A DNA stretch of 64,000 nucleotides from Strobilurus pachycystidiatus. Lineage: Eukaryota > Basidiomycota > Agaricomycetes > Agaricales > Physalacriaceae. The translations under genes and the position numbers were made by a program. Of the stretch, positions 1-64,000 are shown in pieces (positions within the stretch are counted from its first letter, which is position 1; every line of letters starts with the position of its first letter). Location: contig JAHLMK010000022.1 of assembly GCA_019915135.1 (NCBI GenBank), forward strand, positions 719,915 through 783,914. The letters are read 5' to 3'. Under the pieces are notes generated by a model that was given only the letters and a program-made list of their open reading frames with translations, was not told the origin of the DNA and ran no database searches.

Positions 1-1249
1 CTGCATTCCGTGGGCCCCATTCGCAAATGGAGCGGATCGCATACTCTGAATCAGAAAAGATGTGTAAGGGACACCCACAAGGTACGGTGAGTAAGGCATC
101 CAGTATTGCGTAGAGTTCCGCCCGATTGTTCGTTTGGGCGCCTGGCACGCGACGAGCGGAGTTTCGCTTAGCGTCGCGCCCCCAGAACACCCCGGAACCG
201 GCGCATGCGTGAGGCGAGTTGGGCTTTTGGCAAGACCCGTCGGTGTAGGCCACTACCGTGTGACCCTCTCCAGGGAGAGCCCATCCATACGAGCGACCCA
301 TGGCGACACGGGGGTCATGGTCGGCATGGAGCACCCTGTCCAACAGGCGGTCGAGGTGGGTGATGAGTGGTAGATTTGGCTTCTGAGAACGGCGGCGGTT
401 TCTCGCTCCCCGCAAGGGGGAGGAAGAGAAGGGGAGGAGAAGGTGGAGGACAATGGGGGCATGATCAGACCAGATGTTTCTGTCTTCGACGTCGAAACGA
501 GAGATGAAAGGAAGACACATATTAGGGCATATGGCGTAGTCGACGACGGCACGGCGCGGTTTGTTACCTTCGACGTACTGAAATGAAGTATATCCCGCGT
601 GAGATCCAGGAATCCCATGGGACCCATTGAGAATAGAGGAATCCAGATCGCGTAGAGAGCTGAGCAATGCCGTCCCTCGAGGATTTGAGTTTGCATCGTC
701 TGAGATGCGTGGGGGATGGAACGACGTAGGAATGCGACTAGCGATCCGCGCATTCAGATCGCCTAAGAGGAAGTAGGGCAGACCCTCCTCGTTGAGGTGG
801 CGAAGCAAACCAGTTAGACGCTCCCAAGGGTGAACATCTGTCCACTCCTCCCAAGGGGATTTGGAGTTTGCAGGCAATATATAGGCGTTAACAAATAGAA
901 ATCCCCCAATGTCCAGAACCATGATATCGGGGGAGGACAGGTCGCGCCGCAGAGACCAAGGAAGGCCACGACGGACCAGGGCCGCAACGCCACCCCAAGC
1001 AGACTTTAGGATGTCACCCCCCGGGCGAGGCATCGAAACAAGCTCGAAGCCCTTAGGAGGGTGTATCCAGCTGTCTTGGCCAGGATGCATATGTGTCTCC
1101 TGAAAGAACACTACATCACACTCACTCACCTTTGCTACAAAGTCTTCGTCAGGACGAGTCAGGAAAGCTGTTAAACCACCATCGACATTCCAGGACATGA
1201 CAATCAAAGGCGAGGTACCAACATCTACCGTACTCGATGCTGTGCCCAT
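1..1249 (-). CDS. Retroelement ORF2: EEP endonuclease plus RNase H (partial)
   Basis: Open from ATG at 1249 through the window edge, 416 codons. Residues about 15-270 are an endonuclease/exonuclease/phosphatase domain: MSWNVDGG, the catalytic FFQETH, LLGDLNAR, VVDYA and the terminal SDHAP motif are all present. From about residue 320 an RNase H fold follows: TDGSC (first Asp), NNRAELYA (Glu), HIFSDSEYAI (second Asp). No reverse transcriptase lies between the two, although EN-RT-RH is the usual order. It should nick target DNA and degrade RNA in hybrids during retrotransposition. The start follows the ORF1 stop by 54 bases. Any RT would have to lie beyond the left edge. Confidence 0.9.
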   Translation of the reverse strand, partial: MGTASSTVDVGTSPLIVMSWNVDGGLTAFLTRPDEDFVAKVSECDVVFFQETHMHPGQDSWIHPPKGFELVSMPRPGGDILKSAWGGVAALVRRGLPWSLRRDLSSPDIMVLDIGGFLFVNAYILPANSKSPWEEWTDVHPWERLTGLLRHLNEEGLPYFLLGDLNARIASRIPTSFHPPRISDDANSNPRGTALLSSLRDLDSSILNGSHGIPGSHAGYTSFQYVEGNKPRRAVVDYAICPNMCLPFISRFDVEDRNIWSDHAPIVLHLLLPFSSSPLRGARNRRRSQKPNLPLITHLDRLLDRVLHADHDPRVAMGRSYGWALPGEGHTVVAYTDGSCQKPNSPHACAGSGVFWGRDAKRNSARRVPGAQTNNRAELYAILDALLTVPCGCPLHIFSDSEYAIRSICEWGPRNA

Positions 1250-1303
1250 CGGGCTATCAAATCCATCGGCGAGGCGGTCCACAGACCCACTCGCCCCCCC
1301 ATC

Positions 1304-3256
1304 CTATTCGCCACCAGCGTACCAAGCACGGACGCCATCGACAACACCAGGAGGGGCAGCATTCCAAACGACATAGAAGGAATGAGCAGCCTCAGGAGAA
1401 GCGAAGACGAGATCGAGGTAGCGAGCGTCATTGACACTCCGAGCGACGATGATCGGGCCAGGAATCGTGGATGAGCTTGAGGAAGGAATCGCCGCGAGGA
1501 TATCTTCAAAGCGCCGACGGGCCTCGTCGGGCAACGATGGCCAACTGCGACGCGGTCCGAGGGAAACAAAGCTACCAGGGGGAGCAGCCGATGCGTATAC
1601 GGAGCTGTAGACCCCCTGCGGTGGAGCTGCATTCTTCGGCACCTTCTTTTTAGTGGGCGATGGTTGTTTAGCGGTGTGAGAGGGCGCTCCATTGTCCTTA
1701 TTCGTGCGACGACGCTTGGCCTGGCGAGATCCCGGCGAATCCTCTTCGACTGGGCGCGCCGGTTTTGATGACGATGTTTTTGCGGAGCGAGAGGGAGTGG
1801 AGGGGGTGGAGGTGTGCATGTCCAGCCTCCTGAGGAGTGTAGGGGGCGGCGACGTCGGGCGAGACGGCTCAGGCCACGCGGAAGGCGAGGGAGGCTCTGA
1901 TACACCCTCAAAGATAGAGGAGCCGAAGCTCGAATCTCGGGGGATGGGGGTTTCGGGAACTACGGCGTCCTCAGTGGCGACGTCAGCGGTGTCGTTCTCT
2001 CTGACGAGGCTGACCGGGTGGGCAGGGTGGGGGGTCGCCAGATCCCCTGCGTCGTCCTCTACTGGCGCTGTCTCCATCTCCATGTCGGGCACGTCCACCG
2101 CACCCGGCACATCAGCGTCGGCCATGTCGTCCTCCAAAGGGAATGTCTCCAACGACGGATCTATAAAGTCAACGGGGGCGGTTATCTCCGCATCCTCCGC
2201 ACCACCGATGCCATCCTCCGCACCACCGATGCCATCGTCCCAATCTGCCAACATCTCGGTTGCCGGCACCTCGCCCGAAGCCTCCAAGGCCTCCGCAGGA
2301 AGCGCGTCACCGAGCGCGTCGCCTCCAGATGTATCGTCCTCATCGTTGTCGGATTCGTCCCGAGGCGGCTCGGTCGCGACAGGCCAATTTCCAGTCTCCA
2401 AGTTCTTCCACACATTGGGGAAGCCCATCTTCTGCAAGATTGTTGCGGAGGCGCCGGACGCGTCGCATGCGGCTTGCGAGGCGACTCTTGTGTTGATGGA
2501 CATATCCCTGGTTTCCTCTGTGATCGCCCTGAGGAACCCATGCAAGTCCTCCATGCACCCGCGAATCACATATGAGTCCTTCGCGGCGTCCTCGAGAGCG
2601 GAGACGACCTGGGGAAGGAAGGTGTTTTCATTTGCGGCCTCGAGCGCCGCCACGATGCGGGGCAGATACGCGGTCAGTGCCGTCGCAATGGCAGACTCGG
2701 CCGAGTTGCGAGCGCGATTGTAGGCGAGGGAGTCCTCGATTTTGGTGAGCCGGGTTTCCATATGAGCGGCGGCCGCCTGCGCAGCGGCACCCCGAGGCTT
2801 CCGCGCTGGGCTGTGCGACGCGGCGGGTGCTGGAGAGTTTGGGCGGGTAGGCTGGCTGTCGTCTCCAGGCTCGATGTCGGCCTGACTGTTGACCGTCTGG
2901 GAGAGGGATGGCGAGAGCTCCTTGCCAACCGGTTTTTTGCCTCGAGACGCCTTGGTCGCCTTTTTCGCCTCCTTTATACTCGCGTCTCCGCCAGGCACTG
3001 CGACGAAGGATTGGGAGGACTGGCCGACGAGGGAACGCTGGAGCGATGTCGGCGGCCAGGCAGGGAGGTCGGCGTCATGAGAGGTCGGCTCGACATCCAC
3101 GTCGTCCGAGCCCTGACTGAACCCGCTTCCCTGACTGCCTGCCTGCTCTTTACTCGCATCCTGACCGTCTCCGAGGCCGGCGTCAATAGAACTGTCACCC
3201 ATCGCGAAGTCGTCGTTATAGTGGCCGTTCTCGTAATAATTGTCGTCTTCCATCAT
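1304..3256 (-). CDS. Retroelement ORF1: disordered RNA-binding-type protein
   Basis: An uninterrupted 650-residue ORF from ATGATG at 3256, upstream of the endonuclease ORF. Residues 1-150 are acidic then Ser/Pro/Lys-rich. About 160-290 is helical and Ala-rich and could form a coiled coil. A long acidic linker contains a short duplication (DGIGGAEDGIGGAED). A basic stretch (RQAKRRRTN) follows. The last 90 residues show an alternating pattern ending in DARYLDLVFASPEAAHSF, reminiscent of an RRM-like fold. ORF1 proteins of non-LTR elements package element RNA; position and tail support that role here. No named domain was recognised with certainty. Confidence 0.7.
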   Translation of the reverse strand: MMEDDNYYENGHYNDDFAMGDSSIDAGLGDGQDASKEQAGSQGSGFSQGSDDVDVEPTSHDADLPAWPPTSLQRSLVGQSSQSFVAVPGGDASIKEAKKATKASRGKKPVGKELSPSLSQTVNSQADIEPGDDSQPTRPNSPAPAASHSPARKPRGAAAQAAAAHMETRLTKIEDSLAYNRARNSAESAIATALTAYLPRIVAALEAANENTFLPQVVSALEDAAKDSYVIRGCMEDLHGFLRAITEETRDMSINTRVASQAACDASGASATILQKMGFPNVWKNLETGNWPVATEPPRDESDNDEDDTSGGDALGDALPAEALEASGEVPATEMLADWDDGIGGAEDGIGGAEDAEITAPVDFIDPSLETFPLEDDMADADVPGAVDVPDMEMETAPVEDDAGDLATPHPAHPVSLVRENDTADVATEDAVVPETPIPRDSSFGSSIFEGVSEPPSPSAWPEPSRPTSPPPTLLRRLDMHTSTPSTPSRSAKTSSSKPARPVEEDSPGSRQAKRRRTNKDNGAPSHTAKQPSPTKKKVPKNAAPPQGVYSSVYASAAPPGSFVSLGPRRSWPSLPDEARRRFEDILAAIPSSSSSTIPGPIIVARSVNDARYLDLVFASPEAAHSFYVVWNAAPPGVVDGVRAWYAGGE

Positions 3257-4192
3257 GGAAAAAGTCGCTAAAAACGTGCGGTTTTGGCCGTTTTCTTTTT
3301 AGAAAAAGGGAGGGTGCTCGTGGAGGGGGCGGCGTGGGTGCTCTTTGATTGCAGGATTTTTAGGAAGGAAATGCGCGAGCGACAGACGAAATGGAGGATT
3401 TACGGCCGATCAATGATGAAGGGAAAGTCAAAAGTCATCAATGTTTAACTTTAGTTCTCGAATTTCGTCAAAATGAGTTATTTTAACTTTCACGCGATCT
3501 TTTCCGGTGTCGGTAATGGAATAATGACGCGAGGCATCGAACTGAAGACTTGTGTCATTTACTTTTTGGGATCTTGATGTTGACGGAAGGTTCAGTTCTC
3601 TCCAGCCCTGAGTTCAGGTCCGTCGGTATCAAAACCACCCAAGAAGCCATCAACCGGGCAACGGCACATTCCAGCACATTCCCAAAGAGTAAAAAGTGAT
3701 CGAGTTGATCAAGATCCATCTCAAAAACAACAGATCGCAAGCGCTCGTGTCCGACTGGATAGCCACAGGCTTCAAAGTAGTGTCAACGCGGTGACTTTCC
3801 GCTATTATTACTGCACACTGGTTCTCCGGCGGCTTATGTCCCAACTCCTTGTCTTCATAGCTCTTTCTGTCGGAAGTCTTCGTCAAGCGGAGAACTTTTT
3901 CCACACAGTATCATTGCTGGCCGCCACTGCCGCGTCTGTTCCGATGTCCGTTTCATCGTCTCCGATGCCTCATGTTGTGCCAGTGCATAATAACCTCGGC
4001 ATGGTCGACAACTATCTATGATGGGTTTTGAATGCCATACGTGACGCCATTTTCGTACTACGAAAAAAGCTGTCGCGTTACACCTCACATCAGTCCTCTA
4101 ATCAGGCAGGTCCGCGTATACGGGGTACAGCTGCTCAGATATAAAGCAGCAAAACTTGCGATCAAAGTCATTCGTAGTCTCATACTACGTGT
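3257..4192. other. Intergenic, no supported gene
   Basis: About 930 bases between the retroelement and the Zn2Cys6 gene. Short ORFs exist (for example about 60 codons on minus at 3555-3740) but show no recognisable motif, splice pattern or family. The right end is presumably the promoter of the Zn2Cys6 gene. Confidence 0.5.
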
Positions 4193-5038
4193 ATGCTATC
4201 TCACTCCGCCTCTCAAACTTTGCATATGTCCCGCCGCGCCGCCACTCCCCCGCCCTTTGTGACGGGCCCAACGGAACAGATTAAGCGCCCTGGTCGCGCG
4301 CTGATTGCTTGCACCAAATGTCGAAAACGGAAAATTCGTGTTGGTGTCCATCTTTCCCGTCACAACACTGTGATTTACTCTTGTCAGTGTACGGTCTCCT
4401 CGAACGGACACGTTGATGCGCAGGGGAATAAGGCGTGCCAGTATTGCGTGAAGCACGGGCATACGTGCGAATACATGCCTGTTGAAAATGACCCGATCGC
4501 CTCGCCTCCCTCCTCGCCCACCCCGGCTGGACGGTTTCTCCATCAGCCCTCGTATATTCCTGGCGGCTCTGAGGCGTATGCACTTCAACACGGCTATGCG
4601 AACCTCCCGCCGCACTCTCATGCTCGTACTCATGATGGGCCATCTCGAGGTATTGGACGAGGCCATGAAAGCTACTCGTTACAACATGGCATTCCTGCTG
4701 CGAGCAGACATGTTATGTCCACACCTCATGACTCCTCATGGTCAGCGAGGGGGGGCTACAACGAACCCGCATACAATGGTGTTGGCGCCAGCTATGCACT
4801 GACGACATCCTACTCGTCGCAACAGCAGCAGCAGCACCACAGTCAACAGCAGCAATATAGCTATCATACGCCGCATTTGCCTGAGCCACAGCTCTACAGG
4901 TATGCTACCAACCTTTTGACGCGTCACCCGACCTAAAATCAGTGGTACAGCAGAGCAACAATGCCGCCGCCACCACCTTGTGGAGGCTGTGGGAATACTC
5001 AACTTTGCGGCTATTGCCACCAGCGTCGTGATTACTAG
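4193..5038 (+). CDS. Zn(II)2Cys6 fungal transcription regulator
   Basis: Start ATG at 4193; another in-frame ATG lies at 4226. Removing a 48-base intron (4340-4387, GTTGGT..GTCAG) joins CTKCRKRKIR to a Cys and completes the binuclear zinc cluster: Cys-x2-Cys-x6-Cys, then CQYCVKHGHTC for the last three cysteines. The middle is rich in Ser, His, Tyr and Gln, with a poly-Gln/His run near 4820-4855. A second intron (about 4900-4953; acceptor at 4950 or 4953, both in frame) leads to a short last exon encoding Pro5-CGGCGNTQLCGYC and a stop at 5038. This Cys-rich tail might bind a second zinc. It probably binds DNA in the nucleus; targets are unknown. Confidence 0.8.
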
Positions 5039-5282
5039 TATATGCTTCCCTCCACGCTGTACGACCTTTGCTCTCTTTCGCGTCAAGTTATCCATCCGCT
5101 ATTTATTTGCTATCGTGAAATCTAACTTCCTACGGCCGGCTGTGCCTCGTCGAATGCATCGTATTTATCTCGACTCTTTTGTTACACTTACAGTATCCTC
5201 AATGTCATAGAATCTTTATAGTTACTTGCGCACTTCCAAATCTCAAATCTTGATTGAGAGACACCGCACCCATGATCAAGCA

Positions 5283-7896
5283 TCAAAGAGGCCAGTCAAG
5301 CTTCTCCCCGAAATTCCAATGAACGGCCTTCACCGAGGTATACTCATCCAAGGCCTGACTACCGAGTTCGCGTCCTAATATGCTCTGTCAAAGCCACATT
5401 CACGCTAGAGACACGCCCTTACCGATTCCGGATTGCTTCTTACCGCCGAAGGGTACATTGTTCGCGAGAATGTTGTACTGATTGATCCAGACCTATAGTA
5501 TGCGGTCGATGCGTATTTAGCATGTTCCGTACCCGGGGAAGCAGGTTTGCGCACCGTTCCAGCTTCGAGCGCCGAGGACACTCGCAAGCACTGACTGGCA
5601 TCACCTATGATGGCAGGTTACTATGGGCTCGGCGAAATAGGATTTCGCGTACTGGAATGAAGCCCGGCACCTAGACCATACGTCGTGGCATTAGCGAGCT
5701 CAATGGCTTCTTTCTCAGTCTCGAAACGGCCAACAGCGAGTACGGGTCCAAATATCTACCACGTTACTTAGTGACAGACTACTAATGTCAAAGGGGCGAA
5801 CAAAGTCACCTCTTCCTGAACCTGATATACGTGTCAGATACGAGAAAGGGACAACACCATAGAATGGGGCATACTATTTTCATGTCCGATCGGATATCTG
5901 TGAAGACTGATGTTGAACGGTAAGTCTCCCGCTGCCTTCAGATGATGGACAAGTCTTACCGGTTGGATCGACGTAGAAACCCTTTCCGGATCGCTTGACA
6001 CCCCCAATTGCTACTGTGGCGCCTTCTGCCTTTCCAGATTCGATGTATCCCCAGATGCGATCGTATTGCCCTTTCGACACCTAGACAGTACGCGTGTTTT
6101 AGATCATGATAGACACGCGAACAGAGACGAGTTTACAACAGGACCTCCACCATTCTTGTCATCAAAGCCATCACCAATAGAAAGTTCCTTGAGTTTTTCG
6201 ATCAAGATGGCCAAGAACTTGTCGTAGATGCTATTTTGGACGTAAACCCTGGAGCCGGCGGTACAATCTTGTCCAGTGTTGTAGCAGATGCCCAAAGCAG
6301 CCCAATTAGCCGCTATGAAAGATGATTAACAGACTGAATGGGTGGATGTGGGAAGCGGGGCTCGCAAACGCCCGTTTCTCAATGTTTCATTGAGGTCACG
6401 AACAACATGGAGAGAGTGATCGGAAGTGATAAAGATAGCGGACGACTTACCTTGATCCAAGTCTGCACTCTCGAAGATGATGTGAGGTGATTTACCCCCG
6501 AGTTCCAATGAGACCTGAAAGTCGCTATGATTTCCCCAAGGACCGTAGAAGGAGAACCGCAGATCCACACCTTCTTGATGTTCGATTTAGCGGCTGCCTC
6601 CATGATCTTGCGACCTGTCGCTGTTGATCCGGTGAATGCGACTTTGTCAACGTCTAGGTGGCCGGCGAGGGCAGCACCTCCAACCTATAAAGTTGAGAAT
6701 CAAGAGGGGATTATGACCGAGACGACATACTGGACCCAAGGAAGGGACCGTGTTGATGACACCCTTTGGGAACCTGATTGACAGGAAGAATCACGGTCTA
6801 CCACATACGACACGAATGGCGGCGCAATAACTCACCCAGCTTCTACGACAAGCTCTGACAGTTTCTAGTAAAGGAATGATTTCACACAATGCATCAAGGG
6901 ACGAAATCCGGATGTACTTACGAGAGCAGTAAGAGGGGTGAGTTCGGATGGTTTCATGACAATTGTGCAACCAACTGCCAAGGCTGGCGCGACCTTCCAT
7001 GCCCTAGGCACGAGGATCAGGCGAGATGAGGAACGCTAAATCAGTATACGAACCACATATTGATGGGATAATTCCAAGGAATACTGTCGGTTTCGAGATT
7101 GCAATCAGATCAAGTCATGGTAAATCAACCTAGAGAGGCATACATACATCTGAGCGCACACGCCTATAGGTTCTGTTTTAGTCTGTCACAGATCAGAGAA
7201 GGTAAACGGAGCTAAAAGTAAGCCTCACAAAGGCAAACTTGGTGTTGTTGTCTGCCTCAATAGTCTGGGGGGGTACTTAGTGCGTACATCGGAGATAACA
7301 GTCAATGTTCACCTGTCCAACGATTTTATCAGCGAATCCGGCGTAGTACCTCAGGCATTGAACGCTGTCGCCAATGTCGAAATCTCTGAACGCAGAGTTG
7401 GAGTGGAGCGTGAGAGCTCTGAGTCAGATGATTCGTACCTTGCAATCTTAACGGGTTTGCCATTGTTGAGAGCTTCGAGTTCCCCCAATTCTTGGGCATC
7501 TCGTTCGATCAAATCAGCGAGCTTGTGCATCAGTCTGGCCCTCTCCCAGCCAGTGACGTTCTTTCCCCATGTGGTCTTGAATGCCAACCTCGCCGCCGCA
7601 ACAGCGATGTTTATATCTTTGGGTGAAGCTGAAAGGATTCATTAAGATAACGACACCGTAACGTTGAGAAAGGAATGATGAACCTGCAACGACAGAGCAA
7701 ATGACCTCCTCTGTTGCTGGATTGACGGCTCTACGTATGTGCTGTTAGCAGAGTGATATCTCACCGCTGTCACTACCTACACGATGACCTCTTCTGAGTC
7801 CGCTGACGCGACGAACTCGTTGTTGATGAAGAGACCTGTAGGGACGCTAATTTCTTTGTTAAGAGCAGGGATCTTTACAGAGACGGATTGAGCCAT
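5283..7896 (-). CDS. NAD(P)+ aldehyde dehydrogenase, ALDH1/2-like
   Basis: Multi-exon gene starting at ATG 7896 ([15 protein letters not shown]) and ending at TGA 5283-5285 after a short last exon ([18 protein letters not shown]). Exons give classic ALDH blocks in order: [38 protein letters not shown] (cofactor pocket), [30 protein letters not shown] (catalytic Glu), [11 protein letters not shown] (catalytic Cys) and [12 protein letters not shown]. It should oxidise aldehydes to carboxylates. The targeting signal is not obvious, so a cytosolic location is likely. More than ten introns of about 50-90 bases are seen and no disabling change. It shares a short promoter region with the divergent oxidase-subunit gene. 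Confidence 0.9.
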
Positions 7897-8093
7897 TGTG
7901 TGTATGCGCTGGCAAGATAGTGACTGTGAGAAGGCAAGATAGCGTCGCACTAGTGCTCGGGTATAAACAGGGAAGAACATGGGGTCATGACGCATCTTGC
8001 CGCTACAGGTCCCGTAGCACGTGACCACATGACTGCTTAACAAAGCGGAAGAAACCGGGGTGTGCCGCAAGACCTTTGATTCCAGCCAACATA
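7897..8093. promoter_or_regulatory. Bidirectional promoter region, ALDH and COX subunit
   Basis: Only 197 bases separate the start codons of two divergent genes, so both promoters must lie here or overlap the 5' UTRs. A TATA-like gggtataaac lies near 7960-7970. No binding site is assigned. Confidence 0.5.
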
Positions 8094-8423
8094 ATGCTTC
8101 CCGTAATCCGTCGCTCTCGACCTCTAGCCCAATGGTCTAGGTCCATTCATGCCTCTGCCATGGCGCGTTCAGCTCACGGGCGTTACACTGTACGCGACTC
8201 TTTGTTGCTTGCGCCAATTACCCCCGCTTAACTTCAGCACAGACCGCCGATTCCGTTCCATTTGATTTCCAGAACAAGACTGCCTTCGCTCTTAAACTCG
8301 TCAGCTTCCTCGGCCTTGGCTTATCCGTCCCTGTCATCGCGTCTGCTTATCAGCTGTACGTGGTATAACCCACAACAATGTCCTATGCCAACTCACTCAA
8401 ACGTTTTCAGTTGGAAGAAGTAG
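8094..8423 (+). CDS. COX8: Cytochrome c oxidase subunit, yeast Cox8 / animal COX7c family
   Basis: Three exons (introns 8190-8242 and 8356-8410) encode about 73 residues. Exon 1 is a basic, Ser/Ala-rich presequence (IRRSRPLAQWSRSIHAS) typical of mitochondrial import. Exon 2 holds the family core: VPFDFQNKTAFALKL, then one membrane helix (LVSFLGLGLSVPVIASAY). Exon 3 supplies LWKK and the stop at 8421-8423. Size, single helix and the VPF-F-NK motif match the nuclear-encoded subunit on the periphery of complex IV in the inner membrane. The two phase-compatible introns make the model consistent. Confidence 0.75.
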
Positions 8424-8572
8424 ACAAATTCCCAATCGAAGTCTTAGTAGAGGGCATAGAGCCACTAGATCCATACTACACTTCTGTATAATGTTTTGGG
8501 CGTCCGCAAACGTCGTAGATTCGTGCTACGTGTACATCCAGCCGCAAGTGATCTCTCGAAGAGACCCGGGTC

Positions 8573-11500
8573 TCAGGTGGCGGCTTTTCCGCATTTGCAC
8601 ATCCGCAAGAAAAACTGGTGATCCTTCTCTAATGCCTCCAAAGCAGCTACTGACGCACCTCTGGACGCGACTGAGATGTTCTTATCCTCGCCAACACCCA
8701 TTGCTTTGCCATGAATCAACACTATGCTCATTCAGAAGAACGCCACGCAATCAGAGAGAAACACGGACCTGTACAACGCGACAGTCTTGGGCTATCCTTC
8801 TTGATCACTTCCAGAGCGCGACAACCCATGCTATGGACACGCTCATGTAGCACTTTCGTAGGATGATGTGCGAGCGACTGGAGAGAGATATGCTTGTCGT
8901 AGAATGGTTTTAACAGGTGGGCGTATATGAGATCTGGACCATTCACGGTGTTGAAGTTTTCGGTCACGTATGCTGCCGCTATGACCGATTCGACTATGTC
9001 GGCGAGAGGCTTGGGTCGTCAGTAAGGTGCTCACCAGGATGGGGAAGCCATACCTTAGGTGGATCCACGTCGAACCAATATTGGCCAGGCAGACGTCCCT
9101 CCAACGTAGCAGCAGCGTATTCCTCATTTTGTTTTTGCCGTATCAATTTCTCGTACTTGTTGAAAAAGATGGAGAGCTCCGCTGATTGGAAACTTATGTG
9201 TCGATGTAGACCGGAGTGCACGCATAAAGCAGCCAGCGTGTTGTTGGAGACCATAGCGGCCTGGATTTCATCGAAGTCAAACACTTGAATGGGCGGCGAA
9301 AAACCAAATACCTTCAATACTGACAATGCACCAGGTCCAAGCTCCTCGTCGTCCCTGAAGATATTCCGAACAACCACTGTCGCACGGTGAGGGCCCAAAT
9401 AGAGGGTTACTGTAAATTGGACGCACAGAAATCCAGAAGGGCATCTCCGAGGAACTCAAGGCGCTCATACGACGTTCCTTTATGGGATACATGAGTCTGA
9501 CCCTGTGTTCAGATCCTGATAGGAATAGATGAGCAAAAGGCATACCAGAGCTTGTGCTAGAAGATGAGGCTTCTTGAATTTATATCCTACAATAGTTTCG
9601 ATTGACTGTAGCGCGCCTGGCTTCAGCGAGGCGGTCACTTGGGAAGAGGGCATCACAGCTCGACGAGCGAAATCTGACCACCGTGAAACGTCGTCCATGG
9701 GTACACCCAAGGCTTTCGTAATCTGGAGGCCGAGATCTCTGCCGCCTGTCAGATATGCGGCGCCCATTATAGCCTCAGTCACATCGGCGACATTCTGAAA
9801 CCACTGAGCTTGCATATCTCCTTGGTGGCGGGATGAATCACCTTGTCTCCGAGCCATTGAGTAGGGGCGGCCACCCAGATGTTCTGGGCCTTTTTCTTGC
9901 CCTTTTTTCTTCGTTTCTTCCCACCGGCTTTCCCATCTCCGGGTTGTGTGGCGCTATTCTCTCCTCCCACTGGTTCAAGCGCTGTGTCTTGCGCAGCGCA
10001 GCTGTGTTGGTCGTCTTTCTCGTTGTCTTGATCCTCGGGATGGAAGTTGGGAGGACACCAGATCTTCAACAACGGGGCCTTCGAATGAATGTATTGGGGT
10101 AGCCCAATATGAACAGCCCGCGACAGCAAGGAGGCATTGCTGATGAGATCTATACGCAGTCCATGAAGCGCTCCCTCATGTCCCGGATGGGTTACGAACA
10201 CATATGTCGATGATATGTATTTTAGAAAGGCATCCCCTGGCAACAAGGAATTTTCAGACTTGGTTGAATGTGACCATGGAATGGACGGACCTAGCAGCTC
10301 CAAACGTTCGTAATCGTATTCGTAGCCGACGGAGAGTGCGGTAGTTGCCGTCAATAACATCTCTTCTGATATCGAATGTGCAAATATTTTTGCATTCAAT
10401 TCCTTGACGAGAAGGAATTCATCAATCCGACGTATGATGGAAGGGAGCAGGAAACTCGTCCGAAAGACACTGAAAGACATCTAGATCAGACAGGGACTGA
10501 GACGCCATACAACGGCACTTACCTGGCAGGTATAGTACACTTTGAGGTAACTTCAGGAATCAGGTCTGTTTTGGACAGTCAGAGATCTGGGAAAAAGTTC
10601 GAGTTTTAATGACTTGCACTTTGAATTCTTGGTCTCCGGTGGCGGAACAAAGCCCGGGTTCAGGTGGTCGAAGCCATTCGTATCTTGATTAACCTGTATG
10701 ATGCACTGGTTCTCATCCTTTAGGCCGTCAAAGCTCGTACTATGTGCCCGAAGGTAGTCGAGAAGGCTCTCGTTAACAGCTTCCCCTGACTACGGAAACT
10801 GAGTGATTGATGCAAAATGCAGCGATATCGGGGGTACTTACCACCTGGCGTCCTTGGGGACTGCTTAATGGCGTCAGATCGGGCCTCAGATGAACATTGT
10901 CGTAACGGCGCGTGAATTCGCCGATCCTATCCTGTACCACGGCATCTGCGATATCTTCTGCTACAACATCTGCTGCCCCGTACTTCAAAGGAACAGCCCA
11001 GTGAGCCGCTGCGAGGATGATAGAATCCCAGTGTATGACATTCGTTATGTCCGGAAGACGTATGCGATTGGTGGGATCTGTTACTGGGGCCGTCCACCTC
11101 GGAACAAGAGGAGCGAGGAGGTAAGCCATCTGTTCGATAGGACAAGTGTCGCGCTTATTCGTGGTCAGACGATACAGGCGAATGGTGTATTTGGCGAGAA
11201 GATTTAACTGATGGTCGTCCAACTGCAGAGGAGCAGCACGACATAAACGTATGTCATCGGGTATACCTCCGAAATAGAGTCGTATAGATGGGAAATCCAC
11301 TAGAGCATCGCGCGTGAAGAGGATCAATGGAGCATAAGTCCTACCATCTGCTTTCACAGACTCTGCGCATATCGCCGTGGGATATAGCGTGCTCGTCGTG
11401 CGGTACTGGAAATTCCGCCAGAAAGTAGGTCTCTTCATCTCGTATTCACGTGTCCCAATATTCTTCTCTGAAAGTGGGGGCATGACAGGGGATTTACCGT

Positions 11501-13061
11501 CCAATGCCGTAGCAAACACCACTAGCCGGGGATCCAGAAGACCCGCTTCTATCACTTGTGAGCACAGTTCAAAACACGCCTCACGTCTTGCCAAACTCTC
11601 GGACATCGAGGCCACGCCCTCGAAACTGCCTGCAAGAAGACCTGGTAGAATGATCCTGCATACATAATCAACTCCCGAGGCAGTCTTTGCAGTCCTGTAG
11701 TCGATGCGCAGATTGTCCGTAGTCAAACTCTTAGACTCCTCTCGGAGTTGAACTCCAATCCGATATGCCAGCAGCGTGGCGTCGGAAAGATATATGCGAC
11801 CGCCTGTGATAGGGTCTGTCAATTGACGACCTTCTGATTCGATGCATGAGGGTGCAAAGAATGGCTTGAGTTGAGCCGAAGTGGATGGAGGAAGCAGGGT
11901 AGGTGTGACCTGTAGTCCCCACACCTTCATGCTCTCACTCGTCCTGGAAAGAAGTTCTAATGTGTGGCGATGAACGGGGTTTTCTCTCTCGGCCATAAGG
12001 ACCACATGGCTTTCTTCTCCTTGTGTTCGAGAGTATGTATAGGCGTGCGAGAGATATCCGTTGGGTAACGAGAACCTGTGGTAGAAGAAGTCAGATCACG
12101 GAAGAAGCCCTGTCAACAGACATCCTCACCGAACAACCAGTGAGGCTCTGGGAATGTCCAAGTCCTCCGTTACAGACGAAGCAATCAGCAAGTTGTATGT
12201 GTCCGAAGCAAAGGCCGCGAATATTTCGGCCTAGCAATAGTTCAAATAATTTCTCCACGAACAAAGGCAGATCAACCCTACTTGGACCTCCGACATTTCG
12301 TCGCCTGTCAGAACATGACAACGAAATGCCTCCAAGCCCCCCGTAGCCCTAATCAAGTCCAGCATAGCATATGCGACGTACTTGTCCGACACTGTGAAGC
12401 CGATTAGAGCATGTCGACATCGTGACATTATGTCTAACCGAATACAATCGCTCGGAAACCTCTTCTTAAGGGCTCACATGCCTTGAGCACCTGCACCAGT
12501 CGCAGAAATTTAGGAGAGACATTGAAACCGACGGTGAAAATATCCAGATTTGGCATCGAGAAGGTCCAAGCCTTGATAGCATTGCGTCCTTTGATTCTCA
12601 GCCAGACGGCTGAATCTCTCACAGTGTCCGTCTCGGCGTAGAGGGGTAGATCGTTCTCGATGTCCGCCAGAGCACGCTTCCATGATAGATCAGAAGCACA
12701 CAGACCCAGTTCTTCGTCAATCCGCCGAGATAAGACAGCGAAAGAGTCGAAGAAGTGATGCTGTTTGGTGACGTTCCGGATGGTAATTGTGAGTGACTGC
12801 GAGTGATCCCTGAGAGACGTGTCGTAGATAATTATCGATTCTTTCGAATATCCGCCAACTTCGAGAAGTGAGAAGTTGAATGGCACGCGTAGAGACAAAA
12901 TTACCGAGTTCACCTCCAGCGTGTGTAGTCTTGCGCCGTTTACTCGGGATTTGAGGCTCTTGCGGTGAATCATGGGGTATATCAGAAGCCAGGCGACTAT
13001 CTGAGGGTGCAGATGACGTCGGGTCTGCCAGAGCAGACGCGCCACCTTCTGCAGTACCCAT
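8573..13061 (-). CDS. dcl: Dicer-like RNase III without the DExH ATPase half
   Basis: Large multi-exon gene, start ATG 13061 (in-frame alternative 13127), stop 8573-8575. In order: a short basic N-terminus (KRRKTTHAGG); the linker and C-terminal helicase lobe (GFNVSPKFLRLVQVL, KYVAYAMLDLIRAT); a dimerisation/PAZ region (about 12005-10800); RNase IIIa, where a spliced intron gives ERLELLGDAFLKY with ADVTEAIMGAAY; RNase IIIb, ERLEFLGDALLDF with ADIVESVIAAAYV; and a C-terminal dsRNA-binding-like exon (VASRGASVAALEALE). Both RNase III acid clusters are intact, so it should dice double-stranded RNA for silencing. The Walker A and DECH motifs of the first helicase lobe are not found here or upstream. 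It is convergent with COX8. Confidence 0.85.
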
Positions 13062-14586
13062 GGTATCGACCTGGGCTCTAGAGTTCCCGCCCTCCTGTTT
13101 CCATTTTCCTTTCCAGATCTTGAGCATTGTAGGCGGTGGTGTCGAGCCAGAGGCGATCAGAATTGAACGACGTCAAAGTTTGCGGCCAAGGAGCGCTCAG
13201 TCACATCACATGATCCATGCTTTGAAAGGGTGACACCATGGAGAGAGGCGTGGTCGACGGGGGGGAGCGGCAGAGAGAACGGAGCAAACAGCGAGGGCGT
13301 CTGAGAAAGGCTGGTGTTGAAAACAATATGCGATCGGCTCCTCCAAGACAAACTCCAGTGGAAGGTCTGCACCTCCGATCAGACATTTGGATTCATAGTC
13401 CAAGATCTCTTTCTCCACAACACGCTCATCCTCAGCACTGTCAAGGCCCTCGATCCTTCAAATGTCTCAAAAGGAAACCACCTCCCGCCCACCATGAGAC
13501 TCGCTGGTGGAATTTACTGGTTCATGAAGGAAGTCAAGTCATGTATTCTTTCTTGTGAGCAGTTTAATCCACGCACCTTACTTAACATCGTGATTTGTAT
13601 GACAGGTTCAATTGGCCGCCACTTGTATATGTCCAAACTCTTACTGACTCCTACACTAACGACATCGGTCAACGGTCAGTAGTTCGAAACGCGGCGACAC
13701 GCGGCGACTTGAGTTTCCCCATATCGATGATGAGAGATGGAGTGATCATCATGAAGAAGTTCAGCCCTAGCACAGCAATGTATGCTGATCATGGAGGCAT
13801 TCGTGCCGGGCACCGGGCTTGCGAGCGCTTCGCAGTGCCCAGTACTTAATCGCCGAAGGGAGAAGACTTTTGATGAAGAGGTGATGGCAGCAATGAAGGG
13901 TTTTTGGGTCTGTACCGAACTCCGTGCTTGATTTCCGTACAAACCAAATACACTGTGAGAGATGGGAGCCTGATGTGGCGCGCAGTTTTGTAGGCCCCAC
14001 ATGGGTAGAGTAGTATAGAATGCGTGTGACTGCTAAGGTAGGAAGCAACGAAATGAAAACGTACGTGTAGGAGATACGCGCCGGGTGCCCTGTTCGGATT
14101 GGATCCGAGACCCATTGCTACTTTGTAACTGACTTTGTTGTTGACATCCGAGCTATGCTTCTTCATGTCGGCATTTGTGACGCATCCTCCCGATTCCTCC
14201 GTGCTCCGTAAGTCCATAAGTAAACAATAGAAAGAGACGGAACTCTGTTCTTTACGACGAGGTTGATCACTCGGACCTGGAGATCACCCGTAAAGATTTC
14301 GTTGGAATTGTGGCGTTAGACCTGGGCGCCTTTGCCACTGACCGCTAGTAGTAGGCCTGTCAATGTGAAGGTCTGCTATGAATAGCCTGCCAATGAATTG
14401 TGTAGTAGTCCTGAGACACAGGCTGTTTGAGGTCCTTGCATCAGTCACTGGCAGGCATACTTAATTATCTTTAGGAGGCCGCCGCCGTCGCTGTCGTCGA
14501 CCGCAACGGCGGGCCGAGTATCGAGTGCATGGTGGTTCGGGTAACATAAGGATGGCGTCATCCACCGCCCACTAACCACCACCGTC
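13062..14586. other. Unresolved region between Dicer-like and CCDC90-like genes
   Basis: No confident gene. Two weak candidates: a plus-strand reading at about 13310-13682 containing FGFIVQDLFLHNTLILSTVK that can be read to a stop with or without a splice at 13555; and a minus-strand first exon from ATG 14217 (SYKVAMGLGSNPN) with a plausible GTACGT donor near 14065. Neither matches a family I recognise. No helicase ATPase motif was seen on either strand, which matters for the neighbouring Dicer model. Confidence 0.35.
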
Positions 14587-15764
14587 ATGATCCTCCGCCA
14601 GCTACCGCGCCTTTGCCGCTCCTTATCGACTGAAGCACACCACGCGCCCTCGTCAGCGTCACTGATACCGACTCTTCATCGCGAGCCGTCATATCCCGAT
14701 TCTCCATTCACCGGCACCCGATCAATATCCCTTGCTCATCCCAAGGACCCGTCGCCACCATCAGGTCACTCGCTCTCAGAGCCATCCGCTCGCGCGCCCC
14801 CGCCCCCGCCACCAAGCGTAGATACCGACGCATCGCAGATTGCGACGTCGTCCAGTGTGCCGACTTTGCCTCCGCCTTACAAGCCGCCAACCTATTCTCA
14901 TCCACCCTTTCATACCCATGCGTTCTTCACTGCCCTGGAGAAGACCTTTCCGACACCGACGGCACGCAGTCTCATGCGCGCCACACGCGCCCTTCTCGTC
15001 GATCGCATTGGCCGAGTCAGGCGGGAAGGGCTGACGACGAAGGATCTCGACAACGTACGTCGTCAACTTGCCAATTGCTACATTCGCTCACGACGCAGCA
15101 GCAAGCGTATCTCTTTCGAGCAGCACTCTCTGAGCTACGTCAAGAAGTCTTGACAAAGACCAAGAACGATACCGCATCCATCACAGCCTCCACAGCGGCG
15201 CTCCGCAGAGAAGTGGACAAACTTGACGTCAAGATGAAAGAGGACATTGCCACCCTCAAACACGAGTAAGCCTCTGCCTGTTGTGCTCAATGACGGCGAC
15301 TAGACTGTTCCCAGGATCCAGATGGAGGTTGACAGCAGAAAGAACGAAGTCAGGGAGGAGTTCAAGCAACACGACATCCAGCTGGAAGTTTGTTGTCTCG
15401 CCTTGCTTTCAACTTCATCTCGTTCTAACTTCATGCCAAGGACATGCTTAGCAAAGCCCTCGTCGAAGTCAGCGAACTCCGTACAAGAGTAGAAGAGGTT
15501 AGATGGCATAATATGCAACGCGCTGTCGGTACGAATCTCTTTCACCTGTCATAACACTATTCCCTCACATCCTTATTCCATCCAGTCACACTCTTCTCTT
15601 TCGTGGCTCTCACCATCGTGGCAATGGAACTTCGGCCAAGACCTCCCCCAGTCCTACCTGCTCCGGTAGCAAGATCGCCGCCACAGTCTCAGATACCGAC
15701 ATTAGCTTCTACATCCCCAGTGGACCAACAGGATGCTCTAGAGAACAACGATTGGGTCACATAG
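14587..15764 (+). CDS. Mitochondrial coiled-coil protein, CCDC90/Fmp32 family (DUF1640)
   Basis: Start ATG 14587; about five exons with short introns (first at about 15054-15098); stop at 15762-15764. The N-terminus is Arg-rich ([16 protein letters not shown]), a mitochondrial presequence. A proline-rich linker leads to the family signature [20 protein letters not shown] and [17 protein letters not shown] long coiled coil follows ([20 protein letters not shown] and later heptads). Near the C-terminus a hydrophobic segment ([16 protein letters not shown]) is the expected inner-membrane anchor. Yeast Fmp32 and animal MCUR1/CCDC90B are the relatives; proposed roles in complex IV assembly or calcium uptake come from family knowledge, not from this sequence. 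Confidence 0.8.
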
Positions 15765-16173
15765 TACAGGGACCTTCATTGGCCCTTATATATAACCTCC
15801 ACTTAATATACGCATCAGCTCATGACTTGTACAGAGGTATAATGCGCAGACGACGCGTCTTGCAATATCATCACGTCTACTCTGGTTTGACCCTGTCTTT
15901 CGTGGATTGAGGGTACGCTAGAGAACTCGGCAAAGTAACAGTGAGTGGTTCGAGTCTAAGATTACAGGAAGGGCTCATCCGGCTGCCCGCGACTTCAAGG
16001 CGACATCTTGTCTGGATTGGCGTTTGGGCGCGTCCTTGTACCCAAGCAAGATGAGTTGGGCTGTGCCATGTGCCTTACATAACGCGCGTCTCACTGCACG
16101 ACCTTGAGCTTCAGATTAAGCGAATCAATGTGGCTGACAGGATGTTTCCTTGGCGTATACGTATACAAAATCA
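15765..16173. other. Intergenic, no supported gene
   Basis: Downstream of the CCDC90-like gene. No motif seen in either strand. Confidence 0.5.
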
Positions 16174-16490
16174 TCAAGATTTCTTTCCGAAGGGATTTGC
16201 ATCACTTTCGTAGGCGAAATGTGAAGAATACTTGCCGGCCAGTTTGACCTCTTCCAAATATGCATCCAACTCTTTCTTGACACCAGCCAAGGCATCGACA
16301 CCCAGAGGCACGCGAGTAGGCGCGTGAAAATCGTTCGCGATTTCGTACATGGCCTCCACCGCCTTCTGGGCAGTTTCTAGAGGAGGCCTCTTCTCAGGAT
16401 TGCTTTAGGAAGTGTCGCAGGACAATGGGGGCGCTCTTGTAAGCAGGCACACCGCCGAAGTCGGTGTTTCCGTCTGTCGGGTATACTGTT
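16174..16490 (-). pseudogene. Short-chain dehydrogenase/reductase C-terminal relic
   Basis: Minus-strand translation gives TDFGGVPAYKSAPIVLRHF, then after a one-base frame change AQKAVEAMYEIAND, then VPLGVDALAGVKKELD and a stop at 16174. This order (residues after the active site, then the 'pairs of Ala/Val then MYEIA' helix and the PLG-DA strand) is that of the C-terminal third of classical SDRs. The catalytic Tyr-x3-Lys and Rossmann part are missing upstream, and the frame change breaks the tail, so it is a gene relic. Confidence 0.5.
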
Positions 16491-17162
16491 GAACACGTGT
16501 GAGAACATCGGACCTGTGCGTCCGTCGGAAACAAGGAATTAAAGGCATTTGGATATTTTACTCAACATCTGCACTAAATTCCACTGTGATTTGCTCGTAT
16601 TTCCTGCAATGTAAATGCTTTGAACCACAATCGAGTAGATGTGAATGTAAATCTATCGAAAGACCACAGATTTTCACAAGGATTTTCGGCTACAATACAC
16701 CAACAATGGTCTTTCCATGGAAACAATACATAATATCACATGTGTTCATTAGTTGAGTACAGGTGATATTTATATTTTTCTGCGACACAACTGATGTTAT
16801 GACATGTATACCACAGATGAAAAACCAGCTCCTACATCGCGGCCGCTGGTACGACGCTCACCGGTCAGCGGTCAGCGGTCAGCGCCTTTCAGCGCCCGCC
16901 CAGCTCCCGTCAGTCCGCTCAACTCTTCCTCTGCCGGCCCCGAATTGTCACGAAGAGACTCTCTCGTGCTCCTTGACTCTGTACCACCATGGACCGCCTG
17001 CGGCGCGGTGCCGCCGTGTATATGACCTGCAGGGCCCTCTCCCTCGTTACGCGTCGAGCACATTCCCTTCCATACGATAGGCAGATGCCGTAGACTCCAT
17101 TCCCAAAAACCCACAAAGCAGAATATTACAAGAGGTCGGGTATATGTTACACTGTGTTCTAA
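16491..17162. other. AT-rich intergenic, no supported gene
   Basis: About 670 bases. 16500-16800 is AT-rich. A tandem gcggtca-type repeat (ggtcagc, three copies) lies near 16862-16885. No coding signal supported. Confidence 0.5.
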
Positions 17163-17889
17163 CTAAAAATCCAAATCGGCTGCCGAAACCTGTGTTTACG
17201 TCAGCACGCCACATACAATGAACCAAACTGGCCATATCTACCTCCTCAAGGTCATCGAAATCGATGTTCAACCACACGCGAGGCGGTCGACGTTCCTCTG
17301 GGGTAAATTCGTGGTCCGCAATGAGGAAGGGAACTGAATAATTGGCATCTTCATATTTGATATCGTTGAGATTGTAGAGATGGAGGGTGCCACAGCACCA
17401 GTGGTTGGCGTCGTAGATACGCAGCGTGTAGTGGTGCAGGTCGTGCGGGTCGACCGTGTGGAAGCCCACCTCCCTGTGAGAGACATTAGTCGACACCTAC
17501 CGCCAACGCGCCGACGTACATCATTACGATGAAGGCCGCGTTGACATAGCCCCCAATCCTACTGCGGCAGGCCCGAAAGATGGCGTGGATGCGCGAGTGC
17601 CCGCTAGCGAACGGACGATGCAGCTGGGCGCGATTAAGCGCGTGCTCGTAGGAGTCGGGCATGCCGATACGGATGAAAAACCTGACGCGTCGGTGGGCGG
17701 CAGGCGCGGTTGGCGGGGCGTGCAAGGCGAAAGGAGGGACGGCAATCGTCGCAGGTACGATGGCGGATGCAGTGGCGAGTTGGACGCCGACCGGTACAAT
17801 GGCCAAGGCAGCGTTGGCGGCTGGGATGATCGGCACGCCGATGTTGGGCGCTGCGGCGGCGACAGGGGCGGTTGATGCGGCGGTAACGG
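17163..17889 (-). pseudogene. Host gene interrupted by KDZ element, 3' part
   Basis: Minus-strand coding sequence of an unrecognised basidiomycete protein. From the element border it reads AASTAPVAAAAPNIGVPII, an Ala/Pro/Val-rich stretch, then FFIRIGMPDSYEHALNRAQ. A GTACGT..CACAG intron (about 46 bases, near 17477-17522) leads to EVGFHTVDPHDLHHYTLR and RIYDANHWCCGTLHLYNL. Another intron at about 17191-17242 precedes the last codons and stop TAG 17163-17165. No start codon remains on this side: the first 13 codons lie 15 kb away at 32951-32989. Function unknown. Confidence 0.75.
17882..17889 (+). repeat. Target-site duplication, left copy
   Basis: ggtaacgg, identical and in the same orientation as 32951-32958. 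Both copies sit 49 bases outside the first conserved inverted-repeat block (cacctaa), and the host reading frame confirms the border. Confidence 0.9.
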
Positions 17890-18594
17890 CACCTTTAGCA
17901 GGCAGAGTGATGCATGAGGTGTGGCATTTGACACCTAATTTGGATGCATTAAACGTGCCAAATGGCAGGGGGTAAAATGGCAGAGGATTTAGTAGTAGGG
18001 GCGGGGAGGGCGGACGGGCTGCTCACTGTATGGCGGGAGCTGCTCACTATATGGCGCGGCGGGTAGATAGAGCAGGGAGGGATGGCGGGAGAGGCTGCCT
18101 AATCGGGAAAGCATGGGTAGGGGAGGCGTTAGTTCTGGGTTGGGGTTAGGGGGGAGGGCTGGGAAATTATCTGGGTGGGGGGGATGAGCAGCTGGGTAGG
18201 TAGTGCAGATGAGGATAGAAACTGGGATGGGGTGGGGGATGGGGCTGGTATAGTGTGGCGCACCATAAATGGGGCGGAGATGCTGGGGATGAGAACTGGG
18301 ATTGGGGTGGGGTAAAAGGACGCCATATATGGGGCTGCCAGAGCGTTCTGTGGCGCTTGCAAATGGGTAAAAGCAGGGAATATGGGACGGGATTATCTGG
18401 GGATATTGATGGGGTGATCGGGGATGATGGGGATGTGATCGGGGGGTCCTCTTGAGGAGAATTGGGTCTCGATCACTGCGTATTAGGGTGGGATGACCAG
18501 GGGGGGGTCCCTCGCTCTAGTGTGGCGCAATTTTTTAAAAGCTTACATTAGCCATGCACGACAAATATATACACAACAAAAAAAATTACAATTC
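17890..18594 (+). repeat. Left terminal inverted repeat of KDZ element
   Basis: Inverted match to 32256-32950. The inner half (about 18240-18594) is nearly identical to the right copy; the outer half is alignable but much diverged, with indels. It is G-rich on the plus strand. It contains two copies of the 12-mer tagtgtggcgca (18251-18262, 18518-18529). The inner end overlaps the stop codon of the 18586-21307 gene. Confidence 0.88.
18518..18529 (+). promoter_or_regulatory. Subterminal 12-mer, candidate transposase site
   Basis: tagtgtggcgca, repeated at 18251-18262 and in inverted orientation at 32324-32335 and 32591-32602. Two copies per terminal repeat in mirror positions fit a transposase-binding site; the role is inferred only from position. 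Confidence 0.35.
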
Positions 18595-21307
18595 ACCTAA
18601 AACGAAGAGAACATCCTCTACAGCATTATTCCAATCATCCATCTGATGCTCATATGCCTGCTTAGCACGAACTCCTCCAGTCTTCTTCTCCATTACAGCA
18701 ATGGCCTGGCGCCAGAAAAAAAGAGCTGCCAAGACTGTCACAAACCCATTAGGACCTCTCACCCTCAGTGTACTCCAGTCTCCCCTCTCCACTCTCTCTA
18801 CATTCTGCAGAAATTGGCCTGCCGCATGACCACCTCTCATCAAGACAGTGATACCCTCCCACTCTCCTCTCGCTCTTCCCCTCGGCTGCAAAAATGTCCA
18901 CCACCCCAGAAAGTCCTTCGCCAGCATGACTGTGTTCTGTGTCTTGGGGGTCCAAGGCCACCTTCTAGCTCTCCCCACCCACTCGCTAACCACCGGCGGT
19001 CGACCAGTCTTCTGCCTCATATTCCCCGTATCTAGCTTCCCCTCCTTGAAGCTCTCGGTCTTCGCCTCAAACGCCAACCACCTCTTGACCAGACTCTCCC
19101 ACTGCTTGCCAAAATCTCCACTCTTGAAGGCAGTGAGGCATAAGTCAAGCTTAGAATCTAGCCCATCCCCCAAAACTAGTTCGCCAAGGGTTGTATCAAC
19201 GTCTCCAGTGTCAGTTTGTTCTTGGTCTCCCATAGCGGACGTTTCCCCACCAGGCCGCGACCGCTTGTGAGAACGATTGTCAACAGCCCCATCCCCTGGC
19301 CGTTTCCGAGTTGAGTTAGGTAACACGCCAGAGGGTGCAACATGTAAGGCGGGTACTATGGGTGAAGCTGAGCGGGAGACGGCGGGGGAGACGGCGGGGG
19401 AGACGGCGGGGGAGACGGCGGGGGAGACGGCGGGGGAGACGGCGGGGGAGACGGCGGGAGAGACGGCGGGTGAAGCTGAGCGGGAGACGGCGGGAGAGAC
19501 GGCGGGTGAAGCTGAGCGGGAGACGGCGGGAGAGACAGCGGGAGAGACGGCGGGTGAAGCTGAGCGGGAGACGGCGGGTGAAACGGCGGGGGAGACGGCG
19601 GGGGAGACGGCCATACCAGGCGGCGCTATCGGGGAGGCGGGGCGGGATGGCGCGGGCGAGCCAATAGGTGAGACGGCTGGGGAGATAGCAGGTGAGACAG
19701 GTGTGGCTGGCGAAGCAGCAGCAGCGCCAGGTGCGGCTGGTGAAGCAGCGCCGGGCGTTGAGCGTGAAGCAGCGCTGGGTGCGGCGGCGGAAACCGCGCC
19801 GGGTGTGGTGGAGGAAACCGCGTTCGGTGCGGCAGGAGGTGTCGAAATCACGCCCGTGGATGCTTGAGGCTGGGTCGTTTGCTCGGCATTCGACTGTGAG
19901 GTTGAGGTTCCAATGACATTGTGCATACGTTCATCACTGGTGTCGGAGAATCGAGAGACGGTGACATTGCCGACCTCAGTGGTGAGATCTTCAGCCGCCA
20001 ACTCTCTTTGGTCTACCTTTTGCAAGGCCATCTTCCTACAGTCACCGACCGCTATATATAGATAAGCATTGCTTCATTGGTCAATTCACGAATCAACACT
20101 TACAGTAGCATTGCTTCAGAAACTTCCCCCACGCCGTCTTGATATTATTCCGTGCAAAGGAAGGGTCGGCCTGGATGAAATTAAGACCAACAGACCCTTT
20201 CGTGGAACCAGCGCAGACACTGGTTAAATGTGAGCGTCTGCCCCTAACAAGGAAGGAGAAACTCACGTCAACATAGTCAAGCGTCCTCCATCAAGAGGCT
20301 CAGGCCCTCCTCCAACACAGAAGAAGGACCACCCCGTCTCCAAACGGAGCTGGTCAAGGAGCGCCTGCAGCCGTTCGGCCACAGTGTCTAAAGCCCTACA
20401 AGGTGTCATCAGTGGAATGTCTCAAAGCAGCCAACTGGTCGCTTACTCTTGAACCTCCTCTGGGTCAGTGCAAGGCCCCGCATCCTTGCGCGACGCCAAC
20501 TCCTCCAGCCTCGCCTTGTACAGCACCTGTGCCTCTTTCAGCTTGCTCTTCGACATCTCCTCCCACATCTCCTTCTCCTCTTGCGGTAGTGCATCGAAAC
20601 GCGCCTTCTTTGCGTTCGACATCCTTCCCGCCCTCTCCTTCTTCACCCGTTCCTTCACCTCTGCCGTATACCCCTCAGCCGGCCCGAACGTGTCTTCCAT
20701 CTCCTTCCGAAACTCCTTCAGCACGTCTTCCTTCGTTGCCGTGAACCAGAGCTCCAACGCAGAAGTCTTGCGGGGCTTTTTAACGCTATCCTTGCGGACC
20801 TTGGCCTCTTCTTTTCTTCTCTTCTCGCGGGTCTTCGTTTTGTTGGCCGTTTTTTCAATGTACTCAATCCGTCGCTGTAATTTCTGCCAGAAGAATGCTT
20901 AGTTTGGCGGGGAAGACGGGGGAACCAATACGCACGGGAATGAGATCTTTCTCCCTTTTACAGCGCTCCATGTACGCCGCTAAATCCGCATCAAACCTTT
21001 TCGCGTCTTCCTCTCTTCTTGCGCGGACCTCTGCCTCACCCTCTCCTTCCACAGGTTCCGAGTTGTAGTCCTCCTGCTTGGGGCAGGAGACCTCTTCGTC
21101 AATGGCGTTGTCGTCCACAGCATCAAGAAATGCGTCCGTAGGCTCCCAGGATAAAGGGTGGTCGGGGGGGAAACGCTTGAAGAATCCTCGAATAATTTTT
21201 CTAGAGGCGTCCGCGGCTTTGTTGTCTTTGACGGCTTGCTTGTAAAAGGGTGCCTGTGAGAGTAGATATGCACCTCTCTTGCCACGAAACGTTCCCGGAT
21301 TTGGCAT
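18586..21307 (-). CDS. KDZ-element cargo protein with HMG-box-like part and SPAVS repeat
   Basis: ATG 21307 (MPNPGTFRGKRGAYLLSQ), stop 18586-18588, about 830-850 residues after four introns. The last intron (just above 20031) joins KFLKQCY to SVGDCRKMALQ in frame, so the 481-codon 3' ORF is not a separate gene. Domains: an N-terminal globular part (IIRGFFKRFPPDHPL); basic heptads; ARFDALPQEEKEMWEEMSK, resembling the last helix of an HMG box; the block FFCVGGGPEPLDGG; a long SPAVS/RSASP repeat; then a C-terminal Trp-rich domain (FKSGDFGKQWESLVKRW, FLGWWTFLQPR, AALFFWRQAIAV). Similar proteins are, as I recall, common in mushroom genomes near KDZ transposases. Function unknown; a DNA-binding or structural accessory is possible. 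Confidence 0.75.
19362..19612 (+). repeat. Minisatellite coding SPAVS/SRSASP repeat
   Basis: About 20 tandem 12-base units of the type gggagacggcgg, with interspersed gtgaagctgagc variants arranged as a higher-order pattern. On the minus strand it reads Ser-Pro-Ala-Val repeats with Arg-Ser-Ala interruptions. It lies inside the 18586-21307 gene. Confidence 0.85.
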
Positions 21308-21542
21308 CTATAATTCCACATTAGCTGGGTACGAATGGAGCCAGCAGAAAAACTTGCTCTTGCTGTGATGGTGGCAGTGATGGAAGGAACGCGGGTCCAG
21401 ACCAGCCATCAACCTTGCCTCCCTATCAGTGATAGGGACAGTGATAGGGAGCCTTTCAATCTCGCATTCGTACAAGTAGCTTAAAAATCTAGCCAACCGG
21501 CGTTTACGTCTACCCAAGGTGCAATGAGTTTCTCGAAGTAAG

Positions 21543-22274
21543 TTACAACCCGTTGACCCAACGAACAGCCTCCTCCTCTGTAAGCTGACACACCGTGGTA
21601 CCCATATCGGAGGGAGCCACCTCGGCACCATAAAACTCCTCCAACTCACGTCTGATATGGGAGTTAGCATCAAGTTCAAGGGCTGGACGGAGAAACAATC
21701 GTACCCCTTGTGGAAGGCATAACGCATGCCTTCATGCTCAACAAGAAACACCGTGCGTCGAACGGACTTGACGGCGGCTGAGGCGAATGCCAGGCTACGG
21801 CTGGAGGCGGCGGTGCGTGTAGAAGAGGACGCTCCCTTATGAGGAGAGGCTTGTGGGGTATGACGAGGTGCTTTGCGCGGGGTAGATGGGCCCGGGGACG
21901 AACATGATGAAGCGAGAGCAGGTGCACACACGACGGGGCGAGAGGGAACAGATGGAGCCACGATTGGAGAAGAAGGGGGAAGCTCATCCACATCAGACTC
22001 GCTGTCCGAACCGTTGCAAGTTTGAGCAAAAACGTCGTCCGCCCATCCAGTGAACAAAACGTCCTCGGAAGTCTTTGCCACCGTCAATCCGTGCTTGTGA
22101 TTAGCCGCGCAGAAATCATGCCACCACCGGCACGCCGCGGTCCAATCTGGCTTCCGGGGCGTGAACTGTTTGTCGCACCGACTGGCTTCCGGAATAATCC
22201 AACTGCGACACTCTTGTCAGCTCGAGTTGAAAATAGAGAGGAACATACGCACTAGTCGGTGTAGATTCCAACAT
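21543..22274 (-). CDS. KDZ-element cargo protein, unknown, small
   Basis: Exon 1 starts at ATG 22274 (MLESTPTSA). A 47-base GTATGT..GTCGCAG intron leads to WIIPEASRCDKQFTPRKPD and RWWHDFCAANHKHG. A Ser/Pro-rich linker follows, then FLVEHEGMRYAFHKG. A second intron (GTACGA..ATATCAG) leads to RELEEFYGAEVAPSDMG and EEEAVRWVNGL, stop 21543-21545. The C-terminal pattern (F-V-G-Y-F ... EEAVRWVNG) faintly recalls the small RNase H1 N-terminal hybrid-binding module, but I cannot confirm it. The region 21308-21542 up to the next gene has no supported coding exon. Confidence 0.6.
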
Positions 22275-22542
22275 CCACCCCGCTAGTGACTATATAAAAC
22301 ACCTTGAGATCTTCGGGGCGCGTCTGTCGGTGGCCCACAGCGGGATGATACGGGGGAGGACACCGAAAACGCATGGCGTGATGGAAGGACCAAACCAAGA
22401 GTATCAAAGCCTGATCCGGGGCAAAAGGCGTTGGTGTAATCCATATTACTCAACTCACTAAAGGCCATGCATTCCTTCGCTACGAGCTATGCTACACAAG
22501 AAAGAACTATACTACAAGATATCTACAAAATGTACGCTAATT

Positions 22543-23477
22543 CTACCCATTGAATCCATACAGAACATACATCTCTTCAACGCCTTCAGTTTGGTCATCT
22601 TCATCGTATGGAGGTACGAAGATGTCCGCGTCCTCTGGAAGTCCCTCCCAGATTGCTAGCCTCCGAGCATCAACCTTCATTGAGAGGGGGGGAGTGTCAA
22701 CCATCACAACGGGCAGGTCGTGCCACCGGAAGAAGAGGGTGTCGACCGCTACCAAGGCGTCGGCAACCTTGGTGATGTATTCGCGGGCGTTCGCCTCCCA
22801 TTTCTGGATGAGATCATCATCGTCGCAATTGTAGTGATAGGAGCTGAAAACGCGCTCGTTAACAGTGGGTAAGTTAGTGATCCCAATTGCGCACCTTAGA
22901 TTGAGAAGACGATCCAGCGTGCTGACCAGGTTGGACTTGGCGGCAACCGTCCATTCACAATCCTGTTGAAGAACCTCCTCCCTGTCTTCCGCCGGAACAT
23001 CCACATGCGCCCAATCGCTCGATCCTGAGCAGACAATTTCCGGCGGGGTGGCTGAGAACCAACGTCGGGACAGCAGACGGGCATATTGCAGGCGGAAGCT
23101 GAGCATCTGTGTTCGGCGATGATCAGCAGATGAAAAAAGTAGAACCGAACACGCACCTTCAGATAGCGCTCTGGCAATAGACCCCACGTATCGCGGATGT
23201 AGGACTCTAAGACCACGAGAAAATCGCGCTTCTCGCCGCGCTGAATCGCCCGTGTGTACGACGGGCGTAGATGGCGGAGGATTTCCATGTGAAACGGCTT
23301 CACCCGCGTCGTGATATAAGCGGCGTAACGGGACTCCATGTTGTGCGCCAGGGCAGCTGGGGCGTGGCGAAGGTCGGACGGCGGTATTAGGCCAGTGGGG
23401 ACCAGAACCTCGGCAAAGACATAGCGACCGTCGGTGACCTCGACGGTATGAACGTAATTGTTGTCCTGCGAGGTCAT
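22543..23477 (-). CDS. KDZ-element cargo paralog A, unknown family
   Basis: ATG 23477, stop 22543-22545, two introns (23107-23156 and near 22857-22895). Diagnostic stretches are VPTGLIPPSDLRHAPAAL, ILRHLRPSYTRAIQRGE, FRLQYARLLSRRWFSATPPE, QQDCEWTVAAKSN and an acidic tail. Each has a counterpart in the divergent gene at 23559-24471, so the two are ancient duplicates. No known fold was recognised; there is no signal peptide or membrane helix. Start codons of the pair are only 81 bases apart. Confidence 0.75.
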
Positions 23478-23558
23478 GGTGGAAGCAGCGAGACTTGCGC
23501 GTCGGAGTTTGAAAGCTTACTAAAGCGGTAGCCCACGCTTCTCCTTTGGCCTTGCACC
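23478..23558. promoter_or_regulatory. 81-base divergent promoter of paralog pair
   Basis: The whole spacer between the two start codons. It must hold both 5' UTRs and promoters, so the two genes are probably co-expressed. The middle carries cttactaaagcggtagccc; no TATA box was recognised. Confidence 0.55.
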
Positions 23559-24471
23559 ATGTCCAACCGCCGCGGGACGATCAACGTCGACGCTGACACC
23601 GGCGACATCATGGCGCAAATTCGCATTCCCCTCGGGGTCATTCCGCCGTCCGATCTGTGGCACCTCGACGCTGCCCTCAACCACAACTTACACTCACGAT
23701 TTGTGATCTACGCCTCAACGACCGTCCGCGCGCCCCAACTGGAGACACTCCGGTACCTTCGCCCGCATTACCAGCGCGCGGTAGCGACCGGAGAGGGCGA
23801 GAAGATACGTTTCTTGGTTGCTTTGGACGGCTATATGAAGGAGGTGTGGGGCTCTTTGACGGGGAGGGAGATCAAGGTGTGTGATACTCATTTCTGTTTG
23901 ATGCCTACTGACATATTCTGTAGACGCTCGGTTTCCGTTTACAGTACAACCGTCTTCTCTCGAGGCGCCGTCTGGCCATCACCCCCCCAGAGACCGTGCT
24001 CGAGTGCACGGCTTGGACCAACGATCTCGTTCCCGAGGACGACGTAACGGACGAGGAGCTCTTGCTCAGTGACTGCGAGTGGACCAACTGCGCCAAGACG
24101 AATACTGTTGAAATCCTGGATTACTGGCTGAAGCGGCGGTGCGTGTATTCCAAACTCATCTACCCACCTCCTCACACCGTGACAGCGGCGGATCGAAGGA
24201 CGACAAACACGTTCAGAAGTGGGCACGAGATGCGCGCACATATGTCGCCAACGTCCGCGCTGCCAACATTGGACTTTTTTGGTGCTTCCGCAACTGGTCG
24301 CAAAACGTGTTTGCCTTGGAGAACACCCCCGCTACAGCCGCTGAGAGGGCGCAAGTGGCCTTGTGGCTTGAGCAGCCGGAGGACGAGGGCGTCATTCTGG
24401 GGCCCTACGACGAGGAGGCGGAGCACCCGGATATTGATCAAGATGAGGTACTGTTCGACGGCCTGTCATAA
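23559..24471 (+). CDS. KDZ-element cargo paralog B, unknown family
   Basis: ATG 23559, stop 24469-24471, two introns (about 23877-23923 and 24140-24186). It parallels paralog A: IPLGVIPPSDLWHLDAAL, LRYLRPHYQRAVATGEG, FRLQYNRLLSRRRLAITPPE, LSDCEWTNCAKTN, then an acidic C-terminus (LEQPEDEGVILGPYDEEAE). Identity with the partner is moderate by eye, and highest in the LQY-RLLSRR and DCEWT-AK blocks. Intron positions also correspond, which supports duplication rather than convergence. Function unknown. Confidence 0.75.
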
Positions 24472-24549
24472 TACCCCTTCCTAGCTACCCATATTGTTCT
24501 TTTGATTTATATACTGCGATTTTCTTGGAGAACCTTGCATTATGCTATG

Positions 24550-25264
24550 CTACTGTTGAAAAGAAAACAACTGGGATTCATATAAATGTAAGAAGGTATT
24601 CTGACGCAGACTGGTGACAAGTTCCTCCGCCATTGAAGAGACAGACTCCATCTCTTGAACCTGCGGCTCTACGAGTTTCACGACGCCCGGCTGCCCCAAC
24701 TTCTCCATCCCCTCAAACACACACCGCGCTTCCAACATCCAGTCCAACATACTTCGAAGTTCGGCTTTCACCTCGCCAGCGCGCTCTCTGAACGCCCTAC
24801 CCTTTGTCCGCGATAGTTCCTCGGAGAGCGTCAGGAAATACTGGGAGGTGGGGTCGGCTTCCAGCCAGAGAACGATTTTCTCGTGGTAGCCGGCAATTTG
24901 GGTGAGACACTTCTGCACAGCAGAGGCGTTGGGAAGTTGGGCGAGGGTGGTGGAAGGGGGTGGCGCGGGAACGTTGTCAAGCAAGGATGTCGGCGCGCTC
25001 CCGTTGGATGGATCGGCAGGGGGGCTGTAGATGACTCGACGAGCGGTCAACCTTGAAAAATGAGTTAGTCGCCCCCGCCGTGTGAAGGTTCACGCACCGT
25101 TGTGGATCCGGACAGTCTTCCGCTAGATACTTCTCTCTTCGCCGCTCTCGAATCTCAGCGCCTTTCTTGCTGTAATATTTGAGATTATATTGCTGACGCG
25201 CCTCTTTGCGAGCCTGAGCGTCGTCGTAGATGCGCGGACGGCCGCGCTTCTTGCGGGGAGGCAT
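24550..25264 (-). CDS. KDZ-element AT-hook-like DNA-binding protein
   Basis: ATG 25264, one intron near 25052-25097, stop about 24550; roughly 220 residues. The N-terminus PRKKRGRPRIYDD is a textbook AT-hook core (GRPR) followed by a basic, helical stretch (KYYSKKGAEIRERRREKY). The C-terminal half is helical and acidic and could self-associate. AT hooks bind the minor groove of AT-rich DNA. Placed between the paralog pair and the dioxygenase, it may steer element proteins to DNA; that is inference. Confidence 0.7.
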
Positions 25265-26083
25265 CAGGGTGATGGTGGTAGTGTGAAGAGATCGAGTTGA
25301 TGAACTCGATCACATACCGCAATACAAGTCCCGCTACTACATCAGACTTTTAATCCTGTGAGCTGGACAGACCGAGATCCCTGGAGTTGATGACTTTCTA
25401 TGAGCTTGCTGTAATCAGACCCACAAGTAACAAGAATGGTGGAGAAAGGAGCAGCCAAAGGCTGCCGCGTTGTTGTTCAATTCCCACCAATATGACGTGT
25501 TAAGATATTTAATCCCAGGAGCTCGACACATGTTAGAACTCGAGATGAAGAACTATTTGAATTGAATGACCATACGACAGATGGAGTATGCGGTCAAATA
25601 CTCCATATGTGGTACATCCGGGGCGTATAACCTGCGAGAAGTCTTGATGCAGTGATCTTGCATTGATTGATTCAGTCCCTCTGACTTACGCAAATACACA
25701 TCACTCTATGTCTCGTAACATGTACAGAGCTCATCAAAAGAGTCCTCACATCCAATGGACTGATTTACATGTGCGGCAGCTACTTTCGTCCTCTGTTCTT
25801 AGACTAGGACTTATTGTCTTAACACGGTAAGAATGTGGCCATGCACTTGACGCCAGACATGTCGGAGGATCTCATCGCGCACCCAAAAAAATGTTTCGAG
25901 TAGCTCTTTCTATGTCACGCTGCCAGTCGGTAGTCCTCTCGAACCGCTGGTCTGTGTCTGAAAGTAGGTGTTATTTATCTTGACGAACGACGGGAGCGTT
26001 CACGCCTTGTTCACGCTTCCATCACGGCACGAGCAGACGGTCACGTCACTGTCCGTTGGTTGCCTCTTGCCGTCGTCGACTCC
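25265..26083. other. Noncoding spacer inside KDZ element
   Basis: About 820 bases, AT-richer than the flanking genes, between the AT-hook gene (leftward) and the TET/JBP gene (rightward). It probably contains both promoters. An imperfect repeat of tttaatc..tgagctggac (25350) and tttaatcccaggagctcgac (25509) is visible. No ORF supported. Confidence 0.5.
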
Positions 26084-28181
26084 ATGACCAGTCCAGGCAA
26101 GTTTTTTTTTTCATGCTGGCGTCTTTTTTCCACACTTTCGAACGGTGCTGCACAGTGTACGCTAACACAGTGGAGGGCCGCAGCTGTGCAGCATCGCGTA
26201 GTACTGGCTAAGCTTCGAGTTGGGCCGTCTGCGCTTTTAGTTTACCTTCTTTACCCCCATCTCCTGTCCCTTTTTGGCTCAAACTTGAGCTCAACGGCTT
26301 TAGCAGCATTCTTCCTCAGGCGTCAAACGCGCTCCCAGCGAGTTTTCTCGCCCTTTGCTGGCCCTCCTCTGCCGCCTATCGTCACGGCCGTTACCATCGC
26401 TCAGTTGACCGAGCGACGGGTACAGGAACGCGACGCGCTCGATGCAGACGACCTCTATACGCGCGTCGCGACCCCACCTCCTCCATCACCTCTTACCTCG
26501 GCTGCATCATCTCCTTTCCAAACCTCGTCCGCGTCGCCTGTCGCCGACTTGTCCCTTGGCTCCAATCTCGGATGTTCCGCGCCTTCTGCTGCTGACACCG
26601 GTTCAGTGGCGCTCTCGCCGCCGGCGTCGCCTTCATTGCCGTGTTCTACGTCCCCGGTGGCCTCTGCCAACCCATCGTCGCCAGTCAGCTCCTCGGCCAT
26701 CCCATGCCCTGCAGTGTCCGCACGCTCCTCCCATGATCTTGAATTGGAGCTTGTCGAGTACTCGTCGACGGACGAGGACTCCCACGCCATGTCTTCTGCG
26801 CCTAGCCGGGGTAAGAAGCGCAAGTTCCGCAAGAGGAGCTTGAAGTACAAGAAACGGGCAGCCCAGCCGGCTCAGTCATTGCATGCCCAGCCCTCTTCCA
26901 TTCCAACCAACTCCAACATCTCGCCCAGGCCCGCAGATCTGGGCGCTCGTTCTCGTAAGCGCCAGAGGCGCGCGGACGTTCGAGCCGAGGAGCTCGATCA
27001 TCGGCTCGAACGCTTCCCACCGCACTTACTCTCTCGCCGTCGTCCGCCAACAGAAAGATCGCGGCGCCATGGTTTAGAGGCGCCGGTGGTTGAGACTGAA
27101 TATTTGCCCGAGCAGAGGGAATGGCAGGGGCCTCGAACGGATTGGGACACCGAGGAGTGGACGTTTGACCGTCTTGGTGAGCTACAGACTATGGGACACA
27201 CAGTGGTTGAGTGGGAGGGCGGGTGCGTTTTTCATCTTGGTTGTCGGGCTGCCATTGACTTCCTTTTGCTTCAGGCGGCCTCGAGTCATCCTTGACGCGG
27301 AGCGTCGCGTTATCGTAGTCCTTGTCGGACACCCTAACGATCCCGATTGGGAGTCTCGGCTACGACGAATCAGGGAGCTCATTCGGCGTTATAAACTGCG
27401 TTGTCGGTTTGACGCCGAACATTCGCATCACCGGAGAGGCGAGTATGAGACGCTGGGTTGGGGGATATCATTTGGTGGAGGCCGCCTCTACCCAGGCTGG
27501 ATCGACAATGCCCGCTGTAACGATGCCGCCATGTCCGAAATCCTTGAAGATAAGGATATTCGATTTCTTTTGAATTTTGCAGATGGTAGGTTCATTGTTG
27601 CAGCTTGGTGTATCGTATATTTGCTCACTCCTGATTTAGCCCAATTTGCCAAGTACTTCCCATCAATTCACGACGACTTTGCGGAAACACTGGAGCGCAT
27701 CGTTGACGATAACCCGCAGCTCCGGACTCCCATACCTGGATGTGCTTGGGCAGCCGCACACATAAATTTTCCACCCGGCGCCTGGACAAACGCCCATACC
27801 GACCATCTCAACCATGTGGGTGGTCTGTGCGGTGTCTGGGCCCTTGATGACTTCGACCCCGACAAAGGCGGCCACCTGATTCTATGGGATCTGAAACTCA
27901 TCATCCGCTTTCCACCCGGCAACTTCATCCTCCTCCCGTCTGCCCTTGTCACCCATGGCAATATATCCATCCACGGCGGTGATCAACGTTCAGCGTTGGT
28001 AGTGTTTTCGGCTGCTGGACTTTTCAGATGGGTTCATAATGGCATGATGTCAGACAAGGAGTTTGAGGAGTTGGCGACGAAGGAAGACTGGGCAGCCTGG
28101 TCGGAGTTTCGCAAGGAGCAACCTCGTCGAAACGCGGAGCGTTTCCCAGTGTGGGATGAGTTGGTCAAGACGTTCGAGTAA
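26084..28181 (+). CDS. TET/JBP family 2-oxoglutarate/Fe(II) dioxygenase
   Basis: Suggested start ATG 26084, with a possible 219-base first intron (26101-26319), then a Ser/Pro-rich and basic N-terminal region. Two clear introns follow (about 27223-27276, 27587-27641); stop 28179-28181. The C-terminal half is the catalytic double-stranded beta helix: WTNAHTDHLNHVGG has the iron His-x-Asp, LPSALVTHGNISIHGG the second iron His, and QRSALVVFSAAGLFRWVHNG the Arg that holds 2-oxoglutarate. Conserved LGWGISFGGGRLYPGW precedes it. The family oxidises 5-methylcytosine (or thymine in JBP). It sits 203 bases upstream of the transposase start in the same direction, as in other basidiomycete KDZ elements. 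Confidence 0.88.
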
Positions 28182-28383
28182 TTTATGTAGCTTAGTTATT
28201 CAATCCATCTCTGCTGTTTATTTGTTCTTCATCGTGTTATGAGTATCTAGGGAATTAAAATTTACCATTAATCGCTGCACTCTTATGGCAGGAGAGGGAG
28301 GTCTGTCTGATTACGTTAGCAGGACAGGTTTACGCTCTTCCCTTTTCCTTTGGCTTTGCTGTCCGTCCCTCCTTGCTTTGAGC

Positions 28384-31300
28384 ATGTCTGGAAATCGTCA
28401 TGGCCGGCACCTGGAAAAGATCAATGGCCGTTACGTACCATTCAAGAAAAATCCTGGAGGTGGAACGTGGGGACGGGGAAGCGGGTCTCGCGGAGGAGCG
28501 ACTGATGGCGTCCGGGGCTCGAATCGACCTCAAGGTCGGGAACGGGTTGTAGAGGATAATTACGACGGCGACTACGAGCTCGTCAACTCTCGGCACGCTG
28601 TACAGGATGCGCGCGGAAATGTACGCGTCATGCCTGCTTCCCCCGGCAAGGGTACCCAAACCTGGCTGACAGGTAGCACCTGGGAGGCACCAGAAGACCA
28701 CGACATTGGCTTGGACGATCATGGCGACGGATGGGTGGATGAGGTGGAAGCAGACTTTGAAGATACGCGCGTGGTGAGGCAGGCTGAGATGAGATCTAGA
28801 CCCAAGGGAAAAAGAGTCCGTAGCCAGAAGGCGGTGGGTGTTTCTTTTCTGCCTCCGGGTGATTCTATACTGATGAGCGTCTCATAGACGCGCCCAAATA
28901 TCTCATGGCTCAGGCTTCACCGTTCGGCCTACCTGGACGAACTTCTTCGGTATAAGGGCAGAGGCGACTGGTCCAAGGTCACTGTCTGTCCTGACTGCAT
29001 CGCCAGAAAGAATCCCAGTCCTTCCCCCCCGGAGTACCGCTGCCGCCAGTGCTTTGTGAACGATCTCTGTTGCCGTTCGTGCTTCCTCAAGCGCCATCGC
29101 CAGCATCCTCTTCACCAAGTTAGGGTGTGTATTATTGCTGTGACGTCCTCCTTTTATACTAAGTTCTTGTAGAAATGGAATGGCCGTTACTTCAAACGCA
29201 CGTCATTGAAGAGCATAGGCCTCCGGGTGCAGCTCAACCACAACTCTTCGCCTTGTCCCAACCCCGAACCCTGCCACAAAGAGTTCAAGATCCTTCACAC
29301 CAATGGAATACATGGCATCGCCCTTGATTTCTGCAACTGCTCTCGCCAGATACCCAAAGCTACCCAGCTTCTTCGTCGCGAATTTTACCCAGCCAGCCAT
29401 GACCAGCCTCGGACGGTCGCTACATTCCGGCTCCTGGAGTTTTACCATCTCCACTCCTTATCCGCCAAGGGTGGCGCTCACGATTTCTATAAGACGCTGG
29501 AGAAGCTCACGTCAAATACGGGGATGGGAGTGCCCAAGTCGCGCTACCGTGCGTTTATGCGGATGACCTTGCAGTGGCGGCATCTGAAAATGCTGATGCG
29601 AGGAGGACGGGGGCATGAGATGGGGGGGGTGGAGGCTACCAAGCCACGAGACCTGGCGATTATGTGTCCAACTTGTCCCTACCCCGATATCAACCTTCCC
29701 CCCAACTGGGATAAGGTTGAAGAGGCTCTTCGGTACGCGTTCTCATCTTGATTCTGACTCATGCTTATGGCACACCCTCTAGATTTCTCTACGTGGTCAT
29801 GATCTGCATGGACGCAAACTTCCGTCTGAAGGAGCAAGAGGTTTCTTCGTGGTCGAGGGATCCCGGATTTGGCCTGGATTGGGGGTATTGGTGCAAGCAG
29901 GATGAGTTCCGCCGATATGTGGCCAATAAAGCCAACGCCGCTGATGAGGTAAGAGTTCTGGTCTTTAACAACTTGCTTCGTCTTGACATCTCTCCAGATT
30001 AGCACTTGTGTGGGGTTTAACGCGCTGGAGAAAGCAAAGACGAAGTTTTCCAAGGGGTTGCGGTTCACGGGCGTGGGACAATGTGTATGCGCCCGTTCAG
30101 AGATGATTCTTACAGCGTGGAATCTGACCAAGGGAGAGGCGTAAGTAACACGGTTTATTTATATGCGCCGCGGTTGACTTTGCTTCCTAGTTATGCCCCT
30201 ATGGACTTTGGCTTTGCGACGGCCGCACTAATCTACGTCAAGCTACTTTGGATTATTCTCATCTATGACATCGCATGCCAATACTTCATCAACCTCCGTA
30301 CTCGCCAGACCGGTTGGCCAGAGCATCTACGAATACCATCCACAACCACTCTCACCCCCGGTATCGGCAAGTTTCACGAGCCGGGGCACCAGCAAATCAA
30401 TCACCAGGCGTTCTCGCTACTGTTAGTGTTGGGTGCCGGGTATACGGATGGGGAGGTCAACGAGCGAGTCTGGGGACCTCACAACGTCTTAGGCAATTCC
30501 ACCAAGACCATGGGTCCTGGCTCTCGTGCTTTGGTGTTGGACGACAATTGGGGGCACTGGAATCACCTCAAGTATATCTTCATGGGGTCGACTTTGGCAC
30601 GCCGTTACAAAGCCGCAGTCATAGAGCGTAATCGCCAAGTCGAGGGTCACAGAAGCTTCACCACGCAGTTGCCGGAGGATCTGACGAAGGAATGGGAGGA
30701 GTTATGTGTAGCGTGGGAGAAGGACGATTTTCCGAAGACGGCGCTAAATCCCTTCGAGGTTCCAGAGGAGTTAATGGGCGAGAAGGAGTTGGAAAAAGAG
30801 TTGGAGCTAGAAGAGCAGGAACGGCGTCGTCGTGGAGGTCCCATTCTCCATGAAACAAGCGCCCACACATTCATCAAGTTGGGCCTTGAGCTCGAGGAAG
30901 AGCAGTAAGTCAAGTCGCTCTTGCTTTTCTCCTGCCCTACTAAATAAGTTTCAGATACGAAATCAAGGCAAAAGCGGCGAAGGAAGAGTTACGGCTTCCG
31001 GGGCGGGGAAATCGGGGTCCTACTCGAAAGGAGCTTGATCTTGAAGACCGCCGGCGAATATTTTTTCGGAAGCTGAAGGGATGGTTGGAAGTTCGGAGTG
31101 TATACCTCCCAGGCCTCGTGCAATATCTGAAGGACTCGGAGCAGCCCGGGGCAGAGCTGGGGGATGATTGCGAGTTTCCAGAAAGAGAGCTCTTATGGCT
31201 TCCCTCTTCTATTGCTCAGAGTCGTCGAGAAGGAGTCTGCATGGAAGGGTTGCCGAATATCGAGGATCGTTACAGGGAGGCACAGCTTGGTGATGGATTA

Positions 31301-32260
31301 AACGGGGTGCGCCACATCCTACGAATCAAATCCCGCATGATGTACTTCCAGCACAAGAACATGCGGGGACAACGGGACGGGAATCGCTCTAGGGCGGTCA
31401 TCGATCGGGTTCATGAACGGGCTCTTTCCTCTGCTGTCAAGTATCGGAGGGCTCGATGTGCGAGGATTCTGTTAGTTGGGGCAGGGGTGTGGGAGGAGAA
31501 GTGGAGGGACTTGACAAATGCCGATATCAGGTCCTATGTGGATGTAGAGAAGAAGAAGCCGGGGCCCGGTAGGAAAGGAACCAACGAGGAGGGGGAGGAT
31601 GAGGTGATGGGGGAGATGGATGCGGTGGCGGAAGGGGAGACTGTAGGGGGGTCGGAAGCTGTTCCTGAAGAAGGAAGCTTTGAGGCTGGAGCCACCAACG
31701 ACGGGGAGGTTGACCTATTGGCCGATTATCGAACTCGGCATGAAGGTACCAACAGAACCCGTAACACCCTGTCTTGGATTTGGCAGACGGTATCCATCAG
31801 GCTGGATGATGGGGCGGATGCTGATAACCTGGTTCTAAGGTCCGAGTGGTGTAAAAGTCGAGCACGGTCAAAGAGAAGTACAGAGGAGGTAATGCTTTTG
31901 AAAGAGGAGATGAGGCGGGACCTGGATTTCTTGAAGTGGAAGAGTAAGGTATGGCGTGATCGGGTCCCTATGAGAAAGACTGAGGATCCAGCTTTGGAGG
32001 AAGGCTTGGTTGCATACGCGGAGGAGCAGAGCGACTTGCAGGAGGAGTGGAGAACTCATTTCAACGAGTTGTGGCAGAAGCCTCTCCAGGATATGGATTC
32101 GGGGGAAAATGAGGAGGAGGATGAGAATATCATAGCTGACGAAGGTGATGAAGATGACGATGAGGTGGAGAGGCAAGAGGATCAGGGTGATGATGTGTCA
32201 GGAGATTACGGAAATGTAGAGGAAGATGAACATAGTCGTCCCAGTATTCCTAAAATTTAA
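28384..32260 (+). CDS. KDZ transposase with CxC2 zinc cluster
   Basis: ATG 28384 (MSGNRHGRHLEKINGRY; an upstream in-frame ATG is at 28285). Six introns of about 45-55 bases (near 28833, 29128, 29733, 29949, 30142, 30906) all keep frame, giving about 1,180 residues. After a basic N-terminus comes the CxC2 cluster (CPDCIARK, CRQCFVNDLCCRSC, QHPLH) and FCNCSRQIP. The catalytic core shows VMICMDANFRLKEQ (first Asp), LIYDIACQYF (second Asp) and NERVWGPHN (Glu), with TGVGQCVCAR and the family hallmark TMGPGSRALVLDDNWGHWN. The C-terminus is acidic. It should cut and join the element ends. The stop codon falls at the inner edge of the right inverted repeat. Confidence 0.92.
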
Positions 32261-32950
32261 ATTGTAATTTTTTTTGTTGTGTATATATTTGTCGTGCATG
32301 GCTAATGTAAGCTTTTAAAAAATTGCGCCACACTAGAGCGAGGGACCCCCCCCTGGTCATCCCACCCTAATACGCAGTGATCGAGACCCAATTCTCCTCA
32401 AGAGGACCCCCCGATCACATCCCCATCATCCCCGATCACCCCATCAATATCCCCAGATAATCCCGTCCCATATTCCCTGCTTTTACCCATTTGCAAGCGC
32501 CACAGAACGCTCTGGCAGCCCCATATATGGCGTCCTTTTACCCCACCCCAATCCCAATTGTCACCCCCAGCATCCCCGCCCCATTTATGGTGCGCCACAC
32601 TATACCAGCCCCATCCCCCACCCCCATCCCAGCCCCAGTATTCATCCTGCGCCACCTACCCAGCTGCTCAACCCACCCAGCCAACCCCCCCACCCCCCAA
32701 GGCCAACCCCCGTCCAGATCCACCCCCATCCCCAACCCTTTCCCAATTGGGAAGTGGTCCCGCTGGTTTCCCGCTTTTCCATCTACCCGCCCCGCCATAC
32801 AGCGAGCAGCTCATCCGCCCCAGTCATCCCCGCCATCCACCCGCTCCCCAGCGAGTATATCCTACCTAACCTTGCCATTTGGCACATTTGATGCATCACA
32901 ATTAGGTGCCATTTGACACACTTTGATACATGGATATGACTTACTAGGCT
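32256..32950 (-). repeat. Right terminal inverted repeat of KDZ element
   Basis: Inverted match to 17890-18594, C-rich on the plus strand. The near-identical inner part runs from about 32256 to 32600. The 12-mer tgcgccacacta occurs at 32324-32335 and 32591-32602. The transposase stop codon (32258-32260) lies at its inner edge, so the transposase 3' UTR is inside the repeat. Confidence 0.88.
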
Positions 32951-32958
32951 GGTAACGG
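32951..32958 (+). repeat. Target-site duplication, right copy
   Basis: ggtaacgg, the second copy of the 8-bp duplication. It forms the end of the 13-codon 5' fragment of the interrupted host gene on the minus strand. Confidence 0.9.
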
Positions 32959-32989
32959 TGACGGAGGCGTCAAGCGGTGCGGTTGGCAT
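32951..32989 (-). pseudogene. Host gene interrupted by KDZ element, 5' part
   Basis: ATG at 32987-32989 opens 13 codons (MPTAPLDASVTVT) that end exactly in the 8-bp target duplication. Joined to base 17881 after removing the element and one copy of the duplication, the frame continues without a break into the Ala-rich coding sequence of the 3' part. The gene is thereby separated from its start codon and promoter. Confidence 0.75.
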
Positions 32990-33712
32990 ATTTCCAAAGG
33001 GACGACAAGCAAACACCCGATGCAATACCAAGTGGTTGTCGTGCTGGAGATGGAAAATGGAAAGAGCAATGCGATGGGAATATATGACCGTAGGGTTGAA
33101 TCGCGTGACCTCGGCCAAGGGCTCGGGGGTGATACATAGGGTTTGTACTGAGGGCCTGCACTATGGCGGGGGAATCGAGAATGAGAATGACGGTGGCGGC
33201 GTCAACAGCACCGCCAATCCTTCCAGCTCCAGCCTCACATAACCCGTGGCCAAGCCGACGACGACGAAGGCAAGGACGACGATCACGGCGGTCCCTTCGC
33301 GCTGGGATCATCCACCTCATTCTACACACGCGACGAGGAAGCAGGATCTAGCTTTGCTGAAATTTGACGGTGCTCTATAATTCTCCTCATCCTCCTGCTA
33401 CCATCTCCCTAGCTTTTTCGCCGCCTGTGCCCCGAACAACCATCGTGCTACCTAACGCTCTCTCCTTCGCGTCTAACTCTCAAGTCAATACTCTCACCAG
33501 TCGACAGCTCCGCTCCGCATACCATGCCTGTACGTCTATCACTCTGTTTCCATCACTCTTTGCTTACTGGGCTTGGGCTCTCCTCCAGATAAACTTCACC
33601 AACGAGCAGAAAGATATCCAGTCTGCTCCACAATCAGGAAGTCACCAGGTGGTACGTCTGTTCTTAATTGTGATGTTGCTTATCGCGTACTGACCCCGGT
33701 AGACCCAACTTA
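32990..33712. other. Region upstream of interrupted host gene, unresolved
   Basis: Should contain the promoter of the interrupted host gene (leftward). To the right, 33364-33660 has a proline/serine-rich plus-strand reading with a possible intron (33530-33590) that could be a 5' exon of the next gene, but no start codon is convincing. Confidence 0.4.
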
Positions 33713-35180
33713 TGAATGAACAAGACACTGCACAAACTACCGGGCCTCAACAGTACCCCAAAACCCTTCCCCATCGAAGTCATGGCGGCCTTCGTATGCT
33801 TCGCCAGCATCCTCTACCTCCTTCCATGTAAGTTCTAGCAAAGTGGCGTTGAATTCTTTGCCAATCTCTTCCTCCTCCAGAAGTTTGCGATATCCAATTC
33901 CCAGCTAAATCATCAGAACAGCGGCGCCTCAGGTCGTTCGAGGCGGACTGGAAGCGGCCAAGCCACACCTCGAGCATACCCATCCTTGCCATCGGGTCTT
34001 CATGATGTGACTCGCGCGCGCACAACTATCAACGGCGTATCTGGGCATCAGCAGGAAACGCACTCGCCAGAAGCAGGTAACATCGCAACCTGCGCCCCTA
34101 CGACGCAACCCACGGTCCCCCATACTCCACAGAAAACCGCATCCACTCCCGTCTGGGGTTCCCCGTACAAGGCCCAGGATCCTTCACAGGAATCTGTAAT
34201 GACTCCGCCGCGGGCTTCATCCCAAACATTCGCAATGACTACGCCGTGGAGTTCCCCGAGCAAGACCCAGGATTCGACAATCTCGCCTCTTCGTCGCACC
34301 TTAGAGCAGAGAAATCCGGAACAGCTCTTCCTCTCCACAGACGACAGTGCTCTCTACACCTCTTCACCCATGATACTCAATGCTCGAACAGTGGCCTCCG
34401 CTGAACCTCTGAGGGCAAGGGGATATACGGTTCGAGTGGCGGACCAAATTTATCCTCGATCAGCCCACCCTCAATCTCGACCAGGACGTGGACATGTGCA
34501 CGAGTCCACGTAATGATAGAAGTATCCCTAGGGAAGAGCTGTCGGAGTTTGACGACGGTCCATCCTTTGCGTCGCCCATGGACATGACTATGGATGACCA
34601 GTGCTCGGAGGTGGATTATAGTCATTCCTTTGCGCCGCCCATGGACTTGACCATGGATGAGCAGTCGACCTCTCCCCAGAACTCCACGGGCCAGATCATA
34701 GGTGAACCTGCCTGCCTGGGCTCATCCAACCCAGATATCAGTACTGCGCACGCTCAGGAACTGACTCTAGAGGATGAGAGTACACCTCCTTACTCGGTCG
34801 CCCAATGGGAGGCTCACCAGAAAATCCCTCTCAAAGAGCGACGGCGGCAAGCAGATATCTGCAGGCTGGACGAGTCGTGCTGCCGGATGAGGTAGTACTT
34901 CCCGACCTCGCTGGATGTACAACCCCACTTGTTCCCGCACTCAATCTTGTTGTCTTCAAAGATACGATCATCTTGAACCTGTGAGTCCTCCCTGCCTTTG
35001 TGTAGCGCCACTGTCCCTCACTCATTACCCAACAGGGGCAAAGGCCATGAAGTAGACTACAACAACAAGACTGTCCTAGAACGAGACTATATCCGCCCTC
35101 TTAAATTACCGAGACATCCAAATCGACCCGAAATGCTTCAAGAGCTAAGGGATTTCGGCGCTTTGACCGACCATGAGTAG
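33713..35180 (+). CDS. Unrecognised disordered protein, exon model uncertain
   Basis: Suggested from ATG 33713 (MNEQDTAQTTGPQQYPK) with an intron near 33829-33879. The long middle is Ser/Thr/Pro-rich with two related segments (STPVWGSPYKAQDPSQES, MTTPWSSPSKTQDST). A doubled acidic motif follows (FASPMDMTMDDQ, FAPPMDLTMDEQ). The last part (VVLPDEVVLPDLAGC, LVVFKDTIILNL) is more globular; an intron at about 34981-35035 leads to YIRPLKLPRHPNRPEML and a stop at 35178-35180. A frame change near 34860 needs a further intron or is damage. No family recognised. Confidence 0.4.
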
Positions 35181-37214
35181 TTCACGCAGTAAGAACTCAC
35201 CTACAACATCACTGTCTCCCGCTCACTCAACTTTTGTCAGCGTTGACCACAAGGTCAAGCTCCACAAGTCGGGTCCTCCCAAGGGTAACTATCCTTGGTG
35301 CTCTTGCCGTCGCGGGATAGTTCCTCATATCTTCTTATAGCCAAGCCCACACCCGTTAAGCCTACCGGAAAAGGGGCAGGTCGCGCGACAGCAACATTGC
35401 CATCTGGCCCATTAGGACCTCAAGCTTTAAAGAATAGGCTAGTGCAGGCTAGTGTCCCAGCCCAAGATCCAAAAGCTCCCATCCAGCACGGCAGTCGCGA
35501 CACGCGGACGCCCGCACATATGGCTAACCAAGAAGCACTTGTAAGTGCATGAAAATGTGCTGGTTTTCACCACTGAGGCGTTCTTTAGCTTGACTCTGCA
35601 TTCAAGCATTTTGGAATGGTGGACCCGGACATGGATTTGAACAACACTTTCCTTCCCCAATCGCGCGCTGGAACCATACATCCGTCTCTCTTGACGGATG
35701 AGTGTTCTAAAATCCTGGAATCAAAAATGACAGGCGATTTGCGGGGCGAGCTCCATTTCTTACACGACGCCATCACCGCCTTGGGCAATAAGGTGGAGCA
35801 ACTAAGCTTCACTCGAGGGGATTCGCCTTCTCTTTCCATGTCCCAAGCCACCTCCCCCCTGACGTTCTCAAAAGTCGATACGCCGACTCACCTCAACCAC
35901 AGCTGATTGGTGAGGACGTTTTCGGTCCCATTCTGGAAACCGGGACCACGCACCACCAGAAGGACAACTCTTGGTCTTCATCTCCCACTCTGCGCGATTC
36001 ATTCTCATACGCCGAAGATCATGCCATGTCACCTCCCCTGCACTCCGTATCTACTTCGTGCCAGAGCACTACGGATGTTCCCTTGTCTGCTTCCCAATCA
36101 AACATACCGGAGAAACCACCCAGTTCTCCCACATCTGCCGGAGCAGTGTTTCGTCCAGTTGGATTCTCCCCTCCGCAGCCTGCGGCTGGCACACGTTCTC
36201 CAGCGTCGCGAAACCCAGTGCCCATGCCGCCGGACATACTATCTTCGATGAGCCAGGGTGCATTCTCCCTCCCGCCGCCCGCAATTCGCACGGCTGCTTC
36301 AGCATCGAAAAGCACAGTTGCAGCGCCATCTGGCGTATGTCAAAGCCCAGGCCGCCCAAGTCCCCATGCGAACTTACCGTCTAAGACGGGGGAAACTCTG
36401 AAGCGCGGTCTACAAGCTACAGAAACACCCTCTTCGAGAGCCCATGGTCCTGGGAAGCGAGCTAGGACAGAGAATCCCACTGGAGCCCCTTCCTCTATTT
36501 CCAGACCTGTGTTCAACCCAGATCGTGCGGCTTGGGGTGACAGGGCGCGACCAGCACCCGTTCCAGACGCATCGGTGCCGCAGAGAAACATCATTCGGAT
36601 ACCAACAGCCGACGGAGATATGGTGATAGCTCGAGACCGAGTCCCACTTGACATGATGGGTGGCCTTCGACTGGGAGATAACTGCGAAGACCTGGTTCGT
36701 GTCTGGGACCATGAAGATCCGTGGTATGATCCACCCGTAACCTATCCCATCTTCCTCTACCAGAATGATTGCAAATTCATAATACCGGTGAAACAAATCA
36801 GCCGCCTCTTCAGAGGGAATTCCTATGCAGGCGGAGTATGGAGGACGATCGTCAAAACCTGGGGTGAATACGAAGTACGTCTCATTGCTTTTACCAGTGT
36901 TTTCCACTCATCTCAAGCTCGTTCAGAAATTTATGGAACACTATCAAGACCTTGGGCCCGACGAGTTTGTCCGCCAAAGGGGATCGCTGAAGGAACGTAT
37001 ATTCACAAAAACACTACAGGCCCTCCAAAAGCAGCGAGTTGAAGAAACATCAGAGACCAATCTGCAGGCTATTCGTCAGCGCTACGGAACCAGCTACGAT
37101 TCTCTATTCGTTCTCAAGGGAAAAGGAAAAGCACCGATAACAGATGCCGCCACCATCGTCAAACGCGACAAGGAGCTACAGGCCTTGCAGAGAGAGAAAG
37201 GGTTTCGCTTCTGA
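35173..37214 (+). CDS. Unrecognised protein with conserved-looking C-terminal domain
   Basis: ATG 35173 overlaps the preceding stop by a few bases, so the two may be one gene. Introns are plausible at 35188-35239, 35284-35340, 35540-35589 and 36873-36926. A frame change near 35905 is unexplained. The N-terminus is basic; a helical part (LHFLHDAITALGNKVEQLSF) is followed by about 250 Ser/Pro-rich residues containing GPGKRARTEN, a possible nuclear signal. A globular end reads MVIARDRVPLDMMGGLRLG, PVTYPIFLYQNDCKFIIPVK and HYQDLGPDEFVRQRGSLKER, stop 37212-37214. Likely nuclear; function unknown. Confidence 0.5.
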
Positions 37215-37778
37215 TGTCAGGTTTCTTGCTATCCTCCGAAACAATTGATACCAATATCATCATATATCTATCTATCTATCTTGCTGTAACGATTGGGGCA
37301 GTACGCTATGCGGTTCAATCTTGTTGATACATCTTGGTCTGTCTATCTGTATGGCACGGAGAGTCGGATGTTAGCATGTCGGCTTTCCGTTGACTCAAGG
37401 ATTCTCAGACGTCTATCGGTCCAACACTGAGTGTTGAACAGATAGTATATGTGAAAATAACACTACAGGTGGCATACTGAGTGTTGGCTACTGGCACTCG
37501 ACCCAACCGTGCACCTGAGTGCCGGTCCGAAGTACAAAATACGGAGAAGGACGATGAAGTGTCACACGCCTCAGTGGGCTGTGAGACTGCGATGAAAAGA
37601 GACTTTATCTATTGCAGGCGCGCAAAGACGAAACGCGCACTTTGTGGAGACTACGCAACGCGATGGCACGTAACAGGCCATCAGCCAAGTCTCCCCATTT
37701 GCTTTGGCGCTTTTCGGTACTTTTCCTGGTGTACAAAGCTCAAAAGCTGACAACTGACAAAGTACATGTAGACTCGGT
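37215..37778. other. Intergenic, no supported gene
   Basis: Contains an imperfect tatctatctatctatc run near 37265-37281 and a repeated actgagtgttg (37426, 37478). No coding evidence. Confidence 0.5.
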
Positions 37779-39120
37779 TCAAATAAATTTATGCGTATGG
37801 TGATCTACAAAACGATTCATAAAAAGCACGAAAAGTATCCAGAGCGTAAGAGCGCAAGTGTAATCAAAGTTCTCGGGTAACGGATGAGTACCGAAAACAG
37901 GAAGGAGATGCGCCGCCCGCGCTATTGAATCCAACGGAATGACTTCCAATGTACGAGCACCGCCAGCATACTCGGGTTTGACAACCCACATCCCAGCATC
38001 CTCGTCAAGAACATCGGGCATGAACCAGTGGACTAGCGCACAGGAATGAGTGTAGTCTCCGTACGCGAAAGTGAAGAACAAGAAGACACGGCCCATGCCG
38101 ATGCCTGCTATGCCAGGCTGATCGGGATTGAGTTCCAAGGAAACTGTGTCGTATCGCGCGTACTCATTGTACCAGTTGGAGTTTGACCAAATGCGCTCCT
38201 GATACATGCCTCCAGCACCACACAGATCACTTGGTGCATAAAAGCGAGCCGTGGCGGAATGGTAAACGTAAATCTTCCCGGAATAGGACGGACACTGGTC
38301 GAGGGGGATGGGATCAGGGAACTCCTCGAGGGCGGCGTGATCAATTTTAAATAGATGAGGACAAAAAGCGTTGGGAAAGCGGGGCTGGTGATATAGATGG
38401 CAAGGTCACTTGAGAGACTTTGGATAGTTCTTCTCTGAGAGAGAATGAGAGCGAGGTTTGGGTGATAGAGTGATACACACCTGCACAGGCAGCGACGGAA
38501 ATCGATGTCAATGTCTTCTTCCCATGTATCGGCCCTATCTCCTCAGTCTCATCGTCTTCCGTCGCACCATTCGCCCCGGGCCTCGGGGTAGGTTTACCGC
38601 CATCCATAGTCATGGCCGTATACGATGATGTCGTCCCATCTCTCTCCAACATGCCATCATCGAGCAGTATCGCCCGAAGGGAAGTTGGTCGAGTCGGCAG
38701 ATAGTTTGCACCATCTGCGACAAAGCATGGAGTCGACTCGAGCGTCTCCATGGTTCCTTGACAGCCTTAAAATGCTTCGATTCAATGATGGAGGAGCAAA
38801 GCCCATTCAAAGAGCCGAAGAGAACAATGGATCGATGGCAGTGCTTTAATGCATGTTGCCGCGGTAAGGATAATCATCGCGAACCCCAAGATCAATAAAG
38901 ATTTGTCGGTGTCGACGAAAGTCCTCCAAGGCGCTGTCGATAGCGCGAAGGCCATTACGAGTGATGACATTTCCAAGGGACCAGGTAGCAGAACTCCAGG
39001 AATGATGACATGGCCTTGAGCATGGCGGAAGGAACATAGCCCGCAATGGCTGCAAGATAAACCTGCATAGAACTGTGAGATGGATTGGTCAAGGAGAGAA
39101 AGGACAACACACCTTCATCA
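37779..39120 (-). pseudogene. Plavaka-type (CACTA-like) transposase relic
   Basis: Minus-strand blocks appear in the order found in Plavaka transposases but in shifting frames. They are VYLAAIAGYVPSAMLKAMSS with FLEFCYLVP, then FGSLNGLCSSIIESKHFKAV and KEPWRRSSRLHALSQM, an acidic TEDDETEEIGP stretch, YHSATARFYAPSDLCGAGGM, and an intact C-terminus (FTYAYGDY-like FTFAYGDYTHSCALVHWF, LDSIARAAHLLPVFG, FVDHHTHKFI) ending at 37779. At least one single-base loss (near 38850, between GNMH and LKHCH) breaks the frame. The N-terminal catalytic half is not seen. It is an inactive element remnant. Confidence 0.75.
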
Positions 39121-40730
39121 ATGCTCTTGAAAGGGATCACCGCAGGAACAGAGGACGCGTAATTGGTGGATGGGGGCACGCCTCGTGTGATAGAGGGAGT
39201 ATAATGTAACGCGTTGGCGCGCGGTAAACATCCTAGGGAATGCGGTGAAGGGGACACCGGACACGTTGAGTGCAGTCGACCCGGGTGCCACTCGCGCTCC
39301 AAGACCAGCACAATGCCCGAGGCGGAGAGCGAACTGGGTGACGGTTCTCGCGCCACCCCTGATTTTGGAACGGATGTAGGCGCCAAACAAACGCTGGTGA
39401 GCTGGGACCGAGCGCCTTACGTGCTCGAGCAGGAATAGTCGTGTGACGCTTCGGCATTGTTGCGGCGTTGTCAAAGACGCGTTGTCTCGTGGACGCTGAG
39501 GGAGATAATGATGAAAGGAAAGAAAAGGTATGACCGCGTGGCTGGGAAGAGCAATAGACTTGGACAATGGACACCGGGAAATGTTTGTCTATGATGTGAT
39601 CTCTCAGCTCTGACTCTCTGAGGCAGTGCTGAGCACAACGTTTTGTGGGGACACAATGCTGCTTGCCGCGTGAACCGTATTCTTGCGGACAAGTCGTGCA
39701 GCGAGGAGCACCACTGCTGCACGGAGTTTATCGTCCTTCGAAGTGGTGTTCAGACCTTGAGACAAGATGAGCGCTCACGGCAATAGTCGATGACGAATCA
39801 AGAAACTCACAATCTTCAGCGTCAAAAGAGCGTTGCATTCACATGGCCCGCATGAGCTGGTTTCGTCTCCTACATAGTACGGAAGGCTGTGTTGCGCAGG
39901 GTATGCCGTACAACTGGTAAATAAAGCAAAGGCGTTCCCGCTGACGGCAGCCCTGTCCAACTTGACGGTCGGAGGATGAGAGAGGGCGATTGCCGCCGCG
40001 AGACCAGCCTGGACATGAATTGTGAAAGCTGACACACGTCTTCAGAGAGAAACAAACTCACAAGGTATGGAGATCTGTTCTCTCATATCTCCCTCGGGCA
40101 CACCAATGCGTAGGCCCATGTCAGGACGCGTACCGTGGGTGTTCCGCCGAACGGCCAAGACTAAGTATTCGCAAGTTCTCATGCACCTAGAGATGCATTG
40201 TGTGGCAAGCCTAGCAGCTAAGCCGTTATGTTTCCAGGCGAATACGTTCCGAAGCCGTGTGAGTGTTGCGACTGGGGCCCTTGTCAGAGGTCATATTTCG
40301 AGGGAGTGTATTGTACCTGCAGAATATCGAGGGAATAGGGAACGGCATGATCGCGTTGAGGCTTGTCTTCGGTATCTAGGGCGTATTGTGGCTGAGGAAG
40401 GTGATTGTGGCAGGCATTGAGGACATCTCTGCCGAGTTGGTGCTTTGAGTGTACGGGGTGGGCGAGCGTGATAGACTAAAGAATTAGGGACATGGCAGGT
40501 ACTACGTGAGAGGAGGTTGTAACGTTGTTTGATGTTTGTTCCCCATCGCCGCCAGCGACAACGGCGCGGCTTACCGGCAACCGGTAGACGTTGGTCTCTC
40601 GTTACTGATTCTTGATTCCAGTCTCGGACGTATACCAGCAGCCACGACAGGGGAAGTAAAAGTCGGTAGGTTCTTATGGATAGTGATTGGAAGGGATAGT
40701 TAGAATTACAAAGTTTCGTCCGTAGCATAC
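39121..40730. other. Unresolved, scattered coding-like fragments
   Basis: On minus, 39121-39570 may be the decayed upstream part of the Plavaka relic. 39640-40060 contains spliced-looking readings (AGLAAAIALSHPPTVKLD, YYVGDETSSCGPCECNALL, GLNTTSKDDKLRAAVVLLA) with GTGAGT donors, but no start, stop or family was established. Confidence 0.35.
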
Positions 40731-42004
40731 TAGTCCGAATCTCCCCCCTCCTCATACTCGGATGCACTACTAGTGAGGTCGATAGTCGGAATATACTCAC
40801 AACCTAGCAGTATTGGTAAGATGGGATAATAATCGTATTGAGGAACAGGTGGCAAGAAGTCCATCAGGCGTGGAAGAGCTGGCTTAACGATGGGCGTAGG
40901 AACGGTCAAAGTCAGCTTCGAAGAACCGGACGTTCTCAAACCTGACCATTTAACCCAAAGGAGGTTTAACCCAAAGGAGGTTTAAATCAACCTGAACCCG
41001 GTGAAGATAGAGATCCGAAGTGATGGAAGCTGTATCACGGACGCGACCCAGCACACGCGTAAACGCTGGGAAGCCGCAAGGCTCTGGAAGCTGTAAACTC
41101 TTGAATTGGAGTCCACATTATTAGGAGTACTACAAACCTTGTGTCGCATTAGCGCCTGCTTGAGTATACCTGGCACAAGTATTTTGAGCAATGAATCAGC
41201 GCGTTCACTACGCGGGCCTTGGAAGTAAAAAGTGTAAAGCTGCTGAAGACCATTGATATCAATGACAGAGATGGACCAGTCCTGATCGTGAACGTCAGAG
41301 ATCGCAGAGTATCCGATTGTTCGATATGCTGGAAAGGAGGTAGGAATTCTCGCAGCCACGTGTGGGTAACGCTGAGGCAACTGTCGACTCTCGTTGGTCT
41401 CCAGCTCATGGCGCAAACGTAGGCGCCAATCAACAGCGAAGCCCTTGAATTTCGAGAGAGGAAGTGTCTGATAAGCTTAAATTAACTCATCCCCGAGTCC
41501 CGTACGACCGAGTCCCAGTGCAACGGTGCAATCACAGCCCGGAAGGCCCTTGGTGGTGCTTTTCGATGAGACCTGGCTGAAATCGTATGGCATGAAGGTA
41601 ACACCTCACCTTGTTGTAGTCTCCACCAAGAGCTAAGGCCATCAAAATAAGACCGTTGAGAGTAAGGTCATTATCTCTGGTGGCATGTGCGCGCGAGTAA
41701 AAATGAAAGGCAGGGGCTTCTGCCTTTATATCAAGGCTAGACATGGAATCAAGTTCTGCAGAACGACGGAGATAAGTCTGCTCACTTGTAAGCTACAGAA
41801 CGCCTTCGAAAATGCAAATTTCTGTGAAGGATACGAGCGGCGCCCATGTATCTGAGGTCTAGTCTCCTGAATAAGAGCATATAGGCTGGCTTGCAATATT
41901 GACGTACTGAGTACATGTGGGTGACTGGCGAAAAAGTGGGAAGAGGTGAGATAGTCGGTGGAAGAGGAGAGGTGAGACATCGCTAGAGCATACTCCCCAG
42001 ACAC
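40731..42004 (-). pseudogene. Unrecognised gene, probably degraded
   Basis: Coding-like minus-strand blocks: SGEYALAMSHLSSSTDYLTS with TSILQASLYALIQETRPQIH; AFHFYSRAHATRDNDLTLNG with LALGGDYNK; QRYPHVAARIPTSFPAYRT with WSISVIDINGLQQLYTFYF; then, past a possible intron at 41103-41140, LPEPCGFPAFTRVLGRVRD. A 16-bp tandem duplication (40950-40981) disrupts the end, and the last reading (IPTIDLTSSASEYEEG) is in another frame. I do not recognise the family. Confidence 0.4.
40950..40981 (+). repeat. 16-bp perfect tandem duplication
   Basis: tttaacccaaaggagg occurs twice head to tail, followed by a partial third copy (tttaa). Confidence 0.9.
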
Positions 42005-42139
42005 ATGCCAAGATCGGGCAGTGTCACTGCCCAGCCCGCCTGCGCAGATAAGAAACTGGACAACTGGAGCGCGATGAACGTATAACCATCTCAGTAGCTG
42101 GGAACATAAGTTGTGTCAATGGAGGGACCCAAGTTTACC

Positions 42140-43010
42140 GTCGACAGTCGCCAGCCAAGGCTCTTTCTGATGAGAAGGTCGACCTCCTACTTCTAGCCTT
42201 GCGCCCCCCGTCTTTCACAAACTGGAGAACATCACTACTAGGGAGTTCCCGGACATGTGGAACCTCGCTCCCAAATTCATAACTCAATCTTTTCCGCGCG
42301 TCCTGCTTGATTTTGAGAGTAGAGTTAATAAACGCGGTACAAACCATACCTGCACTGAATACTGGTGGTGAATAGGTAGTTGCCGGAAATCTGCAGGCCC
42401 TGTATGCCGCTGGGATGGGCGCGAATGCTTGTGTTAGTGCCCCAGCGCGTAACGACTGTCCGCAGATTGTGATTGCGCAGATAGCCATCAGTACCAGCGG
42501 ATACAAAGCTCGAATGTGAAAGCTCCTGGTATGTGTTCAAAGACAGCATCTAGCATGGCACCTGTTCCCGTCATCGGACTCACCAGCAGAAATTGGCGGT
42601 CGATGATAGAGGCACCAAGGACGTTGGAGGACGTCGTAGTCGACGTGAAGTCATTACGCTTAGATCGTCCGACCTGTTGCTTGTCCTTCACCGAACGTTT
42701 CATTGTGGCAGTACGTTTCTGCTCACAGATGGGGCCACTTATTCATGCCTCTTTTGCCCCACGATCCAAATTCCATTCCGCGACTGCATCCAGCGCGCAC
42801 GTAGTGCTTTCCTGCGTTTCCTGCGACGAGCTTGGACACGGGCAAATCGCCGACACGGAAAGCGACGCTGCGTAATCATAATCCCTGGCGTCCGACGTGA
42901 ATGCCGCAACGTTGCCGCTATCGGACCTCGCCCAAACGATGTCGGAGACCGGGTCAAAACATAGAGCAGACACTGGGACCGGTAGCGACGTTGACCGGGA
43001 TGTGGTGGCT
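42140..43010 (-). pseudogene. PAN2: PAN2 deadenylase subunit, WD40 part, broken
   Basis: Minus-strand pieces of the PAN2 N-terminal beta-propeller: VSALCFDPVSDIVWARSDSG and NVAAF, then in other frames SVGDLPVSKLVAGN, GMEFGSWGKRGMNKW, LGASIIDRQFLLVSPMTGTG, SFVSAGTDGYLRNHNLRT and HPSGIQGLQISGNYLFT. Frame changes and stops occur between blocks (for example in the SVGD and NKWP regions). The downstream UCH-like and exonuclease domains of PAN2 were not found. PAN2-PAN3 shortens poly(A) tails; an intact copy is expected elsewhere in the genome. Confidence 0.7.
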
Positions 43011-43144
43011 GGTTGCTATAAGTCGGGTGACTGAGGACGGAGGCATAGTTTTGCAGCCGATGGCATTGACACGATTGAGCAAATGAATGAGTTGCATCAT
43101 GTCTACGGTGGCTGGGTCAATAGATTGCGCAGAACGGAGGATAG

Positions 43145-43652
43145 TTATAGACGGTCGTCGATGGAATAGATGGCGTTATGTTCCAGAGTCTGATAGATCT
43201 GACAGACGGCAAATGATATGCTGCATGCGCAGTCAATCAGGAACAAAAGGGGAGTTACGAGGGCGTCGGAGATGGTGGAGACAGGGAAAGTAGATAGACG
43301 CCGGAAAGAAGAGTTCCTCTCGAATGCCGAGGACGTGATCGGGTGAGTAGGAGATGGGTGAGAGCAAAAAGGTCGGGTGGAGCGAGAGCCCGAGCCCGTT
43401 GAAGCACCGGAGTCTTGCCGCGTCAAGAGAGGGGATGGCATAGAGAATGCGTCCAGAGTGTGTTTGAACTTAGTGGAGGGCAGCGTAGGCACCTCTGATG
43501 CCTCTCGTAGAAAAGGCAAACCGTGCGGTTCGCAGGTCAGGCATACTTTTCTTCCCTTCTAGGTGGACCTGTTGCATAGTTCGCATGCCACCAGGGGCGT
43601 AGGAAGCATTCCGTCCGCGGAGCTGGTCTCTGATTGAGGGCGCGGTCGTCAT
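43145..43652 (-). pseudogene. Unidentified N-terminal gene fragment
   Basis: ATG 43652 opens TTAPSIRDQLRGRNASYAPG and GMRTMQQ. A GTCCAC..TACGAG-type intron then gives EASEVPTLPSTKFKHTL and a Ser/Pro/Thr-rich stretch (SPLLTRQDSGASTGSGSRS). The reading decays after SDALVTPLLFLIDCACSI. A regulatory or kinase-type N-terminus is possible, but nothing is recognisable. Confidence 0.35.
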
Positions 43653-44109
43653 TGGTGTTGGGGCTCGTGTGAGCTGTAAGGTCGTTGATAGAAAATGTAT
43701 CAGATGCGGCAGGATTGGAAAGATAACTCTTAGAGGAGCGAGTCGAGAAGGTTCCGGCGCTGTCAGATCAAGTGCAAGGGTGGCGGGATCCAGCTGGCCA
43801 TAACAAGAGGAAGAGGTTTCGATGCCTGAAAGTGCGAAGGAGGAAGATGCCGAAAAGTTCTAGTCTATTGAGAATGAACGGGGGTGCCGGGTTACGCCTT
43901 CATCCAAATCGCCCTTAAGAGGCCGGGGATCGCGACTAAGCCGCATAACTGCCTTCCCTGGGGGCGGGTCAGACGATAAAAAGGTATATCTCTGCTAGAC
44001 GTACAGCTGATTGTCGTCTGAGGACACAGCGTCGTCGTGATCGGCAGTATTATTCTCAATTCATTTCTGTAGAGCATGCACCAAGTTTTTCATTGCCTCA
44101 GTCGTCGGG

Positions 44110-44600
44110 AGCTCCGAGCGGCGATTCATCACTGCGCTCGGCAGCCATTTGATGGAATTGCTTCCACATCAAGGACGTACAGAGTGTGGAACTGGGAGAG
44201 GCAATCGAGAACTCGTGTTATCTTGTTCCGCGACAAAGAGAAGACCTGAGCAAATTGTATGAGAGCAGGCTTGTGACCATGTAAGTGAAATGACCTTGAG
44301 GCCCTTCAGCAACTCCCCTGACCTGGGCGGAAGCCGCTTGATCTTGTCGCGGCTGATGTTCAGTGTGTCGAGAGAAGGCTTAAGAGTCAGCTGTTGAAAG
44401 CTGATAAGGCAAAGTCAAGAGAGAAATGAAGGCAACGCACGACTTCTGGAAAGACCGGGACGGTTGCCTTTGAGGTCAGATGTCGGAGACGCAACAGCGT
44501 CGCGAACTGCATGGGCGATGGTTTCAGTCGGTTGTTGCTCAATACAATCCTGAGAGGAGTCCGTCAACGGAGACAGTGGCAGTGTGGGCGGGTGTGTGCA
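44110..44600 (-). pseudogene. SOG2: SOG2-type leucine-rich repeat relic
   Basis: Minus-strand LRR units in order: LRIVLSNNRLKPSPMQFATL with LRLRHLTSKATVPVFPEVV; LDTLNISRDKIKRLPPRSG with LLKGLKV; FSLSRNKITRVLDCLSQFHT with LYVLDVE. The PMQFATL...PVFPEV and SLSRNKITR pattern is that of fungal Sog2 proteins of the RAM morphogenesis pathway. Units sit in different frames with stops, and the reading ends in two stops after NGCRAQ. The upstream stretch to about 45180 may hold more of it. Confidence 0.55.
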
Positions 44601-45454
44601 CCTCTCGACGCGGTACGCTCCCTGAGCAGGTCTGCACCCTGATGAATGGCTCCTCTGCCGCAGCGGCGTCAATATTGGCCAAAGTTGTTTCAATGAAGAC
44701 GAGCGTCGAGCCATGGCCCTCCCATGCAAAACCAAGGCCGGCCTCCTTGACATGGGCGACGGTAAGTTTCAACGGCGAGTTGGAGTCCGAGCCTCGCGCA
44801 TTTTTCTTTCGGGGTCAACCGTCAGTGCCCGTCACAGGTCCTTCAGTGTCTGCCGACTTGTCGCAATGTTCGAGTGGGTATTCCGCCGCCTCCACTCGAC
44901 AACACCGCCTACCTTGCCGCCTACGGTCCCCCGCACACTTCAAGGGGCTCAAGCTGCGCGGAGAAGGTCGACATCCGTATACGCCACAACGAGGGGACCG
45001 AGGAAGTCATTGGGCGCGGAGAGACCGATGCAACTCTCGGCGATCGTAATTCAGTCGAAAGGTATGTCAGATAAAAAGCTGCTGCCTGCACGCTCGCCAT
45101 GATGCCTTGAAAAACGGGCGTGAATTGAGGTAGCGCGTTCAACAAGGAACGGCGGGAGGAGAGTGGGCGTTTCGTCGCCATGAAAGTGCTGGGCTAGGAA
45201 CAAGTTTTCAGTCACATCACTCAAAATCTGACATCACCATTATGGTCGAGCACTGATCGTCAAGAAGACAAGAAGACCAAGATTTTTTTTTGCAAAAAAA
45301 GATAGCAGCTATATACAGGAACGAGACCTTGTAGGTATGCGGTACATCAACGATGTAGGATGCTCAAGATGGAGACCGAGTACACAGAGGAGATAGATGA
45401 GTGCAGAAGTCACATCATAACTTCATATGTCCACGAGAGCAATCGACAATATAC

Positions 45455-46200
45455 AAATCAGCCAATCTCCAAATGCATCAAGGACAAGCTGTGGTAATGC
45501 AATTCATCCATCAAGCCGCGCGTCAAGGCCTCGGGAAGATACTCGAGGCATCGTTGAAGGACCCGATATCCATAAGTATGCGTCAATAGCTCTACGACGT
45601 GCCCATGAAGTTCCTCGATGAACCCAAGTAGCTCGGGCGGCACAAACTCGACCATCTTTCGAACTACCTGCAGGTGTCGCCATGATCAGGATAGACAAAG
45701 AAAACAGAACACACATGGTTGCCGTTTACGTCCTTAACACACTGTAGAACATGAGTCTCAATTTCTCTAACAGATACAACCTTTTGCTCTGTCGGTATGG
45801 ATCTGTGGCCTGCATGGACAGTATCGAAAGCCCAGGACACGGTACCGCCGAGGCAAGTAACACACCTTCTGTACGACTCTAGAACCATACGCTTGCAAGG
45901 AAAGCTTAAGGATGTGACCCTCCATACTGGTAGCCAGGATAGCGTTATGTTTGGGCGACCCGAAGTCAGATAGTTCCTGAATAACCAAAACGCCCTCATT
46001 AGAAAGCAAGCTAGAAAAGGTTTGACTTCCCATCTCAGATAATTACCGAAGACGTCTTGCATTAAGTGTAGTGTATTTGCCGGAACGGGTTCGTCGGATA
46101 TCGCCTGTTTTTCTTCATTTGTTGCAACCTGAAATTTCTGCTGAATGAAGCGCGACCCGTGCTGATCACCGCTTTTTTGAATTCAACGATGCATCCGAGG
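45455..46200 (-). pseudogene. Pumilio (PUF) RNA-binding protein, broken
   Basis: Consecutive PUF repeats on minus: GDQHGSRFIQQKFQVATNEE, MQDVFGNY, EGHILKLSLQAYGSRVVQK, REIETHVLQCVKDVNGNHV, HGHVVELLTHTYGYRVLQR and LSLMHLEIGNYVV. Frame changes occur after FGNY (near 46040) and around the introns, and the 3' end is lost. PUF proteins bind 3' UTRs and recruit deadenylases. The region upstream to about 46790 (GGNELSTPRAIQTIVQPS) may be its low-complexity N-terminus. Confidence 0.75.
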
Positions 46201-47606
46201 ATGTCCTATAGTGATATGAATAACCACTGACGCGCTTATAACGGCGGGGTCGTCACCTGGAGTTCCCATTCACCAGCTTTGTTGCTTCAGAACTCGTCGA
46301 GGATTGGGCTTCGCATCGATAGAGATGGATGCCCGCCATCGCGTCAGCCCGGGCGCATTACTTGGAGATAGACGTGCATCCCACCGTTGTATATGGGTCC
46401 ACTGACACCCGGCGGTGGCTGAGTAGATGGAGATTCCATCACGCTCCCAAACGACTGGGTATGCCCTCTGGGCTGGTCCTAGCCCCTCCGTACATCATGT
46501 TTTGCGTCAATTGCTGTTCTGCACGGGATGGAGATTTAAAGTGACCTCCTGTTGCTGGTTGAATATTAATAAGGAGAAACGTGCGGGTTGGATGACTGAC
46601 AACTTCTCTCAAATTCTTCTTCTGGGGCTTCCACGGGCATCGTCCCAGATTCCCCTTGTTGTACGTGACTCGGGCCAGGCTTTGTTGAAGGTTGCACGAT
46701 AGTTTGGATTGCCCTAGGGGTTGAGAGCTCATTCCCACCATTGGCCGAGGATATTGATGGGTTCCGACGCGACGAAGGAGAATGCAAGTTTCAAGCCTTT
46801 GTGTAGCCTAATTGATTCGCTTATTCTGATAGAGAGTTCAAGTATTCACCTGACAGCCAGAGTCGTTGAGCGCTTTGCGCTCGTTGGGGCCTGAGATTTG
46901 TACAGTCTTGAACGTGTTCCTGGTAGAGGTTGGGGTGATCTGTAGGAATGAAGACCAGTCAGAGTCATGTTACTGTCGCAATGACCAAACAAACATTGAT
47001 GGGTGAGGCGCTTTGACTATGGGAGCTAGAGTGCGTTGAGGAGCTTGAAAATCTGCGCGAAGGGTTTCCGTACATTGGGTCCTATGGTGATGTATGTTGG
47101 CCTGAAATACCGTCGATGGGCTTGATGCTGTATATTACGCCTGTAAAACCGTCAATGACCTTCATAACCAGAGTCCAAAGTTGTCCACAAATCGTCAGGC
47201 GATCTGACCAACTGCGAAGGGATGACCTGTCGGAGTTCGTTAGCGACTCAAATCTCAAAAGAGTCAGCCGCCCTCGGCGCTCTGCAAACTTCAAACTCAG
47301 TCATGGGGCCGGCACCTTTGCTGAACAAACAGCAATATTAATGGCTCGCGTCGATCTCCTCGGCTTCAAGTTGGGTCGCACAGGTCTCATTTTCCCACTA
47401 CAGTAGCCCCGAGATTGTAATTCTTTCTGTCCTCATTTGAAGTGTCTTCAATTTGTACCTGTCTCAATCTCAGCGCCATTAGCACCGGCTGCACTGAAAA
47501 TATCGTGTATCCATGTGGGTCCCTTACAAAATCGCGGTGCTGTATACCCAGTTAAATTCTTCATAATTTAACAGACAGAACGTCGACTGCCCTCCCCAGA
47601 ACACCT
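46201..47606. other. Low-confidence region, possible PUF N-terminus and C2H2 promoter
   Basis: The left half has decayed Ser/Pro/Gln-rich readings on minus that could be the N-terminus of the broken PUF gene. The right half should hold the promoter of the C2H2 gene. No other feature supported. Confidence 0.4.
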
Positions 47607-49065
47607 ATGTACCACAGCGACGGGCCTCCGTATCCCCAGCAGCAGGGTGCTGTATTTTGGCGTCTCCCCGACTCATCCTATGCAGAGTCTCACGAAGACA
47701 CCGACCGCTATGATTTCCAACAGCAGCCCCATTGCCCCATGTACAATGTTGTAAGCCCGCAGACTGTGCTGGCGCCGACCTCAGTCCCTGCCTATCCTCT
47801 GACTCATTCGCCTCAATCTGCTTCGTCCTATGCTGACTGTCATACCCCCATCCCGAACGTCAGGAACACATATGAGAGCTTCGGAACCGCCATTGTGCCA
47901 CATCCTTCATACTTTTCCATCGATCCCCAGAATTACAACACGACCCCGGCTGCGGCATCCACGAGTATAATTGTCAAATACGACGACGGTGGTGTCTTGC
48001 GTCGAGTGCCAGTGCGCAATCACGATCAGCAATCCCGTCCTTACCTGGCGAGAGGACGCTTGATGTCGCCTCCCAGGAACTCTTCGTCTCCAGCTCTTTC
48101 ACGCTCCGCACCCACGAATTCCATGGACGGCTCTATGACATCGTCGGGTGTCGTCCCAGATGAATCTTATGTCGACAGTTGGGATGCTCAAACGTACACA
48201 GACCCTGATGTGGCGTATCTACACGCGAGCTACTACCCTTCGTCTCCCGCGTCGCTTCAATCTTACCCGAGCTCTGGCAGTGCCACAGCGGCATCGACAT
48301 CACATCAACACAGCCCGCGTGTCAGCCAACTGGGCGCGCCTAAACGTTGGGTGCGCACAAGTTTTCTGAGAAGTTCCCATGAATTGCGACCCTCTGAACA
48401 AACGGGGCTGGAGTACGAACAGGCGTACGACGACTGTGATAGTAGTGAATCAGAGCTTGTCAGCCTTCAGGGCGCCGGCCATCAGCTTACTGCGCCTTTA
48501 CCTGCCGTCGTTCGGTCTCTCTCCGCCAGATTGGACGGTAGCTATAGAGAAAGAGACTCGTGTACGTCTATGCCAGACTGCCTCGATGATCCTTCGGTCC
48601 AGACCCCCCCACCTTCTTCGCCCGCATCGCACCCTTCGGCTTCGGAAGGCCTCAGTAATTATTGGCGTTCGCCTCGCTTGCTTAGAGGGGAGTGGCAGCC
48701 GCTGGGGTCAATCTCAACGCCGAAGCCTTGCTCTGACCATCCAGTTGGGAGGACTCATAAGAAGAAGAAAAAGAAGGACAAGATGCACCCATGCGAGATT
48801 TGCCAGCGTGAATTTCCTCGGTACAGCGGTCAGAACTTATGTCTAGCGGTATCTGACGCCATTACAGTCCGAGTAGCCTCAAAACTCACATGAACATGCA
48901 CTACAAATTGCGTCGTGCGTCCTTTCCTTCACGGTAGTTCTTGAGTTCCTGATATCATTGCCCTTAGCTTACCGGTGCTCCTTTGCTGGTTGCAAGAAGG
49001 CATTCAGCGTGCTATCAAACGCCAGGCGACATCTTCGGACGCACGAGGGCCCTCCAGCCGCCTAG
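47607..49065 (+). CDS. C2H2 zinc-finger transcription factor
   Basis: ATG 47607 opens a long Ser/Pro/Tyr-rich region of about 400 residues including SIIVKYDDGGVLRRVPVRN. After a basic run (HKKKKKKDK) comes finger 1, CEICQREF, split by an intron (about 48822-48867) from SSLKTHMNMH. A second intron (about 48916-48967) leads to finger 2, CSFAGCKKAFSVLSNARRH and LRTH; stop 49063-49065. Spacings are C-x2-C-x12-H-x3-H and C-x4-C-x12-H-x3-H. It looks intact, unlike its left-hand neighbours. Probably a nuclear DNA-binding regulator; targets unknown. Confidence 0.8.
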
Positions 49066-50532
49066 AATTGATGATCGTGCGAACCCCTGTTCCCAGAGCT
49101 GCTGCATGGGCTCTTACTAATACTAGTCTTAGTGGGGCTGATGACTTTTGAGCCCGCTCTCGTTTCGGTTTATCACTATTGTTGCGCGGTTCTTTTTCTT
49201 CATCTCAAGGCGTCTGCCTCTGGTCACAGTGTGCTCGAGCACTTTTGTATTTCTTGTCGCGATAGAATTACCTTACCCTCCTGTGGAGGCGCCCACGTAC
49301 TGTACGTCTACACGCCTATCATTTGAGCGTTCAGGGGATCGTCAGGTTCCTGAGTGTCCGTTGTCTTCCCCCGGTGCAAGCACAGAAGTTGTCGAGGCCG
49401 CGAATGTTGACGGATGCGTTGTGCTTGGGGCGGTACAGACCGCTGTGAACCCATATGCCATGGAAGGGACTCCATCCTGTGTGGGTGCCGAGCTCTCGGG
49501 GCTTCAAATCCGCGGTGTGTGTCCTGGCGACGGGCCGTGTCGTCCGAGCTGTCGTAGGCAGAGAGCGCCGCGGAGAGCAGCTGTGCGGATGCGCGACGAG
49601 CCTCCCGATGCTCTGCTCACCCGCCTTTTCACCGTGGGAAAAAACCGGGTGATGGTGGTCGGAGATCAAGGAGCGGCTATACACAGTCACCGCTAGATTT
49701 AGGTCAAATGCTAGCGCGCTATCCCGCCGCCATCAAGTGCAGCATGCCGCACCGCTTGCCAGAACAGTCCGCCGCCCTGCTCGTCGCGTCAGTACGTATC
49801 GTATGCATCACCTGTCAATGCACTCCCGGGCCTGTGCTTCGCATATTGTGGGCGCCACGCTTTCTGCACCCGTGCCTCGCCCCGCGCGTCTAGGATTCTG
49901 TGACACACAACCGATTTGTGTTAGTGATAGGTCATTAGGACAGTGAAACTTCACAAATCCTCTATTCTACGCAAGCGCCATCTTGCGTGACTACACGACC
50001 GAGCGCCTTATACCGTTCTAGTACTGACACACACACAGCTTAGATACCATCCGTGATTTGATTTTAACATCATATACTAAAACGTCGTTCACATTGAGTG
50101 CTCGTTGCTCTTTCCGTCAACAACTTAGAGTTGTGCATGGAGGCCTTCTTTCTTTGCTACCTATACATATTGCGCGCTGTCTGTATGCATATATATATTG
50201 TATAGACATTCTGACTTCAGGAATTCTTTTTGTTACTGTTACCGTTGCTCTCAGTTATTGACTGTAAATTGATACGACTTCACCGGCAGGCCATCTCCGG
50301 AGCTGTCGAAGTCTCCTTGCCACCTGGGATGAATGAGTGTGGGCAGCCTCATCACGACTGCGTGACAAGCCTCAGACTTGTAAGTTAAAGTACAGCATTG
50401 ATACAGGAGTCGGAGATTGATAGACTACTTTGAGTACAGTCTCAAAACCACTGCGAGCTGAATACGTATCAACTTTGGCCCAAACCAACATAGGAATACG
50501 TATCAACTTTGGCCCAAACCAACATAGTGGCC
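49066..50532. other. Intergenic, no supported gene
   Basis: Readings of 60-180 codons exist downstream of the C2H2 stop (49148-49700) but lack splice or family support. The 3' UTR of the C2H2 gene and AT-rich sequence (50040-50270) lie here. A 34-bp tandem duplication is at 50461-50527. Confidence 0.45.
50461..50527 (+). repeat. 34-bp tandem duplication
   Basis: aatacgtatcaactttggcc followed by caaaccaacatag occurs twice head to tail (copies start at 50461 and 50495) with no mismatch. It lies just beyond the stop of the RING gene. Confidence 0.9.
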
Positions 50533-51409
50533 TTAGCGGCGAGCTAGCCGACGGCGAAGGCGACCATTGGCCGGCCGAACCTCTTCCTCCCGACGGCGAA
50601 CGCGAAGGTTGGTAGGTTGAACCTCTTCCTCTGGATCGCTGAGGGTGAGATCGATCGGTCCTTCGTCGTCAGTGGTGGTGAGATCGATTCTTTCGTTATT
50701 GGTGGAGGTGGTTGAGGGGTTGGTAGCGATGGGGGAATCGGGGCCGGGTGGTCGTGTGTCGATGGACGACGACAATGTGTTGTCCCACTTCTTCTGGAGG
50801 CACTCCAGTTCGAGCCGCTTTTTCTTCACTGCTTTAGCCGTCTTCTTTTTCTCCTTCTTTCTCATCTCCTGGTGCGCCAGGTCCTCCGCAGTTTTGAAAG
50901 GCCAAGACTCGTGGGCGACTAAGATGTGTTGACTGCAGACAGGACCTAGAAAAAAGGATCGCCCAAGGTCATCAAGCGATGATGAAAAACTCACAAGTGA
51001 ATTTCTTATCTGGCTGTAATTCCCACCAGTTTGTCAGACATTTCTAAGAAAAGAGTCAATGTAAGATTTGAACCGGGGGAACATTCCGCGCACTAGATGA
51101 TACCGGGTCTTAAGGCAACCGCAAGATGTTAGATATTGGGGGCTGCTATCGTCTTCCAAGCATGTCGGGCAGTCGCTCTTTCTCCACGCTAATCCATCTC
51201 TATCGGACTTGATGGGCTTTCTGAAAAGGTTGTGGGCACCATCTGCACCCGCCGGAGAGTTTTCCACAAGCTGTACATGTATCAGGGACGGTTTAACGAG
51301 GATACGCAGGATTGAGTACCTTAAATCTTTCTTCAACGGTAAGATGATGAGGCGCAATCTTTTCGAACATTTCACGCGGGTTTAACATCTTGGACGTTAT
51401 TTTGGGCAT
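50533..51409 (-). CDS. RING finger protein with SUMO-interaction-like motifs
   Basis: ATG 51409 (MPKITSKMLNPREMFEKIA), three introns that all keep phase, stop 50533-50535; about 230 residues. The RING-like cluster spans exons 2-4: CPTCLEDDSSPQYLTSCGC, YHLKC, NWWELQPDKKFTCPVC, that is Cys-x2-Cys, Cys, Cys, His, Cys and a closing Cys-x2-Cys. A basic coiled stretch follows (KKEKKKTAKAVKKKRLELE). Then come two acidic-flanked hydrophobic cores, RIDLTTTDDEG and PIDLTLSDPEEE, typical of SUMO-interaction motifs, and an Arg-rich tail. This is consistent with a SUMO-targeted ubiquitin ligase-like E3, but ligase activity is inferred. Confidence 0.7.
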
Positions 51410-51689
51410 GACCGTGACGATTTGGGCGGATGATGTCGATGGGGGACTGGAAAAGAGTGTCTGTCACTAGACATTAGACACGCGTGAGCGTGACATGTCG
51501 GAGAACTAACCATCCCCATCAGGTCCTGCTGTCGGGTGCCTTCCTATCGGCGAGCGAAGCGTCAATGTTACCGTCCGGGAGGCGGTCGACGAGCGCATTG
51601 ATGCTGATTAGCGATGAGTTTCCGGACGTGCCGTTGGAGCCCATTGGGAAGAAATAGCGGAATGAGGTCAATGGTACGCAGCCTAGATC

Positions 51690-53720
51690 TGACGCGCATA
51701 AATTTGACTGATAATCATTGAGGTCTCGAATTCATCAAGCAACTATGCGTAGAGGATGACGAACGGACTGGAACCTTGCTTCTGTTACCAACAAGTGGCT
51801 ATTTGAGTTATACTCGCCCCCCTCCCGCTAACCTGCCTCGAGATACTATGCCATTTCCGCCACATCTGCACTCTTCAGATAGGCCGAGACCAAACTCAAG
51901 ACGCATTCGCTGCCAAATCTCTGCTTATCCGCCATGTTGCCGTAGATGGCACTCTGATGATTGACCCCGAGACGGCCTCGAGCTCATAAGGAACATGTCG
52001 CACAAGAAGTCTACCCACTCGTTATTCGGGTACGACCGCAGCATTTGCAGCTGTCTGCGATAGGCTCAGGTTTGACAGGACGATGAACCATACTTTCACC
52101 GCTATGGCGTCAAGGCTGCTTCGGGTCAACATACGCTCTCGCTTGGATGTCATCGATGGTAAATATGCATTCACTCTTCACCAATCCGTCTCCTAACCAT
52201 ATCCAGAATTTGTCAAGAGCGAGGACGCGTTTACAGATGTCAAGGCTGCCTTCAAGCCAGTGAACAACATGGAGTTCGACACGCTCACCGGTCGCGTCAG
52301 TGCGTTGCTCAACCTTTGCAATACTATCGTCAAATGCATGCCTCAACTCCGAGATGCTCCTAGCGCAGTGCCAGTCGCAGCTGCTGGTCATCGTTCATGT
52401 TTGTCTTCTTTATTCGCATGCTCACTTGATTACTGATTGAGTGGGGCAGATGCTCTGGGATGAACGATTGACAAGGATCGACGAGGTTGAAGAACAAAGC
52501 CTGAATGAGGAGACGGTTCCGACTAAGGTATCTTCTTGCACTTTACCAGTCTGTTCTTCTCTGATATATGGTCTCCAGCATGGCACCGGCGCTGTCAATG
52601 CGCGCGTCTATGCGGTCAAGGTCAATTACAATCGCCTGCTTGACGTCCCCGGCGAAGCCTACAAGGAAAACGTCGGCGATCTCTACACACACTGAACTGC
52701 GCTCTTGCGGAAGGGGTTCTCGCTCATCTATCAAGAGACAGGCTTTGTGTTCACGCTCAAGAAGGCGGACGCCAAGGGGAGCTTCCGAGGGGTTTGTGAA
52801 TGCGAGCTGGAAGAAGGGGCTGGTGGCAATTCAGCTCGATGGAATGGAAGAAGATGAATGCGAGGATGAAGGACGCGCTGGATGAGACGCTGATTATGAG
52901 TGGTAAGTGAGGTGGTATCTCTTCATCAGAGAAGGTATTGACGATTCCTCTAGGATCATCACGGACCTCGTTGGGGAGAGGCTGAGCGGGGTAGGCGCTT
53001 TGTATAAAACTCCGGAGGCGGTGCGTTTCCTGTCAATGATTCTTTGTGTATGACCGACGTCCTTTGTGTATGACCGACGTCCGGTACCGGTACAGATTGC
53101 ACTGGTAGACATGTTATGGTCGTTCTCACATGTTTCAATATCGAGCTCCTCTTTCCGCCTCCGATTTATGTCTCTGACTTGTACTCTCATCTACTGGTGC
53201 TCGATTATGCTCCGTTAAACTCATCTTGATTTGTCAATACGGATTCTGACAACATCGGGGAATCTCCTTATCAAAGGGGGGCGGCATCCTGTGCTGGAAA
53301 ACGTGAGCTCGGCAGGGACATTGGTCCCGAACGATGTGTATTGCGACGACTCGTCGTCCTTCCAGATCGTGCAAGGACCGAAGTGAGCTCTCTCCTTCGT
53401 GTCATCAATCAAAATCTGACATACGTGTTGGTTAGCATGTCTGGTACGTACCCCCTGGCTCGGGACTTGATATGGGACACTCGTCGGTATGTAAGGAAGA
53501 GCACGTACCTTCGCCAGGTCGGTCTGCTCGCTGTTATGGCGATGCGTAATTGTTTCGTACCAGCAAAATATGCTAGCTCTAGATGAGTTAAGTATGCCGT
53601 CTTCCAGGAACAGAGGTTTACTGTTATAGTTTTAGAACTCACGACGCCCTGCTGACGCGTTTGTCGAACGACGACGACCTGGAGAAGAGCTTGAGCACAC
53701 TCTGCCGCAAGAAGTGGCGG
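51690..53720 (+). pseudogene. MSH4: MSH4 meiotic MutS homolog, broken
   Basis: Plus-strand MutS blocks with recognisable introns but shifting frames: AVDGTLMIDPETAS, SHKKSTHSLFGY, NHTFTAMASRLLRVNIRSRL, FVKSEDAFTDVKAAFKPVNN, MLWDERLTRIDEVEEQSLNE, ARVYAVKVNYNRLLDVPGEA, SLIYQETGFVFTLKKADAKG, MEWKKMNARMKDALDETLIM, GGRHPVLENVSSAGTLVPND and VYCDDSSSFQIVQGP. Then comes the Walker A neighbourhood (MSG..KSTYLRQVGLLAVMAM), CFVPAKYASSR and LTRLSNDDDLEKSLST. Frame changes occur at least near 52790-52840 and at the Walker A junction, and the remaining ATPase domain is missing after about 53720. MSH4-MSH5 promotes meiotic crossing over. Confidence 0.75.
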
Positions 53721-53877
53721 CCTATACTGTTTGTGAAATTGCGCAAATCTGGAATTTATCCAGTTGGGAGATTTGTCGCATACTTCATGACTGGCGTAAT
53801 TTTCTCCGACTCATACAGTGCTATGATATACTGAATATGACCATATAGGTACGAATAACGGATGCAGCAGGAGAGTA

Positions 53878-54430
53878 TCATATACAGCCTACCGGTGATA
53901 TTGTCAGGGCGTCCTCAGGCCTCGGGCGCCTCCGCTCTTTCATTGGCCCTCTTCTCTTCTTCGTCTTTCGCTTCCTTGGCCTTCTTCTCCTCTTCTTCGT
54001 CTTTCGCTTCCTTGGCCTTCTTCTCCTCTTCTTTGTCTTTGCAAAAACAGGCATGGGAAGGGTAGACAAGCAGGTTTCCATCTGTGGAAACAAAGTTCCT
54101 TCGATCCATGTCTGCACCGTTTGGGATAAATCGATTAAGGCGCCGTTATCCGCTTGGGATGCCCAACGAAGCTGCATGGCACTGGCAACGTCCTGGAGTA
54201 AAGGTACCAGGTCGGCCAGTATCTTGGATTCAACGAGTACTAGGATGACCAGAACGTCGGACTTTGTGGCATTCGAGGGATATACGCGCGGGCATAAGCC
54301 TTGAGTAGATTTTTCACCAGGCTCACTTTGAAGCGTTCTAAGGGAGTTTCCAGAAGTCCCTCGATCGTTTTGAGCAGTACGTCCAGGCGATCTCTTTCAG
54401 TGAGAGGGGCATCTACTCTTCTTGAGTGTC
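53878..54430 (-). pseudogene. Unidentified degraded gene with Lys/Glu repeat
   Basis: Minus-strand readings PLTERDRLDVLLKTIEGLLE and LERFKVSLVKNLLKAY. After a one-base shift near 54290 follow LVVLVLVESKILADLVPLLQ and ALIDLSQTVQTWIEGTLFPQ. The end runs into a 36-bp unit repeated twice (about 53957-54028) that encodes EEEEKKAKEAKD. Helical throughout; no family recognised. Confidence 0.35.
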
Positions 54431-54559
54431 TTCAAATAAACATATGACGATCAACACACCAAGGAACCCGAACCATTCTCCGCCACGACCGAGGAGTCCG
54501 CGCCTTGGAGATTCTCGTATGACTGGTCAGCATTGTACAGAGAAACATCAGCGAATCGA

Positions 54560-55276
54560 TCTACCACGCTTCTCATACACCGCCAATAAGTCCTTTTCCT
54601 TCTTGTTGATCCATTTCTTATCCTCAGCGGACGTCATCAGCGATAGTTTGAGCAATCGGGGGGACAAGATGGGTGCCAACAATACCGCCCATGATGGCCT
54701 CCCAAGCTTGGGCGTTTCCTGGTTTTTTTGGAGGGCGTGGCAATACCGACGAGTAAGTTCGCGAGCAGATCGGGCGTGAGTACGCAATCAACAAATCTGA
54801 ACTTTGCGAAGTGGGTGAAGAGTGCGGAGCGAGAACCAAGATTGCTGTTGGTGAAGTCGATGGCATGGAAGGAGAGTTCGCCAAGTTGTTCGTCCTTGTC
54901 CGCGTTAGCGGCAGTTGTGACCCACAGTATCACTTTGCGCAACATCGCTTCTGACAGTTTGCCGATTCCGTCGAATCTGAAGTTATGAACCAATTCCAGG
55001 ATATGAGGAGATTCTTTGATCAACTCATCATACGCGTCAAGTCCCTTGAGTCGGCGAAATGTCAAAGAACGCAACAGCATTCCTTGTCCTGTTACAATTA
55101 TTAATGCATGTAAGTAATCGAGTGAAGACGCGACAGTTGCCTTGCCTGGAATTAGCTCTTCTGACTAAAGTCATGGCGCGTTGGAAGGGCCGATCCCGAT
55201 AGGCAGCCATGTCAAAGATTATGTTTACAAGTTCAGGTGGAAGATGTGGTTCGTCGGGGCTTCTGAATTGTGGCAT
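54560..55276 (-). pseudogene. F-box-like protein relic
   Basis: ATG 55276 starts FRSPDEPHLPPELVNIIFDM, a typical basidiomycete F-box opening (LPPEL-x-IIFD). The frame changes near 55070, then LLRSLTFRRLKGLDAYDEL, KVILWVTTAANADKDEQLGE and FTHFAKFRFVDCVL follow to about 54700. F-box proteins hand substrates to SCF ubiquitin ligases. A single intron could still rescue the join, so it may be a live gene. Confidence 0.45.
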
Positions 55277-55635
55277 GTTGGCAAAATAGCAGTGAAATTT
55301 GTTGATAGGCTACAAGTACGAAATACGAAGTACTGGCAACCGTCCCGACTCGACATGGCATCCAAGCCAGTTGCGCATACTACTTCCCAGTTGAACATGT
55401 TATCCGAACGCAATCACCTAGGCTAATATAGGGCCATTGTTGTATCCTCTTGTTTGTACATACAATGCCCAAAACAAATATTCACGTCGAACAATGGCAC
55501 ACCTCGTTATTTGGGTAGTCTGGTATATGGTGGCTACGGACTGCCTCTTCGGAGTCTTACCGACCCACCTTCAACTCACAACTTACCAACCCACCACTCA
55601 CACTCTCAACTCACACCGATTTATCGTTGTCCGCA

Positions 55636-57951
55636 ATGAATCATATATTCAACGACAACGAGCTTGCCAATGCCAACCCCGAATGGGTTTCCAGTCAGTG
55701 GATTGGCTGTGATAGAGTCTTTCGCGATGTGCCGCGCTACGTCGCCATTGAGCTCACTCGAGCCCAAGCCATCCCACCAGAATTCAGATACCTACTTCCC
55801 GCCAAGGCAGCGTCACCGCCTTCATTCTTCGCCACTGCCACACTTCCTCCATGGAGTCTTGACGACGACAAACTCAAGGACACGAATTTGACCGACCTCA
55901 CGTTCACATCCACGGAGCCGTCTTTTACCCCCAACCTCTCCAACATCACGCTCATGCAGCTCCCTCCGATAGCGACCCTCCTGCGTCTAGAGAACGAAAT
56001 TGGTCAGAAATGGCTCGACGGTGCCAAATCACTCTGCGATGCACGTACCAAGAACGACATCCGCCACTTGCCACTCTGGGCGCTGACGCTGTTCACATCC
56101 CTTCGCCGAGCATGCAAGGCATGGGCTTCGTGGAGTGCCGCTTTGAGCTGGCTACAAGACGAAGCTTACCCAGACGAGGATGATCTTCGAGACCGAGCAT
56201 TGCATCTCGTCTCGTCCGTTTCGGGCTGGGCTGGACGTGCAAGCGCTGGACTTGGAGATGTCAGTTTCGAGTTTGTGGCAGATATCCTGGGTGATAATCA
56301 CCTACCAGGCTGCATCGTTGACATTCTCTTGAATGTTGTCAACACTCGCCTCGAGAAACGCGACGGTCCCAACAGGACCACCCTCGCAACTGGCACACAA
56401 TTCGCGGAGTTCATTGCAGCTGGCAACTACAGGAACGTGTCAGATCCAGGATACAAGCTTCTGGCGAAATATGTTACCTTGTTTTCGAGTCCGTCCGCTC
56501 ATTGCCAGCTATACCTGGCGCTGTACAGCCCCCCACTTCATTGGGCATCGTGTCTCATTGACTTCCACACGGGCCATGTTCACTTTGGCGACTCGCTTAC
56601 GCGCCGTGCACCTCGAGAATTCGTTCGACATCTCAAAGTCTGGTTGGAAGAAAACTTCAGACTTCAGGTTGAAGTTTTCCACGACTTACCTTGCGCCATA
56701 CAAATGGACGATTTTAGTTGCCCGATAATAGCAGCTAATACCGTAGCCCATAGTGCGCTCGGTGATTCTATGTGGACGCAAAAGAGTGCACGACGCCTGC
56801 GTATCACCGCCTTTTGCGACGTGTTGGAGGCCATCCTATTGGCACAGGAGGTCAGTGATTGACACGAATAGACTAAATGATGTACTTATCCTCACCTGTA
56901 GAACCCTTGGGCTCACGACCTCGATTGGAATGTGGATGCCCTGTCTGCAGCGGTTAGCAGTTTTCACGATGCAAAGACAAGCACGCCGGGTATAGACACC
57001 TGTCCAGCTGTGCTGTCGAGCTCGGAGACTGAGGCCGAAGTGCAGCAACCGCCTGGCACTAATCCCAGTACGGTTGCCGCTGCCTGTCGTACTGCGACGG
57101 GGAGCACTGCAGCCGGGAAACCAGTCAGGCCTCTTACGCTGGCCAAGGAGACGTCGGGAGTCTCTAAGAAGCGAGTACTGGACTATTCAGACGATGATGA
57201 AAAGCAGATGAATTCCAAACGTACCAAATCCGATTCCGCCGCCAAACCCATCCATCCCCTCTTTCAGTCATCCTCGAATTCAAAGCCCACACCGGCGCGC
57301 CTATCGTTGAAGGCCGACGACCGAAAGAAAGCTATCCAGGAAAGAGCGAAGGATTCTCCGCCGCTAGTCGAGCCTAGGAAGGCCAAGCCGGTTGGCAAGT
57401 CCAAAATTGTCGACGATTATTGTCTTGATCCCGGTCCAGGCGGCGTCAGCAAATCAGCAAAGAATGACCGGCTTATTCGCAAACAGATTGCAGCTGGGGT
57501 TCACGAGGCCAGCTCGGTCAAGCTGGCCAAGCTTCGTCGTGCATGTACAGAAGAGAAGAACGGAGACCCGGGTGATCCGGACGTTCGAGTCTTGGATCCG
57601 ATTACTGTGGTCTGCTCCCGCTGTCATGGTAGCGTGAAGCTGCAAGCTCCGTACCAGGCGAAGCGCTTTCGCAAGCACTGGGCTGAGCAGAAATGCAAAC
57701 CCTTCAAACACTCTACTATTGTGCAGCCCGAAATCGCCAACTTTTTCTCATCATCAACGCCGGCGCCTCCAAAACCTCCCCAGCCAACACTGAAGAAGTT
57801 ATGTGGAGGTCTCACTGGTGCTATCGACGACGCCATTCCCTTCTACATCGATAATGCACCTACTCCCGGAGGCGGCGCTAAGGAAATCAACTATTATGTC
57901 AAGCAGCTCTACGGCGAACGCGATACGAGACGAAGCCCTTGTGCGCATTGA
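55636..57951 (+). CDS. Ulp1-type (C48) protease with zinc cluster, element-borne
   Basis: ATG 55636, one intron (56851-56901), stop 57949-57951; about 755 residues with no break. Residues about 270-400 carry the Ulp1 catalytic order: LHWASCLIDF (His), HVHFGDSL (Asp), AIQMDDFSCPII (Gln and the nucleophile Cys). After an acidic/basic linker (KKRVLDYSDDDEKQMNSKRT) a Cys/His cluster appears: VCSRCHGSVKLQ, RFRKHWAEQKC. Near the end is AIPFYIDNAPTPGGGAKEIN. Such proteins accompany transposons in mushrooms; flanking repeats and relics fit that. It may cleave SUMO or element proteins. Confidence 0.7.
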
Positions 57952-57954
57952 TAG

Positions 57955-58720
57955 TGATTCTCAAGTCAGTGTACTGATTCCTCGATGAAAAACTTGTACT
58001 GACCTTTCGACGGTTCTCACTCTCGATTTTCTGGAGCACAAAGCCCCGCCGACGAGGCCCGTGAAGCGATTCAAGACCGAGATTCCGTTAAAGTCACCAG
58101 TGCCGGGTTCTTGGCGAAGCGACTTCAGATTGAGTCAACGTTGATGTAATCGGACTCGTTGGCGAGGGCGGCGCAGCCGCCGTCGATGTCCTCAAATTTG
58201 GGTCTCTCAGGTCAGTGTGTCGAATTTGTGGCCGTAAAACTTGAACTGATCTTCTGTTAGCTTTGTCATTACTGTAGTTTCGTTAGTCGATACTTGAAGC
58301 ACAGAAGCCCCGCCGGCGACACCACGCGCTAGAACGAAAGCCCCGATCATCGTCAAGGTCTGAACTTGTGAACCTCGGATGAGCAATTGGTAGGTTAGGC
58401 GAGGGCCGCGCAGCCTCCCGTAGATGTCATCTTCAAGCTTTCTTTTGTTGTGTTGTCGTGCTTGCGATGCATGATGTACACCTCCAGTAAGTCTCTATTG
58501 CATTTCATGGAGCGTTATTAATTATACCCGCGCATTGTCAAGACTTGCATTCCTGCCGGCGTCACCCACACATGCCAGACCTATATTGTACTCCGTTCAG
58601 ATGAATGCGACGAGACTCTGGATCGTCGCCGGCATCCGTGTAGCTGGCTGGCTATCGGCGACTTGGCGGCGCAGCCGCCCGTTTGGTCGATATGACTGGC
58701 TGTCTTTCGTGTCATGATAT
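57955..58720 (+). repeat. Diverged tandem repeat, about 240-base unit
   Basis: Three imperfect copies. Matching landmarks are tctcaagtcagtgt (57959) and tctcaggtcagtgt (58204); aaacttgtactgacct and aaacttgaactgatct; aaagccccgccgacga and agaagccccgccggcg; ggcgagggcggcgcagccgcc, ggcgagggccgcgcagcctcc and gcgacttggcggcgcagccgcc. A palindromic core, gcggcgcagccgc, recurs. Directly downstream of the Ulp1 ORF; possibly element end or LTR-derived sequence. Confidence 0.6.
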
Positions 58721-58869
58721 GACATGGCGGACATCTCGGATTAGGTGTTTCGAGGGCGTGAAAGGGCGACGCGCTTCATTTACGTACTCTTTTCATTCTT
58801 TCGTCTTGACCACTTCGTTATTTAGGTATTCAATCGTACAACTCGTAGATACCACATTTAACCTTCGTT

Positions 58870-60070
58870 ATTCAGACCAACGTGCCGCCTTGCAGACCGC
58901 CGACGCGTCCAAGCCTAACATTTGGTCAAGATACTCAAAAATTTCCGCCGAATGGACGACCGGAAACTCCAGCACCGCCCCGCGAATCGACGCTCGCCGA
59001 CGTTTTGGCGGTCATCTCGCAGGTGACGACTATGTCGCATCGACTGGACGAACGGTTGCACGCAGGCCTTCTGGAACGGAGCTGCAGCCAACCGCCAGGC
59101 CGACAACGATGCTCTCAATGCTCGCTTGGACGCTCTTCAGCGCGAATTCGCTGCCCTCCAGAATCGGTCAGTACACGCCGACGACCGTTCCCGAGCCTCG
59201 CATTCCTGTCCCTGATTGATATGCCGGGAAGGACCCCAGTCAGGCGCTGGACTTCGTCTCGGCCATTGAGGCGTACGCGTTACAGGTCTCTTTCGCGGAC
59301 GAACGCGCCAGCTTCTCTACGCGGCAAGCTTGATGACTGGTGATGCTGTACAGTGGGTGAAACCGCTGCAGAACGCAGCTGCTACCGACGCTGCCGCCTA
59401 TGACTGGTGTACCTTCCGACAAGGTTTTTTGCAGCAGTTCGGGGACCTAGAGCCACATGTCACACTGCCAACAGCAGCGGATGCACTATCGACACTCTCG
59501 CAGGGCAATTTATCAGTGACCTCAATGCTAAATCTCGCCCTCCATTCTCCGGCTCAAGCCAGAGGACAGGGATTCGTCCGTTTTTTACCAGTTTATGCTC
59601 AAGGCGCTGAGGCCGGAGGTTTCGAACCACGTCGCGGGGCGACGTTTCGCGTCAATCGATGCCCTCATCACCAAACCAAACTCCTGCGACTCGAGCCCAA
59701 CCTCCTATTGCTCCCAACACTCCTTCTTCTGCCCCTCCACCTGCCCCACGCCCCCAGGTCTCGGCCATGGCACCTCGTCGCGATCCCAATGCCATGGATG
59801 TGGATGCTACCAGGAAACGGGCTGGTGAGGTCTGTCGCCGCTGTGGTTGTCGCGGACACTACGAGCGAAACTGTGCAACATCGATGCAGATCTCACAAAC
59901 CGGTTCTCCTGCGCACTGTGGACAACTCGCCCGTCAGGTTGGGAATGGTGAATGAACATTGGAGACCATCATTCGGAGACAATACCCTTCGACATCGCAG
60001 ATATTGGCGACGATAACACCATTTTGGGGATTGCCTAGTTGCGAAAGCACCGGCCGAGTATAGACTGGAC
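58870..60070 (+). pseudogene. Ty3/gypsy retrotransposon gag-protease relic
   Basis: Gag-like readings in alternating frames: GKDPSQALDFVSAIEAYAL, SLMTGDAVQWVKPLQNAAA, DWCTFRQGFLQQFGDLEPH and FYQF-type MLKALRPEVSNHVAGRRF. A zinc knuckle follows (CRRCGCRGHYERNC, Cys-x2-Cys-x4-His-x4-Cys), then a protease-like end (IPFDIADIGDDNTILGIA with LRKHRPSID). Several frameshifts and stops separate these blocks. Reverse transcriptase and integrase were not found downstream, so this is a truncated relic. Confidence 0.65.
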
Positions 60071-62073
60071 TCTTTCTGGCTTCACGATGACTTCGTCAAG
60101 GTCATGGGGCAATTGACTGCCCTTCGGACATTTGGTCTCAGCTATGGCGGGGACCTAACGCCACCGCCCGACAGTGTTCAAAGGCGTCGCGATGTCGAAG
60201 ACTCGAGTGCCCGTGAAAAGGCTCAGTGTGATGAGGAGGAAGTCTGGGCACTCGAAGATCACCGTCCGATTCGACACATGATGTTCTCTCTTAAGGCTGG
60301 CAAGAGGCGAAACTTCTATTCGGGACGACGTTCGTGCTTCTCAGTTATTGGATACTTGTTCCTTACCTGCGTTAGATTTTCTTGATACTGCATGATTCCA
60401 GCGATATACCAATTCAAATCACAGTGATTCAAAAAGTACTACATTACTGGCGTTCTGAGGAAAAGGGTGGATTCACCACTCCGCCCGAACCCTTTCTCCA
60501 TTTGAGCTTCCCGTCTATCTCCACCGGCTGTAGTGTCACTGAACGTCCACCCGTTGTACCAGGACCCCCGTTGGTTACAAAAGAGAAGTAATCGCTCGGG
60601 CCTTGATTTCGAGAAATTCGTTTAGGACACGAAGCAGGTTCTCGATCACTCAAGTCGGCAGATCGTCGCTGAAGCCAAGGCATCTCAAGCTGAGGGGTGA
60701 ACCAGAACCTGGTTTTGGAAAAGTCAAGGGATTCCATGTAAGTTCCTCGAATTCCTCAATGCTTGTTCGATACTCAATCAGCTGTAGGGACGTCTCTAGG
60801 CAGTCTCGGAGAGATTGCAGACGACAAATACGACATCACCGTCACGACCGCCTGCGGCACTTTGAACACAACCTCGTCGTCAACATCGTTGATCAAGGTC
60901 AGTCGTGCATAAGCTTCGCGCCACGAACGCCGGTCGTGCGTCCATCATGGTCCTCGAGAGGGTCAACTCCGGTATAGAGGAGAACCAGATGGCGAAGAAG
61001 GCCAGGCCAGAGATTGTTCCTCGTCGAGGAGGACATCCTAGCGCACGGTACTGTCCGCCTCAGGCCAACGTACGTTCGCGGTTTCTCTGCCTTGTTTGAC
61101 ACTCACATCTCTACAGTACAAGAAGAGACACTTCCACGGCGCCTCTTCTTTGCGCCATCGAACCTTTCGCAACACTCAAGGGGGTATCTACGCGGTACAG
61201 CATGTAGTCTACAATCCGCCTCCTCACCAAGCCGGATGTCAACAGCCTACATGACACGGTCAGCACCACTTCGTTCGAGCTTACTGGTAGAGACGACACC
61301 GACCCACGGTGGAAAGGTTCTGTCGGCGTCCATCCTGACAATGAATCTGTCTGAAGATCAGCATAACCCCCAGCGCTCGATAATATAAGACGGAGACCGT
61401 GCAGACGCGGTGCGACTGACTACAAGTACTCTTGCAGGCTATTTTGCATGACCAAGCTCTGCTCTCAGTCAAGAATTCGTCGTGATCTCTCGAAGACGCG
61501 ACGCGGGGCAGCAAACTGAGAACGAGCGAGCATTGCACTCCGGTCGCGCCTTGACCCGTCATCCGCTCCTCCCAAAGCCAGGGACAGTCGCAGACGGGCA
61601 AAACATGGCTTACATGGCGGCGGCGTCTACCTTGCAGGTGGACTTCGCTCTAACCCACGTGCCTCCGCGAGGGAGATAGGCGTATGGCATGACATGGGCT
61701 GTAAGCGATGGCGGGGGCGGCGGGGCGGAAGGAGCCGGCTCCTGCAAACCAATGAATCTGTCTCAGAGTAAGTCAGCCCCAGCTCTCAACGGGAGAAGGG
61801 ACGACGAGCAAGGGCGTACCGACTCGCGCTGTTCCCAAGAATATGACCAGCCAGCCACTGCAGCACCATCCCATGTTATCGCAAACCGCCTCTACGGCAG
61901 CATCGCCGCGCAGAGAGTTACCCCCAGCGTCGTGCAGTCCCCGTTACGGGAAATAACAGTGGTTCGGTGTGACGGGGGAGGCGTGTTGCATCGAGTGCGG
62001 AATGCGCAGATGATGGTCGCTCGTCAAGACAGAAACTCTCACGATCAAACTCGGGGCAGTCTGATGCAGTCTG
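60071..62073. other. Unresolved, no supported gene
   Basis: Many short ORFs on both strands, none with a recognisable domain. 61689-62073 plus is Gly/Ala/Ser-rich and includes ITVVRCDGGGVLHRVRN, which loosely resembles IIVKYDDGGVLRRVPVRN in the C2H2 gene at 47.6 kb. Decayed gypsy pol cannot be excluded in 60.1-61.1 kb. Confidence 0.35.
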
Positions 62074-62828
62074 ATGTCTGGATTTTGCCGATCGGGGCGC
62101 ACATGTTCTGATTCATCCCATTCCTCTCCATCCAAGACGCCTCCCCTTCTGAGGGAGAAACTGTCCGAGATGTTCTATGCGATGGAGGCGCACTTGGCGG
62201 ATTTTACTGTTCGCCGGTTTCTCCGCAATCCACTTGTCCGCGCCTTCATCAACTCTGTCTTTCCGGGCAATCCAATGGCGGCGTTAATGCGACACTCATC
62301 CTCTCTCGCCAACCGTGGCCACATTCGCATGTACATCAAGCAAGCAAAAGATTGCCAGTATTCTTTAGGTACCGGATGGGAAGGTACGCAGTATGTTCGA
62401 TATATGAGTACGTCAATTGACAGTTAGTTCAGGTGCACTATATCTCTACCGACGACAGATTGAGCACGACAGTGAGGAACATCAGTATATCCGTCATATC
62501 ACAGATATTGACGGGGATAGCCTGCCTCATCACCCAGACGCCGACCTCTCTCACGGGTAGGCTACTGTACAAACGGATTCGAATCATGGTCTGCATGACA
62601 CCTGAGTCCAGCCGCTGCCTTGTAGAGGCCCAGTTTCTCCAGTGCGACATCTCCTTCAAGAGGGTAGTCGGATATCGGGGATTTATTCTTGTTGGGATGG
62701 AAAGAGACTCAAACATTGGTGGGCTTGTTTCCGCTTTTACCTTCATGTCTGACTCTCGCTCAGCTGTTGTATACTGTCGCGTCTACGCCACTAGAGAAAC
62801 AGCGGAGGCCCGTCATCGTGTATTTTAA
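62074..62828 (+). pseudogene. MULE-like transposase fragment (weak)
   Basis: Readings in two frames: LREKLSEMFYAMEAHLADF and TVRRFLRNPLVRAF; then LSTTVRNISISVISQ, RIMVCMTPESSRCLVEAQFL, QCDISFKRVVGYRGFILVGM, AVVYCRVYATRETAEARHRV. The block 'CDISFKRV..G' followed by an A/TVV-x-CRVY strand recalls Mutator-like transposase-related proteins of Agaricomycetes, where the first Asp lies in such a context. No zinc or SWIM motif remains. Treated as a relic. Confidence 0.4.
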
Positions 62829-63477
62829 GCAATTCACGATATCGTGTTTGGCCCTTGGGCGTCGCCTTCCGCACCACCACTGCGGCTCTCCTCGATTGGC
62901 TCTCTGCCGTTATACAGGACGGAGAGAGGCAGAGCGTCAAGGCCGGCGTCGGCGTAGGGACGTGAATGATCCTAAGCTGCTGGACAGTCATCGCAGAAGA
63001 AACGCATATACTAGATGCGTTGAAGGCGTGAAGAAATTAGTGATATATATAAGATTGAAACAATTTAGGATTGAAGTCCACGAAGCGCATCCGGGACCCG
63101 GCTGGTTCTGCTCCAAACTGCGCAACTATGTATTCTCCTGGACACACTACCCGCCACCAATTCACACCGCTCAGCGAGCGTCCTCCGTATCTAGCACTTC
63201 CCGATTGCCCTCGCTTTTTTCTGTCCACGCTGTCCACAGCGAAAAAAAGGACAAAACCAGGTTCAAGAACCACGTGAACGCGTGATGCGGGGAGGGAGAG
63301 TTGTTTGCGCCGCCTCAATCAGTGCCACGCTTCTCTGATGACTTTTTGCTCTATCGTGCCCATTCTTGCAGTCCAGGATGAGGATCTGTTTCAAAGGCAC
63401 TGGTCATGGAAAGAATTGAGAATGGGGTAGCGTTCGACAGCCTGAGCAATGTCAGTTCAAATTCTCTGTTTCTATAC
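62829..63477. other. Intergenic, no supported gene
   Basis: Contains an AT-rich tract (gatatatataagattg near 63043). Nothing else seen. Confidence 0.45.
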
Positions 63478-64000
63478 CTACACTAACCTGCTTAAAGACC
63501 ATTGACTTGGACTCTGCTGATTGTCGAGCATACGACACTGAAAGATCCAGGTGAGTGCTGGCAAGCTGGCTGGTGTAGCTCTAGACAAGCGTGAGCAAGG
63601 CAAGAGTTGTGGAGGTGCACTCACCGCCAACTCGTCCGCTTGGTCTCCCATGTGTAATTTGATCTTCTTCATCAGCTCTCCACGTCCACTACTTTTGCCC
63701 GGAAAGGGTATCATCATTCGATTGACAGTCGGTGTTGCCATGCGTGGCTGCGGGGATCGCACAACGGGTGGTGGTCCATCATTAGATTCGTCACTGAATT
63801 CACGAACGGGCTGCCCAGACTGGGATGAGACACCTCGCCTGTTATCCGTTCGGTGATTGGTGCCATTCTCGAAGGGCCGGGAGAGGGGTGACCTTCGCGG
63901 GCGAGAGTAGGGATGAACCCTTCGATTAGGCGGGGAGTTCATGGTAGCATCCTGGAGAGCCAGTAGCGGAAGAGCAGATGGGTCAGGGGTGAAGTCAGTT
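63478..64000 (-). CDS. Unrecognised gene, partial at right edge
   Basis: Minus-strand reading continues from beyond 64000 (TDFTPDPSALPLLALQDA) into NSPPNRRVHPYSRPRRSP, SSQSGQPVREFSDESNDGPP and MKKIKLHMGDQADELA. A GTGAGT donor near 63625 suggests an intron. The last exon could end near 63478-63500. Arg/Pro/Ser-rich, probably disordered; no family recognised. Confidence 0.4.
   Translation of the reverse strand, partial: TDFTPDPSALPLLALQDATMNSPPNRRVHPYSRPRRSPLSRPFENGTNHRTDNRRGVSSQSGQPVREFSDESNDGPPPVVRSPQPRMATPTVNRMMIPFPGKSSGRGELMKKIKLHMGDQADELAVSAPPQLLPCSRLSRATPASLPALTWIFQCRMLDNQQSPSQWSLSRLV

Follow-up and report, generated by a model that had tools for sequence, protein, structure and literature searches.

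We analysed a window of 64,000 nt from Strobilurus pachycystidiatus (assembly GCA_019915135.1, contig JAHLMK010000022.1, positions 719,915-783,914 of the forward strand), and all coordinates given below without another label are those of the window. Positions 17890-32950 are a bounded 15-kb KDZ DNA transposon, with its left end at 17890 (CACCTTTAGCAGG) and its right end at 32950 (..TAGGCT). Seven genes with GT-AG introns were modelled within these bounds from the sequence alone. The features are as follows:

17882-17889, no strand: left target-site repeat GGTAACGG (17883-17889 if it is 7 bp)
17890-18236, plus strand: left outer end (CACCT..), asymmetric with respect to the right end
18229-18593, plus strand: left inner inverted arm, 365 bp, 99% complementary to 32260-32624
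18586-21307, minus strand: gene A, 839 aa, 5 exons
21543-22374, minus strand: gene B1, 242 aa, 3 exons
22543-23477, minus strand: gene C, 294 aa, 2 exons, without known family
23559-24471, plus strand: gene D, 272 aa, 3 exons, in divergent orientation to C
24550-25264, minus strand: gene E, 222 aa, 2 exons, with an N-terminal AT-hook (KKRGRPRIY)
26084-28181, plus strand: TET/JBP-like 2OG-Fe(II) dioxygenase, 590 aa, 4 exons
28384-32260, plus strand: KDZ transposase with CxC2, 1191 aa, 7 exons
32260-32624, minus strand: right inner inverted arm
32625-32950, minus strand: right outer end (AGCCT.. on the minus strand)
32951-32958, no strand: right target-site repeat GGTAACGG (32952-32958 if it is 7 bp, with the element ending in ..TG at 32951)

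A preliminary description of this DNA had proposed a complete 15-kb KDZ transposon, and its bounds, flanking repeat, KDZ domain and open gene models are all supported by our analysis. It had also given the target duplication as 8 bp. The flanking repeat is real, with all eight bases equal in the window and in the copies C4 and C15, and seven of eight in C12 and C6; its true length, on the other hand, may be 7 bp, the eighth base then being a terminal G of an element with CA..TG ends. The flanks of C12 agree with this shorter reading, and the four remaining two-ended copies match at the eighth base too. Genome-wide, the exact left-end pattern was found five times, once each in the window, C4 and C23 and twice on C7, where one insertion occurs in two copies; all of these have the tip of the left outer end in common. 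The right-end pattern, allowing one mismatch, was also found five times (window, C2, C4, C7 and C6), and reversed-pattern controls for both ends gave no genome-wide match. Other copies therefore have the same ends, a point on which the preliminary description had made its reading depend. As to the insertion site, we claim no target gene broken by the element: the rejoined empty site has open frames of 64-202 codons spanning the junction on both strands. Observed/expected CpG was 0.89 for the element as against 1.00 and 0.97 for its flanks, with 0.61 for the left arm, a signal too weak for interpretation, and RIP-like CpG loss was dropped as a candidate.

The inverted repeats comprise the 365-bp arms, at 99%, and the diverged outer stretches; a second comparison of the arms gave 353 identical positions of 357. 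The two inner arms of the window element agree at 99%, as do those of C4, but similarity between the arms of these two elements is near chance. Some element pairs do share arm similarity, as shown by the arms of C4 and C7 (76% alike, 523/684). From these comparisons the arms look homogenised within elements, and for this reason we rejected dating of the insertion from arm divergence. In each element the inner arms would have served as templates for each other, the simplest mechanisms being gene conversion and fold-back repair following excision.

The transposase matches the Pfam models for KDZ (PF18758, 1.8e-49) and CxC2 (PF18803, 6.5e-39). Its catalytic residues D426, D545 and E607, contexts of which had been noted earlier, are intact and align with D, D and E of C4, C7, C2, C15 and C26, with C2 and C26 giving additional off-register pieces at D1. 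No close copy turned up in the genome, where the nearest other KDZ match, among the matches listed, has 78% protein identity, and therefore there has been no recent amplification. This distance, together with the interruption of the relatives C7, C2 and C20 by other insertions, would suit an element that is complete but immobile. Such an element could be a single old insertion in which gene decay has not set in so far, or could have come in recently through mating or horizontal transfer without spreading since. We consider such immobility rather unlikely, however, as the flanking repeats match, all seven models are without internal stops and C4 is bounded too.

That undamaged reading of all genes had been claimed from the start, and the seven spliced models leave five genes (A, B1, C, D and E) besides those for KDZ and dioxygenase, the number of extra cargo genes first proposed. 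Genes C and D are indeed paralogues, and the AT-hook of E is retained in C4, C7 and C2. In gene A, 12-bp repeats encode a Ser-Pro-rich tract and a further part is HMG-like by eye only; a Pfam scan of the gene gave no family above cut-off, no HMG match to this part was obtained in any of three versions, and exon 1 has five matches in the genome. The motif FYxVxxGxxxGIYT of B1 resembles the N-terminal (Cauli_VI) domain of RNase H1, and Cauli_VI was sub-threshold in both B1 relatives tested (E 0.19 and 0.34).

The second bounded copy, C4 (C4:2919751-2934770), matches all seven window genes with 32-73% amino-acid identity and saturated synonymous sites. Between the two copies pN is 0.17-0.50 and pS 0.73-0.85, B1 and E being weakly constrained (pN 0.42 and 0.50). 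C4 was compared as aligned pieces, not as gene models; these pieces contain two stops, one each in A and B1, which are possibly read-through introns. Because all seven genes are matched at saturated divergence, the comparison suggests that the cargo is long-established and under selection, equipment that the element maintains and not passengers picked up by chance. The distribution of the genes was also determined. A dioxygenase and a KDZ match lie within 15 kb of E at all seven of its loci, and both lie within 18 kb of B1 at seven of nine loci among the matches listed. Among the matches listed, the same holds for C/D at four of six loci and for exon 1 of A at three of five, A at C7:2117608 and C7:2175689 having neither match nearby. 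At least 18 of 68 dioxygenase loci have a KDZ match no more than 10 kb away, as against about 3 expected, and for 50 of the 68 there is none within that distance among the matches listed.

In C15, another bounded copy, a search at E 1e-3 detected none of B1, C, D and E, so that these genes are not required by every KDZ-TET element. This observation would suit an origin of the five extra genes as host genes carried by chance. Nevertheless, we regard such an origin as very improbable, given that C4 matches the whole set at saturated divergence and that the loci of E, B1, C/D and A in the genome are few and for the most part adjoin dioxygenase and KDZ matches.

The identity of the dioxygenase required closer analysis. 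The HxD, His and Arg described as intact are all present in the window protein, and the core is conserved in a family of 25 members: first His in 24 (one gap), Asp in 25, second His in 25 and Arg in 24. The assignment to TET/JBP stood in part. The window protein itself has no direct model match, Pfam Tet_JBP giving none at E 1 and a search of the genome with this model giving 13 matches, none over cut-off and none at the window. The link holds through relatives and through alignment of the catalytic core: among the 25 relatives, eight match Tet_JBP at E<=1 (lowest E 1.2e-5), the top two scoring 25.1 (L060) and 24.5 bits (L055), under the curated cut-off of 34.9, and a CcTet-related protein, also encoded in this genome, aligns with a window exon over the catalytic core (E 8e-4). 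An NCBIfam scan of dioxygenase set A1 gave two families with one member each (best 0.048), and a single-sequence fold model was unusable (pLDDT 37). Viral relatives were considered and rejected, none of 18 pattern matches in viral contigs being confirmed; a phage search with a 61-residue N-terminal query gave no match.

In all 25 members the residue at D+3 is Asn and that at D+9 is Cys, as placed by offset from HxD and not by alignment with CcTet. The AG type has Gly/Ser at CcTet position 331 and Asp at 337, where all 25 members have Asn and Cys; PE-type TET has HxE instead of HxD (PMC12730594), and Asp is present in all 25. Compared with these two by published residues, the dioxygenase looks like a type apart from both. 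The enzyme could instead be another 2OG-Fe(II) oxygenase, acting on protein, RNA or another base and related to TET/JBP only at the depth of the superfamily. A PDB search with the window protein did not find TET chains, and the 25-member profile found no match up to E 10 in a PDB copy that contains CcTet; 3 of 25 members weakly match 2OG-FeII_Oxy_3 (best 0.0037), and 15 of 25 match phrog_24024, a PHROGs family of unknown function (best 6.6e-6). In contrast, the Tet_JBP matches among the relatives, the core alignment, the close pairing with the transposase, and the Asn at D+3, where by offset CcTet has Gly331 and where human TET2 has Asn1387, argue for a DNA 5mC oxidase, and we think a different substrate improbable.

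In our judgement the best explanation, and a probable one, is that the element is a complete KDZ transposon of the cut-and-paste kind, probably autonomous, whose gene set is fixed. This reading is supported by the bounds, the flanking repeat, the open models, the matches to all seven genes in the bounded copy C4 and the codon-level signs of purifying selection. The transposase would act on the asymmetric termini (CACCT.. and ..AGGCT), and the TET-like enzyme would oxidise the 5mC of the element, which would thus escape silencing; the genome has seven C5-methyltransferase matches over the Pfam cut-off. DNA-binding cargo, the AT-hook protein E and possibly A, would bring the TET-like enzyme to the element, and B1, C and D would be accessory factors retained for the element's own benefit. 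More tentatively, and with rather less conviction, these parts may be joined in a single reading: a seven-gene KDZ lineage carrying a fourth, undescribed transposon-borne TET/JBP type (HxDxxNxxxGxC) that retains the 5mC-favouring Asn of TET2 and is predicted to act on 5mC and not 6mA, with E and A as dedicated DNA-binding partners, B1, C and D as new factors, asymmetric ends, and arms that are repeatedly homogenised and able to invert the interior with respect to the ends.

Transposon-borne TET enzymes have been read as anti-silencing tools, which raises the questions of whether they act alone and how the element is found. With its defined bounds and a match for each of its seven genes at saturated divergence, the element narrows the candidate partners to a few, namely A, B1, C, D and E. 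Furthermore, a biochemical prediction follows directly from the Asn/Cys active site: 5mC but not 6mA would be the substrate, contrary to the CcTet-like enzymes that have been linked with Kyakuja to date.

TET/JBP genes beside KDZ genes were reportedly described by Iyer et al. in 2014, with extra KDZ cargo said to include a divergent HMG domain. Elements KDZ1-KDZ3 of Cryptococcus neoformans resemble that of the window in their long TIRs (139-241 bp), size (~9-11 kb) and KDZ domain, and KDZ1 has 8-bp duplications, like the 8-bp reading here; they carry CxC1 whereas the window element carries CxC2, the accessible part of their account mentions no TET gene, and their mobility was shown experimentally (PMC12810828). 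CcTet of Coprinopsis cinerea (PDB 7vpn, 7w5p), which oxidises 5mC and acts on 6mA too, shares the 2OG-Fe(II) core, HxD and second His with the window enzyme but has Gly331/Asp337 in place of Asn/Cys (PMC11040006), and no sequence match between it and the window family was detectable by profile search of the PDB. KDZ-TET transposons with defined ends are already published (PMC12730594), and the earlier remark that the cargo had no described role is in this respect partly outdated. These are the Kyakuja TET+ transposons of Agaricomycetes (Kyakuja-1_LB and -2_LB; Kojima 2025, PMC12730594), which, like the window element, combine KDZ with a TET/JBP-type gene and have defined ends, and whose CA..TG termini agree with those of the window element under the 7-bp reading. 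No equivalent of A, B1, C, D or E is named in the main text of that paper. Kyakuja-1_LB and -2_LB have 7-bp duplications and no TIRs, whereas the window element has 365-bp arms at 99%, and where the window family has Asn and Cys, the AG-type TET of Kyakuja has Gly/Ser and Asp (PMC12730594).

The window (G000:C22:719915-783914) belongs to an assembly of 51.8 Mb in 61 contigs, and its element (17890-32950; 15,061 bp) is flanked on both sides by GGTAACGG. The element holds seven spliced gene models with introns of about 50 bp, none of them with an internal stop, and the inner edges of its two arms are the positions of the A and KDZ stops. Together with the introns, the expansion of KDZ and dioxygenase genes in the assembly suggests an agaricomycete.

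Spliced gene models of the window element
gene A, (-) strand, 839 aa
gene B1, (-) strand, 242 aa
gene C, (-) strand, 294 aa
gene D, (+) strand, 272 aa
gene E, (-) strand, 222 aa
dioxygenase, (+) strand, 590 aa
KDZ transposase, (+) strand, 1191 aa

The preliminary description had proposed a KDZ transposase with a D/D/E triad and an AT-hook protein, and both were borne out. KDZ and CxC2 were clear in Pfam, with D426, D545 and E607 aligning with D, D and E in the family copies on contigs C4, C7, C2, C15 and C26, and the AT-hook lies in E and is retained in C4, C7 and C2. B1 bears the motif FYxVxxGxxxGIYT, and Cauli_VI matches were sub-threshold in both relatives tested; C and D matched no Pfam family at E 1. 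By eye, and in the light of earlier literature, part of A may be HMG-like, a reading left unsupported by the Pfam search. A 12-bp tandem repeat within A (window 19360-19611) codes for a Ser-Pro-Ala-Val tract.

All seven genes were matched in C4 (C4:2919751-2934770), in the window's order except for an inverted C/D pair, an arrangement that C4 shares with C7 and C2. Amino-acid identity between window and C4 was 73% for KDZ, 64% for the dioxygenase, 57% for C, 51% for A and for D, 40% for B1 and 32% for E, with pN of 0.17-0.50 and pS of 0.73-0.85 (codons from tblastn pieces, some intron edges included). C2 matched all seven genes, with A inverted, and C7 matched six, with no clear A at E 1e-3; insertions in C7's KDZ, in C2 and in C20 resemble, by eye, an LTR element, hAT and LINE. 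Once neighbouring matches were merged, exon 1 of A had 5 genome matches, B1 9 loci, E 7 and C/D 6. Proximity counts to KDZ are lower bounds, 150 of 183 KDZ candidates having been scored. A dioxygenase and a KDZ match both lay within 15 kb of E at 7/7 loci and within 18 kb of B1 at no fewer than 7/9; both were also near C/D at 4/6 loci or more and near exon 1 of A at 3/5 or more. Between the core exons of dioxygenase and KDZ the distance is 2.4-2.7 kb at nine loci, and at C2 it is 3.1 kb. The bounded C15 copy (C15:478723-492707) holds KDZ, dioxygenase and a distant A, together with an ORF bearing, by eye, a B1-like motif. A second group was recognized from match positions alone.

Loci with KDZ, dioxygenase, E and B1 adjacent, without C/D
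C12, 85-92 kb
C20, 128-136 kb
C7, 2059-2067 kb

The left terminus (CACCTxTAGCAGGCAG..) had five exact genome matches (window, C4, C23 and two in C7) and the right (AGCCTxxTAAGTCA..) five at ≤1 mismatch (window, C2, C4, C7 and C6), and the reversed pattern of either gave none genome-wide. The two C7 matches represent a single insertion inside a duplicated stretch (flank 98.9% over 1,232 bp), its copies (L043 and L044; C7:2114639 and C7:2172718) lying 58 kb apart; by eye, the flank resembles a catalytic exon from a different KDZ gene. Family termini also bound a 5.1-kb element (G000:C12:47219-52317, in locus L041), which none of the seven window proteins matched at E 1e-3 and which retains about 100 bp resembling the region around the dioxygenase gene's start, and both occur on a 377-bp miniature element (G000:C6:1348836-1349212, in locus L005).

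Duplication length was judged from the five two-ended copies: window, C4, C15, C12 (5.1 kb) and C6 (377 bp). The flanking repeat agrees at 8/8 bases in the window, C4 (GGGCGCGC) and C15 (GTCTTTGA), and at 7/8 in C12 and C6. Kyakuja has a 7-bp duplication with CA..TG ends and Zisupton an 8-bp one (PMC12730594), as does Cryptococcus KDZ1 (PMC12810828). The Kyakuja arrangement fits C12, whose mismatch is the base that it would exclude, whereas the eighth base agrees in the other four copies, against a 7-bp reading. The family's duplication is taken as 7 or 8 bp.

Within a single element the two inner arms can be nearly identical, at 99% in both the window element (353/357) and C4 (483/485), yet between window and C4 they agree at 187/339, close to a shuffled control (130/272). 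Whole-arm comparisons of other pairs ranged from 391/675 (window, C7) to 523/684 (C4, C7), and C12's own arms agreed at 464/601; comparable arms were looked for in C15 and none was found. The outer 200-340 bp are unlike between left and right, and the tips are common to different elements. Furthermore, C15 and C23 have their KDZ side at the CACC-type end, and the window, C4, C7 and C2 have theirs at the AGCC-type end. Exchange between the arms of an element would explain both observations, as it would homogenise the arms and flip the interior relative to the ends.

Elsewhere in the window, a Dicer-like gene (10773-12005, (-) strand; Dicer dimerisation domain, 1.4e-8) lies to the left of the element, some 6 kb away. 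Two adjoining ORFs of 411 and 339 aa (55627-57951, (+) strand) are possibly another mobile element; the first resembles by eye a Ulp1-type protease, with no Pfam match at 0.01.

The last exon of the dioxygenase had 71 genome matches (68 after merging), of which at least 18/68 have a KDZ match no more than 10 kb away, against about 3 expected; among the 13 best, at least 11 do so. Its proposed TET/JBP identity held in part: the window protein has no credible Tet_JBP match, and 8/25 aligned relatives match at E≤1 (best 1.2e-5), the two best shown falling below the curated cut-off. Against PDB chains the window protein gave no credible match, one at 0.0063 being discounted as a short helical stretch of a capsid fusion chain, and the 25-member profile found no chain up to E 10. 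L070, a protein of the same genome, matches CcTet at 3.1e-6 to 3.3e-6 and aligns with the window exon across the GG..PG..H..R core (E 8e-4). It has 10 genome matches, none within 10 kb of the KDZ matches listed (150/183 candidates scored). L068-L070 and these matches form a separate CcTet-related family, and L070 has Asp at D+3.

The HxD Asp, Asn D+3, Gly D+7, Cys D+9 and second His are invariant in 25/25 aligned dioxygenases, D+3 and D+9 being offsets counted from HxD, independently of any alignment to TET2. According to PMC11040006, CcTet has His326, Asp328, Gly331 (D+3) and Asp337 (D+9), and human TET2 has, at the Gly331 position, Asn1387, with a side chain that forms a hydrogen bond to 5mC but collides with 6mA. 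By offset from HxD, Asn and Cys in the window family stand in place of Gly331 and Asp337. Seven C5-methyltransferase genome matches over the Pfam cut-off make 5mC plausible in this genome.

In a literature search on a few terms, the passages covered (from PMC12730594, PMC11040006, PMC8889193, PMC7641404 and PMC12810828) describe neither B1 nor C/D nor E, a result that extends to those passages and not to all that is in print. PMC12730594 proposes escape from methylation as its model (section 4.2), and in it the AG-type TET of Kyakuja has Gly/Ser and Asp at the D+3 and D+9 positions, whereas the window family has Asn and Cys, and the PE type has HxE as its hallmark, whereas the window family has HxD. 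Judged by these residues, the window family would fit neither of the two types compared. To the escape model, the present analysis adds a constant set of partners and the difference at the active site.
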